Positions 1 through 39,941 of a stretch of 39,941 bases of DNA are shown here, piece after piece. A program made the translations under genes and the position numbers. How positions within the stretch are numbered: position 1 is the first letter of the stretch; every line of letters starts with the position of its first letter. The notes under the pieces were generated by a model. The model saw only the letters and a list, made by a program, of their open reading frames with translations. It searched no databases and was not told where the DNA came from. Source of the DNA: Lachnospiraceae bacterium (lineage in GTDB: Bacteria > Bacillota > Clostridia > Lachnospirales > Lachnospiraceae); NCBI GenBank assembly GCA_017520425.1, contig JAFXFO010000013.1, positions 1 through 39,941 on the forward strand, written 5' to 3'.

Positions 1-246
1 GTATAACACACTAGACTTTGCAAGCAAAGTCCGTGTGCCAAAAAGGGGCGTTGCCCCCTTTGGATTCCCCCATCATTTCCGTTTCTCAGATACAAAACCG
101 ACCTTGCCGGTTTTACATCCTTGCCCCGGAAATCTAAAAAAGCTCCGTCGCCATCTTCAAAGGGGATGTCAACGGTGCTTCTTTATATTTATCCAAAAGT
201 TGTTTTCTTGCAATACTGCGTAAGCGTGGGTTGTGGTGTAATATCT
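1..246. other. Hairpin-rich remnant, possibly edge of a mobilisable element
   Basis: No convincing gene is visible here. The left end carries a strong hairpin (GACTTTGC at 14-21 and GCAAAGTC at 24-31, loop AA), extended by CACAC at 7-11 and GTGTG at 33-37. It is followed by a second small palindrome (GGGGC 45-49, GCCCC 53-57). Closely spaced GC-rich palindromes of this sort are common near mobilisation origins and relaxase genes of Firmicutes conjugative elements; that assignment is inference and no relaxase is visible. Short open frames on the plus strand here lack ribosome binding sites and known motifs. The element, if real, would extend left of the window. Confidence 0.35.
7..37. repeat. 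Inverted repeat / hairpin
   Basis: Perfect 8-bp arms with a 2-nt loop, plus a 5-bp outer extension separated by one or two unpaired bases. It has no following T-run, so it is not a standard terminator. Confidence 0.6.
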
Positions 247-381
247 TTAACTAAGGGAACCGCCGGATTCCCAGCGGGACACTGCCTGAGAGGTAATGCC
301 CAAGGCATCAGCCAACATTTCCTGTGTACGCCTGTCACGATGGCGTAGTTCACGTATTTTCATTCCTAAATTTAATTGCAT
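247..381 (-). pseudogene. Truncated XRE-family HTH regulator (44 aa)
   Basis: Reading right to left, a frame starts at an ATG preceded by AGGAG seven to eight bases upstream and encodes 44 residues that form most of an XRE/Cro-type helix-turn-helix. Visible hallmarks are the KIRELR start, [11 protein letters not shown] (helix 2) and [12 protein letters not shown] (recognition helix). The frame then stops after GGSLS, whereas full-length family members continue with a PD-type segment (as in the gene at 1656) and usually a C-terminal domain. The coding sequence therefore looks interrupted, probably by a deletion or rearrangement next to the hairpin-rich remnant to its left. It could instead be a functional minimal HTH peptide; I favour a decayed gene. 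Confidence 0.6.
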
Positions 382-663
382 AATCTGAATCTCCTTATAA
401 TTGATTTACCGGTGTATTTTGTAAGTCAGCTGCTTATTACAGCTTTATTATATCAAATAGTTTGGAAAAGTCATTTATCAATTGGTTGTTTCAAACTCAA
501 CGAGCGGTTGTATGTTGGGGAATAAAAAAAGCCCCAAAATTAGGGCACTACTAATTATGTATTATACTAAAAAAATTATTACAAGTCTAGTAGTTTTTTT
601 ATGAAATGCTAAAATAAATATAAGCCGGCAGAATAAGAATCAAAATCTATAGGAGGAACCAAT
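382..663. other. AT-rich intergenic region
   Basis: This gap holds the promoter of the truncated regulator and a short stem (GCCC 531-534 / GGGC 543-546) that, read on the minus strand, is followed by a run of T and resembles a weak intrinsic terminator although no minus-strand gene precedes it. The last bases carry AGGAGG, the ribosome binding site of the next gene. I see no other gene. Confidence 0.45.
447..474 (-). promoter_or_regulatory. Candidate promoter of the truncated XRE gene
   Basis: On the minus strand there is a perfect TATAAT (447-452) and a weak -35 ATGACT (469-474) with a 16-bp spacer. The -10 is convincing, the -35 less so. Confidence 0.4.
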
Positions 664-1536
664 ATGAATACCATCTGGTCAAATTACATACAGGGTCCTA
701 AGACTCTATATTACAGCAGGAAACTGCGTTTTGATGATATGTTTCGGGAGCAGTATAAGGCATTGTTTGGTTTAGAGGAAGGGAAGAAGCTTAAGATATT
801 GGAGATTGGCTGTGGGCCGGGGGCATTGGCAGGAGCATTGCACCGCTGGTATCCGGAAGCTGAAATTACGGCCATTGACAGGGATAGTGAATTTATCGCC
901 TTTGCAAAAGAACATGAACCGGGAATCCGTTTTATGGAGGGGGATGCCACAGAACTACCCTTTGAAGAGGGAAGCTTCGATGTGACCATATCCAATACGG
1001 TGAGTGAGCATATTGAGCCGGGGGTATTCTATGGAGAGCAACTGAGGGTGCTGAAGCCGGGGGGAGTGTGTCTGGTATTGTCCGCCCGTAAGGGAGTTCA
1101 TGTATATGCAAAGTGCCTTGCGAAAAGGGCAGAAGAGGAAGCCTTCTGGAAGAAGGTGGAGCAATATGATGATACCATGGAACGTTTTTCGATATGTAAG
1201 TACCCCATGTCGGAGGCGGAGCTTCCTTTGGCATTGCAGACGCAAGGCTTTCAAAATGTCAGTACAGGATATGCTGCTATCAATTTAACCCCGGACCATC
1301 CGGCTGTTTCGTCGGATATGGCCCAGGCTATGATTAATGCCAATTGCTACACTGCTTTGGAGGCTGTTGAGTCCGTGCTTCGGTTTATGCCGGGACAGGT
1401 TACGGAAGATGAGTGTCAAGTTATGAAGGATATCGTAGTAGAAAAGTACGATACCCGTATAGCACAATATAATCGAGGTGAGAAGCAGTGGGATACCAAT
1501 GTAAATATAACCATGGTGGTACGAGGAGAAAAGTAA
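664..1536 (+). CDS. Class I SAM-dependent methyltransferase (Methyltransf_11 type)
   Basis: The 290-residue protein has the Rossmann methyltransferase signature: motif I ILEIGCGPG at residues 45-53, an acidic strand-2 end (AIDRD, about 70-74) that would bind the ribose of S-adenosylmethionine, GDATELPF at 93-100, and a motif IV/post-I region around FDVTISNTVSEHI (105-117). KPGG at 131-134 is the usual motif following helix D. No transmembrane segment or extra domain is apparent, so it is a cytoplasmic enzyme; the substrate cannot be deduced. The start is an ATG preceded by AGGAGG with six-base spacing. It stands upstream of an HTH/phosphoribosyltransferase fusion with a 119-bp gap, so co-transcription is possible but not shown. 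Confidence 0.85.
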   Translation: MNTIWSNYIQGPKTLYYSRKLRFDDMFREQYKALFGLEEGKKLKILEIGCGPGALAGALHRWYPEAEITAIDRDSEFIAFAKEHEPGIRFMEGDATELPFEEGSFDVTISNTVSEHIEPGVFYGEQLRVLKPGGVCLVLSARKGVHVYAKCLAKRAEEEAFWKKVEQYDDTMERFSICKYPMSEAELPLALQTQGFQNVSTGYAAINLTPDHPAVSSDMAQAMINANCYTALEAVESVLRFMPGQVTEDECQVMKDIVVEKYDTRIAQYNRGEKQWDTNVNITMVVRGEK

Positions 1537-1655
1537 GGATAGTTCTCAACCGGCGGTTTCAAAAACAGTAACTTTCCTTCCATTGCAGGATGGTGGAGGG
1601 TGTGCTATCCTACATATTGTAAGGCGCCTTAACAAAAGGAAAAGAGGTTAGGTAC

Positions 1656-2447
1656 ATGACAATCGGAATGAATATTAAGAGACTTCGTCAAAACAAGGGA
1701 ATGACCCAGGAGAAGCTGGGAGAGGTATTAGGAATATCGGGACAGGCGGTAAGTAAGTGGGAAAGCGGTGCGGCTCTGCCGGATATTATGATACTTCCGG
1801 CTTTGGCGGATTATTTCGGTATCAGCATCGACGAGCTGATGGGGTATAAGCTGAATGCCCTGACTTACAAGGAGCAGTTCGTGAAGTTTATGCTGGGGAA
1901 CGGTATTTTGCAGACCGGAGAGTTTCAGTTGAAAAATGGTCAGACAAAGAACTACTATCTGGATGCGGAGAAGTTTACTACTAATGCTCAGGTTGCCAAG
2001 ATAGGAGAATACTTTGCCGACTGTATCCGGGAGAACAATGTGGAGTGCAATGTGGTCATGGGGCTGGCATACCACGGAATCGCCTTTTCAACAGCCACTG
2101 CCTGTGCACTGTTTCAAAAGTATGGGGAGACCGTAAGCTACTGCTATGATAGGAAAGTGCCGGATAAGAAGGGAAGAATTCTCTGCGGCTATACCTTACA
2201 GGATGGGGACAAGGTGGTTATCGTGGATGATTTGATGAGTACGGGACTGACCTTGTGTGAGAGGATTGACCGCATAAGGGAAGTGGCTGATGTGGAAATT
2301 GCCGCGGTGGTGGTAATCGCCGATTTGACCAATGAAGAAGCCAAAGAGAAGGGCTTAGGACCGGCACTACTGGCGGAAAAGTATGGTACAAAGGTGTACT
2401 CTGTCATTACGGATAAGGATGTGGAGAAAGCATTGAAGGACCGATAA
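1656..2447 (+). CDS. XRE-type HTH fused to an orotate phosphoribosyltransferase-like domain
   Basis: Residues 4-62 are a typical XRE/Cro HTH (TQEKLGEVLGISGQAVSKWE, then PD and the YFGISIDEL tail). From about residue 70 the protein reads as an orotate phosphoribosyltransferase fold: GEFQLKNG near 88-95 matches the OPRT FTLKSG strand, GLAYHGIAFSTATA at 136-149 matches the family G-AYKGI loop, and VVIVDDLMSTG at 187-197 is the PRPP-binding signature. In the flexible catalytic loop the Arg-Lys pair is kept (166-167), but the following Lys and His of the usual RKEAKDHG motif appear as D170 and K172, so activity may be altered. PurR of Bacillus is a precedent for a DNA-binding domain joined to a PRPP-sensing phosphoribosyltransferase fold. 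The likely role is a nucleotide- or PRPP-responsive regulator, or a salvage enzyme; no pyrimidine genes are adjacent. Confidence 0.75.
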   Translation: MTIGMNIKRLRQNKGMTQEKLGEVLGISGQAVSKWESGAALPDIMILPALADYFGISIDELMGYKLNALTYKEQFVKFMLGNGILQTGEFQLKNGQTKNYYLDAEKFTTNAQVAKIGEYFADCIRENNVECNVVMGLAYHGIAFSTATACALFQKYGETVSYCYDRKVPDKKGRILCGYTLQDGDKVVIVDDLMSTGLTLCERIDRIREVADVEIAAVVVIADLTNEEAKEKGLGPALLAEKYGTKVYSVITDKDVEKALKDR

Positions 2448-2458
2448 CGTGATAAGAA

Positions 2459-2499
2459 CAAAGGAGGAAGTACGTTTGGTTACGTACCTCCTCCTTTTG
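2459..2499. terminator. Bidirectional terminator
   Basis: A long stem (AAAGGAGG-A-GTACG against CGTAC-C-TCCTCCTTT) with flanking A and T runs sits between two convergent genes and would serve both. Confidence 0.8.
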
Positions 2500-2516
2500 G
2501 AATTTATCCCCATATA

Positions 2517-4256
2517 TTAACGATTGATTTTATATCCGTTGAATTTGCCTACGGTTGCTCGCAGAGAGAAGACTGCATAGTCCTTTTCATAGTACAGCGG
2601 TTCTATAGGACGGGAGTAGTCAAGGCTTTCGATACTCTTAGCATCCTTGATATGTACCAGAATATCACTGTCCTTAGTATCCCTGTCTACATAGGGGTAG
2701 ATGACAAAGGTATCGTTGTCATAAGCAAAGAGGCTGATCATGGGATTGCCGCTTAAGTAGATACCATTCACCTGGAATTCTTCCCGCATACGGTTCAGTA
2801 CTACCTCGGGATAGTATTTGATATCGGAGAAGGATTCCGGAATCACCAAAGTGTACATCTGGCCGTCACCATAGAAGTCTCTGGCAAGCAGAGTATAGGC
2901 TTCTTCCTCGTTGATGCCCTTGCAGACCGCACCCCAGGTGGCATTGTTGCGGAATTCCATCACCGGGATATTCACCGGCTTTTCGCTAAAGCTTCTTTCC
3001 CAGCGGTTCCAGAAGCGGGAAGCTTCGGCCGTAAATTGCTGCACGGTTACCTTACGTTCGCGGTTACGGATGGAGGTGATTCCCTCGATTCCTTTTCCTA
3101 AAGTGGCTTTCACAAAACCGCTGGTTACGATGGCCTTGTGGCCGGAGGCAATATATTTCTCCAACTTACTAACAATATCCTTATCATAAGCAGAACTTTC
3201 AGTCAGTAGCATCACCGGTGCATCTTCCTTAAACCAGGGAGTGGTTACGATAGGGAAACCATGCATGCCCAGATAATCCTGTACATTGTCCTCGCCTTGG
3301 GAAGCGTTGGGGATGTAACAAGGGATACCAATGGGGGTGCCCAGCTTGTCTATGAGGGCATCCAGCTTGTCCAGCATAAAGCCAAGTGCCGGTACATTGA
3401 CAGAGTTTACCAATGCCTGGAAGCAGAACATCATCATTTCACGTGGTTTAGAGAAAGCGGTGAGATACGCCTGTTCCAGATAGTAATCCAGGATTCGACA
3501 GTCAAAGGGGTCGAACCAGCCACCGCCATTGCGTCCAGGGGCCATATCCTCCATATAGCGCATGAGGGAGAAGGAAAGGTAACGGGGCAGATGCTGGTCT
3601 GTATTGACCGGGTCACGGGTCTCCGTACCGGTATAGATTTCATCAAAAATATCCTTTTGTAGGATGGGGGCATAACCGGTCTCCTGATAGGCTTCCATCC
3701 AGTTGGGATATTTGATGGTGATTTTGCAATTCGGATTAATCGCTTTGGCAGGCTCAATCACATATTTCTTTGAGGCTTCATACATCAGATGAGACCGATA
3801 TCTCTGCCAGCTGCCATCGGTGATGCCATGTTCTGCATTGTACTTGTCACGGCCTTCTCTGCATTTCTCACAGGTACAATTGGTAAAGTAGAAATCATCT
3901 AAAATGAAGGCATCAAACACCTTGGCATTCAGTTCGCTGACCTGCTGAAGCAGGCTCATCATGTCTTCATCATTGTAGCAAAGCACGTTGAAAAGGCGTT
4001 GTTTGTCATTGGGCGGAAAGGTGGTGGTGATACCGCCCTCTGTGCGGATACCATTGCTTTCAAACACTTCTTTACACAGGCGTAGCTGTTCTTCGGAAGC
4101 AAAGACACCATCTCGGTAAGGCTCCAGATAGACCTTGTCCAGGCGCATGTATTTGTTGAAAAATTCAATGTCTCGTTGCAGTTTCTCACGTGTGGCCTTT
4201 ACCACACCATCAGAGATAAAGTATACAACTAAGTCAAAATTGCGATAATTTCCCAT
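2517..4256 (-). CDS. Glycoside-hydrolase-like TIM-barrel protein with GATase-like C-terminal half
   Basis: The 579-residue protein has no signal peptide. The N-terminal half looks like a glycosidase-type TIM barrel: YLEPYRDGVF and AFILDDFYFTNCTCEKC have the strand-end acidic residues and the Cys cluster (C-x-C-x2-C, around residues 129-134) seen in several hypothetical glycosyl hydrolase families related to GH42/GHL6. The central part (PVMLLTESSAYDKDIVSKLEKYIASG) resembles a class I amidotransferase-like/trimerisation domain that follows the barrel in those enzymes. The start is supported by GGAGGG nine bases upstream. I do not know the substrate, and the family assignment is from motif resemblance only. 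It lies alone between a bidirectional terminator and its own promoter. Confidence 0.6.
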   Translation of the reverse strand: MGNYRNFDLVVYFISDGVVKATREKLQRDIEFFNKYMRLDKVYLEPYRDGVFASEEQLRLCKEVFESNGIRTEGGITTTFPPNDKQRLFNVLCYNDEDMMSLLQQVSELNAKVFDAFILDDFYFTNCTCEKCREGRDKYNAEHGITDGSWQRYRSHLMYEASKKYVIEPAKAINPNCKITIKYPNWMEAYQETGYAPILQKDIFDEIYTGTETRDPVNTDQHLPRYLSFSLMRYMEDMAPGRNGGGWFDPFDCRILDYYLEQAYLTAFSKPREMMMFCFQALVNSVNVPALGFMLDKLDALIDKLGTPIGIPCYIPNASQGEDNVQDYLGMHGFPIVTTPWFKEDAPVMLLTESSAYDKDIVSKLEKYIASGHKAIVTSGFVKATLGKGIEGITSIRNRERKVTVQQFTAEASRFWNRWERSFSEKPVNIPVMEFRNNATWGAVCKGINEEEAYTLLARDFYGDGQMYTLVIPESFSDIKYYPEVVLNRMREEFQVNGIYLSGNPMISLFAYDNDTFVIYPYVDRDTKDSDILVHIKDAKSIESLDYSRPIEPLYYEKDYAVFSLRATVGKFNGYKINR

Positions 4257-4287
4257 AAGTTCCCTCCTGATACATTTCTTTTCCTTA

Positions 4288-4317
4288 AGTATAGTGTGTG
4301 AGGGCTATTTCTTACAA
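4288..4317 (-). promoter_or_regulatory. Promoter of the TIM-barrel gene
   Basis: On the minus strand TTGTAA (4312-4317) and TATACT (4288-4293) are separated by 18 bp, about 30 bp upstream of the start codon. Confidence 0.6.
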
Positions 4318-4361
4318 TGTATTATTTTGTACGCATGAGGGAAAAAACAGGAAAGATGATA

Positions 4362-4394
4362 GGGGGCGTCATGGATTTTTCATGTCCGCACCCC
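4362..4394 (-). terminator. Weak terminator overlapping the end of the amidase gene
   Basis: An imperfect GC-rich stem around CATG...CATG includes the stop codon of the amidase gene; a T-run follows only after about 12 bases, so efficiency is doubtful. Confidence 0.3.
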
Positions 4395-4859
4395 TTCTAT
4401 ATGCAGGAAACGTGCCTTGTCAAAGATGTAACTTGAAAGTGGACGATCCAGAGCGTCGTAGGTATGGGCGCATACCAGAATCACAGGGGAGATAGAAGTA
4501 ATGACCGGGGAATGATAGAAGTCTCCGGCAGCAGTGCCTAATTGTACAATGTCTCCGGGACGAGCTTCGTTAGCGGACACCACGCGAGCGTAGGGTCCCA
4601 CACCTTGGTTGCCGATTAGGAAGTTATAAAGATATTCCACACCACTCCAGGAGGGCGTTCTGTCATAAGTGGAATTGTAATACCAGCCCATTACGGGAGT
4701 GTAGTTCATCACACCTGCCCCGGCGTAGATACACTGGGAGGCAAAGTTGGTGCAGTCGCCTCCGATTTCTTCAAAATCATAGTAGGCTGAGTTTCGACCA
4801 AGTGCCCATTTGCGTGCATAGTCCACTGCAACAGTACGATTGTAAGTGATTTCGCGCAT
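4380..4859 (-). CDS. Amidase_6-type (NlpC/CHAP-like) putative amidase
   Basis: The 159-residue protein matches the Amidase_6 pattern: YNRTVAVDYARKWAL at the start, the catalytic GGDCTNFASQC motif with Cys36, and a later His in DFYHSPVI (His116), with a second HTYD at 132-135. Proteins of this family are predicted Cys/His hydrolases acting on peptide or amide bonds, often in the cell envelope or spore. There is no signal peptide, so unless it leaves the cell by another route it would act in the cytoplasm or in a sporulating cell compartment. The ribosome binding site is weak (GCGAGGCG). A sigma-K-like promoter lies immediately upstream. The gene is shorter than family members that carry an N-terminal extension. 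Confidence 0.8.
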   Translation of the reverse strand: MREITYNRTVAVDYARKWALGRNSAYYDFEEIGGDCTNFASQCIYAGAGVMNYTPVMGWYYNSTYDRTPSWSGVEYLYNFLIGNQGVGPYARVVSANEARPGDIVQLGTAAGDFYHSPVITSISPVILVCAHTYDALDRPLSSYIFDKARFLHIEGVRT

Positions 4860-4888
4860 AATACGCCTCGCGGGAAATGTTTTCCCTA

Positions 4889-4915
4889 TATCATATGCAA
4901 GGAATTGCCTTAGGT
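4889..4915 (-). promoter_or_regulatory. Candidate sigma-K-type sporulation promoter
   Basis: The minus strand shows AC (4914-4915), a 16-bp spacer and CATATGATA (4889-4897), matching the AC-N16/17-CATAnnnTA consensus of mother-cell sigma K in Bacillus. The match has few informative bases and may be chance, but its place 30 bp before the amidase start codon is right. Confidence 0.35.
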
Positions 4916-4916
4916 G

Positions 4917-5213
4917 TTATCTTTTGATAGGTTCTTCGTTCCATTCTAAGATGGTGCCGTCATAGGCATTCATTTCAAACTCATATTCCACACCATTATA
5001 GTGGATTTCGCCTTCATATTCCCACACAGAGTCATCCATATCTTTTTTGAACTTTCTGATATCTTCTTCGGTAGCACCGGGAACCTTATTTAAGGCAATC
5101 TGCTTAGCTTCCTGTTCTGTAAGTATGGTATCCTCTGAATTCGTATTTCTTCCGCAACCGTTAAGAAGCATAACAGTTGCCAGTAATCCGAAAAGAAAAG
5201 TTGATTTTTTCAT
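4917..5213 (-). CDS. PepSY-domain lipoprotein
   Basis: The start chosen gives 98 residues and follows AGGAGG seven bases upstream; an in-frame ATG 45 bases earlier lacks such a site. The N-terminus is a lipoprotein signal peptide (MKKSTFLFGLLATVMLLNGC) with lipobox LNGC at Cys20. The mature part is a single PepSY domain: LTEQEAKQIALNKV followed by EYEGEIHYNGVEYEFEMNAYDGTILEW, ending in the typical D-x-T-G/x-xIL strand. PepSY proteins are thought to modulate extracellular proteases or bind peptides. It would be anchored outside the membrane. The downstream amidase gene begins 57 bp later and may be partly co-transcribed. Confidence 0.85.
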   Translation of the reverse strand: MKKSTFLFGLLATVMLLNGCGRNTNSEDTILTEQEAKQIALNKVPGATEEDIRKFKKDMDDSVWEYEGEIHYNGVEYEFEMNAYDGTILEWNEEPIKR

Positions 5214-5300
5214 GTGAGTCACCTCCTTTTTTATTTTATTATTCTTCAGATTTCGCAATAATATGAAACAATAAATTGGGATATTCTTATGTGGTTAAAT

Positions 5301-5329
5301 TTGCTATTTTTTAGAATTTATCGTATAAT
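5301..5329 (+). promoter_or_regulatory. Promoter of the 5377 gene
   Basis: TTGCTA (5301-5306) and TATAAT (5324-5329) with a 17-bp spacer, about 48 bp before the start codon. Confidence 0.7.
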
Positions 5330-5376
5330 CAAAAAGTAGATTTGCATTTGTGCAAAAGAAAGCGGAGGGTAAAAGA

Positions 5377-5778
5377 ATGAACGGTATGCAGGAGGTTTAC
5401 GAATTTTTAAAGAAGACAGGGACTTATTATCTGGCTACGGTAGAAGAGGATCAACCCAGAGTAAGACCCTTTGGAACCATTGATTTATTTGAGGATAAAT
5501 TGTATATTCAGACCGGTAAGGTAAAGGAAGTATCCAAGCAGATTCAGAAGAATGGAAAAGTAGAGATTTGTGCCTTTGATGGTGGTAAGTGGCTTCGTGT
5601 GGCGGCTACCTTAGTTCGGGATGACAGAATGGAAGCAAAGGAGCATATGCTGCAGGCATATCCTCATCTTGGTGCAATGTATGATCCTAAGGATGACAAT
5701 ACCGAGGTGCTGTATCTGAAGGATGCGACAGCAACCTTTTCTTCTTTCGCAGAAGCACCGAAAACTGTAACATTCTAA
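5377..5778 (+). CDS. Pyridoxamine 5'-phosphate oxidase-family flavin-binding protein
   Basis: The ATG chosen is preceded by GCGGAGGG; an upstream in-frame GTG is not. The 133-residue protein fits the split-barrel FMN-binding fold: MQEVYEFLKKTGTYYLATVEEDQPRVRPFGT at the N-terminus (strands 1-2, the usual A-T-x-x-x-x-P-x-x-R-P-x-G/F-x pattern), LYIQTGKVKEVSKQIQKN in the middle and a GGKWLRVAATLV strand. Family members bind FMN or F420 and reduce small molecules; the substrate is unknown. It is likely a cytoplasmic homodimer. An HD-domain gene follows after 17 bp and is probably co-transcribed, ending in a shared terminator. Confidence 0.85.
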   Translation: MNGMQEVYEFLKKTGTYYLATVEEDQPRVRPFGTIDLFEDKLYIQTGKVKEVSKQIQKNGKVEICAFDGGKWLRVAATLVRDDRMEAKEHMLQAYPHLGAMYDPKDDNTEVLYLKDATATFSSFAEAPKTVTF

Positions 5779-5795
5779 GAAAGAGGTAGAAAGCC

Positions 5796-6365
5796 ATGTT
5801 ACCAACCAGAGAAGAAGCGGAAAAACTGGTAATCGATGCGGAACAGTGTAATCCGGGGCCATGGGGAGACCACAGCAGGGTGGCCGCTCTTTGTGCAGAG
5901 AAAATTGCTGCACTTTGCGAGGATATGGATGCAGAAAAGGCTTACATATTGGGCTTGCTTCATGATATTGGCAGGAGGTTTGGTGTAAAGCACCTGGGAC
6001 ATGTGTATGACGGCTACAAATATATGACAGATTTAGGATATGATGAGGTGGCAAGGATCTGCCTGACTCATTCCTTTAGTATCCCGGACATCAGCGTATA
6101 TATCGGCAATTTCGATGTGTCAGAGGAAGGGTTAGAAGTCATCAAAAAAGGATTGACCGGTATGGTTTATGATGAGTATGATAAGCTGATACAGCTTTGT
6201 GATTGTCTGGCAAGTGCCGGGGGAGTGGTAGATATGGCAGAACGCATGGAGGATGTGCGTCGTCGTTACGGAAGCTATCCGCAGGAGAAGTGGGATGCCA
6301 ATATGGCTTTGCTTAAATACTTTGGCGACAAGGTAGGAAGGGATATTTATCAGGTAGTTGAGTGA
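5796..6365 (+). CDS. HD-domain phosphohydrolase
   Basis: The 189-residue protein carries the HD metal-binding set: His26 (WGDHS), the HD dyad His56-Asp57 in GLLHDIGRR, His92 (LTHSF) and Asp136 (LIQLCDCLAS). Such proteins are metal-dependent phosphohydrolases acting on nucleotides or phosphoesters in the cytoplasm. The compact size and GWP-like GPWGDHS start resemble the stand-alone HDIG proteins of Clostridia of unknown substrate. It is the second gene of a two-gene unit and is followed by a good terminator. Confidence 0.85.
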   Translation: MLPTREEAEKLVIDAEQCNPGPWGDHSRVAALCAEKIAALCEDMDAEKAYILGLLHDIGRRFGVKHLGHVYDGYKYMTDLGYDEVARICLTHSFSIPDISVYIGNFDVSEEGLEVIKKGLTGMVYDEYDKLIQLCDCLASAGGVVDMAERMEDVRRRYGSYPQEKWDANMALLKYFGDKVGRDIYQVVE

Positions 6366-6381
6366 TTCGAATCATGTAAAG

Positions 6382-6415
6382 AAAGGTCCTTCGGTTAAAA
6401 TCCGAGGGACCTTTT
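6382..6415 (+). terminator. Intrinsic terminator after the HD gene
   Basis: Stem AAAGGTCC-T-TCGG with CCGA-GGGACCTTTT and a T-run directly after. Confidence 0.85.
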
Positions 6416-6504
6416 AAATAATAGCAAAACAGGAAAGGTTTTTCGAAAAAGAATTGTTATCATAAGCATGTAGCTACGTGAAAACAAAGAAAGGTGGTGT
6501 GAGC

Positions 6505-7800
6505 GTGTACGTTAGGTTGATGCAGGAGAGCCTGGATTATATTGAGGACAATATTAAGTGTGAAATTACGGCAGAGGAGCTTAGTGACCGGGCCGGTTTT
6601 TCCTTATTTCATTATTATCGGCTGTTTCATACAGCAGTAGGAATGCCGGTGATGCAGTATATTTTGAGGCGAAGATTATTGAATGCCATATATGAAATCA
6701 GTCAGGGAGAAAAGATGATTGAAGTGGCGCTTGCCTATGGCTTTGATACCCATGCAGGTTTCTACAAAGCCTTTGTCAGAGAGCTGGGATGTACACCCGC
6801 GCAGTATTTGAAAAAGGGTAAGGTGAGGAAGCCTTACCGGATTGAACTTTTGAAGGAGGAACATATTATGATAACAAAAAAGAGAGTGGAAGGTTTATTA
6901 GGATATTGGGGCCTGGAAGGAGAGAAGGTCACGGATATCTACTATGAAGGAACAGGAAACAGAAATGAGTCTGCATACTATATTGGTGAGGAGTATGTAT
7001 TAAAATTTACAGCCAACTTAGGTAAATTGAAAAGTCATATCGCCATATCCAAAGCCTTGGAAAATGTGGGATTGACTGCAGCGGTACCGGTGAAAACCAA
7101 AGATGGTAGAGAGTATGTGGCAGAAGATGACTTATATTATTGTCTGACCAAACGACTTAACGGGGGCCAGCTTAAGGTGGGTGACATTTATGAAGAAGAT
7201 TATGCGGATAAAGCACGATTGGTCGGTGAGATTTTAGGACAGCTGAGTATGGCACTGGCTAAGGTGGACGCCGTGCTGGAAGAACCGGATTTATACGGAA
7301 GTGTAGTAAACTATGCCATCCCTAAGGTGAAGGCAGAGCTGAATGTGCCGGAAAGCATCTTTGCAGGTTATGAGAAGGAATTTGCTAAGCTGTATCCCGT
7401 GTTGACTAAACAAGTCATCCACAGAGACCCCAATCCCGGCAATTTGATTCTGGCAGAGGAAGGTTGGGGAGTAATTGACTTTGAACTAAGTGAGAAGAAT
7501 GTAAGAATCTTCGATCCCTGCTATGCAGCTACGGCCATCCTCTCGGAAACCTATGAAGCCGGTAATGAAGAAAAGCTTCAGAAGTGGCTTACTATTTTCC
7601 AAAATATCCTTTGCGGATATGATGAAGTGGTAAAGCTGTCAGAGGCGGAGAAGAAGGCCATTCCCTACGTGGTGCTTTCCAATCAGTTGTTGGCACTTGC
7701 CTGGTTTGAAGGGCAGGAGAAGTTTAAGGAATTGTATGAAACCAACAAGCTGATGACTGAGTGGCTGGCAAGCGTGTGGGATGAGCTGCGCTTGCAATAA
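6505..7800 (+). CDS. AraC-type HTH fused to an aminoglycoside phosphotransferase-fold (APH) domain
   Basis: The GTG start is chosen because AAGGTGG lies seven bases upstream and the protein then begins as AraC/XylS regulators do (VYVRLMQESLDYIEDN). Residues 1-105 (431-aa numbering) are a two-helix-turn-helix AraC domain, including LSDRAGFSLFHYYRLF and IEVALAYGFDTHAGFYKAF. Residues about 122-431 are an APH/choline-kinase fold: a small lobe with YVLKFTAN, then the catalytic HRDPNPGN at 306-313 and the metal-binding strand VIDFE at 324-327. In AraC proteins of the Rob/SoxS class the partner domain usually binds effectors; a kinase-like partner is rare. It may sense or phosphorylate a small amine or sugar. 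An in-frame ATG with its own strong ribosome binding site lies at the domain boundary. Confidence 0.8.
   Translation: MYVRLMQESLDYIEDNIKCEITAEELSDRAGFSLFHYYRLFHTAVGMPVMQYILRRRLLNAIYEISQGEKMIEVALAYGFDTHAGFYKAFVRELGCTPAQYLKKGKVRKPYRIELLKEEHIMITKKRVEGLLGYWGLEGEKVTDIYYEGTGNRNESAYYIGEEYVLKFTANLGKLKSHIAISKALENVGLTAAVPVKTKDGREYVAEDDLYYCLTKRLNGGQLKVGDIYEEDYADKARLVGEILGQLSMALAKVDAVLEEPDLYGSVVNYAIPKVKAELNVPESIFAGYEKEFAKLYPVLTKQVIHRDPNPGNLILAEEGWGVIDFELSEKNVRIFDPCYAATAILSETYEAGNEEKLQKWLTIFQNILCGYDEVVKLSEAEKKAIPYVVLSNQLLALAWFEGQEKFKELYETNKLMTEWLASVWDELRLQ
6853..6870 (+). promoter_or_regulatory. Internal ribosome binding site and in-frame ATG
   Basis: AAGGAGGA (6853-6860) sits seven bases before ATG (6868-6870), in frame with the AraC/APH gene and exactly at the junction of the two domains. 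Translation from here would give the kinase-like domain alone (about 310 residues). Confidence 0.65.
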
Positions 7801-7826
7801 AACATTAAGAGAAGTAAAGAATTATT

Positions 7827-7858
7827 GCCTCCGGGGAGCCGAAAGACACTCCGGGGGC
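7827..7858 (+). terminator. Possible terminator stem
   Basis: GCCTCCGG pairs with CCGGGGGC (one G-T pair) around a 16-base loop. The tail TAATTGTAT is poor in T, so termination would be weak. Confidence 0.35.
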
Positions 7859-7908
7859 TAATTGTATAAAGAGCCGGTATAAATCATGATGCAGAAATCA
7901 TATTTCTG

Positions 7909-7917
7909 TGGTATAAT
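7909..7917 (+). promoter_or_regulatory. Extended -10 promoter
   Basis: TGGTATAAT is a perfect extended -10 element. There is no clear -35, as is usual for extended -10 promoters. Its predicted start point near 7924 rules out the upstream TTG at 7921 as translation start of the next gene. Confidence 0.65.
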
Positions 7918-7965
7918 CTTTTGAAGACATGTATCTACAATTATCAAAAAGAAGAGGAATCCGAC

Positions 7966-8625
7966 ATGGGAAAAGAAGATCATAAATTAAGCAAAGCTGA
8001 ATTACGCAGGAAAGCTGTTTTCGAAGTGGTAAAGGCCGGTTTGGAGGAAGAAGGGTATCAAACAAAGGAGTTGACCATGAGTACCCTTGCGGCCAATGTG
8101 CTGGCTATCGTAGCAGCGTTGCCCCCCATAGTGATATTGATAGGAGTCTTTCGTATGCTGAATCCGCAGGCAAAGGGCCTCTCCGGAGAAATGTCGGACT
8201 TGCTTCTGTTTTTGGTGGCGTTTATGATATTGGTAGTAGTACACGAGCTGATACATGGTATTACCTGGGGACTTTGTGCCAAAAGCGGCTTTAAGTCCAT
8301 AGAGTTTGGCGTGATTTGGGAGTATGTGACACCTTATTGCACATGCAGTGAACCTTTGAAAAAAGGTCAGATGGTATTTGGGGCGTTGATGCCCACTATA
8401 CTTCTGGGAGTCATCCCGGGGATTATAGCCTGTATTATCGGTTCTACGGATTTGGTGTATATGGCGGGAGCCATGATGTTAGGCGGTGGAGCGGATATCA
8501 TGATTACAGGAAAGATATTACGCTACAAAAGTGGTAAAGGTGCCCTTTATCACGATCACCCCTACAAGGTAGGCACTATAGTATTTGAGAAAACGAGGAA
8601 TGATGAGGATGAAAAACGCAGTTAA
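7966..8625 (+). CDS. DUF3267-type membrane zincin metalloprotease
   Basis: The ATG start has AGAGGA upstream and lies beyond the predicted transcription start. The 219-residue protein has a first hydrophobic span about 43-64 and a second about 79-92 that runs into HELIH at 93-97, the zinc-binding HExxH of putative membrane zincins. Two more hydrophobic stretches follow (LMPTILLGVIPGIIACII and LVYMAGAMMLGGGADIMI). Proteins of this family are predicted intramembrane or membrane-bound metallopeptidases with unknown targets. The next gene starts inside its 3' end, so the two are translationally coupled. Confidence 0.8.
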   Translation: MGKEDHKLSKAELRRKAVFEVVKAGLEEEGYQTKELTMSTLAANVLAIVAALPPIVILIGVFRMLNPQAKGLSGEMSDLLLFLVAFMILVVVHELIHGITWGLCAKSGFKSIEFGVIWEYVTPYCTCSEPLKKGQMVFGALMPTILLGVIPGIIACIIGSTDLVYMAGAMMLGGGADIMITGKILRYKSGKGALYHDHPYKVGTIVFEKTRNDEDEKRS

Positions 8626-9103
8626 CAGAAACTTCATACTGGTAATTATACTTGCACTGGGGCTGTTGTTGGTACCTTTGGTGGTGGGAATCAGTGTGAA
8701 GGGGATAGAAAAGGATGCACAGGAGATAGAAGAAAAACTGGAAATCGTGGTGGCGGAAGGTGAAGGTTATGAACTGACGGACAGTTACAGTAAAGAGGTG
8801 ACAGCCTACGCTAAGATGATTTTCTGGGTGATTCTGATTGTGGTTGGCGGTTGTGCTGCACTTCTATTCCTGACAGCTTTTGCAGCTTGGCTGGTGTATC
8901 GTAATAATCCTCAGAAAGTAAAGTCGTACCGGGTGATTATGACCATCAATTATTTGTTACAGGCGATAGTGATTTATGTGATGGTGGATATGTTGTTTGA
9001 TGAATTCAGTGTAGGTGTATTGCTTCTGACCCTTTTGGTGGCAGCAGGTTTGGTATATAGTGCTTTGTACACCTATAGCAAAAGAATTTGTACAAATAAT
9101 TAA
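8609..9103 (+). CDS. Small four-span membrane protein, unknown function
   Basis: I do not recognise the family. The 164-residue protein has hydrophobic segments at about residues 8-28, 68-95, 105-128 and 133-154, with a short charged region rich in Glu/Lys between the first two (KGIEKDAQEIEEKLEIVVAE). It overlaps the zincin gene by 17 bases. The start is uncertain: ATGs at 8600, 8603 and 8609 are in frame, and GAGGA at 8595-8599 best fits 8609 or 8603. Coupling to the membrane zincin suggests a partner or substrate, which is inference only. Confidence 0.7.
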   Translation: MKNAVNRNFILVIILALGLLLVPLVVGISVKGIEKDAQEIEEKLEIVVAEGEGYELTDSYSKEVTAYAKMIFWVILIVVGGCAALLFLTAFAAWLVYRNNPQKVKSYRVIMTINYLLQAIVIYVMVDMLFDEFSVGVLLLTLLVAAGLVYSALYTYSKRICTNN

Positions 9104-9183
9104 ACGGTAACAACTTGGAAATATCTTACTGATATAGTAAAGAGGATACATAAGATAAGTGACGGAAATGATGAGGGATATAT

Positions 9184-9834
9184 ATGGCTCATATTTTGAT
9201 TGTGGAAGACGAAGAAGCAATTAACCGATTAATCAAGCAAAATCTGCGATTGGCAGGGCATGAATGCACACAGGTATTTGACGGCTTAGAGGCAAAGAAG
9301 GTATTGGAAGAGTTGGGTACCTTTGATTTGATTATCATGGATGTGATGTTGCCCCATATCGACGGCTTTACGCTGATGCAATATGTGAAAGGCATACCGG
9401 TGATTTTTCTTACGGCTAAGAGTCAGCTGGAGGACAAGATAACCGGACTGACTTCCGGAGCCTGGGATTATCTCACCAAGCCCTTTGAGATGCTGGAATT
9501 GATAGCCCGTATCAATCTGGTGCTTCAGAAGACGCAGAAGGAAAGTAAGGGCATTTGGCTGAATGATGTGTATGTGAATTTGGAGGCCAGAACCGTATCC
9601 CGGGGCGAGGAAGAAATCGAGCTGGCAAAACAGGAATTTGATCTGCTGGAAATCCTGATTCGCAATCGTAACATTGCCTTATCCAGAGAAAAGCTTTTGG
9701 ATTTAGCATGGGGATATGATTATATGGGAGACACCAGAACGGTAGATGTACATATTACAAAGCTGAGAAAGAAACTGAATTTGGAACAGTATATTAAGAC
9801 TGTATACAAGACAGGATATCGTTTGGAGATTTAG
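9184..9834 (+). CDS. OmpR/PhoB-family response regulator
   Basis: Residues 1-115 form a receiver domain with the acidic pocket at EDE (8-10), the phosphoacceptor Asp53 in LIIMDVMLP, Thr78 in IFLTAK and Lys99 in TKPFE. Residues about 125-216 are a winged-helix DNA-binding domain ending in TVDVHITKLRKKL and TVYKTGYRLE. The receiver has SGAWDYLTKP where GADDY is usual, a tolerated change. The ATG is preceded by GATGAGGG. The gene is followed after 18 bp by its cognate kinase and then an anchored PepSY-like protein, so these three genes form one signalling operon. Confidence 0.93.
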   Translation: MAHILIVEDEEAINRLIKQNLRLAGHECTQVFDGLEAKKVLEELGTFDLIIMDVMLPHIDGFTLMQYVKGIPVIFLTAKSQLEDKITGLTSGAWDYLTKPFEMLELIARINLVLQKTQKESKGIWLNDVYVNLEARTVSRGEEEIELAKQEFDLLEILIRNRNIALSREKLLDLAWGYDYMGDTRTVDVHITKLRKKLNLEQYIKTVYKTGYRLEI

Positions 9835-9852
9835 GAAACAGGGGAATAACGG

Positions 9853-11208
9853 ATGAAGGTTTGGCAGAAGGTATATCTGGCCACATTGGCAGTTTTTTTG
9901 TTGATGCTGAATGTGGGACTGATATTAGGCTCCAATTATATATTTGAACATAATGTTTCCGTAGAGCGTCAGCAATGCGAAAGAGAGTGTTATTTCCTGC
10001 AGCAGAATCTGGAACACGACTTTTCCTTTTTGGAAGCCAACGGTCGTATGCAGATTGGGGTAGTACAGAGAGTGGTGGACAACTATCACAATTATTATCA
10101 GAGCCAGGATATTTTCATTGAGCTGAGAGAGGCAGTGGCAGATAAGAGTAATACCCGTTCTATGGTTATCCGCGGCGGTAAGCAGATTTTTATTCAGGTG
10201 GAACGTACCCTTGCACAACCTTACGGGGACTATTCCGTATTTTATCAAAAAGAGCTGGTGGATTTTGAGCAGACCTGGGCGAAGCTGCAATCTACCTTTG
10301 TTCTGATAAGCGTCAGCCTGTCCCTGTTACTTTGTGTTCTGTTGTTTTTCATGATGCAGAGGATCTTCAAACCTTTGGAGCGTTTGAATCACTCAGTGGC
10401 AGAGATTTCCAGAGGGAATTATGAGCAGAACCTGAGTTACAAGGGGGAGGATGAGATAGCAGAGCTGGCAGGTAATATTGATACCATGGCAGGTACCATA
10501 CGTGAGCAGATTCAGAAGCTGGAGGAGGAGAATCAAAAGAAGCAGCAATTAATGGACAATCTGGCTCATGAATTGCGTACTCCTTTGACCTCCATTTACG
10601 GCTATGCTCAGCTGTTGCAGGTGGGCCGCGTCTCTGAGGAAGAGACCTATGAAGGTCTGGAATACATTATGAAGGAAAGTAAGCGACTGAACAAAATGAG
10701 TGAGGAAATGCTGTCCATGCGTTTGTTGGAAAGAAGTACGGTTGCACCCATAAAAGTGAATATAAATACGGTGGCAGAGCATGTACGCCGCATTCTGTCA
10801 GATGTTTTGGAAAAGAAAAAGGTGAAGTTGGTAGAAACCTTTGAAGTGACGGAATGTATGGGAGATGAAGAGGGATTAATTATCGTATTCCGAAATCTTT
10901 TGGAAAATGCCATTCGTGCCAGTAAGGAAGGCGACAGGGTAGAGTGGTTGCTGGAACGAAAGGAAAACGGATATTTGTTTCAGGTGAAGGACTATGGAAT
11001 CGGTATGGAGCAGGCTGAACTGGAGAAGGTAATGGATGCTTTCTACCGTGTGGATAAGGGGCGTTCCCGTAATGAAGGCGGTGCCGGTCTTGGCTTGTCC
11101 ATAGTGGATACCCTTGTAAAGAAATGGAACGGAAGGCTTTGGATAGAGTCAGAAAAGAACAAAGGAACTATTGTTTATGTGGAATTGCCGATTCCGCCAC
11201 AGGAGTAA
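9853..11208 (+). CDS. Sensor histidine kinase
   Basis: The 451-residue kinase has transmembrane segments near 7-29 and 147-168, enclosing an extracellular sensor of about 115 residues that has no recognisable fold. A HAMP segment (170-221) and a coiled coil lead to the HisKA H-box LAHELRTPLTS with phosphoacceptor His239. The ATPase core shows the N-box NLLENAIRAS, G1 VKDYGIGM and G2 GAGLGLSIV. It is the expected partner of the adjacent OmpR-type regulator. The sensory input is unknown; the next gene encodes an anchored extracellular protein that could act as co-sensor. Confidence 0.93.
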   Translation: MKVWQKVYLATLAVFLLMLNVGLILGSNYIFEHNVSVERQQCERECYFLQQNLEHDFSFLEANGRMQIGVVQRVVDNYHNYYQSQDIFIELREAVADKSNTRSMVIRGGKQIFIQVERTLAQPYGDYSVFYQKELVDFEQTWAKLQSTFVLISVSLSLLLCVLLFFMMQRIFKPLERLNHSVAEISRGNYEQNLSYKGEDEIAELAGNIDTMAGTIREQIQKLEEENQKKQQLMDNLAHELRTPLTSIYGYAQLLQVGRVSEEETYEGLEYIMKESKRLNKMSEEMLSMRLLERSTVAPIKVNINTVAEHVRRILSDVLEKKKVKLVETFEVTECMGDEEGLIIVFRNLLENAIRASKEGDRVEWLLERKENGYLFQVKDYGIGMEQAELEKVMDAFYRVDKGRSRNEGGAGLGLSIVDTLVKKWNGRLWIESEKNKGTIVYVELPIPPQE

Positions 11209-11254
11209 GGAGAGACTGTGACAATGCAGAAACACAAAGGAAGGGGAATGTGGC

Positions 11255-12514
11255 ATGAGAGAAAAAATTGAAACATTGCTTTTGGCATTCAGCCTTTGTG
11301 TGGTTAGTATCATTGTATTACTGGGAGGCATGAATCTGAGTGCCATGAAAAGTAACCGGAATGAGGAAGAATTTTATGAAGAGCAGTCTCAATCAGCATC
11401 TTCAGAGGATGTAATTGATACGGTTATCAATGAGTTTTCCGAGGATGCGCTGCGTGCAGAGTTTTCCGGAGTGGTTATCACTACCTGGGATGAATATTAC
11501 CGGATGAGTGGCATAGAGGTGTCAAAGGAAGAGGAAAGAGGGGTCTATGGTACCCTGAATGATGAAAACTGTTCCATGCAATGGGGCGGACTTCTGGCAT
11601 TAAAGGAATTGAGCTATATTGAAGAGATGGATACGGAGGGTATGTACCTGATGATGGTGCTGTCCGATGCAGGCTCTTCCCAGGCTTTGGATATCTGGAG
11701 AGGTTATTTATGCAACTATTTAATCGGGCAGGAACCCACGGACGGAGTGAAGAGGGAGTATTATCTGCAGGTCAATGCTTATACCGGTGAGGTGCTTCGT
11801 ATTGAAAAGCGTGGTGCAGAAGGCAGACTTAGTACCCTGTTTGAAAACAGCAATAAGCTGGAGCTTACGGAAAAGGATTTAGAAATTGACTATTCTGCAG
11901 TTCCCATTATATCGGTGGCGGATTATTGGGATATTAATAACCGTGTGCCCGGTGAAGAAGAAACTTACGAAAACGGTGTGGATGGTTACCTTTCCATGAA
12001 GGAAGCGGGCAATATTGTGTTGAAGGAGATACACCGTCTGTTTGATGAGGATATGGTAGGAATGAAGCTGGTTATGAGCTTTACCGACGGCAGATGGAGC
12101 GGCTGGCTTTTGAATGAATACAGTGCAGATGATGAAAGGTATAAGAGCTATACCTTTCGAATGGATGCCCGCAGCGGCAAGATTTGGTGGTTGACCGGCG
12201 GAAAACAATCTGTAAAGTATTCCGGAAAGACGACCTTCACAGATGAACAGATTATTGAAAATGCCCGAAGCATTATTAAGAAATATCATTTGGTCAACGT
12301 AAGTCAGCTGAATTGGAATGAAGTTTATGTATACAATGCGGCTAAGGACAAGCGCAATCCCATTGAGGAGCGATTGGAAAGAGAGGAAGGTCGCATCACC
12401 AATTATGTGGAGTTTTGTTCTGATGACGGAGAGTGGGTGCAGGTATCCATGGATTGGGAAACCGGAGAGTTGTGGCAGATTATTTATAAGAACTATTCCA
12501 AGTGGTACGAATAG
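11255..12514 (+). CDS. Membrane-anchored extracellular protein with PepSY-like strands
   Basis: The 419-residue protein starts with a signal-anchor (about 8-30, LLLAFSLCVVSIIVLLGGM) without a lipobox, followed by an acidic extracellular part. Three places end in the beta pattern typical of PepSY/YycH-like modules: VNAYTGEVLRIEK (about 170-182), MDARSGKIWWLTG and MDWETGELWQI at the C-terminus. I read it as tandem degenerate PepSY-like units. Accessory proteins of this layout encoded after a kinase often modulate it (as YycHI do for WalK); that role is inference. AAGGAAGGGG precedes the ATG. Confidence 0.6.
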   Translation: MREKIETLLLAFSLCVVSIIVLLGGMNLSAMKSNRNEEEFYEEQSQSASSEDVIDTVINEFSEDALRAEFSGVVITTWDEYYRMSGIEVSKEEERGVYGTLNDENCSMQWGGLLALKELSYIEEMDTEGMYLMMVLSDAGSSQALDIWRGYLCNYLIGQEPTDGVKREYYLQVNAYTGEVLRIEKRGAEGRLSTLFENSNKLELTEKDLEIDYSAVPIISVADYWDINNRVPGEEETYENGVDGYLSMKEAGNIVLKEIHRLFDEDMVGMKLVMSFTDGRWSGWLLNEYSADDERYKSYTFRMDARSGKIWWLTGGKQSVKYSGKTTFTDEQIIENARSIIKKYHLVNVSQLNWNEVYVYNAAKDKRNPIEERLEREEGRITNYVEFCSDDGEWVQVSMDWETGELWQIIYKNYSKWYE

Positions 12515-12524
12515 TGACAAAGAT

Positions 12525-12553
12525 TTGACGAAAAAGGATAAATATGTTATATT
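12525..12553 (+). promoter_or_regulatory. Promoter of the TPR/binding-protein gene
   Basis: TTGACG (12525-12530), 17-bp spacer, TATATT (12548-12553). The start point is expected near 12560, inside the left arm of the following terminator, so new transcripts would not form that hairpin. Confidence 0.7.
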
Positions 12554-12557
12554 TTAG

Positions 12558-12586
12558 CGGATGCTTCAGGCATCCGTTATTTTTTT
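12558..12586 (+). terminator. Terminator of the two-component operon
   Basis: CGGATGC (12558-12564), loop TTCAG, GCATCCG (12570-12576) and TTATTTTTTT. The ribosome binding site AAGGAGGG of the next gene follows directly on the T-run. Confidence 0.85.
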
Positions 12587-12600
12587 AAGGAGGGAAAACA

Positions 12601-14550
12601 ATGGAGAATCAAAAGAAAGCATCCGGTAAAAAATGGATTGTTGTTCTGTGTATTGTGCTGGCGCTTGCATTAATCGGCGGTGGTGCTTTCCTGGCATACA
12701 AATTCATTTTTAACAATCCGGAGAAAAAGTATGAGAAGGCCATGAGCAGTGCGGCGGATTTCATGGATGAGGAAGAGTATAAAGAGGCTATCGAATACTT
12801 TAAGGAAGCATTGGAATACGAGGAAGACGATGAGGATGCCCTGGAAGGAATTTCAGAGGCATACAAGAAGCTGGGTGACAGCTATCTTGCAAAAGAGGAT
12901 TATGAAAAAGCATATTCCAATTATAAGAAGGCATTCAAGGATGTAGAGAATAAGGAAGCACAGGAAGCAGCGCTTAATCTTTCCTATGAGCAGGCGAAGA
13001 AAGCCTATGAAGAATATGATTATGCTGCCTTTGAAGAGTGGGCCAAGAAGCACGATGAGCTGGCTGATGAGATGGATAAGGATGACTTCATTACAGCATA
13101 TATGTATGCGTCCTTGGATCCCGAAGTGAACCAACCTGTGATTGAGGAACCTGAATGGGAGGAGCCTGTGGTAGAGGAACCCGAATGGGAGGAGCCTGAG
13201 TGGGAGGAACCTGAGTGGGATGAGCCCGAAGTAATAGTACCGGAAGTGGTTGGTCCAACCAACGATCCCAATGTTCACATAATAAACGTATGGTCATTTA
13301 CAGAAGAGCTACCCAGGATAGTTCATAAATTTGTAGAAACCCATCCTGATTTTCCGTATCAAATCAATACTACCATTATCCCAACTAATGATGGCTTCTA
13401 TCAGCCGGCGTTGGACGCAGCATTGGAGGCCGGAGGAGCGGAAGCACCTGATATTTATTGTGTTGAGTCTGTATTTGCATATAAGTATACTAAGGGTGAC
13501 GCCAGTGGTTTTGCTGCTACCTATGAAGAGTTAGGTATTGATGTGGACACTAAAATCGGGGAGGCAGATATTGCAAGTTATATGGTAGAAATGGGAACAC
13601 GCCCTGCAGATGATCAAGTGGTAGGTCTTGGGTATTGGGCAACAGGAGGAGCTTTTATTTATCGACGTTCCATTGCAATTGATACCTGGGGAACCGATGA
13701 CCCTTCAGTAGTACAGGAAAAAATTGGTGGTGGTACCGGAAGCTGGGATCAATTCTTTGTGGCCGCTGAGGATTTGAAAGCAAAGGGCTATGCGATTATT
13801 TCCGGAGACGGTGATATTTGGCATCCCATAGAAAATAGTGCAGAGAACGGATGGATTGTAAACGGTAAGCTGCATATTGACCCCAAGAGAGAAGCCTTCC
13901 TGGATATTGCGAAGATCTTAAAGGACAATAATTATCACAACAATACACAGGATTGGTCAGAAGCCTGGTTGGCAGATATGAAGGGCCAAGGAGAGAAGGA
14001 AATGCTTGGTTTCTTTGGACCTGCATGGCTGATTAATTACACCATGAAATGGAACTGTGGTGGAACCACATATGGTGAAGGAACTTATGGTGACTGGGCT
14101 GTTTGTGAGTCTCCTGTAGGATTTTATTGGGGCGGTGACTGGATTCTGGCAAATAAGGATTCCAAGGTGAAGGCAGCTGTTGGAGAAATCATCGAATGGA
14201 TTACCTTGGATTATTCAAGAGATGGTCTTCAGTATGCATGGGCTAATGGTACCATAGACTGGGATTACGATCCTTCAACCATGGAGAACAAAGATACTGT
14301 TCCATCCAATGCCGTATTGAGGATGTCAGATGGAGGAATGGATTTCTTGGGCGGACAAAATATGTATGACATATATGTTTGGGCAAACGCATTTGCGACT
14401 GCTAAAAATGTTACACAATATGATGAAACCATTAACAGTTGTTATCGTGATGCGGTTCGTCAGTATGTGGAAGGCTACTTTACTCGTGATGAGGCATTGG
14501 AAAATTTTAAAGAAAATGTAAATTACAAACTGGGAATTGAAGCAGAATAA
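12601..14550 (+). CDS. Membrane-anchored TPR protein fused to an ABC-type sugar-binding domain
   Basis: The 649-residue protein has four parts. Residues 12-35 are an N-terminal transmembrane anchor without a lipobox. Residues 41-165 are tetratricopeptide-like helices (EEYKEAIEYFKEALEYEEDDEDAL, then KEDYEKAYSNYKKAF). Residues 178-212 are an acidic Pro/Glu/Trp repeat linker (EPEWEEP units). Residues 219-649 are a family 1 solute-binding protein that aligns without major gaps to the lipoprotein encoded at 32924, sharing blocks such as DGDIWH, GFFGPAWLINY, GDWAVCESPVGF and DGLQYAWANGT. The binding domain has a small insertion around KWNCGGTTYGEG, with an extra Cys. It would face outside the cell. 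No permease is adjacent. It has its own promoter and terminator next to a two-component operon. I infer a ligand-sensing or scaffold role rather than transport. Confidence 0.85.
   Translation: MENQKKASGKKWIVVLCIVLALALIGGGAFLAYKFIFNNPEKKYEKAMSSAADFMDEEEYKEAIEYFKEALEYEEDDEDALEGISEAYKKLGDSYLAKEDYEKAYSNYKKAFKDVENKEAQEAALNLSYEQAKKAYEEYDYAAFEEWAKKHDELADEMDKDDFITAYMYASLDPEVNQPVIEEPEWEEPVVEEPEWEEPEWEEPEWDEPEVIVPEVVGPTNDPNVHIINVWSFTEELPRIVHKFVETHPDFPYQINTTIIPTNDGFYQPALDAALEAGGAEAPDIYCVESVFAYKYTKGDASGFAATYEELGIDVDTKIGEADIASYMVEMGTRPADDQVVGLGYWATGGAFIYRRSIAIDTWGTDDPSVVQEKIGGGTGSWDQFFVAAEDLKAKGYAIISGDGDIWHPIENSAENGWIVNGKLHIDPKREAFLDIAKILKDNNYHNNTQDWSEAWLADMKGQGEKEMLGFFGPAWLINYTMKWNCGGTTYGEGTYGDWAVCESPVGFYWGGDWILANKDSKVKAAVGEIIEWITLDYSRDGLQYAWANGTIDWDYDPSTMENKDTVPSNAVLRMSDGGMDFLGGQNMYDIYVWANAFATAKNVTQYDETINSCYRDAVRQYVEGYFTRDEALENFKENVNYKLGIEAE
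13138..13230 (+). repeat. Tandem repeat encoding EPEWEEP linker units
   Basis: Imperfect 12- to 24-base repeats of the type GA(A/G)CCTGA(A/G)TGGGAGGA encode the Pro/Glu/Trp linker between the TPR and binding domains. Long minus-strand frames over it are by-products of the repeat. Confidence 0.75.
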
Positions 14551-14564
14551 AGAATGAAATGTTA

Positions 14565-14596
14565 AGAGGCAGATGCTTGGGCATCTGCCTCTTTTT
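14565..14596 (+). terminator. Intrinsic terminator
   Basis: Perfect 12-bp stem AGAGGCAGATGC / GCATCTGCCTCT with loop TTGG and a T-run. Confidence 0.9.
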
Positions 14597-14687
14597 AATA
14601 TAAAAAAATAATTCATAACATCCGTTTGTATATTTTTGCTTCATTTGCATTACCCTATGGAAAGAAGCAAAAAAGCGAGGTTTGATT

Positions 14688-16091
14688 ATGAAAAATATAA
14701 ATCAGCAAAAAACAGAAAGACCTTTCGGTATGCGGGATAAGCTGGGCTACATGTTTGGTGACTTTGGTAATGACTTTACCTTTGTGTTGTCATCCAGCTT
14801 TTTACTCAAATTTTATACGGATGTCATGGGGGTATCGGCGGGGATAGTTGGTATCGCGATGATGCTCTCCAGATTTGTTGACGCCTTTACGGATGTTGCG
14901 ATGGGACGTATCTGTGATAAGAGCAGAGTGACACCCAATGGTAAGTTTAAGCCCTGGATTTTAAGAATGTGCGGACCTGTAGCCATAGCCTCTTTTTTGA
15001 TTTATCAAAGCAGTTTGGCGGATATGTCCATGCCATTTAAGATTGCTTACTTATTTGTTACCTATATTTTGTGGGGTTCCATTTTTTATACCTCTATCAA
15101 TATTCCCTATGGCTCTATGGCATCGGCTATATCCGCGGAGCCGGGAGACCGGCAGTCATTGTCCACCTATCGCTCCATGGGAGCTACTTTGGCTGGCATG
15201 TTTATCGGAGCGGGTGTACCCTTGTTGGCTTATGATAAAATAGACGGCAATGCGGTATTAAACGGTAGCAGATTTACTCTGATAGCGGGAATATTCTCCA
15301 TTCTTGCAGTGGTCTGTTATTTACTTTGTTATGTCCTTACCACAGAGCGTGTGATGCCCCAAAGGTCGGATGAGGTGGCAAAAAATAACAGTGTTCGTTT
15401 GATGTTCCAAAATGCCATAAAGAATAGGGCACTAATATCCATTATTGCGGCTTCTATTGTAATGCTGCTGGCGCAGCTGACCATGCAGTCCATGGCGAAT
15501 TATGTATTTCCAAACTATTATGGCAGTCCGGAAGCGCAGATTGTCTCCACTTTTATGATGCTTTTCGGTATGGTAGGAGCGGCAGCGGTGGCAAAACCAT
15601 TGGCCGGTAAATTTGGTAAAGCGGAGATTGCAGTGGTATCCAATCTGTTGGCAGTGGTAGTCAGCATTCTGTTGTTTTTCCTGCGCCCGGAAAACGTATG
15701 GGTGTATGTGGTGATACAGGCTGCCAGCTGGTTTGGGCTGGGGGTATTCACCATGGTATCCTGGGCACTGATTACGGATGTCATAGATTATTCGGAGCTA
15801 AAAAATGGTGTCCGCGAGGACGGTTCGGTTTATGCCTTATATTCCTTTGCCAGAAAGCTGGGACAGGCTGCGGCAGCGGGAGTAACCGGATTTTTGCTGG
15901 ATTTTATCGGGTACTCTGCGACGACGGCCTTTGATGCAGATGTGGTGAAGGGAATCTATGATATTTCCACTCTGGTACCGGCACTGGGCTTTGGACTGTT
16001 AGCAGCCATCCTTTGGTTCTGGTATCCTCTGCATAAAAAAGAAGTGGATGCGAATGTAGCTGCATTGAAAGAAAAGCATGAAAAGGAGTAA
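14688..16091 (+). CDS. GPH-family sugar:cation symporter
   Basis: The start is an ATG seven bases after GCGAGG; the TTG two codons upstream is less likely. The 467-residue protein has about 12 hydrophobic spans and the glycoside-pentoside-hexuronide signatures: GYMFGDFGNDFTF near the N-terminus, the DAFTDVAMGRICDKSR loop after span 2, GKFKPWI, and the late-loop WALITDVIDYSELKNGVREDGSVYA. Relatives such as MelB and LacS-like carriers import glycosides with H+ or Na+. Its stop is followed after four bases by the start of a GH2 beta-galactosidase, so the substrate is probably a beta-galactoside. Confidence 0.92.
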   Translation: MKNINQQKTERPFGMRDKLGYMFGDFGNDFTFVLSSSFLLKFYTDVMGVSAGIVGIAMMLSRFVDAFTDVAMGRICDKSRVTPNGKFKPWILRMCGPVAIASFLIYQSSLADMSMPFKIAYLFVTYILWGSIFYTSINIPYGSMASAISAEPGDRQSLSTYRSMGATLAGMFIGAGVPLLAYDKIDGNAVLNGSRFTLIAGIFSILAVVCYLLCYVLTTERVMPQRSDEVAKNNSVRLMFQNAIKNRALISIIAASIVMLLAQLTMQSMANYVFPNYYGSPEAQIVSTFMMLFGMVGAAAVAKPLAGKFGKAEIAVVSNLLAVVVSILLFFLRPENVWVYVVIQAASWFGLGVFTMVSWALITDVIDYSELKNGVREDGSVYALYSFARKLGQAAAAGVTGFLLDFIGYSATTAFDADVVKGIYDISTLVPALGFGLLAAILWFWYPLHKKEVDANVAALKEKHEKE

Positions 16092-16095
16092 GCGG

Positions 16096-18324
16096 ATGAG
16101 AAGAATACTAAATTTTAATAATAATTGGCTCTTTAGCAAGAATGCAAATAAGGTGCCGGAAAAGATGCCGGAGGATTGGGAGAAGGTCAGACTTCCCCAT
16201 ACTTGGAATCATACGGACGGCCAGGATGGTGGCGGAGACTACTACCGAGGCACCTGTTATTATGTAAAGGAATTTGAGAAGAAGGACTTGCCGGAGGGTG
16301 CTGAGTATTTCTTAGAAATCAATGGTGCCAATTCTTCTGCGGAAGTATACCTGAATGGTGTAAAGCTCATCTATCACCACGGAGGGTATTCCACGTTCAG
16401 AGTGTGCCTGACAGATAACTTACAGGATAAGAATCTTCTGGTAATCTGTGTGGATAATAGTGAGAATACCAAAGTGTACCCGCAAATGGCAGATTTCACC
16501 TTTTATGGTGGCTTGTATCGTGATGTAAATATAATTGCGGTGGAAAAGAGTCATTTTGACTTGGAATATTATGGAGGTCCCGGCATCATGGTGACTCCCC
16601 GTTTGACCGGAGATGATGCGGAGGTGGAAATCCGTGTGTTTGTGTCCGGCTTGGAGGAAGGTCAGGAACTGCATTATACCATATTGAATCAAGAGGGAGA
16701 AGCGGTAGAGGAATGGAGCAGCAAGGACACTTCTGTGCAGATGAACATTCCTACAGTGCACCGCTGGCAGGGCAGAAGGGATCCTTATTTATATACTGCG
16801 GAAGTAAAACTGATGGAGGGCGAAAAGGAACTGGATAAGGTGACCACCCGTTTTGGTTGCAGAAGCTTTGAAATCCATCCTGAGAAGGGCTTTTTATTGA
16901 ATGGTAAGAAGTATCCCTTGCGAGGCGTGTCCAGGCATCAGGACCGATGGGGTGTGGGTAATGCCTTAAGCAAGGCGCATCACAGGGAGGATATGGAGCT
17001 GATTTGCGAGGTGGGGGCCAATACCATACGTCTTGCTCACTATCAGCATGACCAGTATTTTTATGACCTTTGTGATGAAAAGGGTATGGTGGTATGGGCG
17101 GAGATTCCCTATATTTCTAAGCATCTGCCTGAAGGCAGGGACAATACCATCAGCCAGATGAAGGAGTTGATTACTCAGAATTACAACCATCCGTCTATTG
17201 TGGTATGGGGACTTTCTAATGAAATCACCATCGCAGGCTCTGACGAGGATTTGTTGGAGAATCACAGGATATTGAATGATTTGGCTCATGAGATGGACCC
17301 TACCAGACTTACCACCATAGCCTGCGTGTCCATGTGTGATATCAATGATCCTTATATACAAATTCCGGATGTGCTGGCCTACAATCACTATTTCGGCTGG
17401 TATGGTGGAGACACATCCATGAATGGTCCCTGGTTTGATAAATTCCATGAGGTCCATCCGGACATTCCCATTGGATGTAGTGAGTACGGCTGCGAAGCCC
17501 TGAACTGGCATACTTCCGACCCGGCTCAGGGGGATTATACGGAAGAGTATCAGGCATATTACCATGAAGAGCTGATTAAGCAGTTCTTTACCAGAGACTA
17601 TTTGTGGGCCACTTATGTGTGGAATATGTTTGATTTTGGTGCAGATGCCCGTAATGAGGGGGGCGAAAACGGTCAGAACCACAAGGGACTGGTGACCTTT
17701 GACAGAAAATACAAAAAGGATTCCTTCTATGCCTATAAAGCATGGCTTTCGGACCAGCCCTTCGTGCATATTTGCGGAAAGAGGTATGTAAACCGTGTGG
17801 AGGATGTGACAAAGGTGACGGTCTACTCCAATCTGCCGGAGGTGGAGCTTTATGTGAATGGGGAAAGCTTTGAAAAGCAACGTAGCGAAGAACATTTCTT
17901 TTACTTTCATGTACCGAATAAAGGAAAGACCATTCTGCGGGCAGTGGCAGGAGAGTGTCAGGACAGCAGTGTGATTCAGAAGGTGGATGTGTTTGATGAA
18001 AGCTATCGTTTAAAGGAGAAAGGTGCTATTCTCAACTGGTTTGATATCACCGCACCGGAAGGTTATTTCTCCTTAAATGATACCATGGGGGCCATCATGA
18101 AGAACGAACAGGGCCGCAAAGTACTGGCAGGTCTGATGGCCGGAATGCAGGCTCAGATGAGCGGCGGCAAAGCTATGGGCTTTGAAATGAACGACGGTAT
18201 GATGAAAATGATGGAGGGCTTCACCATGGTACGAATGGCCAACCTGATGGGTACCGCAGGCGTAAAAATGACTAAGGAGCAATTACTGGAAATCAATAAA
18301 CAGCTGAACTTAATTCGCAAATAG
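16096..18324 (+). CDS. GH2 family beta-galactosidase
   Basis: The start chosen follows AAAGGAG and gives MRRILNFNNNW, a typical GH2 opening. The 742-residue protein has the GH2 sugar-binding domain (PHTWN at 34-38), the immunoglobulin-like domain, and a TIM barrel with RGVSRHQD (276-283), IRLAHYQHD, acid/base Glu376 in WGLSNEI and nucleophile Glu463 in CSEYGCE. No signal peptide is seen, so it cleaves imported beta-galactosides in the cytoplasm. After the usual C-terminal domain there is an unusual tail of about 75 residues from FSLNDTMGAIMKNEQG to the end, very rich in Met and Gly, of unknown role. It is co-transcribed with the upstream GPH symporter, whose coding region ends four bases before. 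Confidence 0.92.
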   Translation: MRRILNFNNNWLFSKNANKVPEKMPEDWEKVRLPHTWNHTDGQDGGGDYYRGTCYYVKEFEKKDLPEGAEYFLEINGANSSAEVYLNGVKLIYHHGGYSTFRVCLTDNLQDKNLLVICVDNSENTKVYPQMADFTFYGGLYRDVNIIAVEKSHFDLEYYGGPGIMVTPRLTGDDAEVEIRVFVSGLEEGQELHYTILNQEGEAVEEWSSKDTSVQMNIPTVHRWQGRRDPYLYTAEVKLMEGEKELDKVTTRFGCRSFEIHPEKGFLLNGKKYPLRGVSRHQDRWGVGNALSKAHHREDMELICEVGANTIRLAHYQHDQYFYDLCDEKGMVVWAEIPYISKHLPEGRDNTISQMKELITQNYNHPSIVVWGLSNEITIAGSDEDLLENHRILNDLAHEMDPTRLTTIACVSMCDINDPYIQIPDVLAYNHYFGWYGGDTSMNGPWFDKFHEVHPDIPIGCSEYGCEALNWHTSDPAQGDYTEEYQAYYHEELIKQFFTRDYLWATYVWNMFDFGADARNEGGENGQNHKGLVTFDRKYKKDSFYAYKAWLSDQPFVHICGKRYVNRVEDVTKVTVYSNLPEVELYVNGESFEKQRSEEHFFYFHVPNKGKTILRAVAGECQDSSVIQKVDVFDESYRLKEKGAILNWFDITAPEGYFSLNDTMGAIMKNEQGRKVLAGLMAGMQAQMSGGKAMGFEMNDGMMKMMEGFTMVRMANLMGTAGVKMTKEQLLEINKQLNLIRK

Positions 18325-18337
18325 CCAATATTATAAA

Positions 18338-18529
18338 GTGGGCACCGTCCCACCATATATACCCTAATGCAGGACTGTAGGAAAACGTCGGCCCTTAGCG
18401 ATGGTATCAAGACGAAACAAGGTTTCGTCTGCGCTTAGTGCCGTTACGTAATTCACCAGACCAACTGCAAGTTGGTCTTGAGCGACTGAGCGGGTCCAAA
18501 TAGGGTATATATGGTGGGACGGTGCCCAC
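18338..18529. repeat. Long perfect inverted repeat element A (29-bp arms)
   Basis: The arms at 18338-18366 and 18501-18529 are perfect reverse complements over 29 bp. The 134-bp centre has two further perfect hairpins (AGACGAAAC 18410-18418 / GTTTCGTCT 18422-18430; AGACCAACT 18458-18466 / AGTTGGTCT 18470-18478) and an interrupted stem CGGCCCTTAGCG / CGCTTAGTGCCG enclosing the first. The whole folds into a branched, cloverleaf-like structure. It fills the gap between convergent genes; a T-run after the right arm (TATTTTTTG) would allow termination of the plus transcript. No target duplication or coding capacity is seen. Confidence 0.85.
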
Positions 18530-18543
18530 GTATTTTTTGTAGT

Positions 18544-19995
18544 TTACGGTGTATATCCGATTCCCAGGATGGTAAAGTTCTTGTTTTCGTGTCCCTCACA
18601 GGGTTTGATTTCCAGTACGTGAGGGGCGGAAGTGTCTTCGTCCAAAAGCAGGACAGTTTCGATATTGTTCCAGCCACCCTTCAGATATCCGTTCAGAATA
18701 CCGGCAAATTGACCGTCTACATACACGGATACTTTGCCGAAGGTGGGTGAATTGCTGAATTTGTAAGACAGCATGATATTTTTGCAGGTCAGCTCTACTT
18801 TGAAGCTATCCGTACCATTCGTGGCAGTACGCATCCAATTGTCCGGGAAAACAGCCTTCGCTGTACGGGCATAGGTCTGCAATGCATTGTCTTTAGCGGT
18901 GAAGCTACCGGGAGTGATTATGGTTCCGGCATTGTCGGAGGCAGTCACCAGACGGATACCGGTGAAGTCACTTCCCTTAAAGTCGGTTTCAGGAATAGGA
19001 GCAATAGTGCCGGGAGCTTTCGCACCGACCCTGTTACATAGTTCCATGAGACAGTCTGCCATGATGGCATGACCGTAATCCGTAGGATGATAAATATCTG
19101 CGAAAAATTCTTTGTCGGTTAGGTGCTTGCTTGTATAAGCAGTGGCGATGGCGTCCCGGATGCTGACCATGGGAAGACCGTAGTGGTTACCGATAGGGAT
19201 ATATTGCTCCTGCATGTTCCACTTGCTTTCAAATACAGAGAATAACAAGATGACCGCAGGTGCATTTTCCTTTTCCAGGATAGTACGTACCAGACTTTCA
19301 TAGGCACGGGCGTTGGTGGGCTCCTGATAATCGTTTACTGCAAATTCGATGATGACCAAGTCGGGATTGCCTTCCATGACTGCGTCCGCATCTCTTTCGT
19401 AACGCATCAGGCCCAATGTGGAAGGCGTGCCACCCAGACCGCTGTTGTAATATTTCATGTCAGAGTCCGGATAAGCTTCCAACAGGCGGTTGACGAATTG
19501 GTCCGTGTAGGAATAGGTGAAATTCTTGGCACCGGCTCCTTCCGTGATGGAACCGCCAATGGTGAAAACGGTGATTTCTTCTCCGAGGCTAATTTTATCC
19601 AGTACCTGTTCCAAGCGACCGTTAGTACCCTCCGATAGGATGGAGGTATCCAGCATGTATTGATACCAGTCAGTGGGATCTTCAGGAGCCGGCGTGTCTG
19701 CTGGAACTACGGTGGCAGCAGGAACCTCTGTAGCCGAGGGAGTTTCGGTGGGTTGTGCGGTAGGAGGGGCTGTAATATCCGGCACATGGGCAGGTGCATC
19801 CGTTGCTACTGCTACCGGTTCCGAAGTGGGAGTAGCAGTGGGGGGATTGGTGGGAACCGGCGTGTCTGCTACAGCTGTTGAAGTAGGTGCAGCTGTGGCC
19901 TGTGGGACAACCGCACTTTTGTAGACACATCCGCTAAACAGCAGCGGTATAATTATACTAATCAGAAGTAGTAAGCAGTTTTTTCTGTTTTTCAT
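18544..19995 (-). CDS. Secreted SGNH/GDSL-type esterase lipoprotein
   Basis: The 483-residue protein has a lipoprotein signal with lipobox FSGC at Cys23 and a Pro/Thr/Ala-rich linker (about 30-107) typical of surface-exposed Clostridial proteins. The catalytic domain shows SGNH blocks: GGSIT with Ser149, a Gly in YNSGLGGT, Asn in EFAVNDYQ, and the Asp-x-x-His end in DIYHPTDYGH. GGSIT in place of GDS is seen in polysaccharide esterases of this superfamily. The C-terminal 120 residues look like a beta-sandwich, possibly carbohydrate binding. It likely removes acyl groups from plant polysaccharides at the cell surface. GGAGG lies before the ATG. Confidence 0.87.
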   Translation of the reverse strand: MKNRKNCLLLLISIIIPLLFSGCVYKSAVVPQATAAPTSTAVADTPVPTNPPTATPTSEPVAVATDAPAHVPDITAPPTAQPTETPSATEVPAATVVPADTPAPEDPTDWYQYMLDTSILSEGTNGRLEQVLDKISLGEEITVFTIGGSITEGAGAKNFTYSYTDQFVNRLLEAYPDSDMKYYNSGLGGTPSTLGLMRYERDADAVMEGNPDLVIIEFAVNDYQEPTNARAYESLVRTILEKENAPAVILLFSVFESKWNMQEQYIPIGNHYGLPMVSIRDAIATAYTSKHLTDKEFFADIYHPTDYGHAIMADCLMELCNRVGAKAPGTIAPIPETDFKGSDFTGIRLVTASDNAGTIITPGSFTAKDNALQTYARTAKAVFPDNWMRTATNGTDSFKVELTCKNIMLSYKFSNSPTFGKVSVYVDGQFAGILNGYLKGGWNNIETVLLLDEDTSAPHVLEIKPCEGHENKNFTILGIGYTP

Positions 19996-20026
19996 GAAAA
20001 GCCTCCAAATACTATTTGTCCCGATA

Positions 20027-20055
20027 AGTATACCTTATACCACATTAAGTTGCAA
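20027..20055 (-). promoter_or_regulatory. Promoter of the SGNH gene
   Basis: Minus strand: TTGCAA (20050-20055), 17-bp spacer, TATACT (20027-20032). The -35 abuts the tandem repeat at 20060. Confidence 0.7.
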
Positions 20056-20059
20056 TTCC

Positions 20060-20092
20060 TTACCTCTTAGTAAGTTGAATTTACCTCTTGGT
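20060..20092. promoter_or_regulatory. Tandem LytTR-type operator
   Basis: TTACCTCTTAGT (20060-20071) and TTACCTCTTGGT (20081-20092) are direct repeats with 21-bp phase, two helical turns, the usual arrangement for LytTR dimers. They lie between the -35 elements of the divergent SGNH and LytTR promoters. Confidence 0.6.
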
Positions 20093-20101
20093 GCAAACCT
20101 A

Positions 20102-20129
20102 TTTACAAAAAATACGGGCATGTTATACT
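20102..20129 (+). promoter_or_regulatory. Promoter of the LytTR/LiaF-like operon
   Basis: TTTACA (20102-20107), 16-bp spacer, TATACT (20124-20129). Confidence 0.65.
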
Positions 20130-20172
20130 AACATCATAAACAACGCGCGTTACTTATGAAGGAGGAGATAGG

Positions 20173-20634
20173 GTGAAGGTAAGAGTCGAAATCGACGAAA
20201 GCCTGGAGGAAGAAATCGTCATCATTCATTGTAAGGAACTGAATGAGAGAATCATAGAAATACAAAAGACTTTGTCGGAGCTGGGAAGTCCCGACAGGAC
20301 CATCCTGCTGCACCGCAAGGATAAGGAGTATTACCTGCCCTTGGAACAGATTTTGTTCTTTGAAACAGAGGATAAGGAAATACGGGTACATACTAAAAAG
20401 GAAATCTATGATACGGACTATAAATTATATGAGCTGGAAGAATTGTTGCCGGGATACTTCATGCGAATATCCAAATCCACCATTGTGAATTTGAAGCATG
20501 TGTATTCCATCACAAGGAATCTGACAGCCTCCAGTCTGGTGGAATTTGCAAATTGTCATAAACAGGTATATGTTTCGAGAAATTATTATAAAGCGCTGGT
20601 GGAACGACTGGCAGAGAAGAGGAGAAAATTATGA
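20173..20634 (+). CDS. LytTR-family DNA-binding regulator
   Basis: The 153-residue protein begins with GTG five bases after GGAGGAG. The N-terminal 45 residues are a short beta/alpha extension (VRVEIDESLEEEIVIIHC) seen in stand-alone LytTR proteins of Firmicutes rather than a receiver domain. Residues about 50-150 are the LytTR fold: YLPLEQILFFETEDKEIRVHT, the DTDYKLYELEELLPGYFMRISKSTIVNL block and VYVSRNYYKALVERL. It binds DNA through beta strands. It overlaps the next gene by four bases (ATGA). The 21-bp-phased repeats before its promoter suggest self-regulation. Confidence 0.92.
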   Translation: MKVRVEIDESLEEEIVIIHCKELNERIIEIQKTLSELGSPDRTILLHRKDKEYYLPLEQILFFETEDKEIRVHTKKEIYDTDYKLYELEELLPGYFMRISKSTIVNLKHVYSITRNLTASSLVEFANCHKQVYVSRNYYKALVERLAEKRRKL

Positions 20635-21359
20635 GGAAAAATGTAGTAAACGGAATCGGTTTTTTAGTGGCGGCAGCTTTTGTGATAGTAGGCAGTACGG
20701 GAATCTTGGGAGAAATCAGTGTATTTAAGCTTTTATTAAGTTTTGTGCTGGTATTGATTTTGATAAAATCAGTATTGAAATTGAGATGGACTCCCGTGCT
20801 GTTTTCAGCAGCTTTTTTAGCTATTTTGTATGATTCTCTTTTGGGAATCGAGAACCTGACTCCTTGGCCTGTTTTAGGGGCGGCTTTCCTGGGAAGCATC
20901 GGATTGAATATGATTTTTGGCAAAAAGCATGACGGATTTCATATGAATTTCGGAGATAGGGATTATGGAGTGAAAACGGAAGGGAATGCTGTTTCAAATG
21001 TAAAGGAAACAGAAAACAATTTTCATTGCGATGTAACCTTTTCAACCATTACCAAGTATATCAAGAGTCAGAGTCTGCAGAATGCTTACATTAATAATTC
21101 CTTCGGACAGGTAAGCATATATTTTGATGAAGCTGTTTTAGATAACAAAACTGCCAATGTACGGGTTATTAATTCCTTCGGTAATGTGAAGCTTTATATC
21201 CCTTCCGATTGGGAAGTGGTTGTTAAGCAGAGCGAGTCCTTTGGTCAGATAAAAACTTTCAAAAGTGAAGGTATCATGAATTGTGTGATTGAGGGCGGAA
21301 ATAAGCTTTTTGTAAACGCAGTGACTTCATTCGGAGATATTGAAATTCATTATATCTAG
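20631..21359 (+). CDS. LiaF-like membrane protein
   Basis: The 242-residue protein has about four hydrophobic spans in residues 8-100 (GIGFLVAAAFVIVGSTGIL, VFKLLLSFVLVLILI, LFSAAFLAILYDSLLG, WPVLGAAFLGSIGLNMIF) with the layout of the LiaI/LiaF-like transmembrane region. The C-terminal part is a repeated beta structure of the LiaF C-terminal type (ITKYIKSQSLQNAYINNSFGQVSIYFDEA, VRVINSFGNVKLYIPSDWEV, SFGDIEIHY); the NSFG/SFGQ motif recurs four times. In Firmicutes such proteins often pair with a LytTR regulator, as here, and affect cell-envelope stress responses; whether it inhibits the regulator is inference. Confidence 0.85.
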   Translation: MRKNVVNGIGFLVAAAFVIVGSTGILGEISVFKLLLSFVLVLILIKSVLKLRWTPVLFSAAFLAILYDSLLGIENLTPWPVLGAAFLGSIGLNMIFGKKHDGFHMNFGDRDYGVKTEGNAVSNVKETENNFHCDVTFSTITKYIKSQSLQNAYINNSFGQVSIYFDEAVLDNKTANVRVINSFGNVKLYIPSDWEVVVKQSESFGQIKTFKSEGIMNCVIEGGNKLFVNAVTSFGDIEIHYI

Positions 21360-21361
21360 GA

Positions 21362-21390
21362 TTGTCGGATTTTGCTTTCTGTTGTATGAT
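21362..21390 (+). promoter_or_regulatory. Promoter of the acyltransferase operon
   Basis: TTGTCG (21362-21367), 17-bp spacer, TATGAT (21385-21390). Confidence 0.5.
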
Positions 21391-21431
21391 AGAAGGGGGC
21401 GGACTACAACGACAGAATAGAGAGATACAAG

Positions 21432-22649
21432 ATGAAAAAAAAGGGTAAAGCAACTAAGTGGATGAAATTCAGACATAAAGTGGTGAGAAATATTGCCTAT
21501 TGGATTATTGCGCCTTATTCCCGGTGGAAGTACGGAATTAAGGTGCAAAAATTCCGTGAGCAGGAGGACAGACCCTATCTGGTTCTGATGAATCATCAAA
21601 CGGCTTTTGACCAGTTTTTTGTGGGGATGGCTTTTCGCGGTCCCATATATTATCTTGCATCCGAGGATCTCTTTTCCAATGGTTTTGTATCCAAGCTTAT
21701 ACAATATTTAGTGGCTCCCATTCCGATTAAGAAGCAAACCACGGACCTTAAGGCTATTATAAACTGTATTAAGGTGGCTAAGGAAGGGGGCACCATCGCA
21801 ATCGCTCCGGAAGGCAATCGTACCTATAGCGGAAGAACCGAGTATATGAGTGATTCTATCGCAAATCTGGCAAGAAAGATGGGTATGCCCATTGCCCTTT
21901 ATCGAATCGAGGGCGGATACGGTGTTCACCCGCGGTGGAGTGATGTGGTCAGGAAAGGGAAAATGCGTGGATATGTTTTCCGTGTGATTCAGCCGGAAGA
22001 ATACAAAAGCTTATCCAATGAGGAATTGTTTGCACTTATAAAAGAAGGCTTGTATGTGGATGAAGCGGTGTGTGATGGGGAATATCGCCATACGAAGCTG
22101 GCAGAATATCTGGAAAGAGCCATATATGTATGCCCTTATTGCGGACTTTCAGAATTTGAAAGCCATAGGGATAGGATGCGATGTAAAAAATGTAATCGGG
22201 AAGTACGATATTTGCCGACGAAGGAATTGGAAGGAATCGGCTTTGATTCGCCATACCGCTTTGTGGCAGAGTGGTATGATGCACAGGCGGACTTTGTGAA
22301 TGAGCTGAATGTGCTGGAATATACGGACAAGCCATTGTATTCAGAACGCGTGGATTTGTATGAGGTAATTCCTTACAAAAAGAAGAATCTGCTTTCTGAA
22401 AATATTAACATAGCATTGTACGGAGACCGGATGGAGTGGACTTTTAGCGATGAAAAAAAGGTTTGTCCCTTTGATGAAACAGCAGCCATTGCAGTGCTTG
22501 GCAGAAACAAGCTGAATGTATATTTGGGAGATAAAATCTATCAAATAAAAAGCGGGAAGCGATTTAATGCCTTGAAATATGTACATATCTATCACAGATA
22601 CAAGAATATTGTAAAAGGAGATCAGGATGGAAAATTTTTGGGATTATAG
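21432..22649 (+). CDS. PlsC-type acyltransferase with zinc ribbon
   Basis: Residues 48-215 carry the glycerolipid acyltransferase motifs: the catalytic N54-H55-x4-D60 (LMNHQTAFD) and APEGNRTYSG, which binds the phosphate-bearing acceptor. The basic N-terminus and a short hydrophobic stretch (IAYWIIAPY) fit membrane association. Unusually for a 1-acylglycerol-3-phosphate acyltransferase, the C-terminal half has a zinc ribbon (CPYC and CKKC) followed by about 130 residues of beta-rich sequence of unknown fold (LYSERVDLYEVIPYKKKNLL onwards). Thus it is longer (405 residues) than stand-alone PlsC. The ribosome binding site is weak. It overlaps the next gene by 23 bases. Confidence 0.82.
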   Translation: MKKKGKATKWMKFRHKVVRNIAYWIIAPYSRWKYGIKVQKFREQEDRPYLVLMNHQTAFDQFFVGMAFRGPIYYLASEDLFSNGFVSKLIQYLVAPIPIKKQTTDLKAIINCIKVAKEGGTIAIAPEGNRTYSGRTEYMSDSIANLARKMGMPIALYRIEGGYGVHPRWSDVVRKGKMRGYVFRVIQPEEYKSLSNEELFALIKEGLYVDEAVCDGEYRHTKLAEYLERAIYVCPYCGLSEFESHRDRMRCKKCNREVRYLPTKELEGIGFDSPYRFVAEWYDAQADFVNELNVLEYTDKPLYSERVDLYEVIPYKKKNLLSENINIALYGDRMEWTFSDEKKVCPFDETAAIAVLGRNKLNVYLGDKIYQIKSGKRFNALKYVHIYHRYKNIVKGDQDGKFLGL

Positions 22650-24006
22650 TGTATGGAGCTGGATTCTGCTTTTTGGAGTGTTGTTGATAAGCTTACTGGC
22701 GGGCAATGTATTGAAAAAGAGTATTCCCGTATTGCAAAAATCTTTGATTCCTACTTCCGTTCTGGGTGGTGCCATTCTTCTTATTGTGGCTGCGATTTTT
22801 AAGGCGTTTGCGGGAGAAGTAATGTTTGATACCATAATATTCAACGGAAACGGAACAGCAAACCTTGAAATCATTACATACCACACATTGGCGTTAGGAT
22901 TTATTGCTTCTTCCTTGAAGACCACAGGAGGAAAGTTGACAAAGCAGCGTACCAATGAGATTTTTAATACAGGAGTAACAACGGTTTCCACTTACCTTCT
23001 GCAAGCGATTTTGGGGTTGGCTATCACCTTGGTAGCAGCACAGGTAATTAGCGGTTTCTTCGAAGCGGCAGGTGTTTTGTTGCCCTTCGGATACGGTCAG
23101 GGTACGGGACAGGCTCTCAATTATGGATCCATTTATGAATCAGAGTTTGGCTTCGACGGCGGAAGAAGCTTCGGACTTACCATTGCGGCACTTGGTTTTT
23201 TGTCTGCAAGTATCGGTGGAGTCATTCATTTGAATATTATGAAGAAACGTGGGAAACTTGTGATTTCGGAGAGAACGGACGGAAGCCTGCATAGTGAAAG
23301 CGTGGATTCCGAGAGTGAAATCCCCATGCAGGAAAGTATCGATAAAATGACCGTGCAGATGGCTATGATTTTTATGTCCTATATGTTGGCATTTTTTGTT
23401 ATGTATGGTTTGGGAACACTTTTGCCATCCATGAAAGCAGTTATTTACGGATTCAACTTTTTGCTTGGCGTAGTGACGGCTACATTGGTTAAATTGGTTT
23501 TGAATTTTCTATATAAGAAGAATATCGTCAAGAAGAAATATACCAATAATTTTCTCATGACACGTGTGAGCAATTTCTTTTTTGATATTATGGTGGTTGC
23601 AGGCGTGGCGGCCATCCGTTTGGATATTTTGGAAAATTTTTGGGGCATCATTCTGATTTTAGGTGTTGTGGGCGCGATCATTACGTATGTTTATAATAGA
23701 ATCGTGGCTAAAACCTTATTCAAGGATTATGAGGAAGAACAATTCCTGGTGATGTACGGTATGCTGACCGGAACCGCCAGTACAGGTATTATTTTGTTGA
23801 GAGAAATCGATAAAGATTTTAAGACGCCGGCATCGGATAACCTGGTGTATCAAAACTTTCCGGCTATTGTATTCGGCTTCCCCATGATGTTTCTTGCCAC
23901 ACTGGCACCCAAGCGTCCGATTTTGACGCTGATCGTATTCGTGGTGTTCTTTGCCGTAATGAATGTGATTCTTTTTAGAACGAAACTATTCGAGAGAAAG
24001 AAATGA
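22627..24006 (+). CDS. GltS-like sodium/carboxylate symporter
   Basis: The 459-residue protein has about 10-12 hydrophobic spans and two inverted-repeat-like halves. LLAGNVLKKSIPVLQKSLIPTSVLGG near residues 21-46 matches the GltS family start, and GYGQGTGQALNYG (about 158-170) and YGMLTGTASTGIILLREID (about 378-396) occupy the positions of the Gly-rich substrate hairpins of GltS. The motifs are clearly diverged from E. coli GltS, so the substrate may not be glutamate. GGAGATCAGG precedes the ATG. It begins inside the acyltransferase gene and overlaps the next gene by four bases, indicating translational coupling of the three. Confidence 0.75.
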   Translation: MENFWDYSVWSWILLFGVLLISLLAGNVLKKSIPVLQKSLIPTSVLGGAILLIVAAIFKAFAGEVMFDTIIFNGNGTANLEIITYHTLALGFIASSLKTTGGKLTKQRTNEIFNTGVTTVSTYLLQAILGLAITLVAAQVISGFFEAAGVLLPFGYGQGTGQALNYGSIYESEFGFDGGRSFGLTIAALGFLSASIGGVIHLNIMKKRGKLVISERTDGSLHSESVDSESEIPMQESIDKMTVQMAMIFMSYMLAFFVMYGLGTLLPSMKAVIYGFNFLLGVVTATLVKLVLNFLYKKNIVKKKYTNNFLMTRVSNFFFDIMVVAGVAAIRLDILENFWGIILILGVVGAIITYVYNRIVAKTLFKDYEEEQFLVMYGMLTGTASTGIILLREIDKDFKTPASDNLVYQNFPAIVFGFPMMFLATLAPKRPILTLIVFVVFFAVMNVILFRTKLFERKK

Positions 24007-24725
24007 AGAAGATTAAATCCTTTAGTAAAAGATTGATAAAAGTTATTAAATGTCCTATCATATTATGGCCACTGATGGTAGTGATTTTCATTCAATGCAT
24101 CCCTTTTATGGGATTGGGTGGATCGGACTACGATAGGTCGATGCTGAGTATTGAGTATGAAAATGCACCGAAAGAAACGGCCTATGTAGACATTTTGGTG
24201 CAAATGAATCGTGAAGACCCTGCGTATGTGGATTTTACGCAGCCACCACAGCACTTTGTAAGAGAATATACAGATGAAAATGGGGCGTGGCAATGTGAAT
24301 ATATGAATTTGCCTATTACCGAAGAAAGCGAAATCGCAAAGTGGAATGAAAACGGATATGTAAGTCTTACATTACATCATAAGGCTGTTGAAGCGTTACG
24401 GACTGGGAAAAATGATAGCCTGAATATAGATGGCTACTTCCTTGAAGATATTTATAAAAGATACGGTAAAGTTAGAGTGGCTTATGTGGATGATGAAGGA
24501 AATGTGCTAAAGGTAACGGACAAATCAAAGAAAAAATATATGGGATGGCAAGCGGATCATTTGGTTGTGAACGGAGACTCCGTAATTTTCCAAATTGGTG
24601 AAGAGGCACCCTGGATGGTAGGACTATTTTGTATACTGGCTCTTGCTATACCATTGTATACTATTTATTTGATTATTAAGTGTCTTATTTTTTTTATACA
24701 AGGGCTTTTTTGTTTAAGTGATTAG
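24003..24725 (+). CDS. Unknown protein with two membrane spans
   Basis: I do not recognise this 240-residue protein. A hydrophobic segment (about 18-38, CPIILWPLMVVIFIQCIPFM) is followed by an extracellular or lumenal domain of about 160 hydrophilic residues, then a longer hydrophobic region at the C-terminus (about 204-235). The central domain has a mixed beta/alpha character without conserved motifs that I can name. It is translationally coupled (ATGA overlap) to the GltS-like gene, so it may be an accessory subunit; this is inference. Its stop codon is immediately before inverted repeat element B. Confidence 0.65.
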   Translation: MKKIKSFSKRLIKVIKCPIILWPLMVVIFIQCIPFMGLGGSDYDRSMLSIEYENAPKETAYVDILVQMNREDPAYVDFTQPPQHFVREYTDENGAWQCEYMNLPITEESEIAKWNENGYVSLTLHHKAVEALRTGKNDSLNIDGYFLEDIYKRYGKVRVAYVDDEGNVLKVTDKSKKKYMGWQADHLVVNGDSVIFQIGEEAPWMVGLFCILALAIPLYTIYLIIKCLIFFIQGLFCLSD

Positions 24726-24726
24726 C

Positions 24727-24916
24727 AGGAAGGGTGAGCCGGGGCAGGGGCTATATAGGTCTCGTAATGCAACGTTGAAAAATACAGATAATAAAAACTG
24801 TATGTCATAGACGAACACGCTCGCGTGTACGGCAATTGACATACAGTTTTTTGTTAGATGTTTTTTCACCGGTGTGTGAGAGACCTATATAGCCCCTGCC
24901 CCGGCTCACCCTTCCT
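24727..24916. repeat. Long perfect inverted repeat element B (37-bp arms)
   Basis: Arms at 24727-24763 and 24880-24916 are perfect reverse complements over 37 bp. The 116-bp centre has an inner 15-bp stem (24793-24807 / 24837-24851), small palindromes CAACGTTG (24770-24777) and CACCGGTG (24867-24874), and an ACACG/CGTGT hairpin within the inner loop. Like element A, it fills the gap between convergent genes, has TATATA inside the arm, and TAATGCA just after the left arm, although the arm sequences are otherwise different. No coding capacity and no flanking duplication are visible. Confidence 0.88.
24793..24852. terminator. Bidirectional terminator inside element B
   Basis: AAAAACTGTATGTCA pairs with TGACATACAGTTTTT around a 29-base loop; A and T runs at the stem ends suit termination from either side. 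Confidence 0.7.
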
Positions 24917-24946
24917 CAGAAAAGCTCTCTTTCTCAGAAAAGCCTT

Positions 24947-25864
24947 CTACTTCAAAAATCCATTAATAATCTGCGCCTCTGCCTCAGCCTCGGTAAGACC
25001 AAGGGTCATCAGCTTGATAATCTGCTCGCCGGCAATTTTGCCGATGGCAGCTTCGTGAATCAACTCTGCATCCAGGTGGTTGGCGGTAATTTCCGGAATG
25101 GCACTGATTTTTGCATTGTCCATGATGATGGCATCGCATTCGGAGTGACCGGCACATTTGTTGTTACCGTTGATCTTAGCTAAAAAGAGCTGCTTGGAAT
25201 CGTCCTTTGCTACGGCACGGGAGATGATATTGGCACTGGAACCGGCACCGTTTAAGTCTACAGTAAAGTCGGTTTCTGCATATTGGGAACCATGGGTCAT
25301 CAGTTTTTCGGTGACAATCAGTTTGGCACCGTCTGCCAAATCAGCAGTGGTAATACGCTTGGTGGAATCCACACCCTTGATTTGCACGGTTTCCATCTCC
25401 ATAAAGCTGTTTTCTGCCAGATGGATGACGGTTTCGGGATTCATGATGCGTTCGCCCTTGCCGTCGCCGCTGCCGTAATGCTTTTCCACGTATTTCACAT
25501 GGGAGTTCTTGCCGATGAAGAAGCTGTGGATACCGTCATGCTTGGAGGCTTGGTCGCCGCCGTTGTGGATGCCGCAGCCGGCTACGATGGTTACATCGCA
25601 GTCGTCCCCTACGTGAAAATCATTATAAACCATTTCGGTCAGTCCGCTTTGGCTTAAGACCACCGGGATGTGTACACTTTCTCTTTTGGTGCCGGGCTTG
25701 ATGATGATATCGATGCCCTGCTTGTCCTCTTTGGTTACGATATCGATATGAGCAGTGGTGTTACGTCCTACGGAAGCACCATTGGCACGGATGTTGTAGG
25801 CACCGGCTGGTACCTCATGCAGACCGGCTATCTGCTCCAATAAATTTTTCTGTATAGCGTCCAT
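24947..25864 (-). CDS. Short SufB/SufD-family Fe-S scaffold protein
   Basis: The 305-residue protein has the right-handed beta-helix core of SufB/SufD (VGDDCDVTIVAGCGIHNGG, IHLAENSFMEMETVQIKG, FTVDLNGAGSSANIISRAVAKD, CAGHSECDAIIMDNAKISAIPEI, AELIHEAAIGKIAGEQI). It lacks the long N-terminal region of canonical SufB (about 470 residues). Candidate ligands visible are Cys96-type GCGIH, Cys in CAGHSEC and the His in LIHEAAIG. It pairs with SufC only, without SufD, SufS or SufU, as described for minimal SUF-like systems of some Clostridia and archaea. It would assemble or carry Fe-S clusters with SufC in the cytoplasm. Confidence 0.87.
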   Translation of the reverse strand: MDAIQKNLLEQIAGLHEVPAGAYNIRANGASVGRNTTAHIDIVTKEDKQGIDIIIKPGTKRESVHIPVVLSQSGLTEMVYNDFHVGDDCDVTIVAGCGIHNGGDQASKHDGIHSFFIGKNSHVKYVEKHYGSGDGKGERIMNPETVIHLAENSFMEMETVQIKGVDSTKRITTADLADGAKLIVTEKLMTHGSQYAETDFTVDLNGAGSSANIISRAVAKDDSKQLFLAKINGNNKCAGHSECDAIIMDNAKISAIPEITANHLDAELIHEAAIGKIAGEQIIKLMTLGLTEAEAEAQIINGFLK

Positions 25865-25875
25865 GATGTATTCTC

Positions 25876-26604
25876 CTAATTCTGTACTTCCTGATAAAAT
25901 TTACAGCTGCCGGTACCGTTTAAAAGCTCCGGTAAAATCTCGGATTTGCTGCCGAAGGAACGTACCGTACCGTCTGCGATGATAATGATTTCATCAGCTA
26001 TGTTCAAAATTCTCTCCTGATGGGAGATGATAATCAACGATTTCTGCTGATTGTGGAACTCTTCAAATACCTTAATCAGATTGTTAAAGCTCCATAAATC
26101 AATGCCTGCCTCCGGTTCGTCAAAAACAGAGAGAGGAGTGTTGCGGGCAATGATGGTGGCGATTTCGATACGCTTCAATTCACCACCGGAAAGGGAACCA
26201 TCCACATCACGATTGATATAATCTCTGGCACATAAGCCTACTTTGGATAAGTATTCACAGGCACCGGCAGTAGAGATGGCATCGCCTGCAGCTAAGGTGA
26301 TTAAATCCTTGACCTTGATACCCTTGAAACGTACCGGCTGCTGGAAGGCAAAACTGATGCCCAGCTTGGCACGTTCGGAAATACTCATGTCCGTAATGTC
26401 TGTGTCGTTAAAAAAGATTTTGCCGGATGTGGGCTTTTCAATTCCCATAATCAGCTTGGCCAGGGTGGACTTGCCACCACCGTTAGGACCGGTGATTGCC
26501 ACAAATTTGTGGTCATCAATGGTCAGATTTATATTTTTAATGATTTCTTTTTTGGTGGAATGTTCGCTCTCCACGATAAAAGAAATGTCCTGTAATCTCA
26601 GCAT
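25876..26604 (-). CDS. sufC: SufC ATPase
   Basis: The 242-residue ABC ATPase has Walker A GPNGGGKST at 39-47, a Q-loop in AFQQPVRFKG, signature LSGGELKRIEIA, Walker B LSVFDEPEAGIDLWS and the switch His in IISHQ. The SufC type is indicated by AFQQP with VRFKGI, by the FDEPEAGID Walker B and by the partner SufB-like gene 11 bp downstream. There is no membrane partner. It would form a SufBC complex that powers Fe-S cluster assembly. AGAAGGAGGT lies before the ATG. The two genes form an operon driven by the promoter immediately upstream. Confidence 0.9.
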   Translation of the reverse strand: MLRLQDISFIVESEHSTKKEIIKNINLTIDDHKFVAITGPNGGGKSTLAKLIMGIEKPTSGKIFFNDTDITDMSISERAKLGISFAFQQPVRFKGIKVKDLITLAAGDAISTAGACEYLSKVGLCARDYINRDVDGSLSGGELKRIEIATIIARNTPLSVFDEPEAGIDLWSFNNLIKVFEEFHNQQKSLIIISHQERILNIADEIIIIADGTVRSFGSKSEILPELLNGTGSCKFYQEVQN

Positions 26605-26632
26605 TTGACTACCTCCTTCTAAATACCTTGTA

Positions 26633-26662
26633 AGTATAGCACAAAAGACAAAAATAATACAA
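26633..26662 (-). promoter_or_regulatory. Promoter of the suf pair
   Basis: Minus strand: TTGTAT (26657-26662), 18-bp spacer, TATACT (26633-26638). Confidence 0.6.
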
Positions 26663-26680
26663 TAAATTCGAAAAAAAGTC

Positions 26681-26711
26681 TGTTAAAATAAATGGTTTTA
26701 TGTTAAAATAA
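26681..26711. repeat. Short direct repeat upstream of chemoreceptor gene
   Basis: TGTTAAAATAA occurs at 26681-26691 and 26701-26711, a 20-bp phase that suggests a regulator site between the divergent suf and chemoreceptor genes. No regulator is identified. Confidence 0.4.
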
Positions 26712-26800
26712 TTCTAATAAATTATGGGGTGAAAAGTGAGTATACTGACAATATAAAAAAGTGAAGTGCGATGTGGGACACTTCCGAAAGGAGCTTACGT

Positions 26801-28273
26801 ATGAAACTATCAGAAAAGGCATTTGTGAACAGGGCGGCATCGATTTGTTATTCGGTTATTTCACTATGTTTGGCGGTCGCATATATATTGGAATTTGTGA
26901 AGAATGCCAGAGGACTTGTTTATACAGTTTTAGTGTTGGCATTGAGTCTGGTGCCCGCAGCATTGTGCTGGATTTGTTATAAGAAGAATAGCGAAACCGG
27001 AGCTATTATGTATGTGATGGGAATCGGTTTCAGCATTTTGTATGCGTTTGCGGTGTTGACTACCAACAGTACCTTCACCTATACCTATATCTTCCCTATG
27101 ATGATAGCAGTAACCTTATTCTCCAGTGTGAAATATTCGGTGATTATGTCTATTGTGTCTATTGTGATAAATGGTACGGATGTTATCTATCGTTTGATTA
27201 CGGATAATATGGGCGGAGTAAAGCTTCCCGATGTAGAAATTCGTATTGCAGGCGTATTTGTAGTTGGTGTATTTTTGATTGTTAGTACGGTTTGCTTAAA
27301 GAAAACCAATGATATGCAAGTATCTCAATTGAGTGCACAAAAGGAACAGGTGGACAATGCTTTGGCTACTAATCTGACCATGGCAGGCAAAATCAGTTCC
27401 GATATAGCCGGAGTAACTTCTAAAATGGAAGAACTGGGCAACTCTGTATCACAGATTCGGGAATCCATGAAGCAGGTGGCAGACGGAAGTAATGAAACCT
27501 CTGAAGCAGTACAGCAGCAGTTGCAGAAGACAGAGGATATCCAGAAGTATGTTATTGATGTAAAGAATACAGCAGATGAAATAACCCATGAAATGGAAAC
27601 TGCTTTACAAGTGCTTGCTACCGGTAATAAGCATGTGAATGCCTTGGAACAACAGGTGAAAAAATCAGAAGAAGCTAACAATACCATGCTTTCCAAAATG
27701 GAAGCTTTGAATGTACATGCAGAGAATATGAACACGATCATTGAGACTATCAATGATGTGGCCAACAGAACCGGTCTTTTGGCTTTGAATGCAAGTATCG
27801 AGGCGGCAAGAGCGGGTGAGGCCGGCAGAGGCTTTGCAGTGGTAGCAACAGAGGTTTCTGCATTGTCCAGTCAGACCAAGGACGCTACCGTTCATATCGT
27901 AGAGCTGATACGCAACATGAACGATGAATTGATGGCAGTAGCAGAGGCAATCAATATGGTGACGGAGTGTAACAATGCTTATGCACAGAGTACGGAAGAG
28001 GTATCCGACAGCTTTGGTAAGATATCCAACAGTACGGAAAGTATCGGTCAGCAGGTAGAACTGATGGAAAGAATCACCCGTTCCCTGGAAGTGGCTAACG
28101 AAGGTATCGTAGACAGCATCCAGACCATTTCTGCTATTACGGAAGAGGTGAGTGCACACTCTGGCGAAACCTATGACGCCTGCGAAAGAAACAGCATTAT
28201 GGTGCAGGAAGTGGCTTCTATCGTGGAGGACTTGAATCAGGCAGCAAAGCAGTATGCATCGCAGAAAGCCTAG
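26801..28273 (+). CDS. Methyl-accepting chemotaxis protein, membrane type
   Basis: The ATG is chosen because AAAGGAG lies eight bases upstream; upstream in-frame codons lack such a site. Residues 8-175 form five or six hydrophobic spans (for example SICYSVISLCLAVAYILEF, GLVYTVLVLALSLVPAALCW, AIMYVMGIGFSILYAFAVL, VFVVGVFLIVSTVC) instead of the usual two spans with a large extracellular sensor. After a coiled coil, the signalling hairpin tip reads ANRTGLLALNASIEAARAGE and AGRGFAVVATEVSALS, which contacts CheA/CheW. There is no HAMP domain that I can recognise. The receptor may sense through the membrane part itself. A 6-bp inverted repeat (GAAGTG 26763-26768 / CACTTC 26779-26784) precedes the ribosome binding site. 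Confidence 0.9.
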   Translation: MKLSEKAFVNRAASICYSVISLCLAVAYILEFVKNARGLVYTVLVLALSLVPAALCWICYKKNSETGAIMYVMGIGFSILYAFAVLTTNSTFTYTYIFPMMIAVTLFSSVKYSVIMSIVSIVINGTDVIYRLITDNMGGVKLPDVEIRIAGVFVVGVFLIVSTVCLKKTNDMQVSQLSAQKEQVDNALATNLTMAGKISSDIAGVTSKMEELGNSVSQIRESMKQVADGSNETSEAVQQQLQKTEDIQKYVIDVKNTADEITHEMETALQVLATGNKHVNALEQQVKKSEEANNTMLSKMEALNVHAENMNTIIETINDVANRTGLLALNASIEAARAGEAGRGFAVVATEVSALSSQTKDATVHIVELIRNMNDELMAVAEAINMVTECNNAYAQSTEEVSDSFGKISNSTESIGQQVELMERITRSLEVANEGIVDSIQTISAITEEVSAHSGETYDACERNSIMVQEVASIVEDLNQAAKQYASQKA

Positions 28274-28330
28274 TTAAATTCGGTATTGAATACACAATTT
28301 GAAAAATTAAAAATATTTGAGGAATGGGTA

Positions 28331-28359
28331 TTGACATTTCCATAGGGAGTGTATATAAT
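28331..28359 (+). promoter_or_regulatory. Promoter of tRNA-Arg
   Basis: TTGACA (28331-28336), 17-bp spacer, TATAAT (28354-28359); a perfect consensus. Confidence 0.9.
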
Positions 28360-28364
28360 ACTAA

Positions 28365-28391
28365 ATGTTGCAGGCGATAAGCCGCAACATA
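28365..28391 (+). other. 5' leader hairpin of tRNA-Arg precursor
   Basis: ATGTTGC-A-GGC pairs with GCC-GCAACAT (one bulged A, loop GATAA), starting at the predicted transcription start and ending just before the tRNA. Confidence 0.6.
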
Positions 28392-28392
28392 T

Positions 28393-28466
28393 GTGCGCTT
28401 AGCTCAGCTGGATAGAGCGTTTGGCTACGGACCAAAAGGTCGGGAGTTCGAATCTTCTAGCGCACG
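28393..28466 (+). tRNA. tRNA-Arg (anticodon ACG)
   Basis: Full cloverleaf: acceptor GTGCGCT/AGCGCAC with G discriminator, anticodon stem TTTGG/CCAAA with loop CTACGGA and anticodon ACG at 28427-28429, T arm GGGAG-TTCGAAT-CTTCT with two G-U pairs. The CCA end is not encoded. Confidence 0.93.
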
Positions 28467-28488
28467 CTATGTGCGAATGCACACGCTG

Positions 28489-28523
28489 AAAGCCATGAAA
28501 ACGATAGTTTTCATGGCTTTTTT
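28489..28523 (+). terminator. Terminator of tRNA-Arg transcript
   Basis: Perfect 14-bp stem AAAGCCATGAAAAC / GTTTTCATGGCTTT with loop GATA and T-run. Confidence 0.85.
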
Positions 28524-28554
28524 CAAACACAGATTAAGTTGGAGGGGATTTCTA

Positions 28555-28725
28555 ATGAAACCCATCAAATGTGATGCAAGTTTTTGTCAGTTTAATACAA
28601 AGGGCGGAATATGTAGCCATCCCAATTCCCAACCCGGTATCATGAATGATAATATGAAACCGATTGATTATTGTGAAAATTATCGTAAATTTTCGCTGAA
28701 GGCCAAGAAATTGAAAAGGAAATAA
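28555..28725 (+). CDS. Small Cys-containing protein (56 aa)
   Basis: A frame of 56 residues begins with an ATG eight bases after GGAGGGG, 32 bp behind the tRNA terminator. It has four Cys (positions 6, 11, 20, 40) in CDASFCQF, GGICSHP and DYCENY, compatible with a small metal-binding knuckle, and a basic end (KAKKLKRK). I do not recognise a named family. A second small Cys-rich protein starts three bases after its stop, so they are probably one unit. Confidence 0.65.
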   Translation: MKPIKCDASFCQFNTKGGICSHPNSQPGIMNDNMKPIDYCENYRKFSLKAKKLKRK

Positions 28726-28728
28726 GTT

Positions 28729-28995
28729 ATGGCGACAGAAGAAAATGTTTATCGTATCTGCAAGAAATGCCTGATGCGGGAAATGCAGGATAAAACAGGA
28801 TACTATGAGTCCATTGGGGCGTTGATTGAAAGGCTGGATCCGGATGCAAAGGCGTCGGACGATCTTTATGAAGAACGATTACAGATATGTAAGGAGTGTG
28901 AGATGTTTCTGGAGGCCATGTGCAGAAGCTGCGGCTGTTATGTAGAGCTAAGGGCTGCAGTAGATAAGAATAACTGTCCCAGGAAAAAATGGTGA
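28729..28995 (+). CDS. Small Cys-rich protein, DUF6171-like
   Basis: The 88-residue protein has Cys pairs CKKC near residues 11-14, CKEC near 54-57, then CRSCGC near 65-70 and a last Cys in NNCPRKKW, a pattern like zinc-binding small proteins of Clostridia annotated as DUF6171. The name is from memory of motif spacing and may be wrong. The start has little room for a ribosome binding site of its own (AAGGAAATAAGTT upstream); translation is likely coupled to the preceding small gene. Confidence 0.65.
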   Translation: MATEENVYRICKKCLMREMQDKTGYYESIGALIERLDPDAKASDDLYEERLQICKECEMFLEAMCRSCGCYVELRAAVDKNNCPRKKW

Positions 28996-29005
28996 GAAAT
29001 GAAAA

Positions 29006-29040
29006 GGCGACACGCATTATGCGTGCCGCCTATATTGTTT
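29006..29040. terminator. Bidirectional terminator between convergent genes
   Basis: GGCG-A-CACGCAT pairs with ATGCGTG-C-CGCC around a single T; a T-rich tail follows on the plus strand and AAAA precedes it for the minus strand. Confidence 0.7.
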
Positions 29041-29054
29041 TATGATTTAAGGAA

Positions 29055-31490
29055 TTAACCCATAGTAACTACTACATTTACTTCCTTCTTGGATGCATCG
29101 TAAGGGATTACGTTGCCGTCTACGGCCACGCCGTCCACTACCATGCTTACAACGCCCTTCTGAACGTTATTAGGGTTCTTTACCTCTACATTGTAGATGA
29201 CACCGCGGTACTCACGAACCAGGCTGAAATCGCCGAATCCGGTAGGTACACAAGGGTTAATCTGCAGACCATTTAAGGTAGGATATACACCCAGGATGTA
29301 CTGGGAAATATTGGTAAAGGTCCAAGCTGCTGTACCGGTCAACCAGCTGTTCTTTGCTTCGCCGTGGAACTTAGCGTCACGACCTGCAATCATCTGAGCG
29401 TAGCAGTAAGGCTCGGTACGATGGATTTCGCTGATTTCTTCGGTATATGCAGGACAGGTCTTCTTGTAGATTTCAAATGCTCTGTCGCCACGTCCGATTA
29501 CGGTTTCAGCGATAGATACCCAAGGATTGTTGTGGCAGAAGATACCTGCGTTCTCCTTGTATCCGGGCGGATAAGAAGAAACTTCACCAAGCTCTAAGTG
29601 ATACTTGGTATAAGCAGGCTGTAAAATCATGATACCATATTCGGTATCCAGCTTCTCCTTAACGGAGTTCAGTGCCTTTTCTGCCAAGCCTTCCTTCACA
29701 CCTACACCGGCCAGTACACAGAAGCCCTGGGGCTCGATATAAATCTGACCTTCTTCACATTCTTTAGAACCAACCTTGTTGCTGTATGCATCGTATGCAC
29801 GAACGAACCATTCGCCGTCCCAACCTGCATCCAGGATAGCGTCATACATTGCTGCAACTTCCTTGCGAGCGTACTGCGCTTCAGCAGCATCGCCCATCAA
29901 TTCACAAAGCTGTGCGTATTCTTCACCATACTTAACAAACATACCTGCGATGAATACAGATTCTGCTACGGGACCTTCACTGGGACCAAAGGTCTGGAAG
30001 GATTCACCGGGATGCTCGGAGAAGCAGTTTAAGTTCAGACAGTCATTCCAGTCTGCACGTCCGATTAAAGGTAATTTATGAGGTCCTTTGTGAGTAACGG
30101 TAAAGTCGAAGGATCTTTTTAAGTGACCCATCAGGCTGGTAGCCTTAGACCAATCGTTATCGTAAGGAACGGATTCTGTCAAAATAGAGGTGTCGCCGGT
30201 TTCGCGAACATAAGCACTGGTACCTGCGATTAACCACAACGGGTCATCGTTGAAGCCGCCACCGATGTCTGCGTTACCCTTCTTGGTAAGAGGCTGATAC
30301 TGATGATATGCACTACCGTCTTCAAACTGGGTAGAAGCGATATCGATAATTCTTTCTCTTGCACGATCAGGAATCAAATGTACGAAGCCCAGTAAGTCCT
30401 GACAGCTGTCACGGAAGCCCATACCACGGCCGATACCTGATTCATAATAAGAAGCAGAACGGGACATGTTGAAGGTTACCATACACTGATACTGGTTCCA
30501 GATGTTAACCATTCTGTTTACCTTATCATTAGAAGATTCTACATGATACTTGGAAAGAAGTGTCTTCCAGTAATCCTGCAGAGCTGCAAAAGCTGCATCC
30601 ACGTCCTCAGCTGTAGCATAGCGAGCTAACATTTCATTTGCGGGCTTCTTATTGATAATACCGTGAGATTCCCACTTTTCTTCCTGAGGATTCTCTATGT
30701 AACCCAGTACAAATACGAAGGTCTTCTCTTCGCCGGGCTGTAAGGTGATGTTTAACTGCTGACATGCGATGGGAGACCAACCGCTTGCCATGGTGTTCTT
30801 ACACTGACCGTTTTCAACCACTTCAGGGTTGTCCAAGCTTCTGTATTCGCCCAGGAAGTCATCACGGATGGTATCAAAGCCTGCGATAGGAGCGTTTACG
30901 GAGTAAACAGCGTAGTGATTACGACGCTCTCTGTACTCGGTCTTGTGGTAGATGGTAGAACCAACTACTTCAACTTCGCCACAGCTTAATAAACGCTGGA
31001 AGTTCTTCATATCATCATCTGCATTCCACAGACACCATTCTACATAAGAAAATACTTTTAATTCTTTTGCTTCGGTGCCGTTATTGGAAATGGTGAATTT
31101 GCTGATTTCGCAGTTATCGTTCATGGGAACGAAGGTAAGCAAATCAGCCTTTACATTATTCTTAGTAGAAGTAAAGCGGCTGTAACCGATACCGTGACGG
31201 CACTCATAAGAGTCCAATGTGGTCTTGGTAGGCTGCCAACCGGGATTCCAAACAGTATCGCCATCTTTAATATAGAGATACTTGCCACCCATATCGGTAG
31301 GTACATTATTATAACGATAACGGGTTAATCTTAATAACTTCGCATCCTTATAAAAGGTGTAACCGCCGCAGGTGTTGGAAATCAAACTGAAAAATTCATT
31401 GCATCCCAGATAGTTGATCCAGGGTAAGGGAGTTTTGGGAGTCGTGATGACGTATTCCATATTGGCGTCATCGAAATAACCGAATTTCAT
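29055..31490 (-). CDS. GH94 cellobiose phosphorylase
   Basis: The 811-residue protein has the GH94 layout: an N-terminal beta-sandwich ([29 protein letters not shown] is the standard start), a helical linker and an (alpha/alpha)6 barrel. Catalytic acid Asp483 lies in [10 protein letters not shown]; the substrate and phosphate regions [44 protein letters not shown] and TGTAAWTF are all present. The length equals that of characterised cellobiose phosphorylases. It splits cellobiose with phosphate to glucose-1-phosphate and glucose in the cytoplasm. AAAGGAG precedes the ATG. Divergent to a LacI-type gene, with an operator-like palindrome just after its promoter. Confidence 0.93.
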
Positions 31491-31513
31491 TTTTGTAATC
31501 TCCTTTGATATTG

Positions 31514-31535
31514 TTTAGTTAAACGATTAAGTAAA
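31514..31535. promoter_or_regulatory. LacI-type operator in the phosphorylase leader
   Basis: TTTAGTTAAACGATTAAGTA plus AA is a CG-centred palindrome with 9 of 11 pairs matched. It lies just downstream of the predicted transcription start of the phosphorylase gene, a position for a roadblock. Confidence 0.6.
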
Positions 31536-31553
31536 ACTGGTTTTTATAAGTGC

Positions 31554-31582
31554 ATTATACATAAGAAAAAAGGGGATTGCAA
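31554..31582 (-). promoter_or_regulatory. Promoter of the cellobiose phosphorylase gene
   Basis: Minus strand: TTGCAA (31577-31582), 17-bp spacer, TATAAT (31554-31559). Confidence 0.8.
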
Positions 31583-31665
31583 TATCAGAATGTTAGAAAA
31601 CGCATGTAAAAATTGTGAAAAATGACCAAAAATCACAAAAATAAGCAAAAATTATTATTTTTATA

Positions 31666-31694
31666 TTGCTTTTTTGGAAAAAGTGGACTATATT
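31666..31694 (+). promoter_or_regulatory. Promoter of the LacI-type gene
   Basis: TTGCTT (31666-31671), 17-bp spacer, TATATT (31689-31694). Confidence 0.6.
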
Positions 31695-31700
31695 AAAGTT

Positions 31701-31716
31701 GCGAAAACGTTTAAGG
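31701..31716. promoter_or_regulatory. Candidate operator at the LacI-gene start point
   Basis: GCGAAAACGTTTAAGG has a CG centre with AAAC/GTTT arms and sits at the predicted +1, suggesting autoregulation. It resembles both LacI-family operators and catabolite-response elements. Confidence 0.5.
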
Positions 31717-31749
31717 GATATACAGGTTGTACAAAGGGGATGATTGACA

Positions 31750-32766
31750 ATGGTATCCATGAAGGACATCTCCATCGCATGTGGTGTAAGTGTTGCTACG
31801 GTCAGTAAAGCACTCAATGACCATAGCGACATCGGAGAGGAAACGAAAAACAGAATCAGAAAAGTAGCGAAGGAGATGGGGTATTATCCGAATTCCATGG
31901 CCAGAGCATTAAAGACCAATCGCACCTACAATATAGGAGTACTTTTTGTGGACGATGCCCAAAGCGGCTTGACACATGATTTCTTTTCTTATGTTTTGGA
32001 TAGTTTTAAACGTACCGTGGAAGAAAGCGGTTACGATATTACTTTTATTAATAGTAGTAAGAAGGGTCGAAATCAATTATCCATTACAGAGCATTGCCGA
32101 TACAGGAGCTTTGACGGTGTGGTAATAGCCTGTGTAGATTTTTACGATCCCGAAGTACTGGAGTTGATTCAAAGCGACATTCCGGTTGTTACCATTGATC
32201 ATGTTTTTGAACAGCGTACCGCTATCGTATCAGATAATGTGGGCGGTATGAGTGATTTATTTACATATGTATATAAGATGGGACATGACAGGATAGCCTA
32301 TATCCATGGAGAACCCTCTTCGGTTACCCAGAAGAGAGTGGCATCCTTTTACAGAACGGCAGCACAGTTTGGCGTAAGTGTGCCGGATGAATATGTGAGA
32401 GAAGCTGCATACAGAGATGTGAAGGCAGCATCCCTTGCAACGGTACAGTTGATGACGCTGGAGAATCCGCCTACCTGTATTCTTTATCCGGATGATATCG
32501 CCTGCCAGGGCGGTATGAATACCATTAAAGCTATGGGATACCGGATACCGGATGATGTATCCGTGGTAGGATATGACGGTGTTAAGGCAGAACGGCATGT
32601 AGTACCCAGGATTACTACTTTGAAGCAGGATACGGAGCGCATGGGCTATGAAGCGGCCAAGAAATTAATCGGTCTTATTGAGAGCCCGAAGACCTCTTTA
32701 ATAGAGCAGGTTATGGTCGGCGGTATAGTTTATGAAGGAGATACTGTAAGAAGGATTGACAAATAG
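31750..32766 (+). CDS. LacI-family transcriptional regulator
   Basis: The ATG with AAGGGGA eight bases upstream is chosen over a TTG two codons earlier. Residues 4-25 are the LacI helix-turn-helix (MKDISIACGVSVATVSKALN), followed by the hinge helix YPNSMARALKTNRTYNIGVLF. The remaining sequence is a periplasmic-binding-protein-like effector domain (SYVLDSFKRTVEESGYDITF, AYIHGEPSSVTQKRVASF, CILYPDDIACQGGMNTIKAMGYRIPDDVSVVGYDG). It probably represses the divergent phosphorylase gene and its own gene and perhaps the downstream importer, released by a cello-oligosaccharide; the ligand is inferred from the neighbours. Confidence 0.93.
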   Translation: MVSMKDISIACGVSVATVSKALNDHSDIGEETKNRIRKVAKEMGYYPNSMARALKTNRTYNIGVLFVDDAQSGLTHDFFSYVLDSFKRTVEESGYDITFINSSKKGRNQLSITEHCRYRSFDGVVIACVDFYDPEVLELIQSDIPVVTIDHVFEQRTAIVSDNVGGMSDLFTYVYKMGHDRIAYIHGEPSSVTQKRVASFYRTAAQFGVSVPDEYVREAAYRDVKAASLATVQLMTLENPPTCILYPDDIACQGGMNTIKAMGYRIPDDVSVVGYDGVKAERHVVPRITTLKQDTERMGYEAAKKLIGLIESPKTSLIEQVMVGGIVYEGDTVRRIDK

Positions 32767-32777
32767 GAAATTTTGAT

Positions 32778-32843
32778 GTACAATACAAACTAGAACGTAC
32801 AAGTTCACCATAAAACGACAAAAAAGTTGTGGATTTTGTACAA
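32778..32843. promoter_or_regulatory. Repeated GTACAA motif before the binding-protein gene
   Basis: GTACAA occurs at 32778, 32797 and 32838 (spacings 19 and 41 bp), and again as TTGTACAA at 31727-31734 in the LacI-gene leader. This may be a shared regulator site; the motif is short and may be chance. No single clear promoter is visible between 32767 and 32923, though TATACT near 32876 is possible. Confidence 0.3.
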
Positions 32844-32923
32844 TTACCAACTGAATAGTGTTATATTTACATATATACTATTATTACATTTTAATCTTTT
32901 AATTTTTCAAGGAGGGTTATCTA

Positions 32924-34336
32924 ATGAAAAAGTTAATCGCAACTTCTTTGTGTGCAGTATTAGCATTAGGATGCTTAACCGCATGTGGAGAAAAGAAGGA
33001 AGCTGCTGGCGATGCAGCTGACAAGGGTGGAGTTCAGGCAGAACAGAAGGTAGTTGAAGCTACTAACGACCCTAACGTAAAAACTATTAATGTATGGGCA
33101 TTTACTGATGAAGTACCCAAGATGATCGACAAGTATGTTGAATTACATCCTGACTTCGGTTTCGAAATCAACACTACTATCATCGCTACTACCGACGGTG
33201 CTTATCAGCCTGCATTGGACGAAGCTTTAAAGGCTGGCGGCGCTGATGCTCCTGATATCTACTGTGCAGAAGCAGCTTTCATCTTAAAGTATGCTCAGGG
33301 TGATGCAGCATCTTATGCAGCAACCTACGGTGAGTTAGGTCTTGATGTAGCAGCTAAGATTAAGGAAGCTGACATCGCTTCTTACTCTGTTGAAATCGGT
33401 ACTCGTCCTAGCGACGGTCAGGTAGTTGCACTTGGTTACCAGGCAACTGGTGGTGCTTTCATCTACAACCGTTCAGTAGCTAAGGATACTTGGGGTTCTG
33501 ATGATCCTGCAAAGGTTAAGGAAGCAATCGGTGGTGGTACCGGTAACTGGGATCAGTTCTGGAAAGCAGCTGATGAATTGAAGGCTAAGGGCTATGCTAT
33601 CTGCTCTGGTGATGGAGATATCTGGCACGCAATCGAAAACAGCTCTACTTCTGGTTGGGTAGTTGATGGTAAGTTAACTATCGATCCTAAGAGAGAAGAG
33701 TTCTTAGACGTTTCTAAGAAGTTAATGGACAATGGTTATCATAACGATACTCAGGACTGGACAGATCCTTGGTATGCTGATATGAAGGGTGCTGGAGAAA
33801 AGAAGGTTCTTGGTTTCTTCGGTCCTGCATGGTTAATCAACTACGTTATGGCTGGTAACTCTGGCGATACTTATGGTGACTGGGCAGTTTGTGAATCACC
33901 TGTAGGTTTCTTCTGGGGTGGTACTTGGTTACTTGCTAACAAGGATTCTAAGGTTAAGAAGGCAGTTGGCGAAATCATCAACTGGATTACTCTTGACTGC
34001 ACCAAGGACGGTTTACAGTATGCATGGGCTAACGGTACCGTTGACTGGGATAACGATCCTGAAACTGCAACCGCTAAGGATACTGTAGCATCTGGTACTG
34101 TAATGAAGATGTCTGATGGTACTGTAGAATTCTTAGGTGGACAGAACATGTTCGACGTATTCGTTCCTGCTAACGCATTTGCAAATGGTAAGAACTTAAC
34201 TCAGTACGATGAAACTATCAACTCTACTTTCAGAGATGCAGTTCGTCAGTACACCGCTGGTAAGGTTACTCGTGATCAGGCTATTGCTGATTTCAAGACC
34301 AACGTAGCAGCTAAGGTTGACGTTGAAGTAGAATAA
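32924..34336 (+). CDS. ABC importer sugar-binding lipoprotein
   Basis: The 470-residue protein has a lipoprotein signal with lipobox LTAC at Cys21 and the fold of family 1 extracellular solute-binding proteins (INVWAFTDEVPKMIDKY at the N-terminal strand, GAFIYNRSVAKDTWG, GFFGPAWLINY, DGLQYAWANGT). AAGGAGGG precedes the ATG. Codon use is strikingly biased (GCT, GGT, AAC, TAC, AAG) compared with every neighbour, as expected for a very abundant protein. A strong hairpin terminator separates it from the two permease genes, so it can be made in excess. It is the paralogue of the binding domain at 12601. Neighbours point to cellobiose or longer beta-glucan oligosaccharides as ligand. Confidence 0.92.
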   Translation: MKKLIATSLCAVLALGCLTACGEKKEAAGDAADKGGVQAEQKVVEATNDPNVKTINVWAFTDEVPKMIDKYVELHPDFGFEINTTIIATTDGAYQPALDEALKAGGADAPDIYCAEAAFILKYAQGDAASYAATYGELGLDVAAKIKEADIASYSVEIGTRPSDGQVVALGYQATGGAFIYNRSVAKDTWGSDDPAKVKEAIGGGTGNWDQFWKAADELKAKGYAICSGDGDIWHAIENSSTSGWVVDGKLTIDPKREEFLDVSKKLMDNGYHNDTQDWTDPWYADMKGAGEKKVLGFFGPAWLINYVMAGNSGDTYGDWAVCESPVGFFWGGTWLLANKDSKVKKAVGEIINWITLDCTKDGLQYAWANGTVDWDNDPETATAKDTVASGTVMKMSDGTVEFLGGQNMFDVFVPANAFANGKNLTQYDETINSTFRDAVRQYTAGKVTRDQAIADFKTNVAAKVDVEVE

Positions 34337-34362
34337 TTCTGCAAAACAAAATAAGTATTTTG

Positions 34363-34394
34363 GGGCGGACGGATTTGCCGTCTGCCCTTTTTTT
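34363..34394 (+). terminator. Intra-operon terminator after the binding protein
   Basis: GGGCGGACGG pairs with CCGTCTGCCC (one G-U) around ATTTG, with seven T after it. It would reduce read-through to the permease genes. Confidence 0.85.
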
Positions 34395-34445
34395 AGCTAA
34401 AATCCCTTGCGGATTTATAGGTTTCAAGCGTACCAAGGTGTGAAT

Positions 34446-34473
34446 TTGACAAGGGATTTACATCTTCTATATG
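34446..34473 (+). promoter_or_regulatory. Possible second promoter for the permeases
   Basis: TTGACA (34446-34451), 16-bp spacer, TATATG (34468-34473), shortly before GGAGGTGG of the permease gene. Confidence 0.45.
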
Positions 34474-34495
34474 AAAAAAACGGAGGTGGAATATT

Positions 34496-35482
34496 ATGCA
34501 GCGTAAACGTGTTAGTTATGCTAAATGGGGTTACATATTTGCAGCACCATTTATGATCGCGTTTCTTGTTTTTACGCTATATCCATTGATTACGACATTG
34601 ATTTATGGTTTTACCAACTATAAGGGTATGAATCCTCCACCACTTGAGATTTTGGATGAGCCCTTTAAGATGTATAAAACCGTTTTGACAGATAAAGTTT
34701 TCCTTCCGGCACTGAAGAATACCTTCGTGATTTGGGGTGTAAACTTTATTCCTCAGATTTTGCTGGCACTTGTATTGGCGGTATGGTTTACCAGTACCCG
34801 TCGTAAAATCAAGGGTCAGGGCTTCTTTAAAGTTGTATTATACATGCCTAATATTATTACAGCAGCTACTATCGCTATTTTGTTCAGAGCATTGTTCCAG
34901 TACCCCAAGGGACCTGTAAACGATTTACTGATGTCCTGGGGAGTTATTGAATCTGCATTTGACTTTAGTGTAAGTGGTACTGCAGCAAGATGTATCGTGG
35001 CATTTATTCAGTTCTGGCAGTGGTATGGATATACCATGATTGTATTGATTTCCGGTATTTTGGGTATCAGCCCTGAATTATTTGAGGCTGCGGAAATTGA
35101 TGGTGCCACCGGATTCCAGCAGTTCTGGTATGTAACATTACCTAACTTGAAGTCCATCATGCTGTTTACTTTAGTAACATCCATGATCGGTGGTTTGAAC
35201 ATGTTCGATATCCCCAGACTGTATCTGAACGGTGGTCCTAACAATGCTACCAAAACAGCGGCACTGTATATTTATGAGCAGGCATTTGGTAACAGTTACC
35301 GATACAACAGAGCTTCTGCAGCAAGTATGATTATGTTTATTATCATTGCTATTTTGGCTGCACTTGTATTCTATATGTTGCGAGATAAGGATGAAGCAAA
35401 GCTTAATAAGATTATCCGTCAGCAGGAGAAAGAATATAAGAGAAAGATGAAAGAACAGAAATTACAGGGAGGTGGCAACTAA
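34496..35482 (+). CDS. ABC sugar importer permease, MalF type
   Basis: The 328-residue protein has six hydrophobic spans and the EAA loop that contacts the ATPase, seen as EAAEIDGATGFQQFWYVTLPNLKS. The start YAKWGYIFAAPFMIAFLVFTLYP is typical of MalF/UgpA-class permeases. It ends in a basic cytoplasmic tail (about 35 residues, KRKMKEQKLQGGGN), longer than usual. Its stop TAA shares the A with the ATG of the next permease, so translation is coupled. Together they form the membrane channel for the lipoprotein-bound sugar. No ATPase gene is present, as usual for importers served by a shared MsmK/MsmX-type ATPase encoded elsewhere. Confidence 0.92.
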   Translation: MQRKRVSYAKWGYIFAAPFMIAFLVFTLYPLITTLIYGFTNYKGMNPPPLEILDEPFKMYKTVLTDKVFLPALKNTFVIWGVNFIPQILLALVLAVWFTSTRRKIKGQGFFKVVLYMPNIITAATIAILFRALFQYPKGPVNDLLMSWGVIESAFDFSVSGTAARCIVAFIQFWQWYGYTMIVLISGILGISPELFEAAEIDGATGFQQFWYVTLPNLKSIMLFTLVTSMIGGLNMFDIPRLYLNGGPNNATKTAALYIYEQAFGNSYRYNRASAASMIMFIIIAILAALVFYMLRDKDEAKLNKIIRQQEKEYKRKMKEQKLQGGGN

Positions 35483-36321
35483 TGAGACATGGTATTAGAG
35501 CTAAAATCGGCACAACCGGTATTTATATCGTGTGCATTTTCCTTGCCCTTTTAAGTATCTTCCCTTTTTACATCATGATTGTAAATGCGACCAGATCTAC
35601 ATATGAGATTCAGTCTACTGCGATTTCATTGATTCCGTCTACTCATATTATTGATAACTGGGGAGTGTTTGATGGAAAGAAGTTCGACCCTATTAAGGGC
35701 TTCCTTCATTCCATGCTGGTATCAACCGGTGCTACTATTTTAGCAGTTTATTTCTCAACCTTAACTGCTTATGCAGTGGTAGTATATGACTGGAAGCTTA
35801 AGAACGCATTCTTTACCTTTGTAATGTGCGTATTGATGATTCCTGCACAGCTGACTACCATCGGTTTCTACAAAATGATGTATTCATGGGGTTGGGTTAA
35901 CAGCTTTGCGCCCCTGATTATTCCCGCTATTGCGGCGCCTAGTATGGTATTCTTTATGAGGCAGTATATGATACCTGCCTTATCATTGGAAATCGTACAG
36001 TCAGCTCGTATTGACGGTGCAGGCGAGTTCTACATCTTTAACCGTATTGCAATGCCTATTATGAAACCGGCGATTGCGACTCAGGCTATCTTTACCTTTG
36101 TAAACTCATGGAACCAGTTGTTCATGCCTTTGATTCTGTTAAGACAGGATAAGTATACCATGCCTTGTATGGTATCCCTGCTGAACAATGACTTCTATAA
36201 GACAGAATACGGTGCAGTATACTTGGGATTATTCCTGACTGTATTGCCTCTGTTCGTGGTTTATTTTGCATTATCTAAGTACATCATTGCCGGTGTTGCT
36301 TTGGGTTCTGTAAAGGGTTAA
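35482..36321 (+). CDS. ABC sugar importer permease, MalG type
   Basis: The 279-residue protein has six hydrophobic spans and the EAA-type loop QSARIDGAGEFYIFNRIAMPIMKPA, with the C-terminal KYIIAGVALGSVKG end that is characteristic of MalG-class permeases. It overlaps the MalF-type gene by one base and has GGAGGTGG upstream. It is the last gene of the importer and is followed by a terminator hairpin. Confidence 0.93.
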   Translation: MRHGIRAKIGTTGIYIVCIFLALLSIFPFYIMIVNATRSTYEIQSTAISLIPSTHIIDNWGVFDGKKFDPIKGFLHSMLVSTGATILAVYFSTLTAYAVVVYDWKLKNAFFTFVMCVLMIPAQLTTIGFYKMMYSWGWVNSFAPLIIPAIAAPSMVFFMRQYMIPALSLEIVQSARIDGAGEFYIFNRIAMPIMKPAIATQAIFTFVNSWNQLFMPLILLRQDKYTMPCMVSLLNNDFYKTEYGAVYLGLFLTVLPLFVVYFALSKYIIAGVALGSVKG

Positions 36322-36340
36322 TATTTTATTTGAAATGTTT

Positions 36341-36370
36341 AAAGAGCATGTCGAAAGGCATGCTCTTTAT
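36341..36370 (+). terminator. Terminator of the importer operon
   Basis: AAAGAGCATG / CATGCTCTTT, loop TCGAAAGG, followed by a modest T-rich tail. Confidence 0.7.
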
Positions 36371-36414
36371 ATGTCGTTTTAGAAAAAATTTATAAAGGAT
36401 TTAGATGTGGAATA

Positions 36415-36443
36415 TTTACGATGATTGTCATACATGCTATACT
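36415..36443 (+). promoter_or_regulatory. Promoter of the DUF1700 gene
   Basis: TTTACG (36415-36420), 17-bp spacer, TATACT (36438-36443). Confidence 0.65.
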
Positions 36444-36477
36444 TTAGATAGTTTAGGAAAGGTTTTGGCGGTGACGG

Positions 36478-36933
36478 ATGGGCGGACAGGAGTTTCTGGA
36501 CAAGTTAAGATTGGCATTAAGCGGTCAGGTTGCTGCGAGTCAGGTGGAGGAGAGTATTGCCTATTATAGGGAGTATATCAGTACACAGATTCGCATGGGG
36601 CAGTCGGAAGAAACCGTTTTAAGGAATCTGGGTGATCCGAGGCTGATTGCTAAGAGTATTATTTCTGCCAATGCAGGAGAAGAAAGTTACACGCAAGGAC
36701 GTTTTTCGAGAGAGCATGTGGTAGACGAGGAAGAGTACTATGCACAGACCAGGGAACAGAATATGCCGAAAGTAGTGAGACTGAACGGCTGGTTGGCACT
36801 GGGGATGACGCTTTTGAGTATGGTAGTTATTGTGGGGATTATCTTTTCGTTGATATCCTTATTGTTGCCGGTGATTGTGATATTGGGGGTTGTCTACTTT
36901 TTTATTAAAGTTTTTAGAGATTGGTTAAATTGA
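36478..36933 (+). CDS. DUF1700/HAAS-domain membrane protein
   Basis: The 151-residue protein has an N-terminal helical HAAS-like domain (QEFLDKLRLALSGQVAASQVEESIAYYREYISTQIRMGQSEETVLRNLGDPRLIAKSI), with the FLxxLxxxL and ExxxxYYxEY signatures of DUF1700, a hydrophilic segment, then two hydrophobic spans (about 103-125 and 127-147). Such proteins often follow PadR-type repressors and are thought to modulate envelope processes; no PadR gene is here. The ribosome binding site is weak (GGCGGTGA). The family name is from motif resemblance. Confidence 0.78.
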   Translation: MGGQEFLDKLRLALSGQVAASQVEESIAYYREYISTQIRMGQSEETVLRNLGDPRLIAKSIISANAGEESYTQGRFSREHVVDEEEYYAQTREQNMPKVVRLNGWLALGMTLLSMVVIVGIIFSLISLLLPVIVILGVVYFFIKVFRDWLN

Positions 36934-36941
36934 TATCATAG

Positions 36942-36969
36942 GCTCTGTTGTTAGGAACAGAGCTTTTTT
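36942..36969 (+). terminator. Intrinsic terminator
   Basis: GCTCTGTT / AACAGAGC with loop GTTAGG and TTTTTT. Confidence 0.88.
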
Positions 36970-37025
36970 GTCGCCACCGGGCGACCATTTTTTTACAATG
37001 TAAAAAATAACAATATAACATTCTT

Positions 37026-37055
37026 GCATATTTCTCCCGAGGAAAAGACATACTA
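37026..37055 (+). promoter_or_regulatory. Candidate forespore sigma-G/F promoter
   Basis: GCATA (37026-37030), 18-bp spacer and CATACTA (37049-37055) match the sigma-G consensus of sporeformers (GNATR, about 18 bp, CATNNTA) and do not match a housekeeping promoter as well. Confidence 0.5.
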
Positions 37056-37086
37056 TTCTCGTAACTAAAAGATTGGAGGGAAAAAT

Positions 37087-37251
37087 ATGAATAACAACAA
37101 TCAGAATTTAGATGCAAACAACTGTAGAGATTACAGCAATTCTTCAAAGGATGCAAGTAAGAACAGTTCTAAGAACTCTTCTAAGAACAGCTCAAAGAAC
37201 AGTTCTAAGGACTCTTCCAAGAACAGCAACAACCAGAATAAGAATTACTAA
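37087..37251 (+). CDS. Tiny Ser/Lys/Asn repeat protein (54 aa)
   Basis: The ATG follows GGAGGG with six-base spacing and the frame ends just before a terminator, so it is a real transcription unit despite its size. The protein is extremely hydrophilic: MNNNNQN at the start, then repeated K-N-S-S units (residues 25-44) and an Asn/Gln-rich end. Hydrophobic residues are nearly absent (one Leu), so it is probably unfolded; one Cys is present at position 13. The low complexity and the sigma-G-like promoter suggest a small spore protein, comparable in style to minor SASPs, but no known SASP motif is visible. The DNA repeat (12-bp units) at 37159-37218 could vary in copy number. Confidence 0.75.
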   Translation: MNNNNQNLDANNCRDYSNSSKDASKNSSKNSSKNSSKNSSKDSSKNSNNQNKNY

Positions 37252-37258
37252 AATTCAG

Positions 37259-37290
37259 ATAAGGATACCCTTTGCGGTATCCTTATTTAC
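37259..37290 (+). terminator. Intrinsic terminator
   Basis: ATAAGGATACC / GGTATCCTTAT with loop CTTTGC and a short T-run that also begins the -35 of the next promoter. Confidence 0.8.
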
Positions 37291-37314
37291 ATAAAAGGTT
37301 TTATCGTGTATACT
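37286..37314 (+). promoter_or_regulatory. Promoter of the RNA methyltransferase gene
   Basis: TTTACA (37286-37291), 17-bp spacer, TATACT (37309-37314). Confidence 0.65.
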
Positions 37315-37348
37315 ATTATGGAATCCCAATAAGAAGAGAGATGATTCC

Positions 37349-38491
37349 ATGAGAAAATTTGAGTTGATTGCGCCCTGCCATTTTGGTATGGAGGCAGTTT
37401 TGAAAAAAGAAATTATAGATTTGGGCTATGACGTGACAGAGGTGGTGGATGGCCGTATCACCTTTTGGGGAGATGAGGAAGCCCTGAGTCGGGCCAATAT
37501 CTTTTTGCGTACGGCAGAACGTATCTTGATTAAGATAGGAAGATTTAAAGCGGAGACTTACGAGGAGCTGTTTCAGGGGACAAAAGCCCTGGCCTGGGAG
37601 GATTATATTCCTAAGGATGGCAAATTCTGGGTAGCGAAGGCAGCCAGTGTAAAGAGTAAGCTTTTTAGTCCTTCGGATATCCAAAGCATTATGAAAAAGG
37701 CTATGGTGGAGCGTTTGAAGGAAAAATATCATATAAACTGGTTTGAGGAAACTGGGGATGCTTTTCCCATACGTGTATTTATTATGAAGGATGAGGTGAC
37801 CATAGGTCTGGACAGTACCGGTGATTCCCTACATAAAAGAGGGTATCGTAAATTGACAGCTAAGGCACCCATTGCAGAAAATCTGGCAGCTTCATTGATT
37901 ATGTTGACTCCCTGGAAAGCAGACAGAATCCTGGTGGATCCGTTCTGCGGAAGCGGTACTTTCCCCATAGAAGCAGCTATGATGGCGGCGAATATGGCAC
38001 CCGGCATGAACAGAAGCTTTACGGCAGAAAGTTGGAGCCATATTGTAGGAAAGAGCAATTGGTATGATGCACTGGATGAGGCACATGAAATCATGGATAT
38101 GTCGGTGGAGACGGATATTCAGGGATATGATATAGATGATAAAATGGTATCCATCGCCAGAGAGAATGCCAAGTTGGCAGGCGTGGAGAAGCTGATTCAT
38201 TTTCAGAGAAGAAGCGTGACTGATTTGAGCCATCCCAAGAAATACGGTTTTATTATTACCAATCCTCCTTATGGTGAGCGATTGGAGGAAAAGTCCGCGT
38301 TACCGGACTTGTATAAAACCATCGGAGAGCGTTATCAGGCTTTGGACAGCTGGAGCTTATATATGATAACTGCTTATGAGCAGGCGGAAAAGGACATGGG
38401 ACGGAAGGCTGACAAGAACCGAAAGATTTATAACGGTATGATGAAGACCTATTTTTATCAGTTTATGGGGCCGAAGCCACCGAAAAGATAG
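37349..38491 (+). CDS. ypsC: THUMP-domain 23S rRNA-type methyltransferase (YpsC/RlmL family)
   Basis: The 380-residue protein starts with the ferredoxin-like/THUMP region (LIAPCHFGMEAVLKKEI and VFIMKDEVTIGLDSTGDSLHKRGYR). The Rossmann methyltransferase part has motif I LVDPFCGSGTFPIEAA and motif IV IITNPPYGERL, the N6/N2 guanine-type NPPY signature. This composition and length match YpsC of Bacillus, the counterpart of the N-terminal half of RlmL, which makes m2G in 23S rRNA; the exact site modified cannot be told from sequence. It begins a three-gene housekeeping run with rdgB and a phosphodiesterase, 16 bp before the next start. Confidence 0.92.
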   Translation: MRKFELIAPCHFGMEAVLKKEIIDLGYDVTEVVDGRITFWGDEEALSRANIFLRTAERILIKIGRFKAETYEELFQGTKALAWEDYIPKDGKFWVAKAASVKSKLFSPSDIQSIMKKAMVERLKEKYHINWFEETGDAFPIRVFIMKDEVTIGLDSTGDSLHKRGYRKLTAKAPIAENLAASLIMLTPWKADRILVDPFCGSGTFPIEAAMMAANMAPGMNRSFTAESWSHIVGKSNWYDALDEAHEIMDMSVETDIQGYDIDDKMVSIARENAKLAGVEKLIHFQRRSVTDLSHPKKYGFIITNPPYGERLEEKSALPDLYKTIGERYQALDSWSLYMITAYEQAEKDMGRKADKNRKIYNGMMKTYFYQFMGPKPPKR

Positions 38492-38507
38492 ATGACGGAG
38501 AAGCAAT

Positions 38508-39119
38508 ATGAAGTTAGATAAAATTATTTTTGCCACAGGTAATAAGGATAAAGTAAAGGAAATCCAGATGATTCTGGCTGATTTGGGTGCGGAAGTAATC
38601 ACTATGAAGGAGGCTGGCATCTTTGTGGATGTGGAAGAAAACGGTGCCACCTATGAAGAAAATGCCATGATTAAGGCCAAAGCGGTGGCTGCCTATACCG
38701 ATGCGATTGTTATGGCAGATGATTCCGGACTGGAGATTGACTATTTAAATAAGGAGCCGGGAGTGTACTCGGCAAGATATTTGGGAGAGGATACTTCTTA
38801 CCGAATTAAGAATGCAAATCTCATAGAGCGTTTAAATGGGGTGCCGGATGAAAAGCGTACTGCACGATTTGTGTGTGCCATTGCAGCCGTACTTCCTGAC
38901 GGAACAGAACTGACTACCAGAGGCGTGATTGAAGGTAGAATCGGCTATGAAGAAAAAGGTGCTAACGGATTCGGATACGATCCTATTTTCTATGTGCCGG
39001 AGTTTGGCAAAACCACAGCGGAGCTGTCGGAAGAGGAGAAAAATCAGGTGAGTCATCGTGGCAATGCCTTGAGATTTATGAAAGAGGAATTAAAAAAGTA
39101 TGCGGATACTGATTGTTAG
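38508..39119 (+). CDS. rdgB: XTP/dITP diphosphatase (RdgB/HAM1)
   Basis: The 203-residue protein has the family motifs: IIFATGNKDKVKEIQ at the N-terminus, EENGATYEENAMIKAKA, ADDSGLEIDYLNKEPGVYSARY with the catalytic Asp, FGYDPIFYVPE and the SHRGNAL end. It hydrolyses non-canonical purine triphosphates to monophosphates, preventing their entry into nucleic acids. GGAG is upstream of the ATG. Its 3' end overlaps the next gene by 20 bases. Confidence 0.96.
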   Translation: MKLDKIIFATGNKDKVKEIQMILADLGAEVITMKEAGIFVDVEENGATYEENAMIKAKAVAAYTDAIVMADDSGLEIDYLNKEPGVYSARYLGEDTSYRIKNANLIERLNGVPDEKRTARFVCAIAAVLPDGTELTTRGVIEGRIGYEEKGANGFGYDPIFYVPEFGKTTAELSEEEKNQVSHRGNALRFMKEELKKYADTDC

Positions 39120-39582
39120 TGATACTCACCGTAGGAATGAGAACTATTTGGCATTACTGAAAAAGTGGAAAAATGTGGACATGGTCATTCATTGCGGGGA
39201 TGTGGAAGGCAGTGAGTATGCCATAAGTGAATCCGCAGAATGTCCTGTATGTATGGTGTCCGGTAACAATGATTTCTTCTCGCAGCTGCCAAGGGAGCAG
39301 GAGATCAGTATAGGGAAGTACAAGGTGTGGATTACTCACGGTCATCATTATCTGGTATCCATGGGACCGGAAAGAATCATGCAGGAAGCCAGAGCCAGAG
39401 GGGTGGATATTGTTATGTTTGGACATACCCACAGACCTTTGCTGATTCAGGAAGAGGATTTAATCGCCTTGAATCCGGGAAGCTTATCTTATCCGAGACA
39501 GGAGGGACATAAACCTACCTATGCTATAATGGAATTGGATAAAAAAGGAGAAGCTCATTTTACGCTTTCTTATATGAAATAA
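39100..39582 (+). CDS. YfcE/MJ0936-type metallophosphodiesterase
   Basis: The 160-residue protein shows all five calcineurin-like phosphoesterase blocks: SDTH at 8-11, HCGDVEGSEY, SGNND, WITHGHH and FGHTHRP. Such proteins bind two metal ions and hydrolyse phosphodiesters; the physiological substrate of this small class is not certain. The start ATG lies within the rdgB end, the usual arrangement of these two genes in Clostridia. Cytoplasmic, no signal peptide. Confidence 0.93.
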   Translation: MRILIVSDTHRRNENYLALLKKWKNVDMVIHCGDVEGSEYAISESAECPVCMVSGNNDFFSQLPREQEISIGKYKVWITHGHHYLVSMGPERIMQEARARGVDIVMFGHTHRPLLIQEEDLIALNPGSLSYPRQEGHKPTYAIMELDKKGEAHFTLSYMK

Positions 39583-39640
39583 AGATTGATTGCACGAATT
39601 TTCGTACTTTTGAATACTTTTCAAAAAAGTGAGAAAACTC

Positions 39641-39669
39641 TTGACATAACAGGCGATTCCCTATATAAT
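39641..39669 (+). promoter_or_regulatory. Promoter of the tRNA-Pro/Gly unit
   Basis: TTGACA (39641-39646), 17-bp spacer, TATAAT (39664-39669). Confidence 0.9.
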
Positions 39670-39700
39670 GGATTTTGCGTCACAAGCAGATATCCTTTAA

Positions 39701-39775
39701 CGGGGTGTGGCTCAGTTTGGCTAGAGTACCTGGTTTGGGACCAGGGGGTCGCAGGTTCGAATCCTGTCACCCCGA
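39701..39775 (+). tRNA. tRNA-Pro (anticodon TGG)
   Basis: Acceptor CGGGGTG/CACCCCG with A discriminator, anticodon stem CCTGG/CCAGG with loop TTTGGGA and anticodon at 39736-39738, T arm GCAGG-TTCGAAT-CCTGT. CCA not encoded. Confidence 0.94.
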
Positions 39776-39780
39776 TATCT

Positions 39781-39851
39781 GCGGGTGTAGTTCAATGGTA
39801 GAACACCAGCCTTCCAAGCTGGATACGTGGGTTCGATTCCCATCACCCGCT
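39781..39851 (+). tRNA. tRNA-Gly (anticodon TCC)
   Basis: Acceptor GCGGGTG/CACCCGC with T discriminator, anticodon stem CCAGC/GCTGG with loop CTTCCAA and anticodon at 39813-39815, T arm GTGGG-TTCGATT-CCCAT. It starts five bases after tRNA-Pro; a short T-run follows. Confidence 0.94.
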
Positions 39852-39852
39852 T

Positions 39853-39885
39853 TTTGTCAATATTTTTCTGAAAAATGTTGACAAA
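39853..39885. repeat. 15-bp inverted repeat overlapping the next promoter
   Basis: TTTGTCAATATTTTT and AAAAATGTTGACAAA pair around CTG with one G-T. The right arm contains the TTGACA of the following promoter. Confidence 0.7.
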
Positions 39886-39906
39886 TTAAGAAAGCCAAGA
39901 TATAAT
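39878..39906 (+). promoter_or_regulatory. Promoter of a gene beyond the window
   Basis: TTGACA (39878-39883), 17-bp spacer, TATAAT (39901-39906); the product lies right of the window end. Confidence 0.85.
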
Positions 39907-39941
39907 AGCTTTCGTTGATGTGTTTTACACATATGTGTCCA

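Follow-up and report, generated by a model that had tools for sequence, protein, structure and literature searches.

Architecture of the fusion gene

The window, that is, the whole stretch of 39,941 nucleotides analyzed here, contains an uninterrupted open reading frame in which a short positive tail, a membrane helix, TPRs, a linker of EPEWEEP repeats and a sugar-binding head follow one another from the N- to the C-terminus (Table 1). The first-pass annotation had described a binding domain carried on a transmembrane anchor, TPR helices and an acidic repeat linker, and this architecture is real: we found the hydropathy of an anchor, a TPR_12 match and a tandem repeat. The hydrophobic segment spans residues 7-37, with a peak of 2.87 in a 19-residue hydropathy window; a lipobox is absent by inspection, the lone cysteine (Cys17) sits within this helix, and we read the helix as an anchor rather than a lipoprotein signal. 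From the charge pattern, the TPR part, the linker and the head are predicted to lie outside the membrane. The domain search that had been proposed as a check placed the TPR_12 match (residues 51-112, 28.1 bits) slightly below the Pfam cut-off of 30.1, and showed the head to be homologous to a solved binding protein, CebE, and to a paralogue in the window. The linker is encoded by a tandem array (positions 13135-13226) with a period of 30 nt (a 15- or 30-base repeat), 3.1 copies and 83% matches. The N-terminus, MENQKKASGKK, lacks a zinc ribbon. Because the cytoplasmic tail comprises only about 11 residues, the fusion protein cannot signal alone, and a Pfam search of the protein yielded no match to a kinase or to any other known signaling domain.

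Residues 215-649 are identical to the stand-alone lipoprotein encoded at 32924-34336 in 299 of 435 positions (69%), which bears out the earlier view that the C-terminal ~430 residues are a close paralogue of that lipoprotein. The only solved relative of the head found by sequence was CebE, a cello-oligosaccharide-binding protein (PDB 8bfy, E = 1.1 × 10−7). Searches of Pfam and NCBIfam with the two solute-binding protein (SBP) copies of the window gave no SBP match at E ≤ 10−3, and SBP_bac_8 was matched by 4 of 10 scanned relatives of the head; the homology assignment is based on the paralogue, CebE and these relatives. The nearest homologue of the window permeases lies 19,946 bp from the fusion gene, in agreement with the initial remark that no permease adjoins it.

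Table 1. Positions of the features discussed in the text, numbered along the window
Feature	Position	Strand	Remarks
OmpR-type response regulator, HisKA kinase and PepSY-domain protein genes (upstream)	9184..12514	+	present in G385 without the fusion
Promoter-like site, TTGACG-17-TATATT, TG before the second hexamer	12525..12553	+	consensus scan 10/12; alone no evidence of function
Hairpin with a trailing T run, resembling a terminator behind the PepSY gene; 5' leader of the fusion gene	12555..12579	+	
Fusion gene, 649 aa	12601..14550	+	ATG start, no internal stop
Putative membrane anchor, ~residues 11-36	12631..12708	+	hydropathy; topology inferred from charge
TPR part, ~residues 41-165	12721..13095	+	TPR_12 E = 2.4 × 10−6, TPR_11 E = 2.7 × 10−5, both below gathering scores
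Acidic Pro/Glu/Trp repeat linker, residues 173-218 (46 residues)	13117..13254	+	tandem repeat
CUT1-type sugar-binding domain, residues 219-649	13255..14547	+	69% to paralogue; CebE (8bfy) E = 1.1 × 10−7
Residue 346, Trp, aligned with CebE D173	13636..13638	+	Gln in 108/108 stand-alone relatives
Residue 513, Asp, aligned with CebE S334	14137..14139	+	Thr in 106/108 stand-alone relatives (one Ser, one gap)
Strong terminator-like hairpin 3' of the fusion gene	14564..14593	+	13 pairs, 7 G-C
GPH symporter and GH2 enzyme genes (downstream)	14682..18324	+	symporter gene adjoins PepSY gene in G385
Paralogue, stand-alone binding lipoprotein of an importer	32924..34336	+	69% to fusion head; permease 160 bp downstream
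Two CUT1-type permease genes, 34496-35482 and 35482-36321	34496..36321	+	NCBIfam MalF/UgpA-like and GlcU/UgpE-like, below equivalog cut-offs

Gene neighborhood and synteny

The fusion gene adjoins a two-component system, as had been noted, in that it lies close by on the same strand, but the PepSY-domain gene (11255-12514) sits between the kinase gene at 9853 and the fusion, and a hairpin and a promoter-like site also intervene. As the promoter-like site and two hairpins bracket it, the fusion gene is probably its own transcription unit; a like hairpin behind the PepSY gene was seen by eye in G385, a genome of the same genus. Elsewhere, the window encodes a GH94 phosphorylase and a chemotaxis receptor (26771; MCPsignal, 1.1 × 10−28).

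Of the 33 other window proteins that we compared with contig C12 of G385, 26 have a match there, and these lie to either side of the fusion. In G385, the genes for the regulator, the kinase, the PepSY protein, the symporter and the GH2 enzyme follow one another in order, whereas the fusion is absent, and the gap of ~120 bases between the PepSY and symporter genes is gene-free. Thus, the two-component system exists at this place without the fusion, and the conservation in relatives for which a check had been suggested holds, in G385, for the flanking genes but not for the fusion itself. The PepSY protein was found in 2 of 138 genus genomes, own included; a second copy of the fusion was found in none of these 138 genomes, own included, among the matches listed. 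Nine other head copies in the genus (62-70% identity, among the matches listed) are open frames of 454-478 codons. An assembly artifact or mis-joined contig was considered and rejected, given that both flanks are syntenic with G385 and that the head is only 69% identical to the paralogue.

Recurrent fusions and their separation from permeases

A search with the head across 397 family genomes gave matches at E ≤ 10−20 in 134 of them, and 35 genomes of the genus of G495 yielded additional matches. Defining as fused any open reading frame of at least 570 aa, we found at least 12 other long fusions of the head family, making 13 with the window gene. Two of them, L168 and L185/L193, have the order zinc ribbon-TM-TPR-SBP, in which the zinc ribbon and some of the TPR matches are weak, and L169 has the order zinc ribbon (by eye)-TM-acidic linker-SBP. 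Two others, L177/L192 and L191/L197, encode a Ser/Thr kinase followed by a TM helix and an SBP (Pkinase E = 2.7 × 10−34 and 1.2 × 10−34; genes L192:6981-9677 and L197:5819-8692). In L186, L188 and L190, a membrane part of two or more helices precedes the SBP; L165 and L166 are lipoproteins carrying an extra domain; L167 is secreted, with DUF5648 repeats; and L198 is secreted, with the SBP followed by a weak Ig-like match. The L188 gene is possibly truncated where its contig stops. Mapping the fused state onto a tree of 86 heads takes 8 changes, and supported branches force no fewer than 6 of them, indicating that fusion happened repeatedly.

The TM-TPR part of the fusion was weakly matched by 46 open reading frames at E up to 10−3 in a survey of the fetched loci, including one in the window's own genome (L135:8566-10869). 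Of the 25 among these 46 that were inspected, 16 have a zinc-ribbon-like Cys motif pair at the N-terminus (judged by eye), and the outer domains that follow the TPRs vary. Judged by these matches, the stalk of the fusion is part of a modular pattern common in the family.

Fused and stand-alone copies were compared for the presence of a related permease, defined as a tblastn match to the two window permeases at E ≤ 10−6. The comparison used 121 distinct proteins (13 fused, 108 stand-alone) that match the head at E ≤ 10−10 in the fetched loci, leaving out L131, L132, L135, L136 and loci overlapping the window; the stand-alone copies are mainly the best-scoring among the matches listed, and 13:108 should not be taken as a frequency. 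Within 1 kb, a related permease is present for 105 of the 108 stand-alone copies but for none of the 13 fused ones (p = 5.7 × 10−15, Fisher test, which ignores kinship). In a tree-aware test on 6 independent pairs, the difference ran the same way in a mean of 5.6 pairs and the opposite way in none (median p = 0.031, range 0.031-0.125). The three stand-alone copies lacking a permease match (L129, L181 and L183) each have only ~1.5 kb of flank, and no related permease was matched at E ≤ 10−3 in 15 longer stretches around fused or similar genes. In one of these stretches, the L168 fusion adjoins an ABC importer of the amino-acid type (SBP_bac_3, BPD_transp_1 and ABC_tran), which has a binding protein of its own and whose permease, 1.1 kb behind L168, is not of the kind counted. 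The head-family open reading frames of G077, G256 and G456 (506, 517 and 485 aa) come with permeases and so do not qualify as fused; G456, the neighbors of which were read by eye, stands outside the counts.

Three further loci also stand outside the counts. L201:1570-3321 encodes a lipoprotein of 583 aa with a long linker and Glu at the site of residue 346, and no permease match was found within 8 kb of it; L202 and L203 are stand-alone copies with Gln at this site and with permeases.

The earlier suggestion that a duplicated binding domain was moved onto a membrane scaffold, away from its permease, is supported by these comparisons, in which related fusions recur.

Changes in the binding pocket

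We mapped onto the head the CebE-cellotriose contacts given in Table 2 of PMC10714786, a source used here in excerpt. Fifteen CebE contacts fall in the aligned part, the 8bfy alignment covering only chain positions 53-331 (chain number + 28) at 34 bits. According to the same excerpt, D173 of CebE is conserved across four sugar-binding proteins (PMC10714786). The site of residue 346, which aligns with D173, is changed in 6 of the 13 fused copies, each time to another residue (W, E, N, T, A and L; p = 4.5 × 10−7, Fisher test). The signal is weaker in the tree-aware test: the six changes all fall on fused lineages, and the difference runs the same way in 2.5 of 6 pairs and the opposite way in none (median p = 0.5). 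Residue 263 of the window fusion is Asn, whereas Thr occupies this site in all 64 close stand-alone relatives; residue 261 is Pro, as it is in 31 of the 108 stand-alone copies, which makes A261P an ordinary change.

Among the 13 mapped contacts that are conserved in 90% of the 64 close stand-alone relatives, the fusion keeps 9 and changes 4 (A261P, T263N, Q346W and T513D). At the same 13 contacts, 56 of the 64 relatives change none, 7 change one, and 1, a truncated gene, changes two. The fusion breaks 10 of the 94 positions that are invariant in these 64 relatives; when the stand-alone copies were left out one at a time, the median number of breaks was 0 and no full-length copy exceeded 6, the truncated L104 having 36. 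Up to residue 515, conserved positions are changed more often at mapped contacts than elsewhere, but the enrichment is only mild (4/12 vs. 12/130, one-sided p = 0.031; for windows of 1, 2 and 3, p = 0.055, 0.046 and 0.17, respectively).

Loss of all ligand-contact residues had been named as an outcome that would count against a sensor role. We found that Trp 452, 476 and 510 (CebE F282, W303 and W331) are kept in all 13 fused copies, and that Glu 289 and Gly 512 are also kept in the window fusion. We read the pocket as retuned, not dead; Trp346 could instead block it. Cello-oligosaccharide, which had been put forward for binding tests, is a doubtful ligand of the fusion given Q346W and T513D.

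Age and constraint of the head

The proportion of synonymous differences (ps) is 0.77 between the head and the paralogue, 0.75 between the head and the G385 copy, and 0.45 between the paralogue and the G385 copy; the corresponding pn values are 0.197, 0.195 and 0.152. A recent duplication of the 32924 gene is doubtful, as ps is saturated toward both the paralogue and the G385 copy but is 0.45 between those two. Judging from these divergences, the head is old and under constraint, the saturated ps precluding an exact ratio. In a quick protein tree, the fusion head and the paralogue were joined at a support of only 86. The head copy looks older than the split between the window's genome (G000) and G385, so its absence from G385 would reflect either loss there or arrival here from elsewhere.

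Two-component genes near fused genes

Two-component genes lie near 3 of the 13 fused genes, namely, those of the window, L193 and L169, an association that was noticed after the fact and that involves three systems of different types. At L193, the fused gene lies 78 bp behind, and on the same strand as, the genes for a hybrid kinase (HisKA, HATPase_c, receiver and Hpt domains) and a receiver protein; at L169, the genes that precede the fused gene, by ~530 bp and also on the same strand, encode a LytTR regulator and a GHKL kinase. By rough arithmetic, the chance that a random gene has a regulator within ~3 kb upstream on the same strand is ~2-3% (41 regulator domains in 2.9 Mb in G000, 59 in 3.3 Mb in G568 and 28 in 2.6 Mb in G189), a share that 3 of 13 exceeds. 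Judged by eye, the L169 kinase has a single membrane helix and lacks an outer domain, and that of L193 is made up mostly of membrane helices, so that for both a partner on the outside would make sense. The kinase-SBP gene of L192 has PP2C, FHA/VWA and WXG100 genes as neighbors. No kinase was found among the few neighbors scanned at L165, L166, L186/L194 and L198; the Pfam neighbor scans comprised 30 picked open reading frames from 10 loci, leaving out the neighbors of L167, L196 and L201.

The window kinase (9853) has its own ectodomain, ~118 residues by inspection. Between G000 and G385, the segment from TM1 through the ectodomain is alike at 111 of 145 positions vs. 201 of 306 for the rest of the kinase, i.e., it is no less alike.

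Interpretation and alternatives

When an importer binding domain closes on its sugar, a new surface is offered to the permease. No related permease adjoins the head described here, which also departs from the transport copies at positions that these conserve and sits on a TPR stalk that is predicted to lie outside, and on these grounds we favor a signaling role: the fusion would be an importer binding domain that, freed from transport and with a retuned pocket, serves a membrane receptor or co-receptor as its ligand-binding head, a reading for which we consider the chances evenly balanced. We infer its outside location, retained sugar binding and signaling. The protein would be held in the membrane by the helix; on the outer side, the TPRs would act in docking or as a stalk, and the acidic linker would give the head reach. 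The ligand of the head would be soluble and probably a saccharide as before, though a different one from the cello-oligosaccharide that is expected of the paralogue. Closure on this ligand would be relayed, through either the TPRs or the head itself, to a second membrane protein, for which a kinase is the likeliest choice; candidate partners are the kinase at 9853, the PepSY protein at 11255 and the chemotaxis receptor at 26771. A sensor or ligand-presenting role, as first proposed, gains support from the recurrence of fusions, two of which are kinase-TM-SBP proteins and two of which lie behind two-component genes. Against a receptor, the protein carries no kinase domain, and the gene is absent from other genomes among the matches listed, so that no partner is shown by conservation.

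The interpretation in the first-pass annotation is thus supported in part; as to the kinase at 9853, we regard it as a fair but unproven partner. That the fusion is a third component of the neighboring two-component system and activates this kinase we deem unlikely, this probability being included in that of the receptor reading. The fused gene is close to the kinase gene and on the same strand, the L193 and L169 fusions likewise follow two-component genes, the kinases of which could need an outside partner, and CuaD-CuaSR is, as excerpted in the source cited below, a real example of such an arrangement. However, the PepSY gene, the hairpin and the fusion's own promoter-like site intervene, the gene order is identical in G385 without the fusion, the kinase has its own ectodomain, which together with TM1 is at least as similar in G000 and G385 as the rest of the kinase, PepSY is another possible partner, and three different types of two-component system are involved.

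With 69% identity to the importer lipoprotein and 84 of 94 invariant positions kept, the fusion might alternatively be an accessory binding protein, a long-reach anchored copy that gathers sugar farther out in the wall and delivers it in trans to the permeases at 34496 and 35482, the 46-residue linker letting the head reach down. We find this improbable, because the fusion breaks 10 of the invariant positions and no full-length stand-alone relative more than 6, and because the fused copies, taken together, are not located near related permeases. A similarly low probability attaches to surface capture or adhesion, in which the head would hold a polysaccharide, a wall glycan or another protein and would not signal: the TM-TPR scaffolds of the family do carry many different outer domains, and other fused SBPs are secreted proteins or lipoproteins with Ig-like, LRR-like or DUF5648 parts, but the kinase fusions and two-component neighbors point to signaling for related heads, and the pocket tryptophans kept in all fused copies suit the binding of a small ligand. 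A functionless stray chimera heading for decay, as might be suggested by an end branch longer than that of the paralogue (0.44 vs. 0.24) and by the lack of the gene in any other genus genome among the matches listed, is highly implausible in view of the open frame, the predicted expression signals, the saturated synonymous but low amino-acid divergence and the kept pocket tryptophans.

Extending the receptor reading to the family, we tentatively suggest, at somewhat less than even confidence, that one group of sugar-import binding domains was detached many times and reused as signaling heads, on TPR stalks or zinc-ribbon scaffolds by two-component kinases and on Ser/Thr receptor kinases, and that, once a head is rid of its permease, the otherwise invariant Gln may change and the heads come to read new ligands. 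To our knowledge, the inputs of the Ser/Thr kinases of such bacteria and of many TM-TPR scaffolds are mostly open. If detached binding domains are their heads, the inputs of these kinases and scaffolds become directly testable. The contrast between fused and stand-alone copies further offers a sequence rule (an adjoining permease and Gln) for separating importers from receptors, both of which are likely annotated merely as solute-binding proteins. A narrow search of open-licence full-text literature found no description of TPR-SBP or kinase-SBP fusions; the parts are of known kinds, and the combination, its recurrence and the changes at the one invariant contact are new to us.

Comparison with known systems

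The fusion head is homologous to CUT1-type SBPs such as CebE (8bfy) and keeps the pocket Trp and several contacts, whereas the equivalents of D173 and S334 are changed. Unlike CUT1-type SBPs, the fusion has a membrane helix instead of a lipoprotein signal, an added TPR part and linker, and no adjoining permease.

In the CuaDSR system of Ruminiclostridium cellulolyticum, as far as the excerpted source goes, the orphan SBP CuaD binds the ectodomain of a kinase, and its modeled pocket does not match the one in CuaA, the SBP used for import (PMC10384115). On the same excerpt, the fusion resembles CuaD in being an importer-type SBP that lacks its own permease and is encoded near two-component genes, in a region also serving cellobiose (GH94 in the window). 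CuaD is, however, according to that excerpt, a separate lipoprotein in one operon with the kinase and a YesN/AraC-type regulator (PMC10384115), whereas the window head is fused to a TM-TPR part, is apparently its own unit and neighbors a two-component pair of the OmpR/HisKA type. Judged by its promoter-like site and hairpins, the fusion does not share one operon with a kinase, an arrangement that L193 would fit better.

In the GlnH-GlnX-PknG pathway of Actinobacteria, the SBP GlnH is proposed, in the portions of the sources used here, to signal to the Ser/Thr kinase PknG (PMC6069109, PMC8546545). Within the limits of those portions, the likeness lies in an SBP proposed to feed Ser/Thr kinase signaling and in a TPR domain in the pathway; the difference is that the proteins there are separate and the TPR domain is in the kinase, whereas in the window TPR and SBP form one chain that is predicted to lie outside and has no kinase. 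The SBP-headed Ser/Thr receptor kinases of the family (L192 and L197) have the kinase domain in the chain, which the window fusion lacks. With the zinc-ribbon-TM-TPR proteins (L135:8566-10869), the fusion has in common the TM helix, the TPRs and a C-terminal outer domain, but it lacks the zinc ribbon and its outer domain is an SBP.

Origin of the fusion gene

The third-position GC of the part encoding the membrane-anchored TPR stalk (12601-13200) is 0.485 vs. 0.36 in the part encoding the sugar-binding head (13243-14547) and 0.369 in the stand-alone paralogue, and is thus compatible with separate origins of stalk and head. In the syntenic contig of a genome of the same genus (G385:C12), the gap between the PepSY and symporter genes contains a terminator, and 11 bases of its arm, ATAACATCCGT, are found again directly 3' of the fusion gene (window 14600-14650). 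This recurrence hints that the fusion gene may have been inserted within the old terminator at this site.

The leader of the fusion gene (window 12555-12640) can adopt two alternative pairings, a terminator-like hairpin or a long pairing with the early codons. RNA folding of this segment favours the long pairing (MFE -21.6, z -3.24), in which the ribosome site and start codon are buried. The leader is a candidate for a leader switch.

Other window genes and related loci

Of the two other window genes listed in the table, the chemotaxis protein has a counterpart in G385 at 77%, and the HTH_18-APH ORF has none in the G385 syntenic contig.

Additional window genes and loci with related solute-binding protein (SBP) heads
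Feature	Coordinates	Details
AraC-type helix-turn-helix and APH-fold kinase domain, single ORF	window 6478-7800	HTH_18 1.5e-18, APH 1.9e-11
Methyl-accepting chemotaxis protein	window 26771-28273	between fusion gene and importer operon
Zinc-ribbon-TM-TPR-SBP gene	L168:4692-9596	adjoins amino-acid-type ABC importer
Additional SBP lipoprotein	L201:1570-3321	long Ser/Glu linker
Hybrid kinase, regulator, zinc-ribbon-TM-TPR-SBP genes	L193:6480-12170	consecutive, one strand
WXG100, PP2C, FHA/VWA genes, then kinase-SBP gene	L192:2067-9677	genome G559

The ABC importer at L168 has an SBP_bac_3 protein of its own. In the L201 lipoprotein, the otherwise invariant Gln site is occupied by Glu, and no permease match was detected within 8 kb. 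At L193, 78 bp separate the regulator from the zinc-ribbon-TM-TPR-SBP gene, and this locus may offer a clearer example than the window of a scaffold SBP that serves as a two-component sensor. Upstream of the kinase-SBP gene at L192, the domain matches are WXG100 (3.7e-8), PP2C (2.6e-17) and FHA (2.8e-21), a gene set resembling those of type VII secretion loci.
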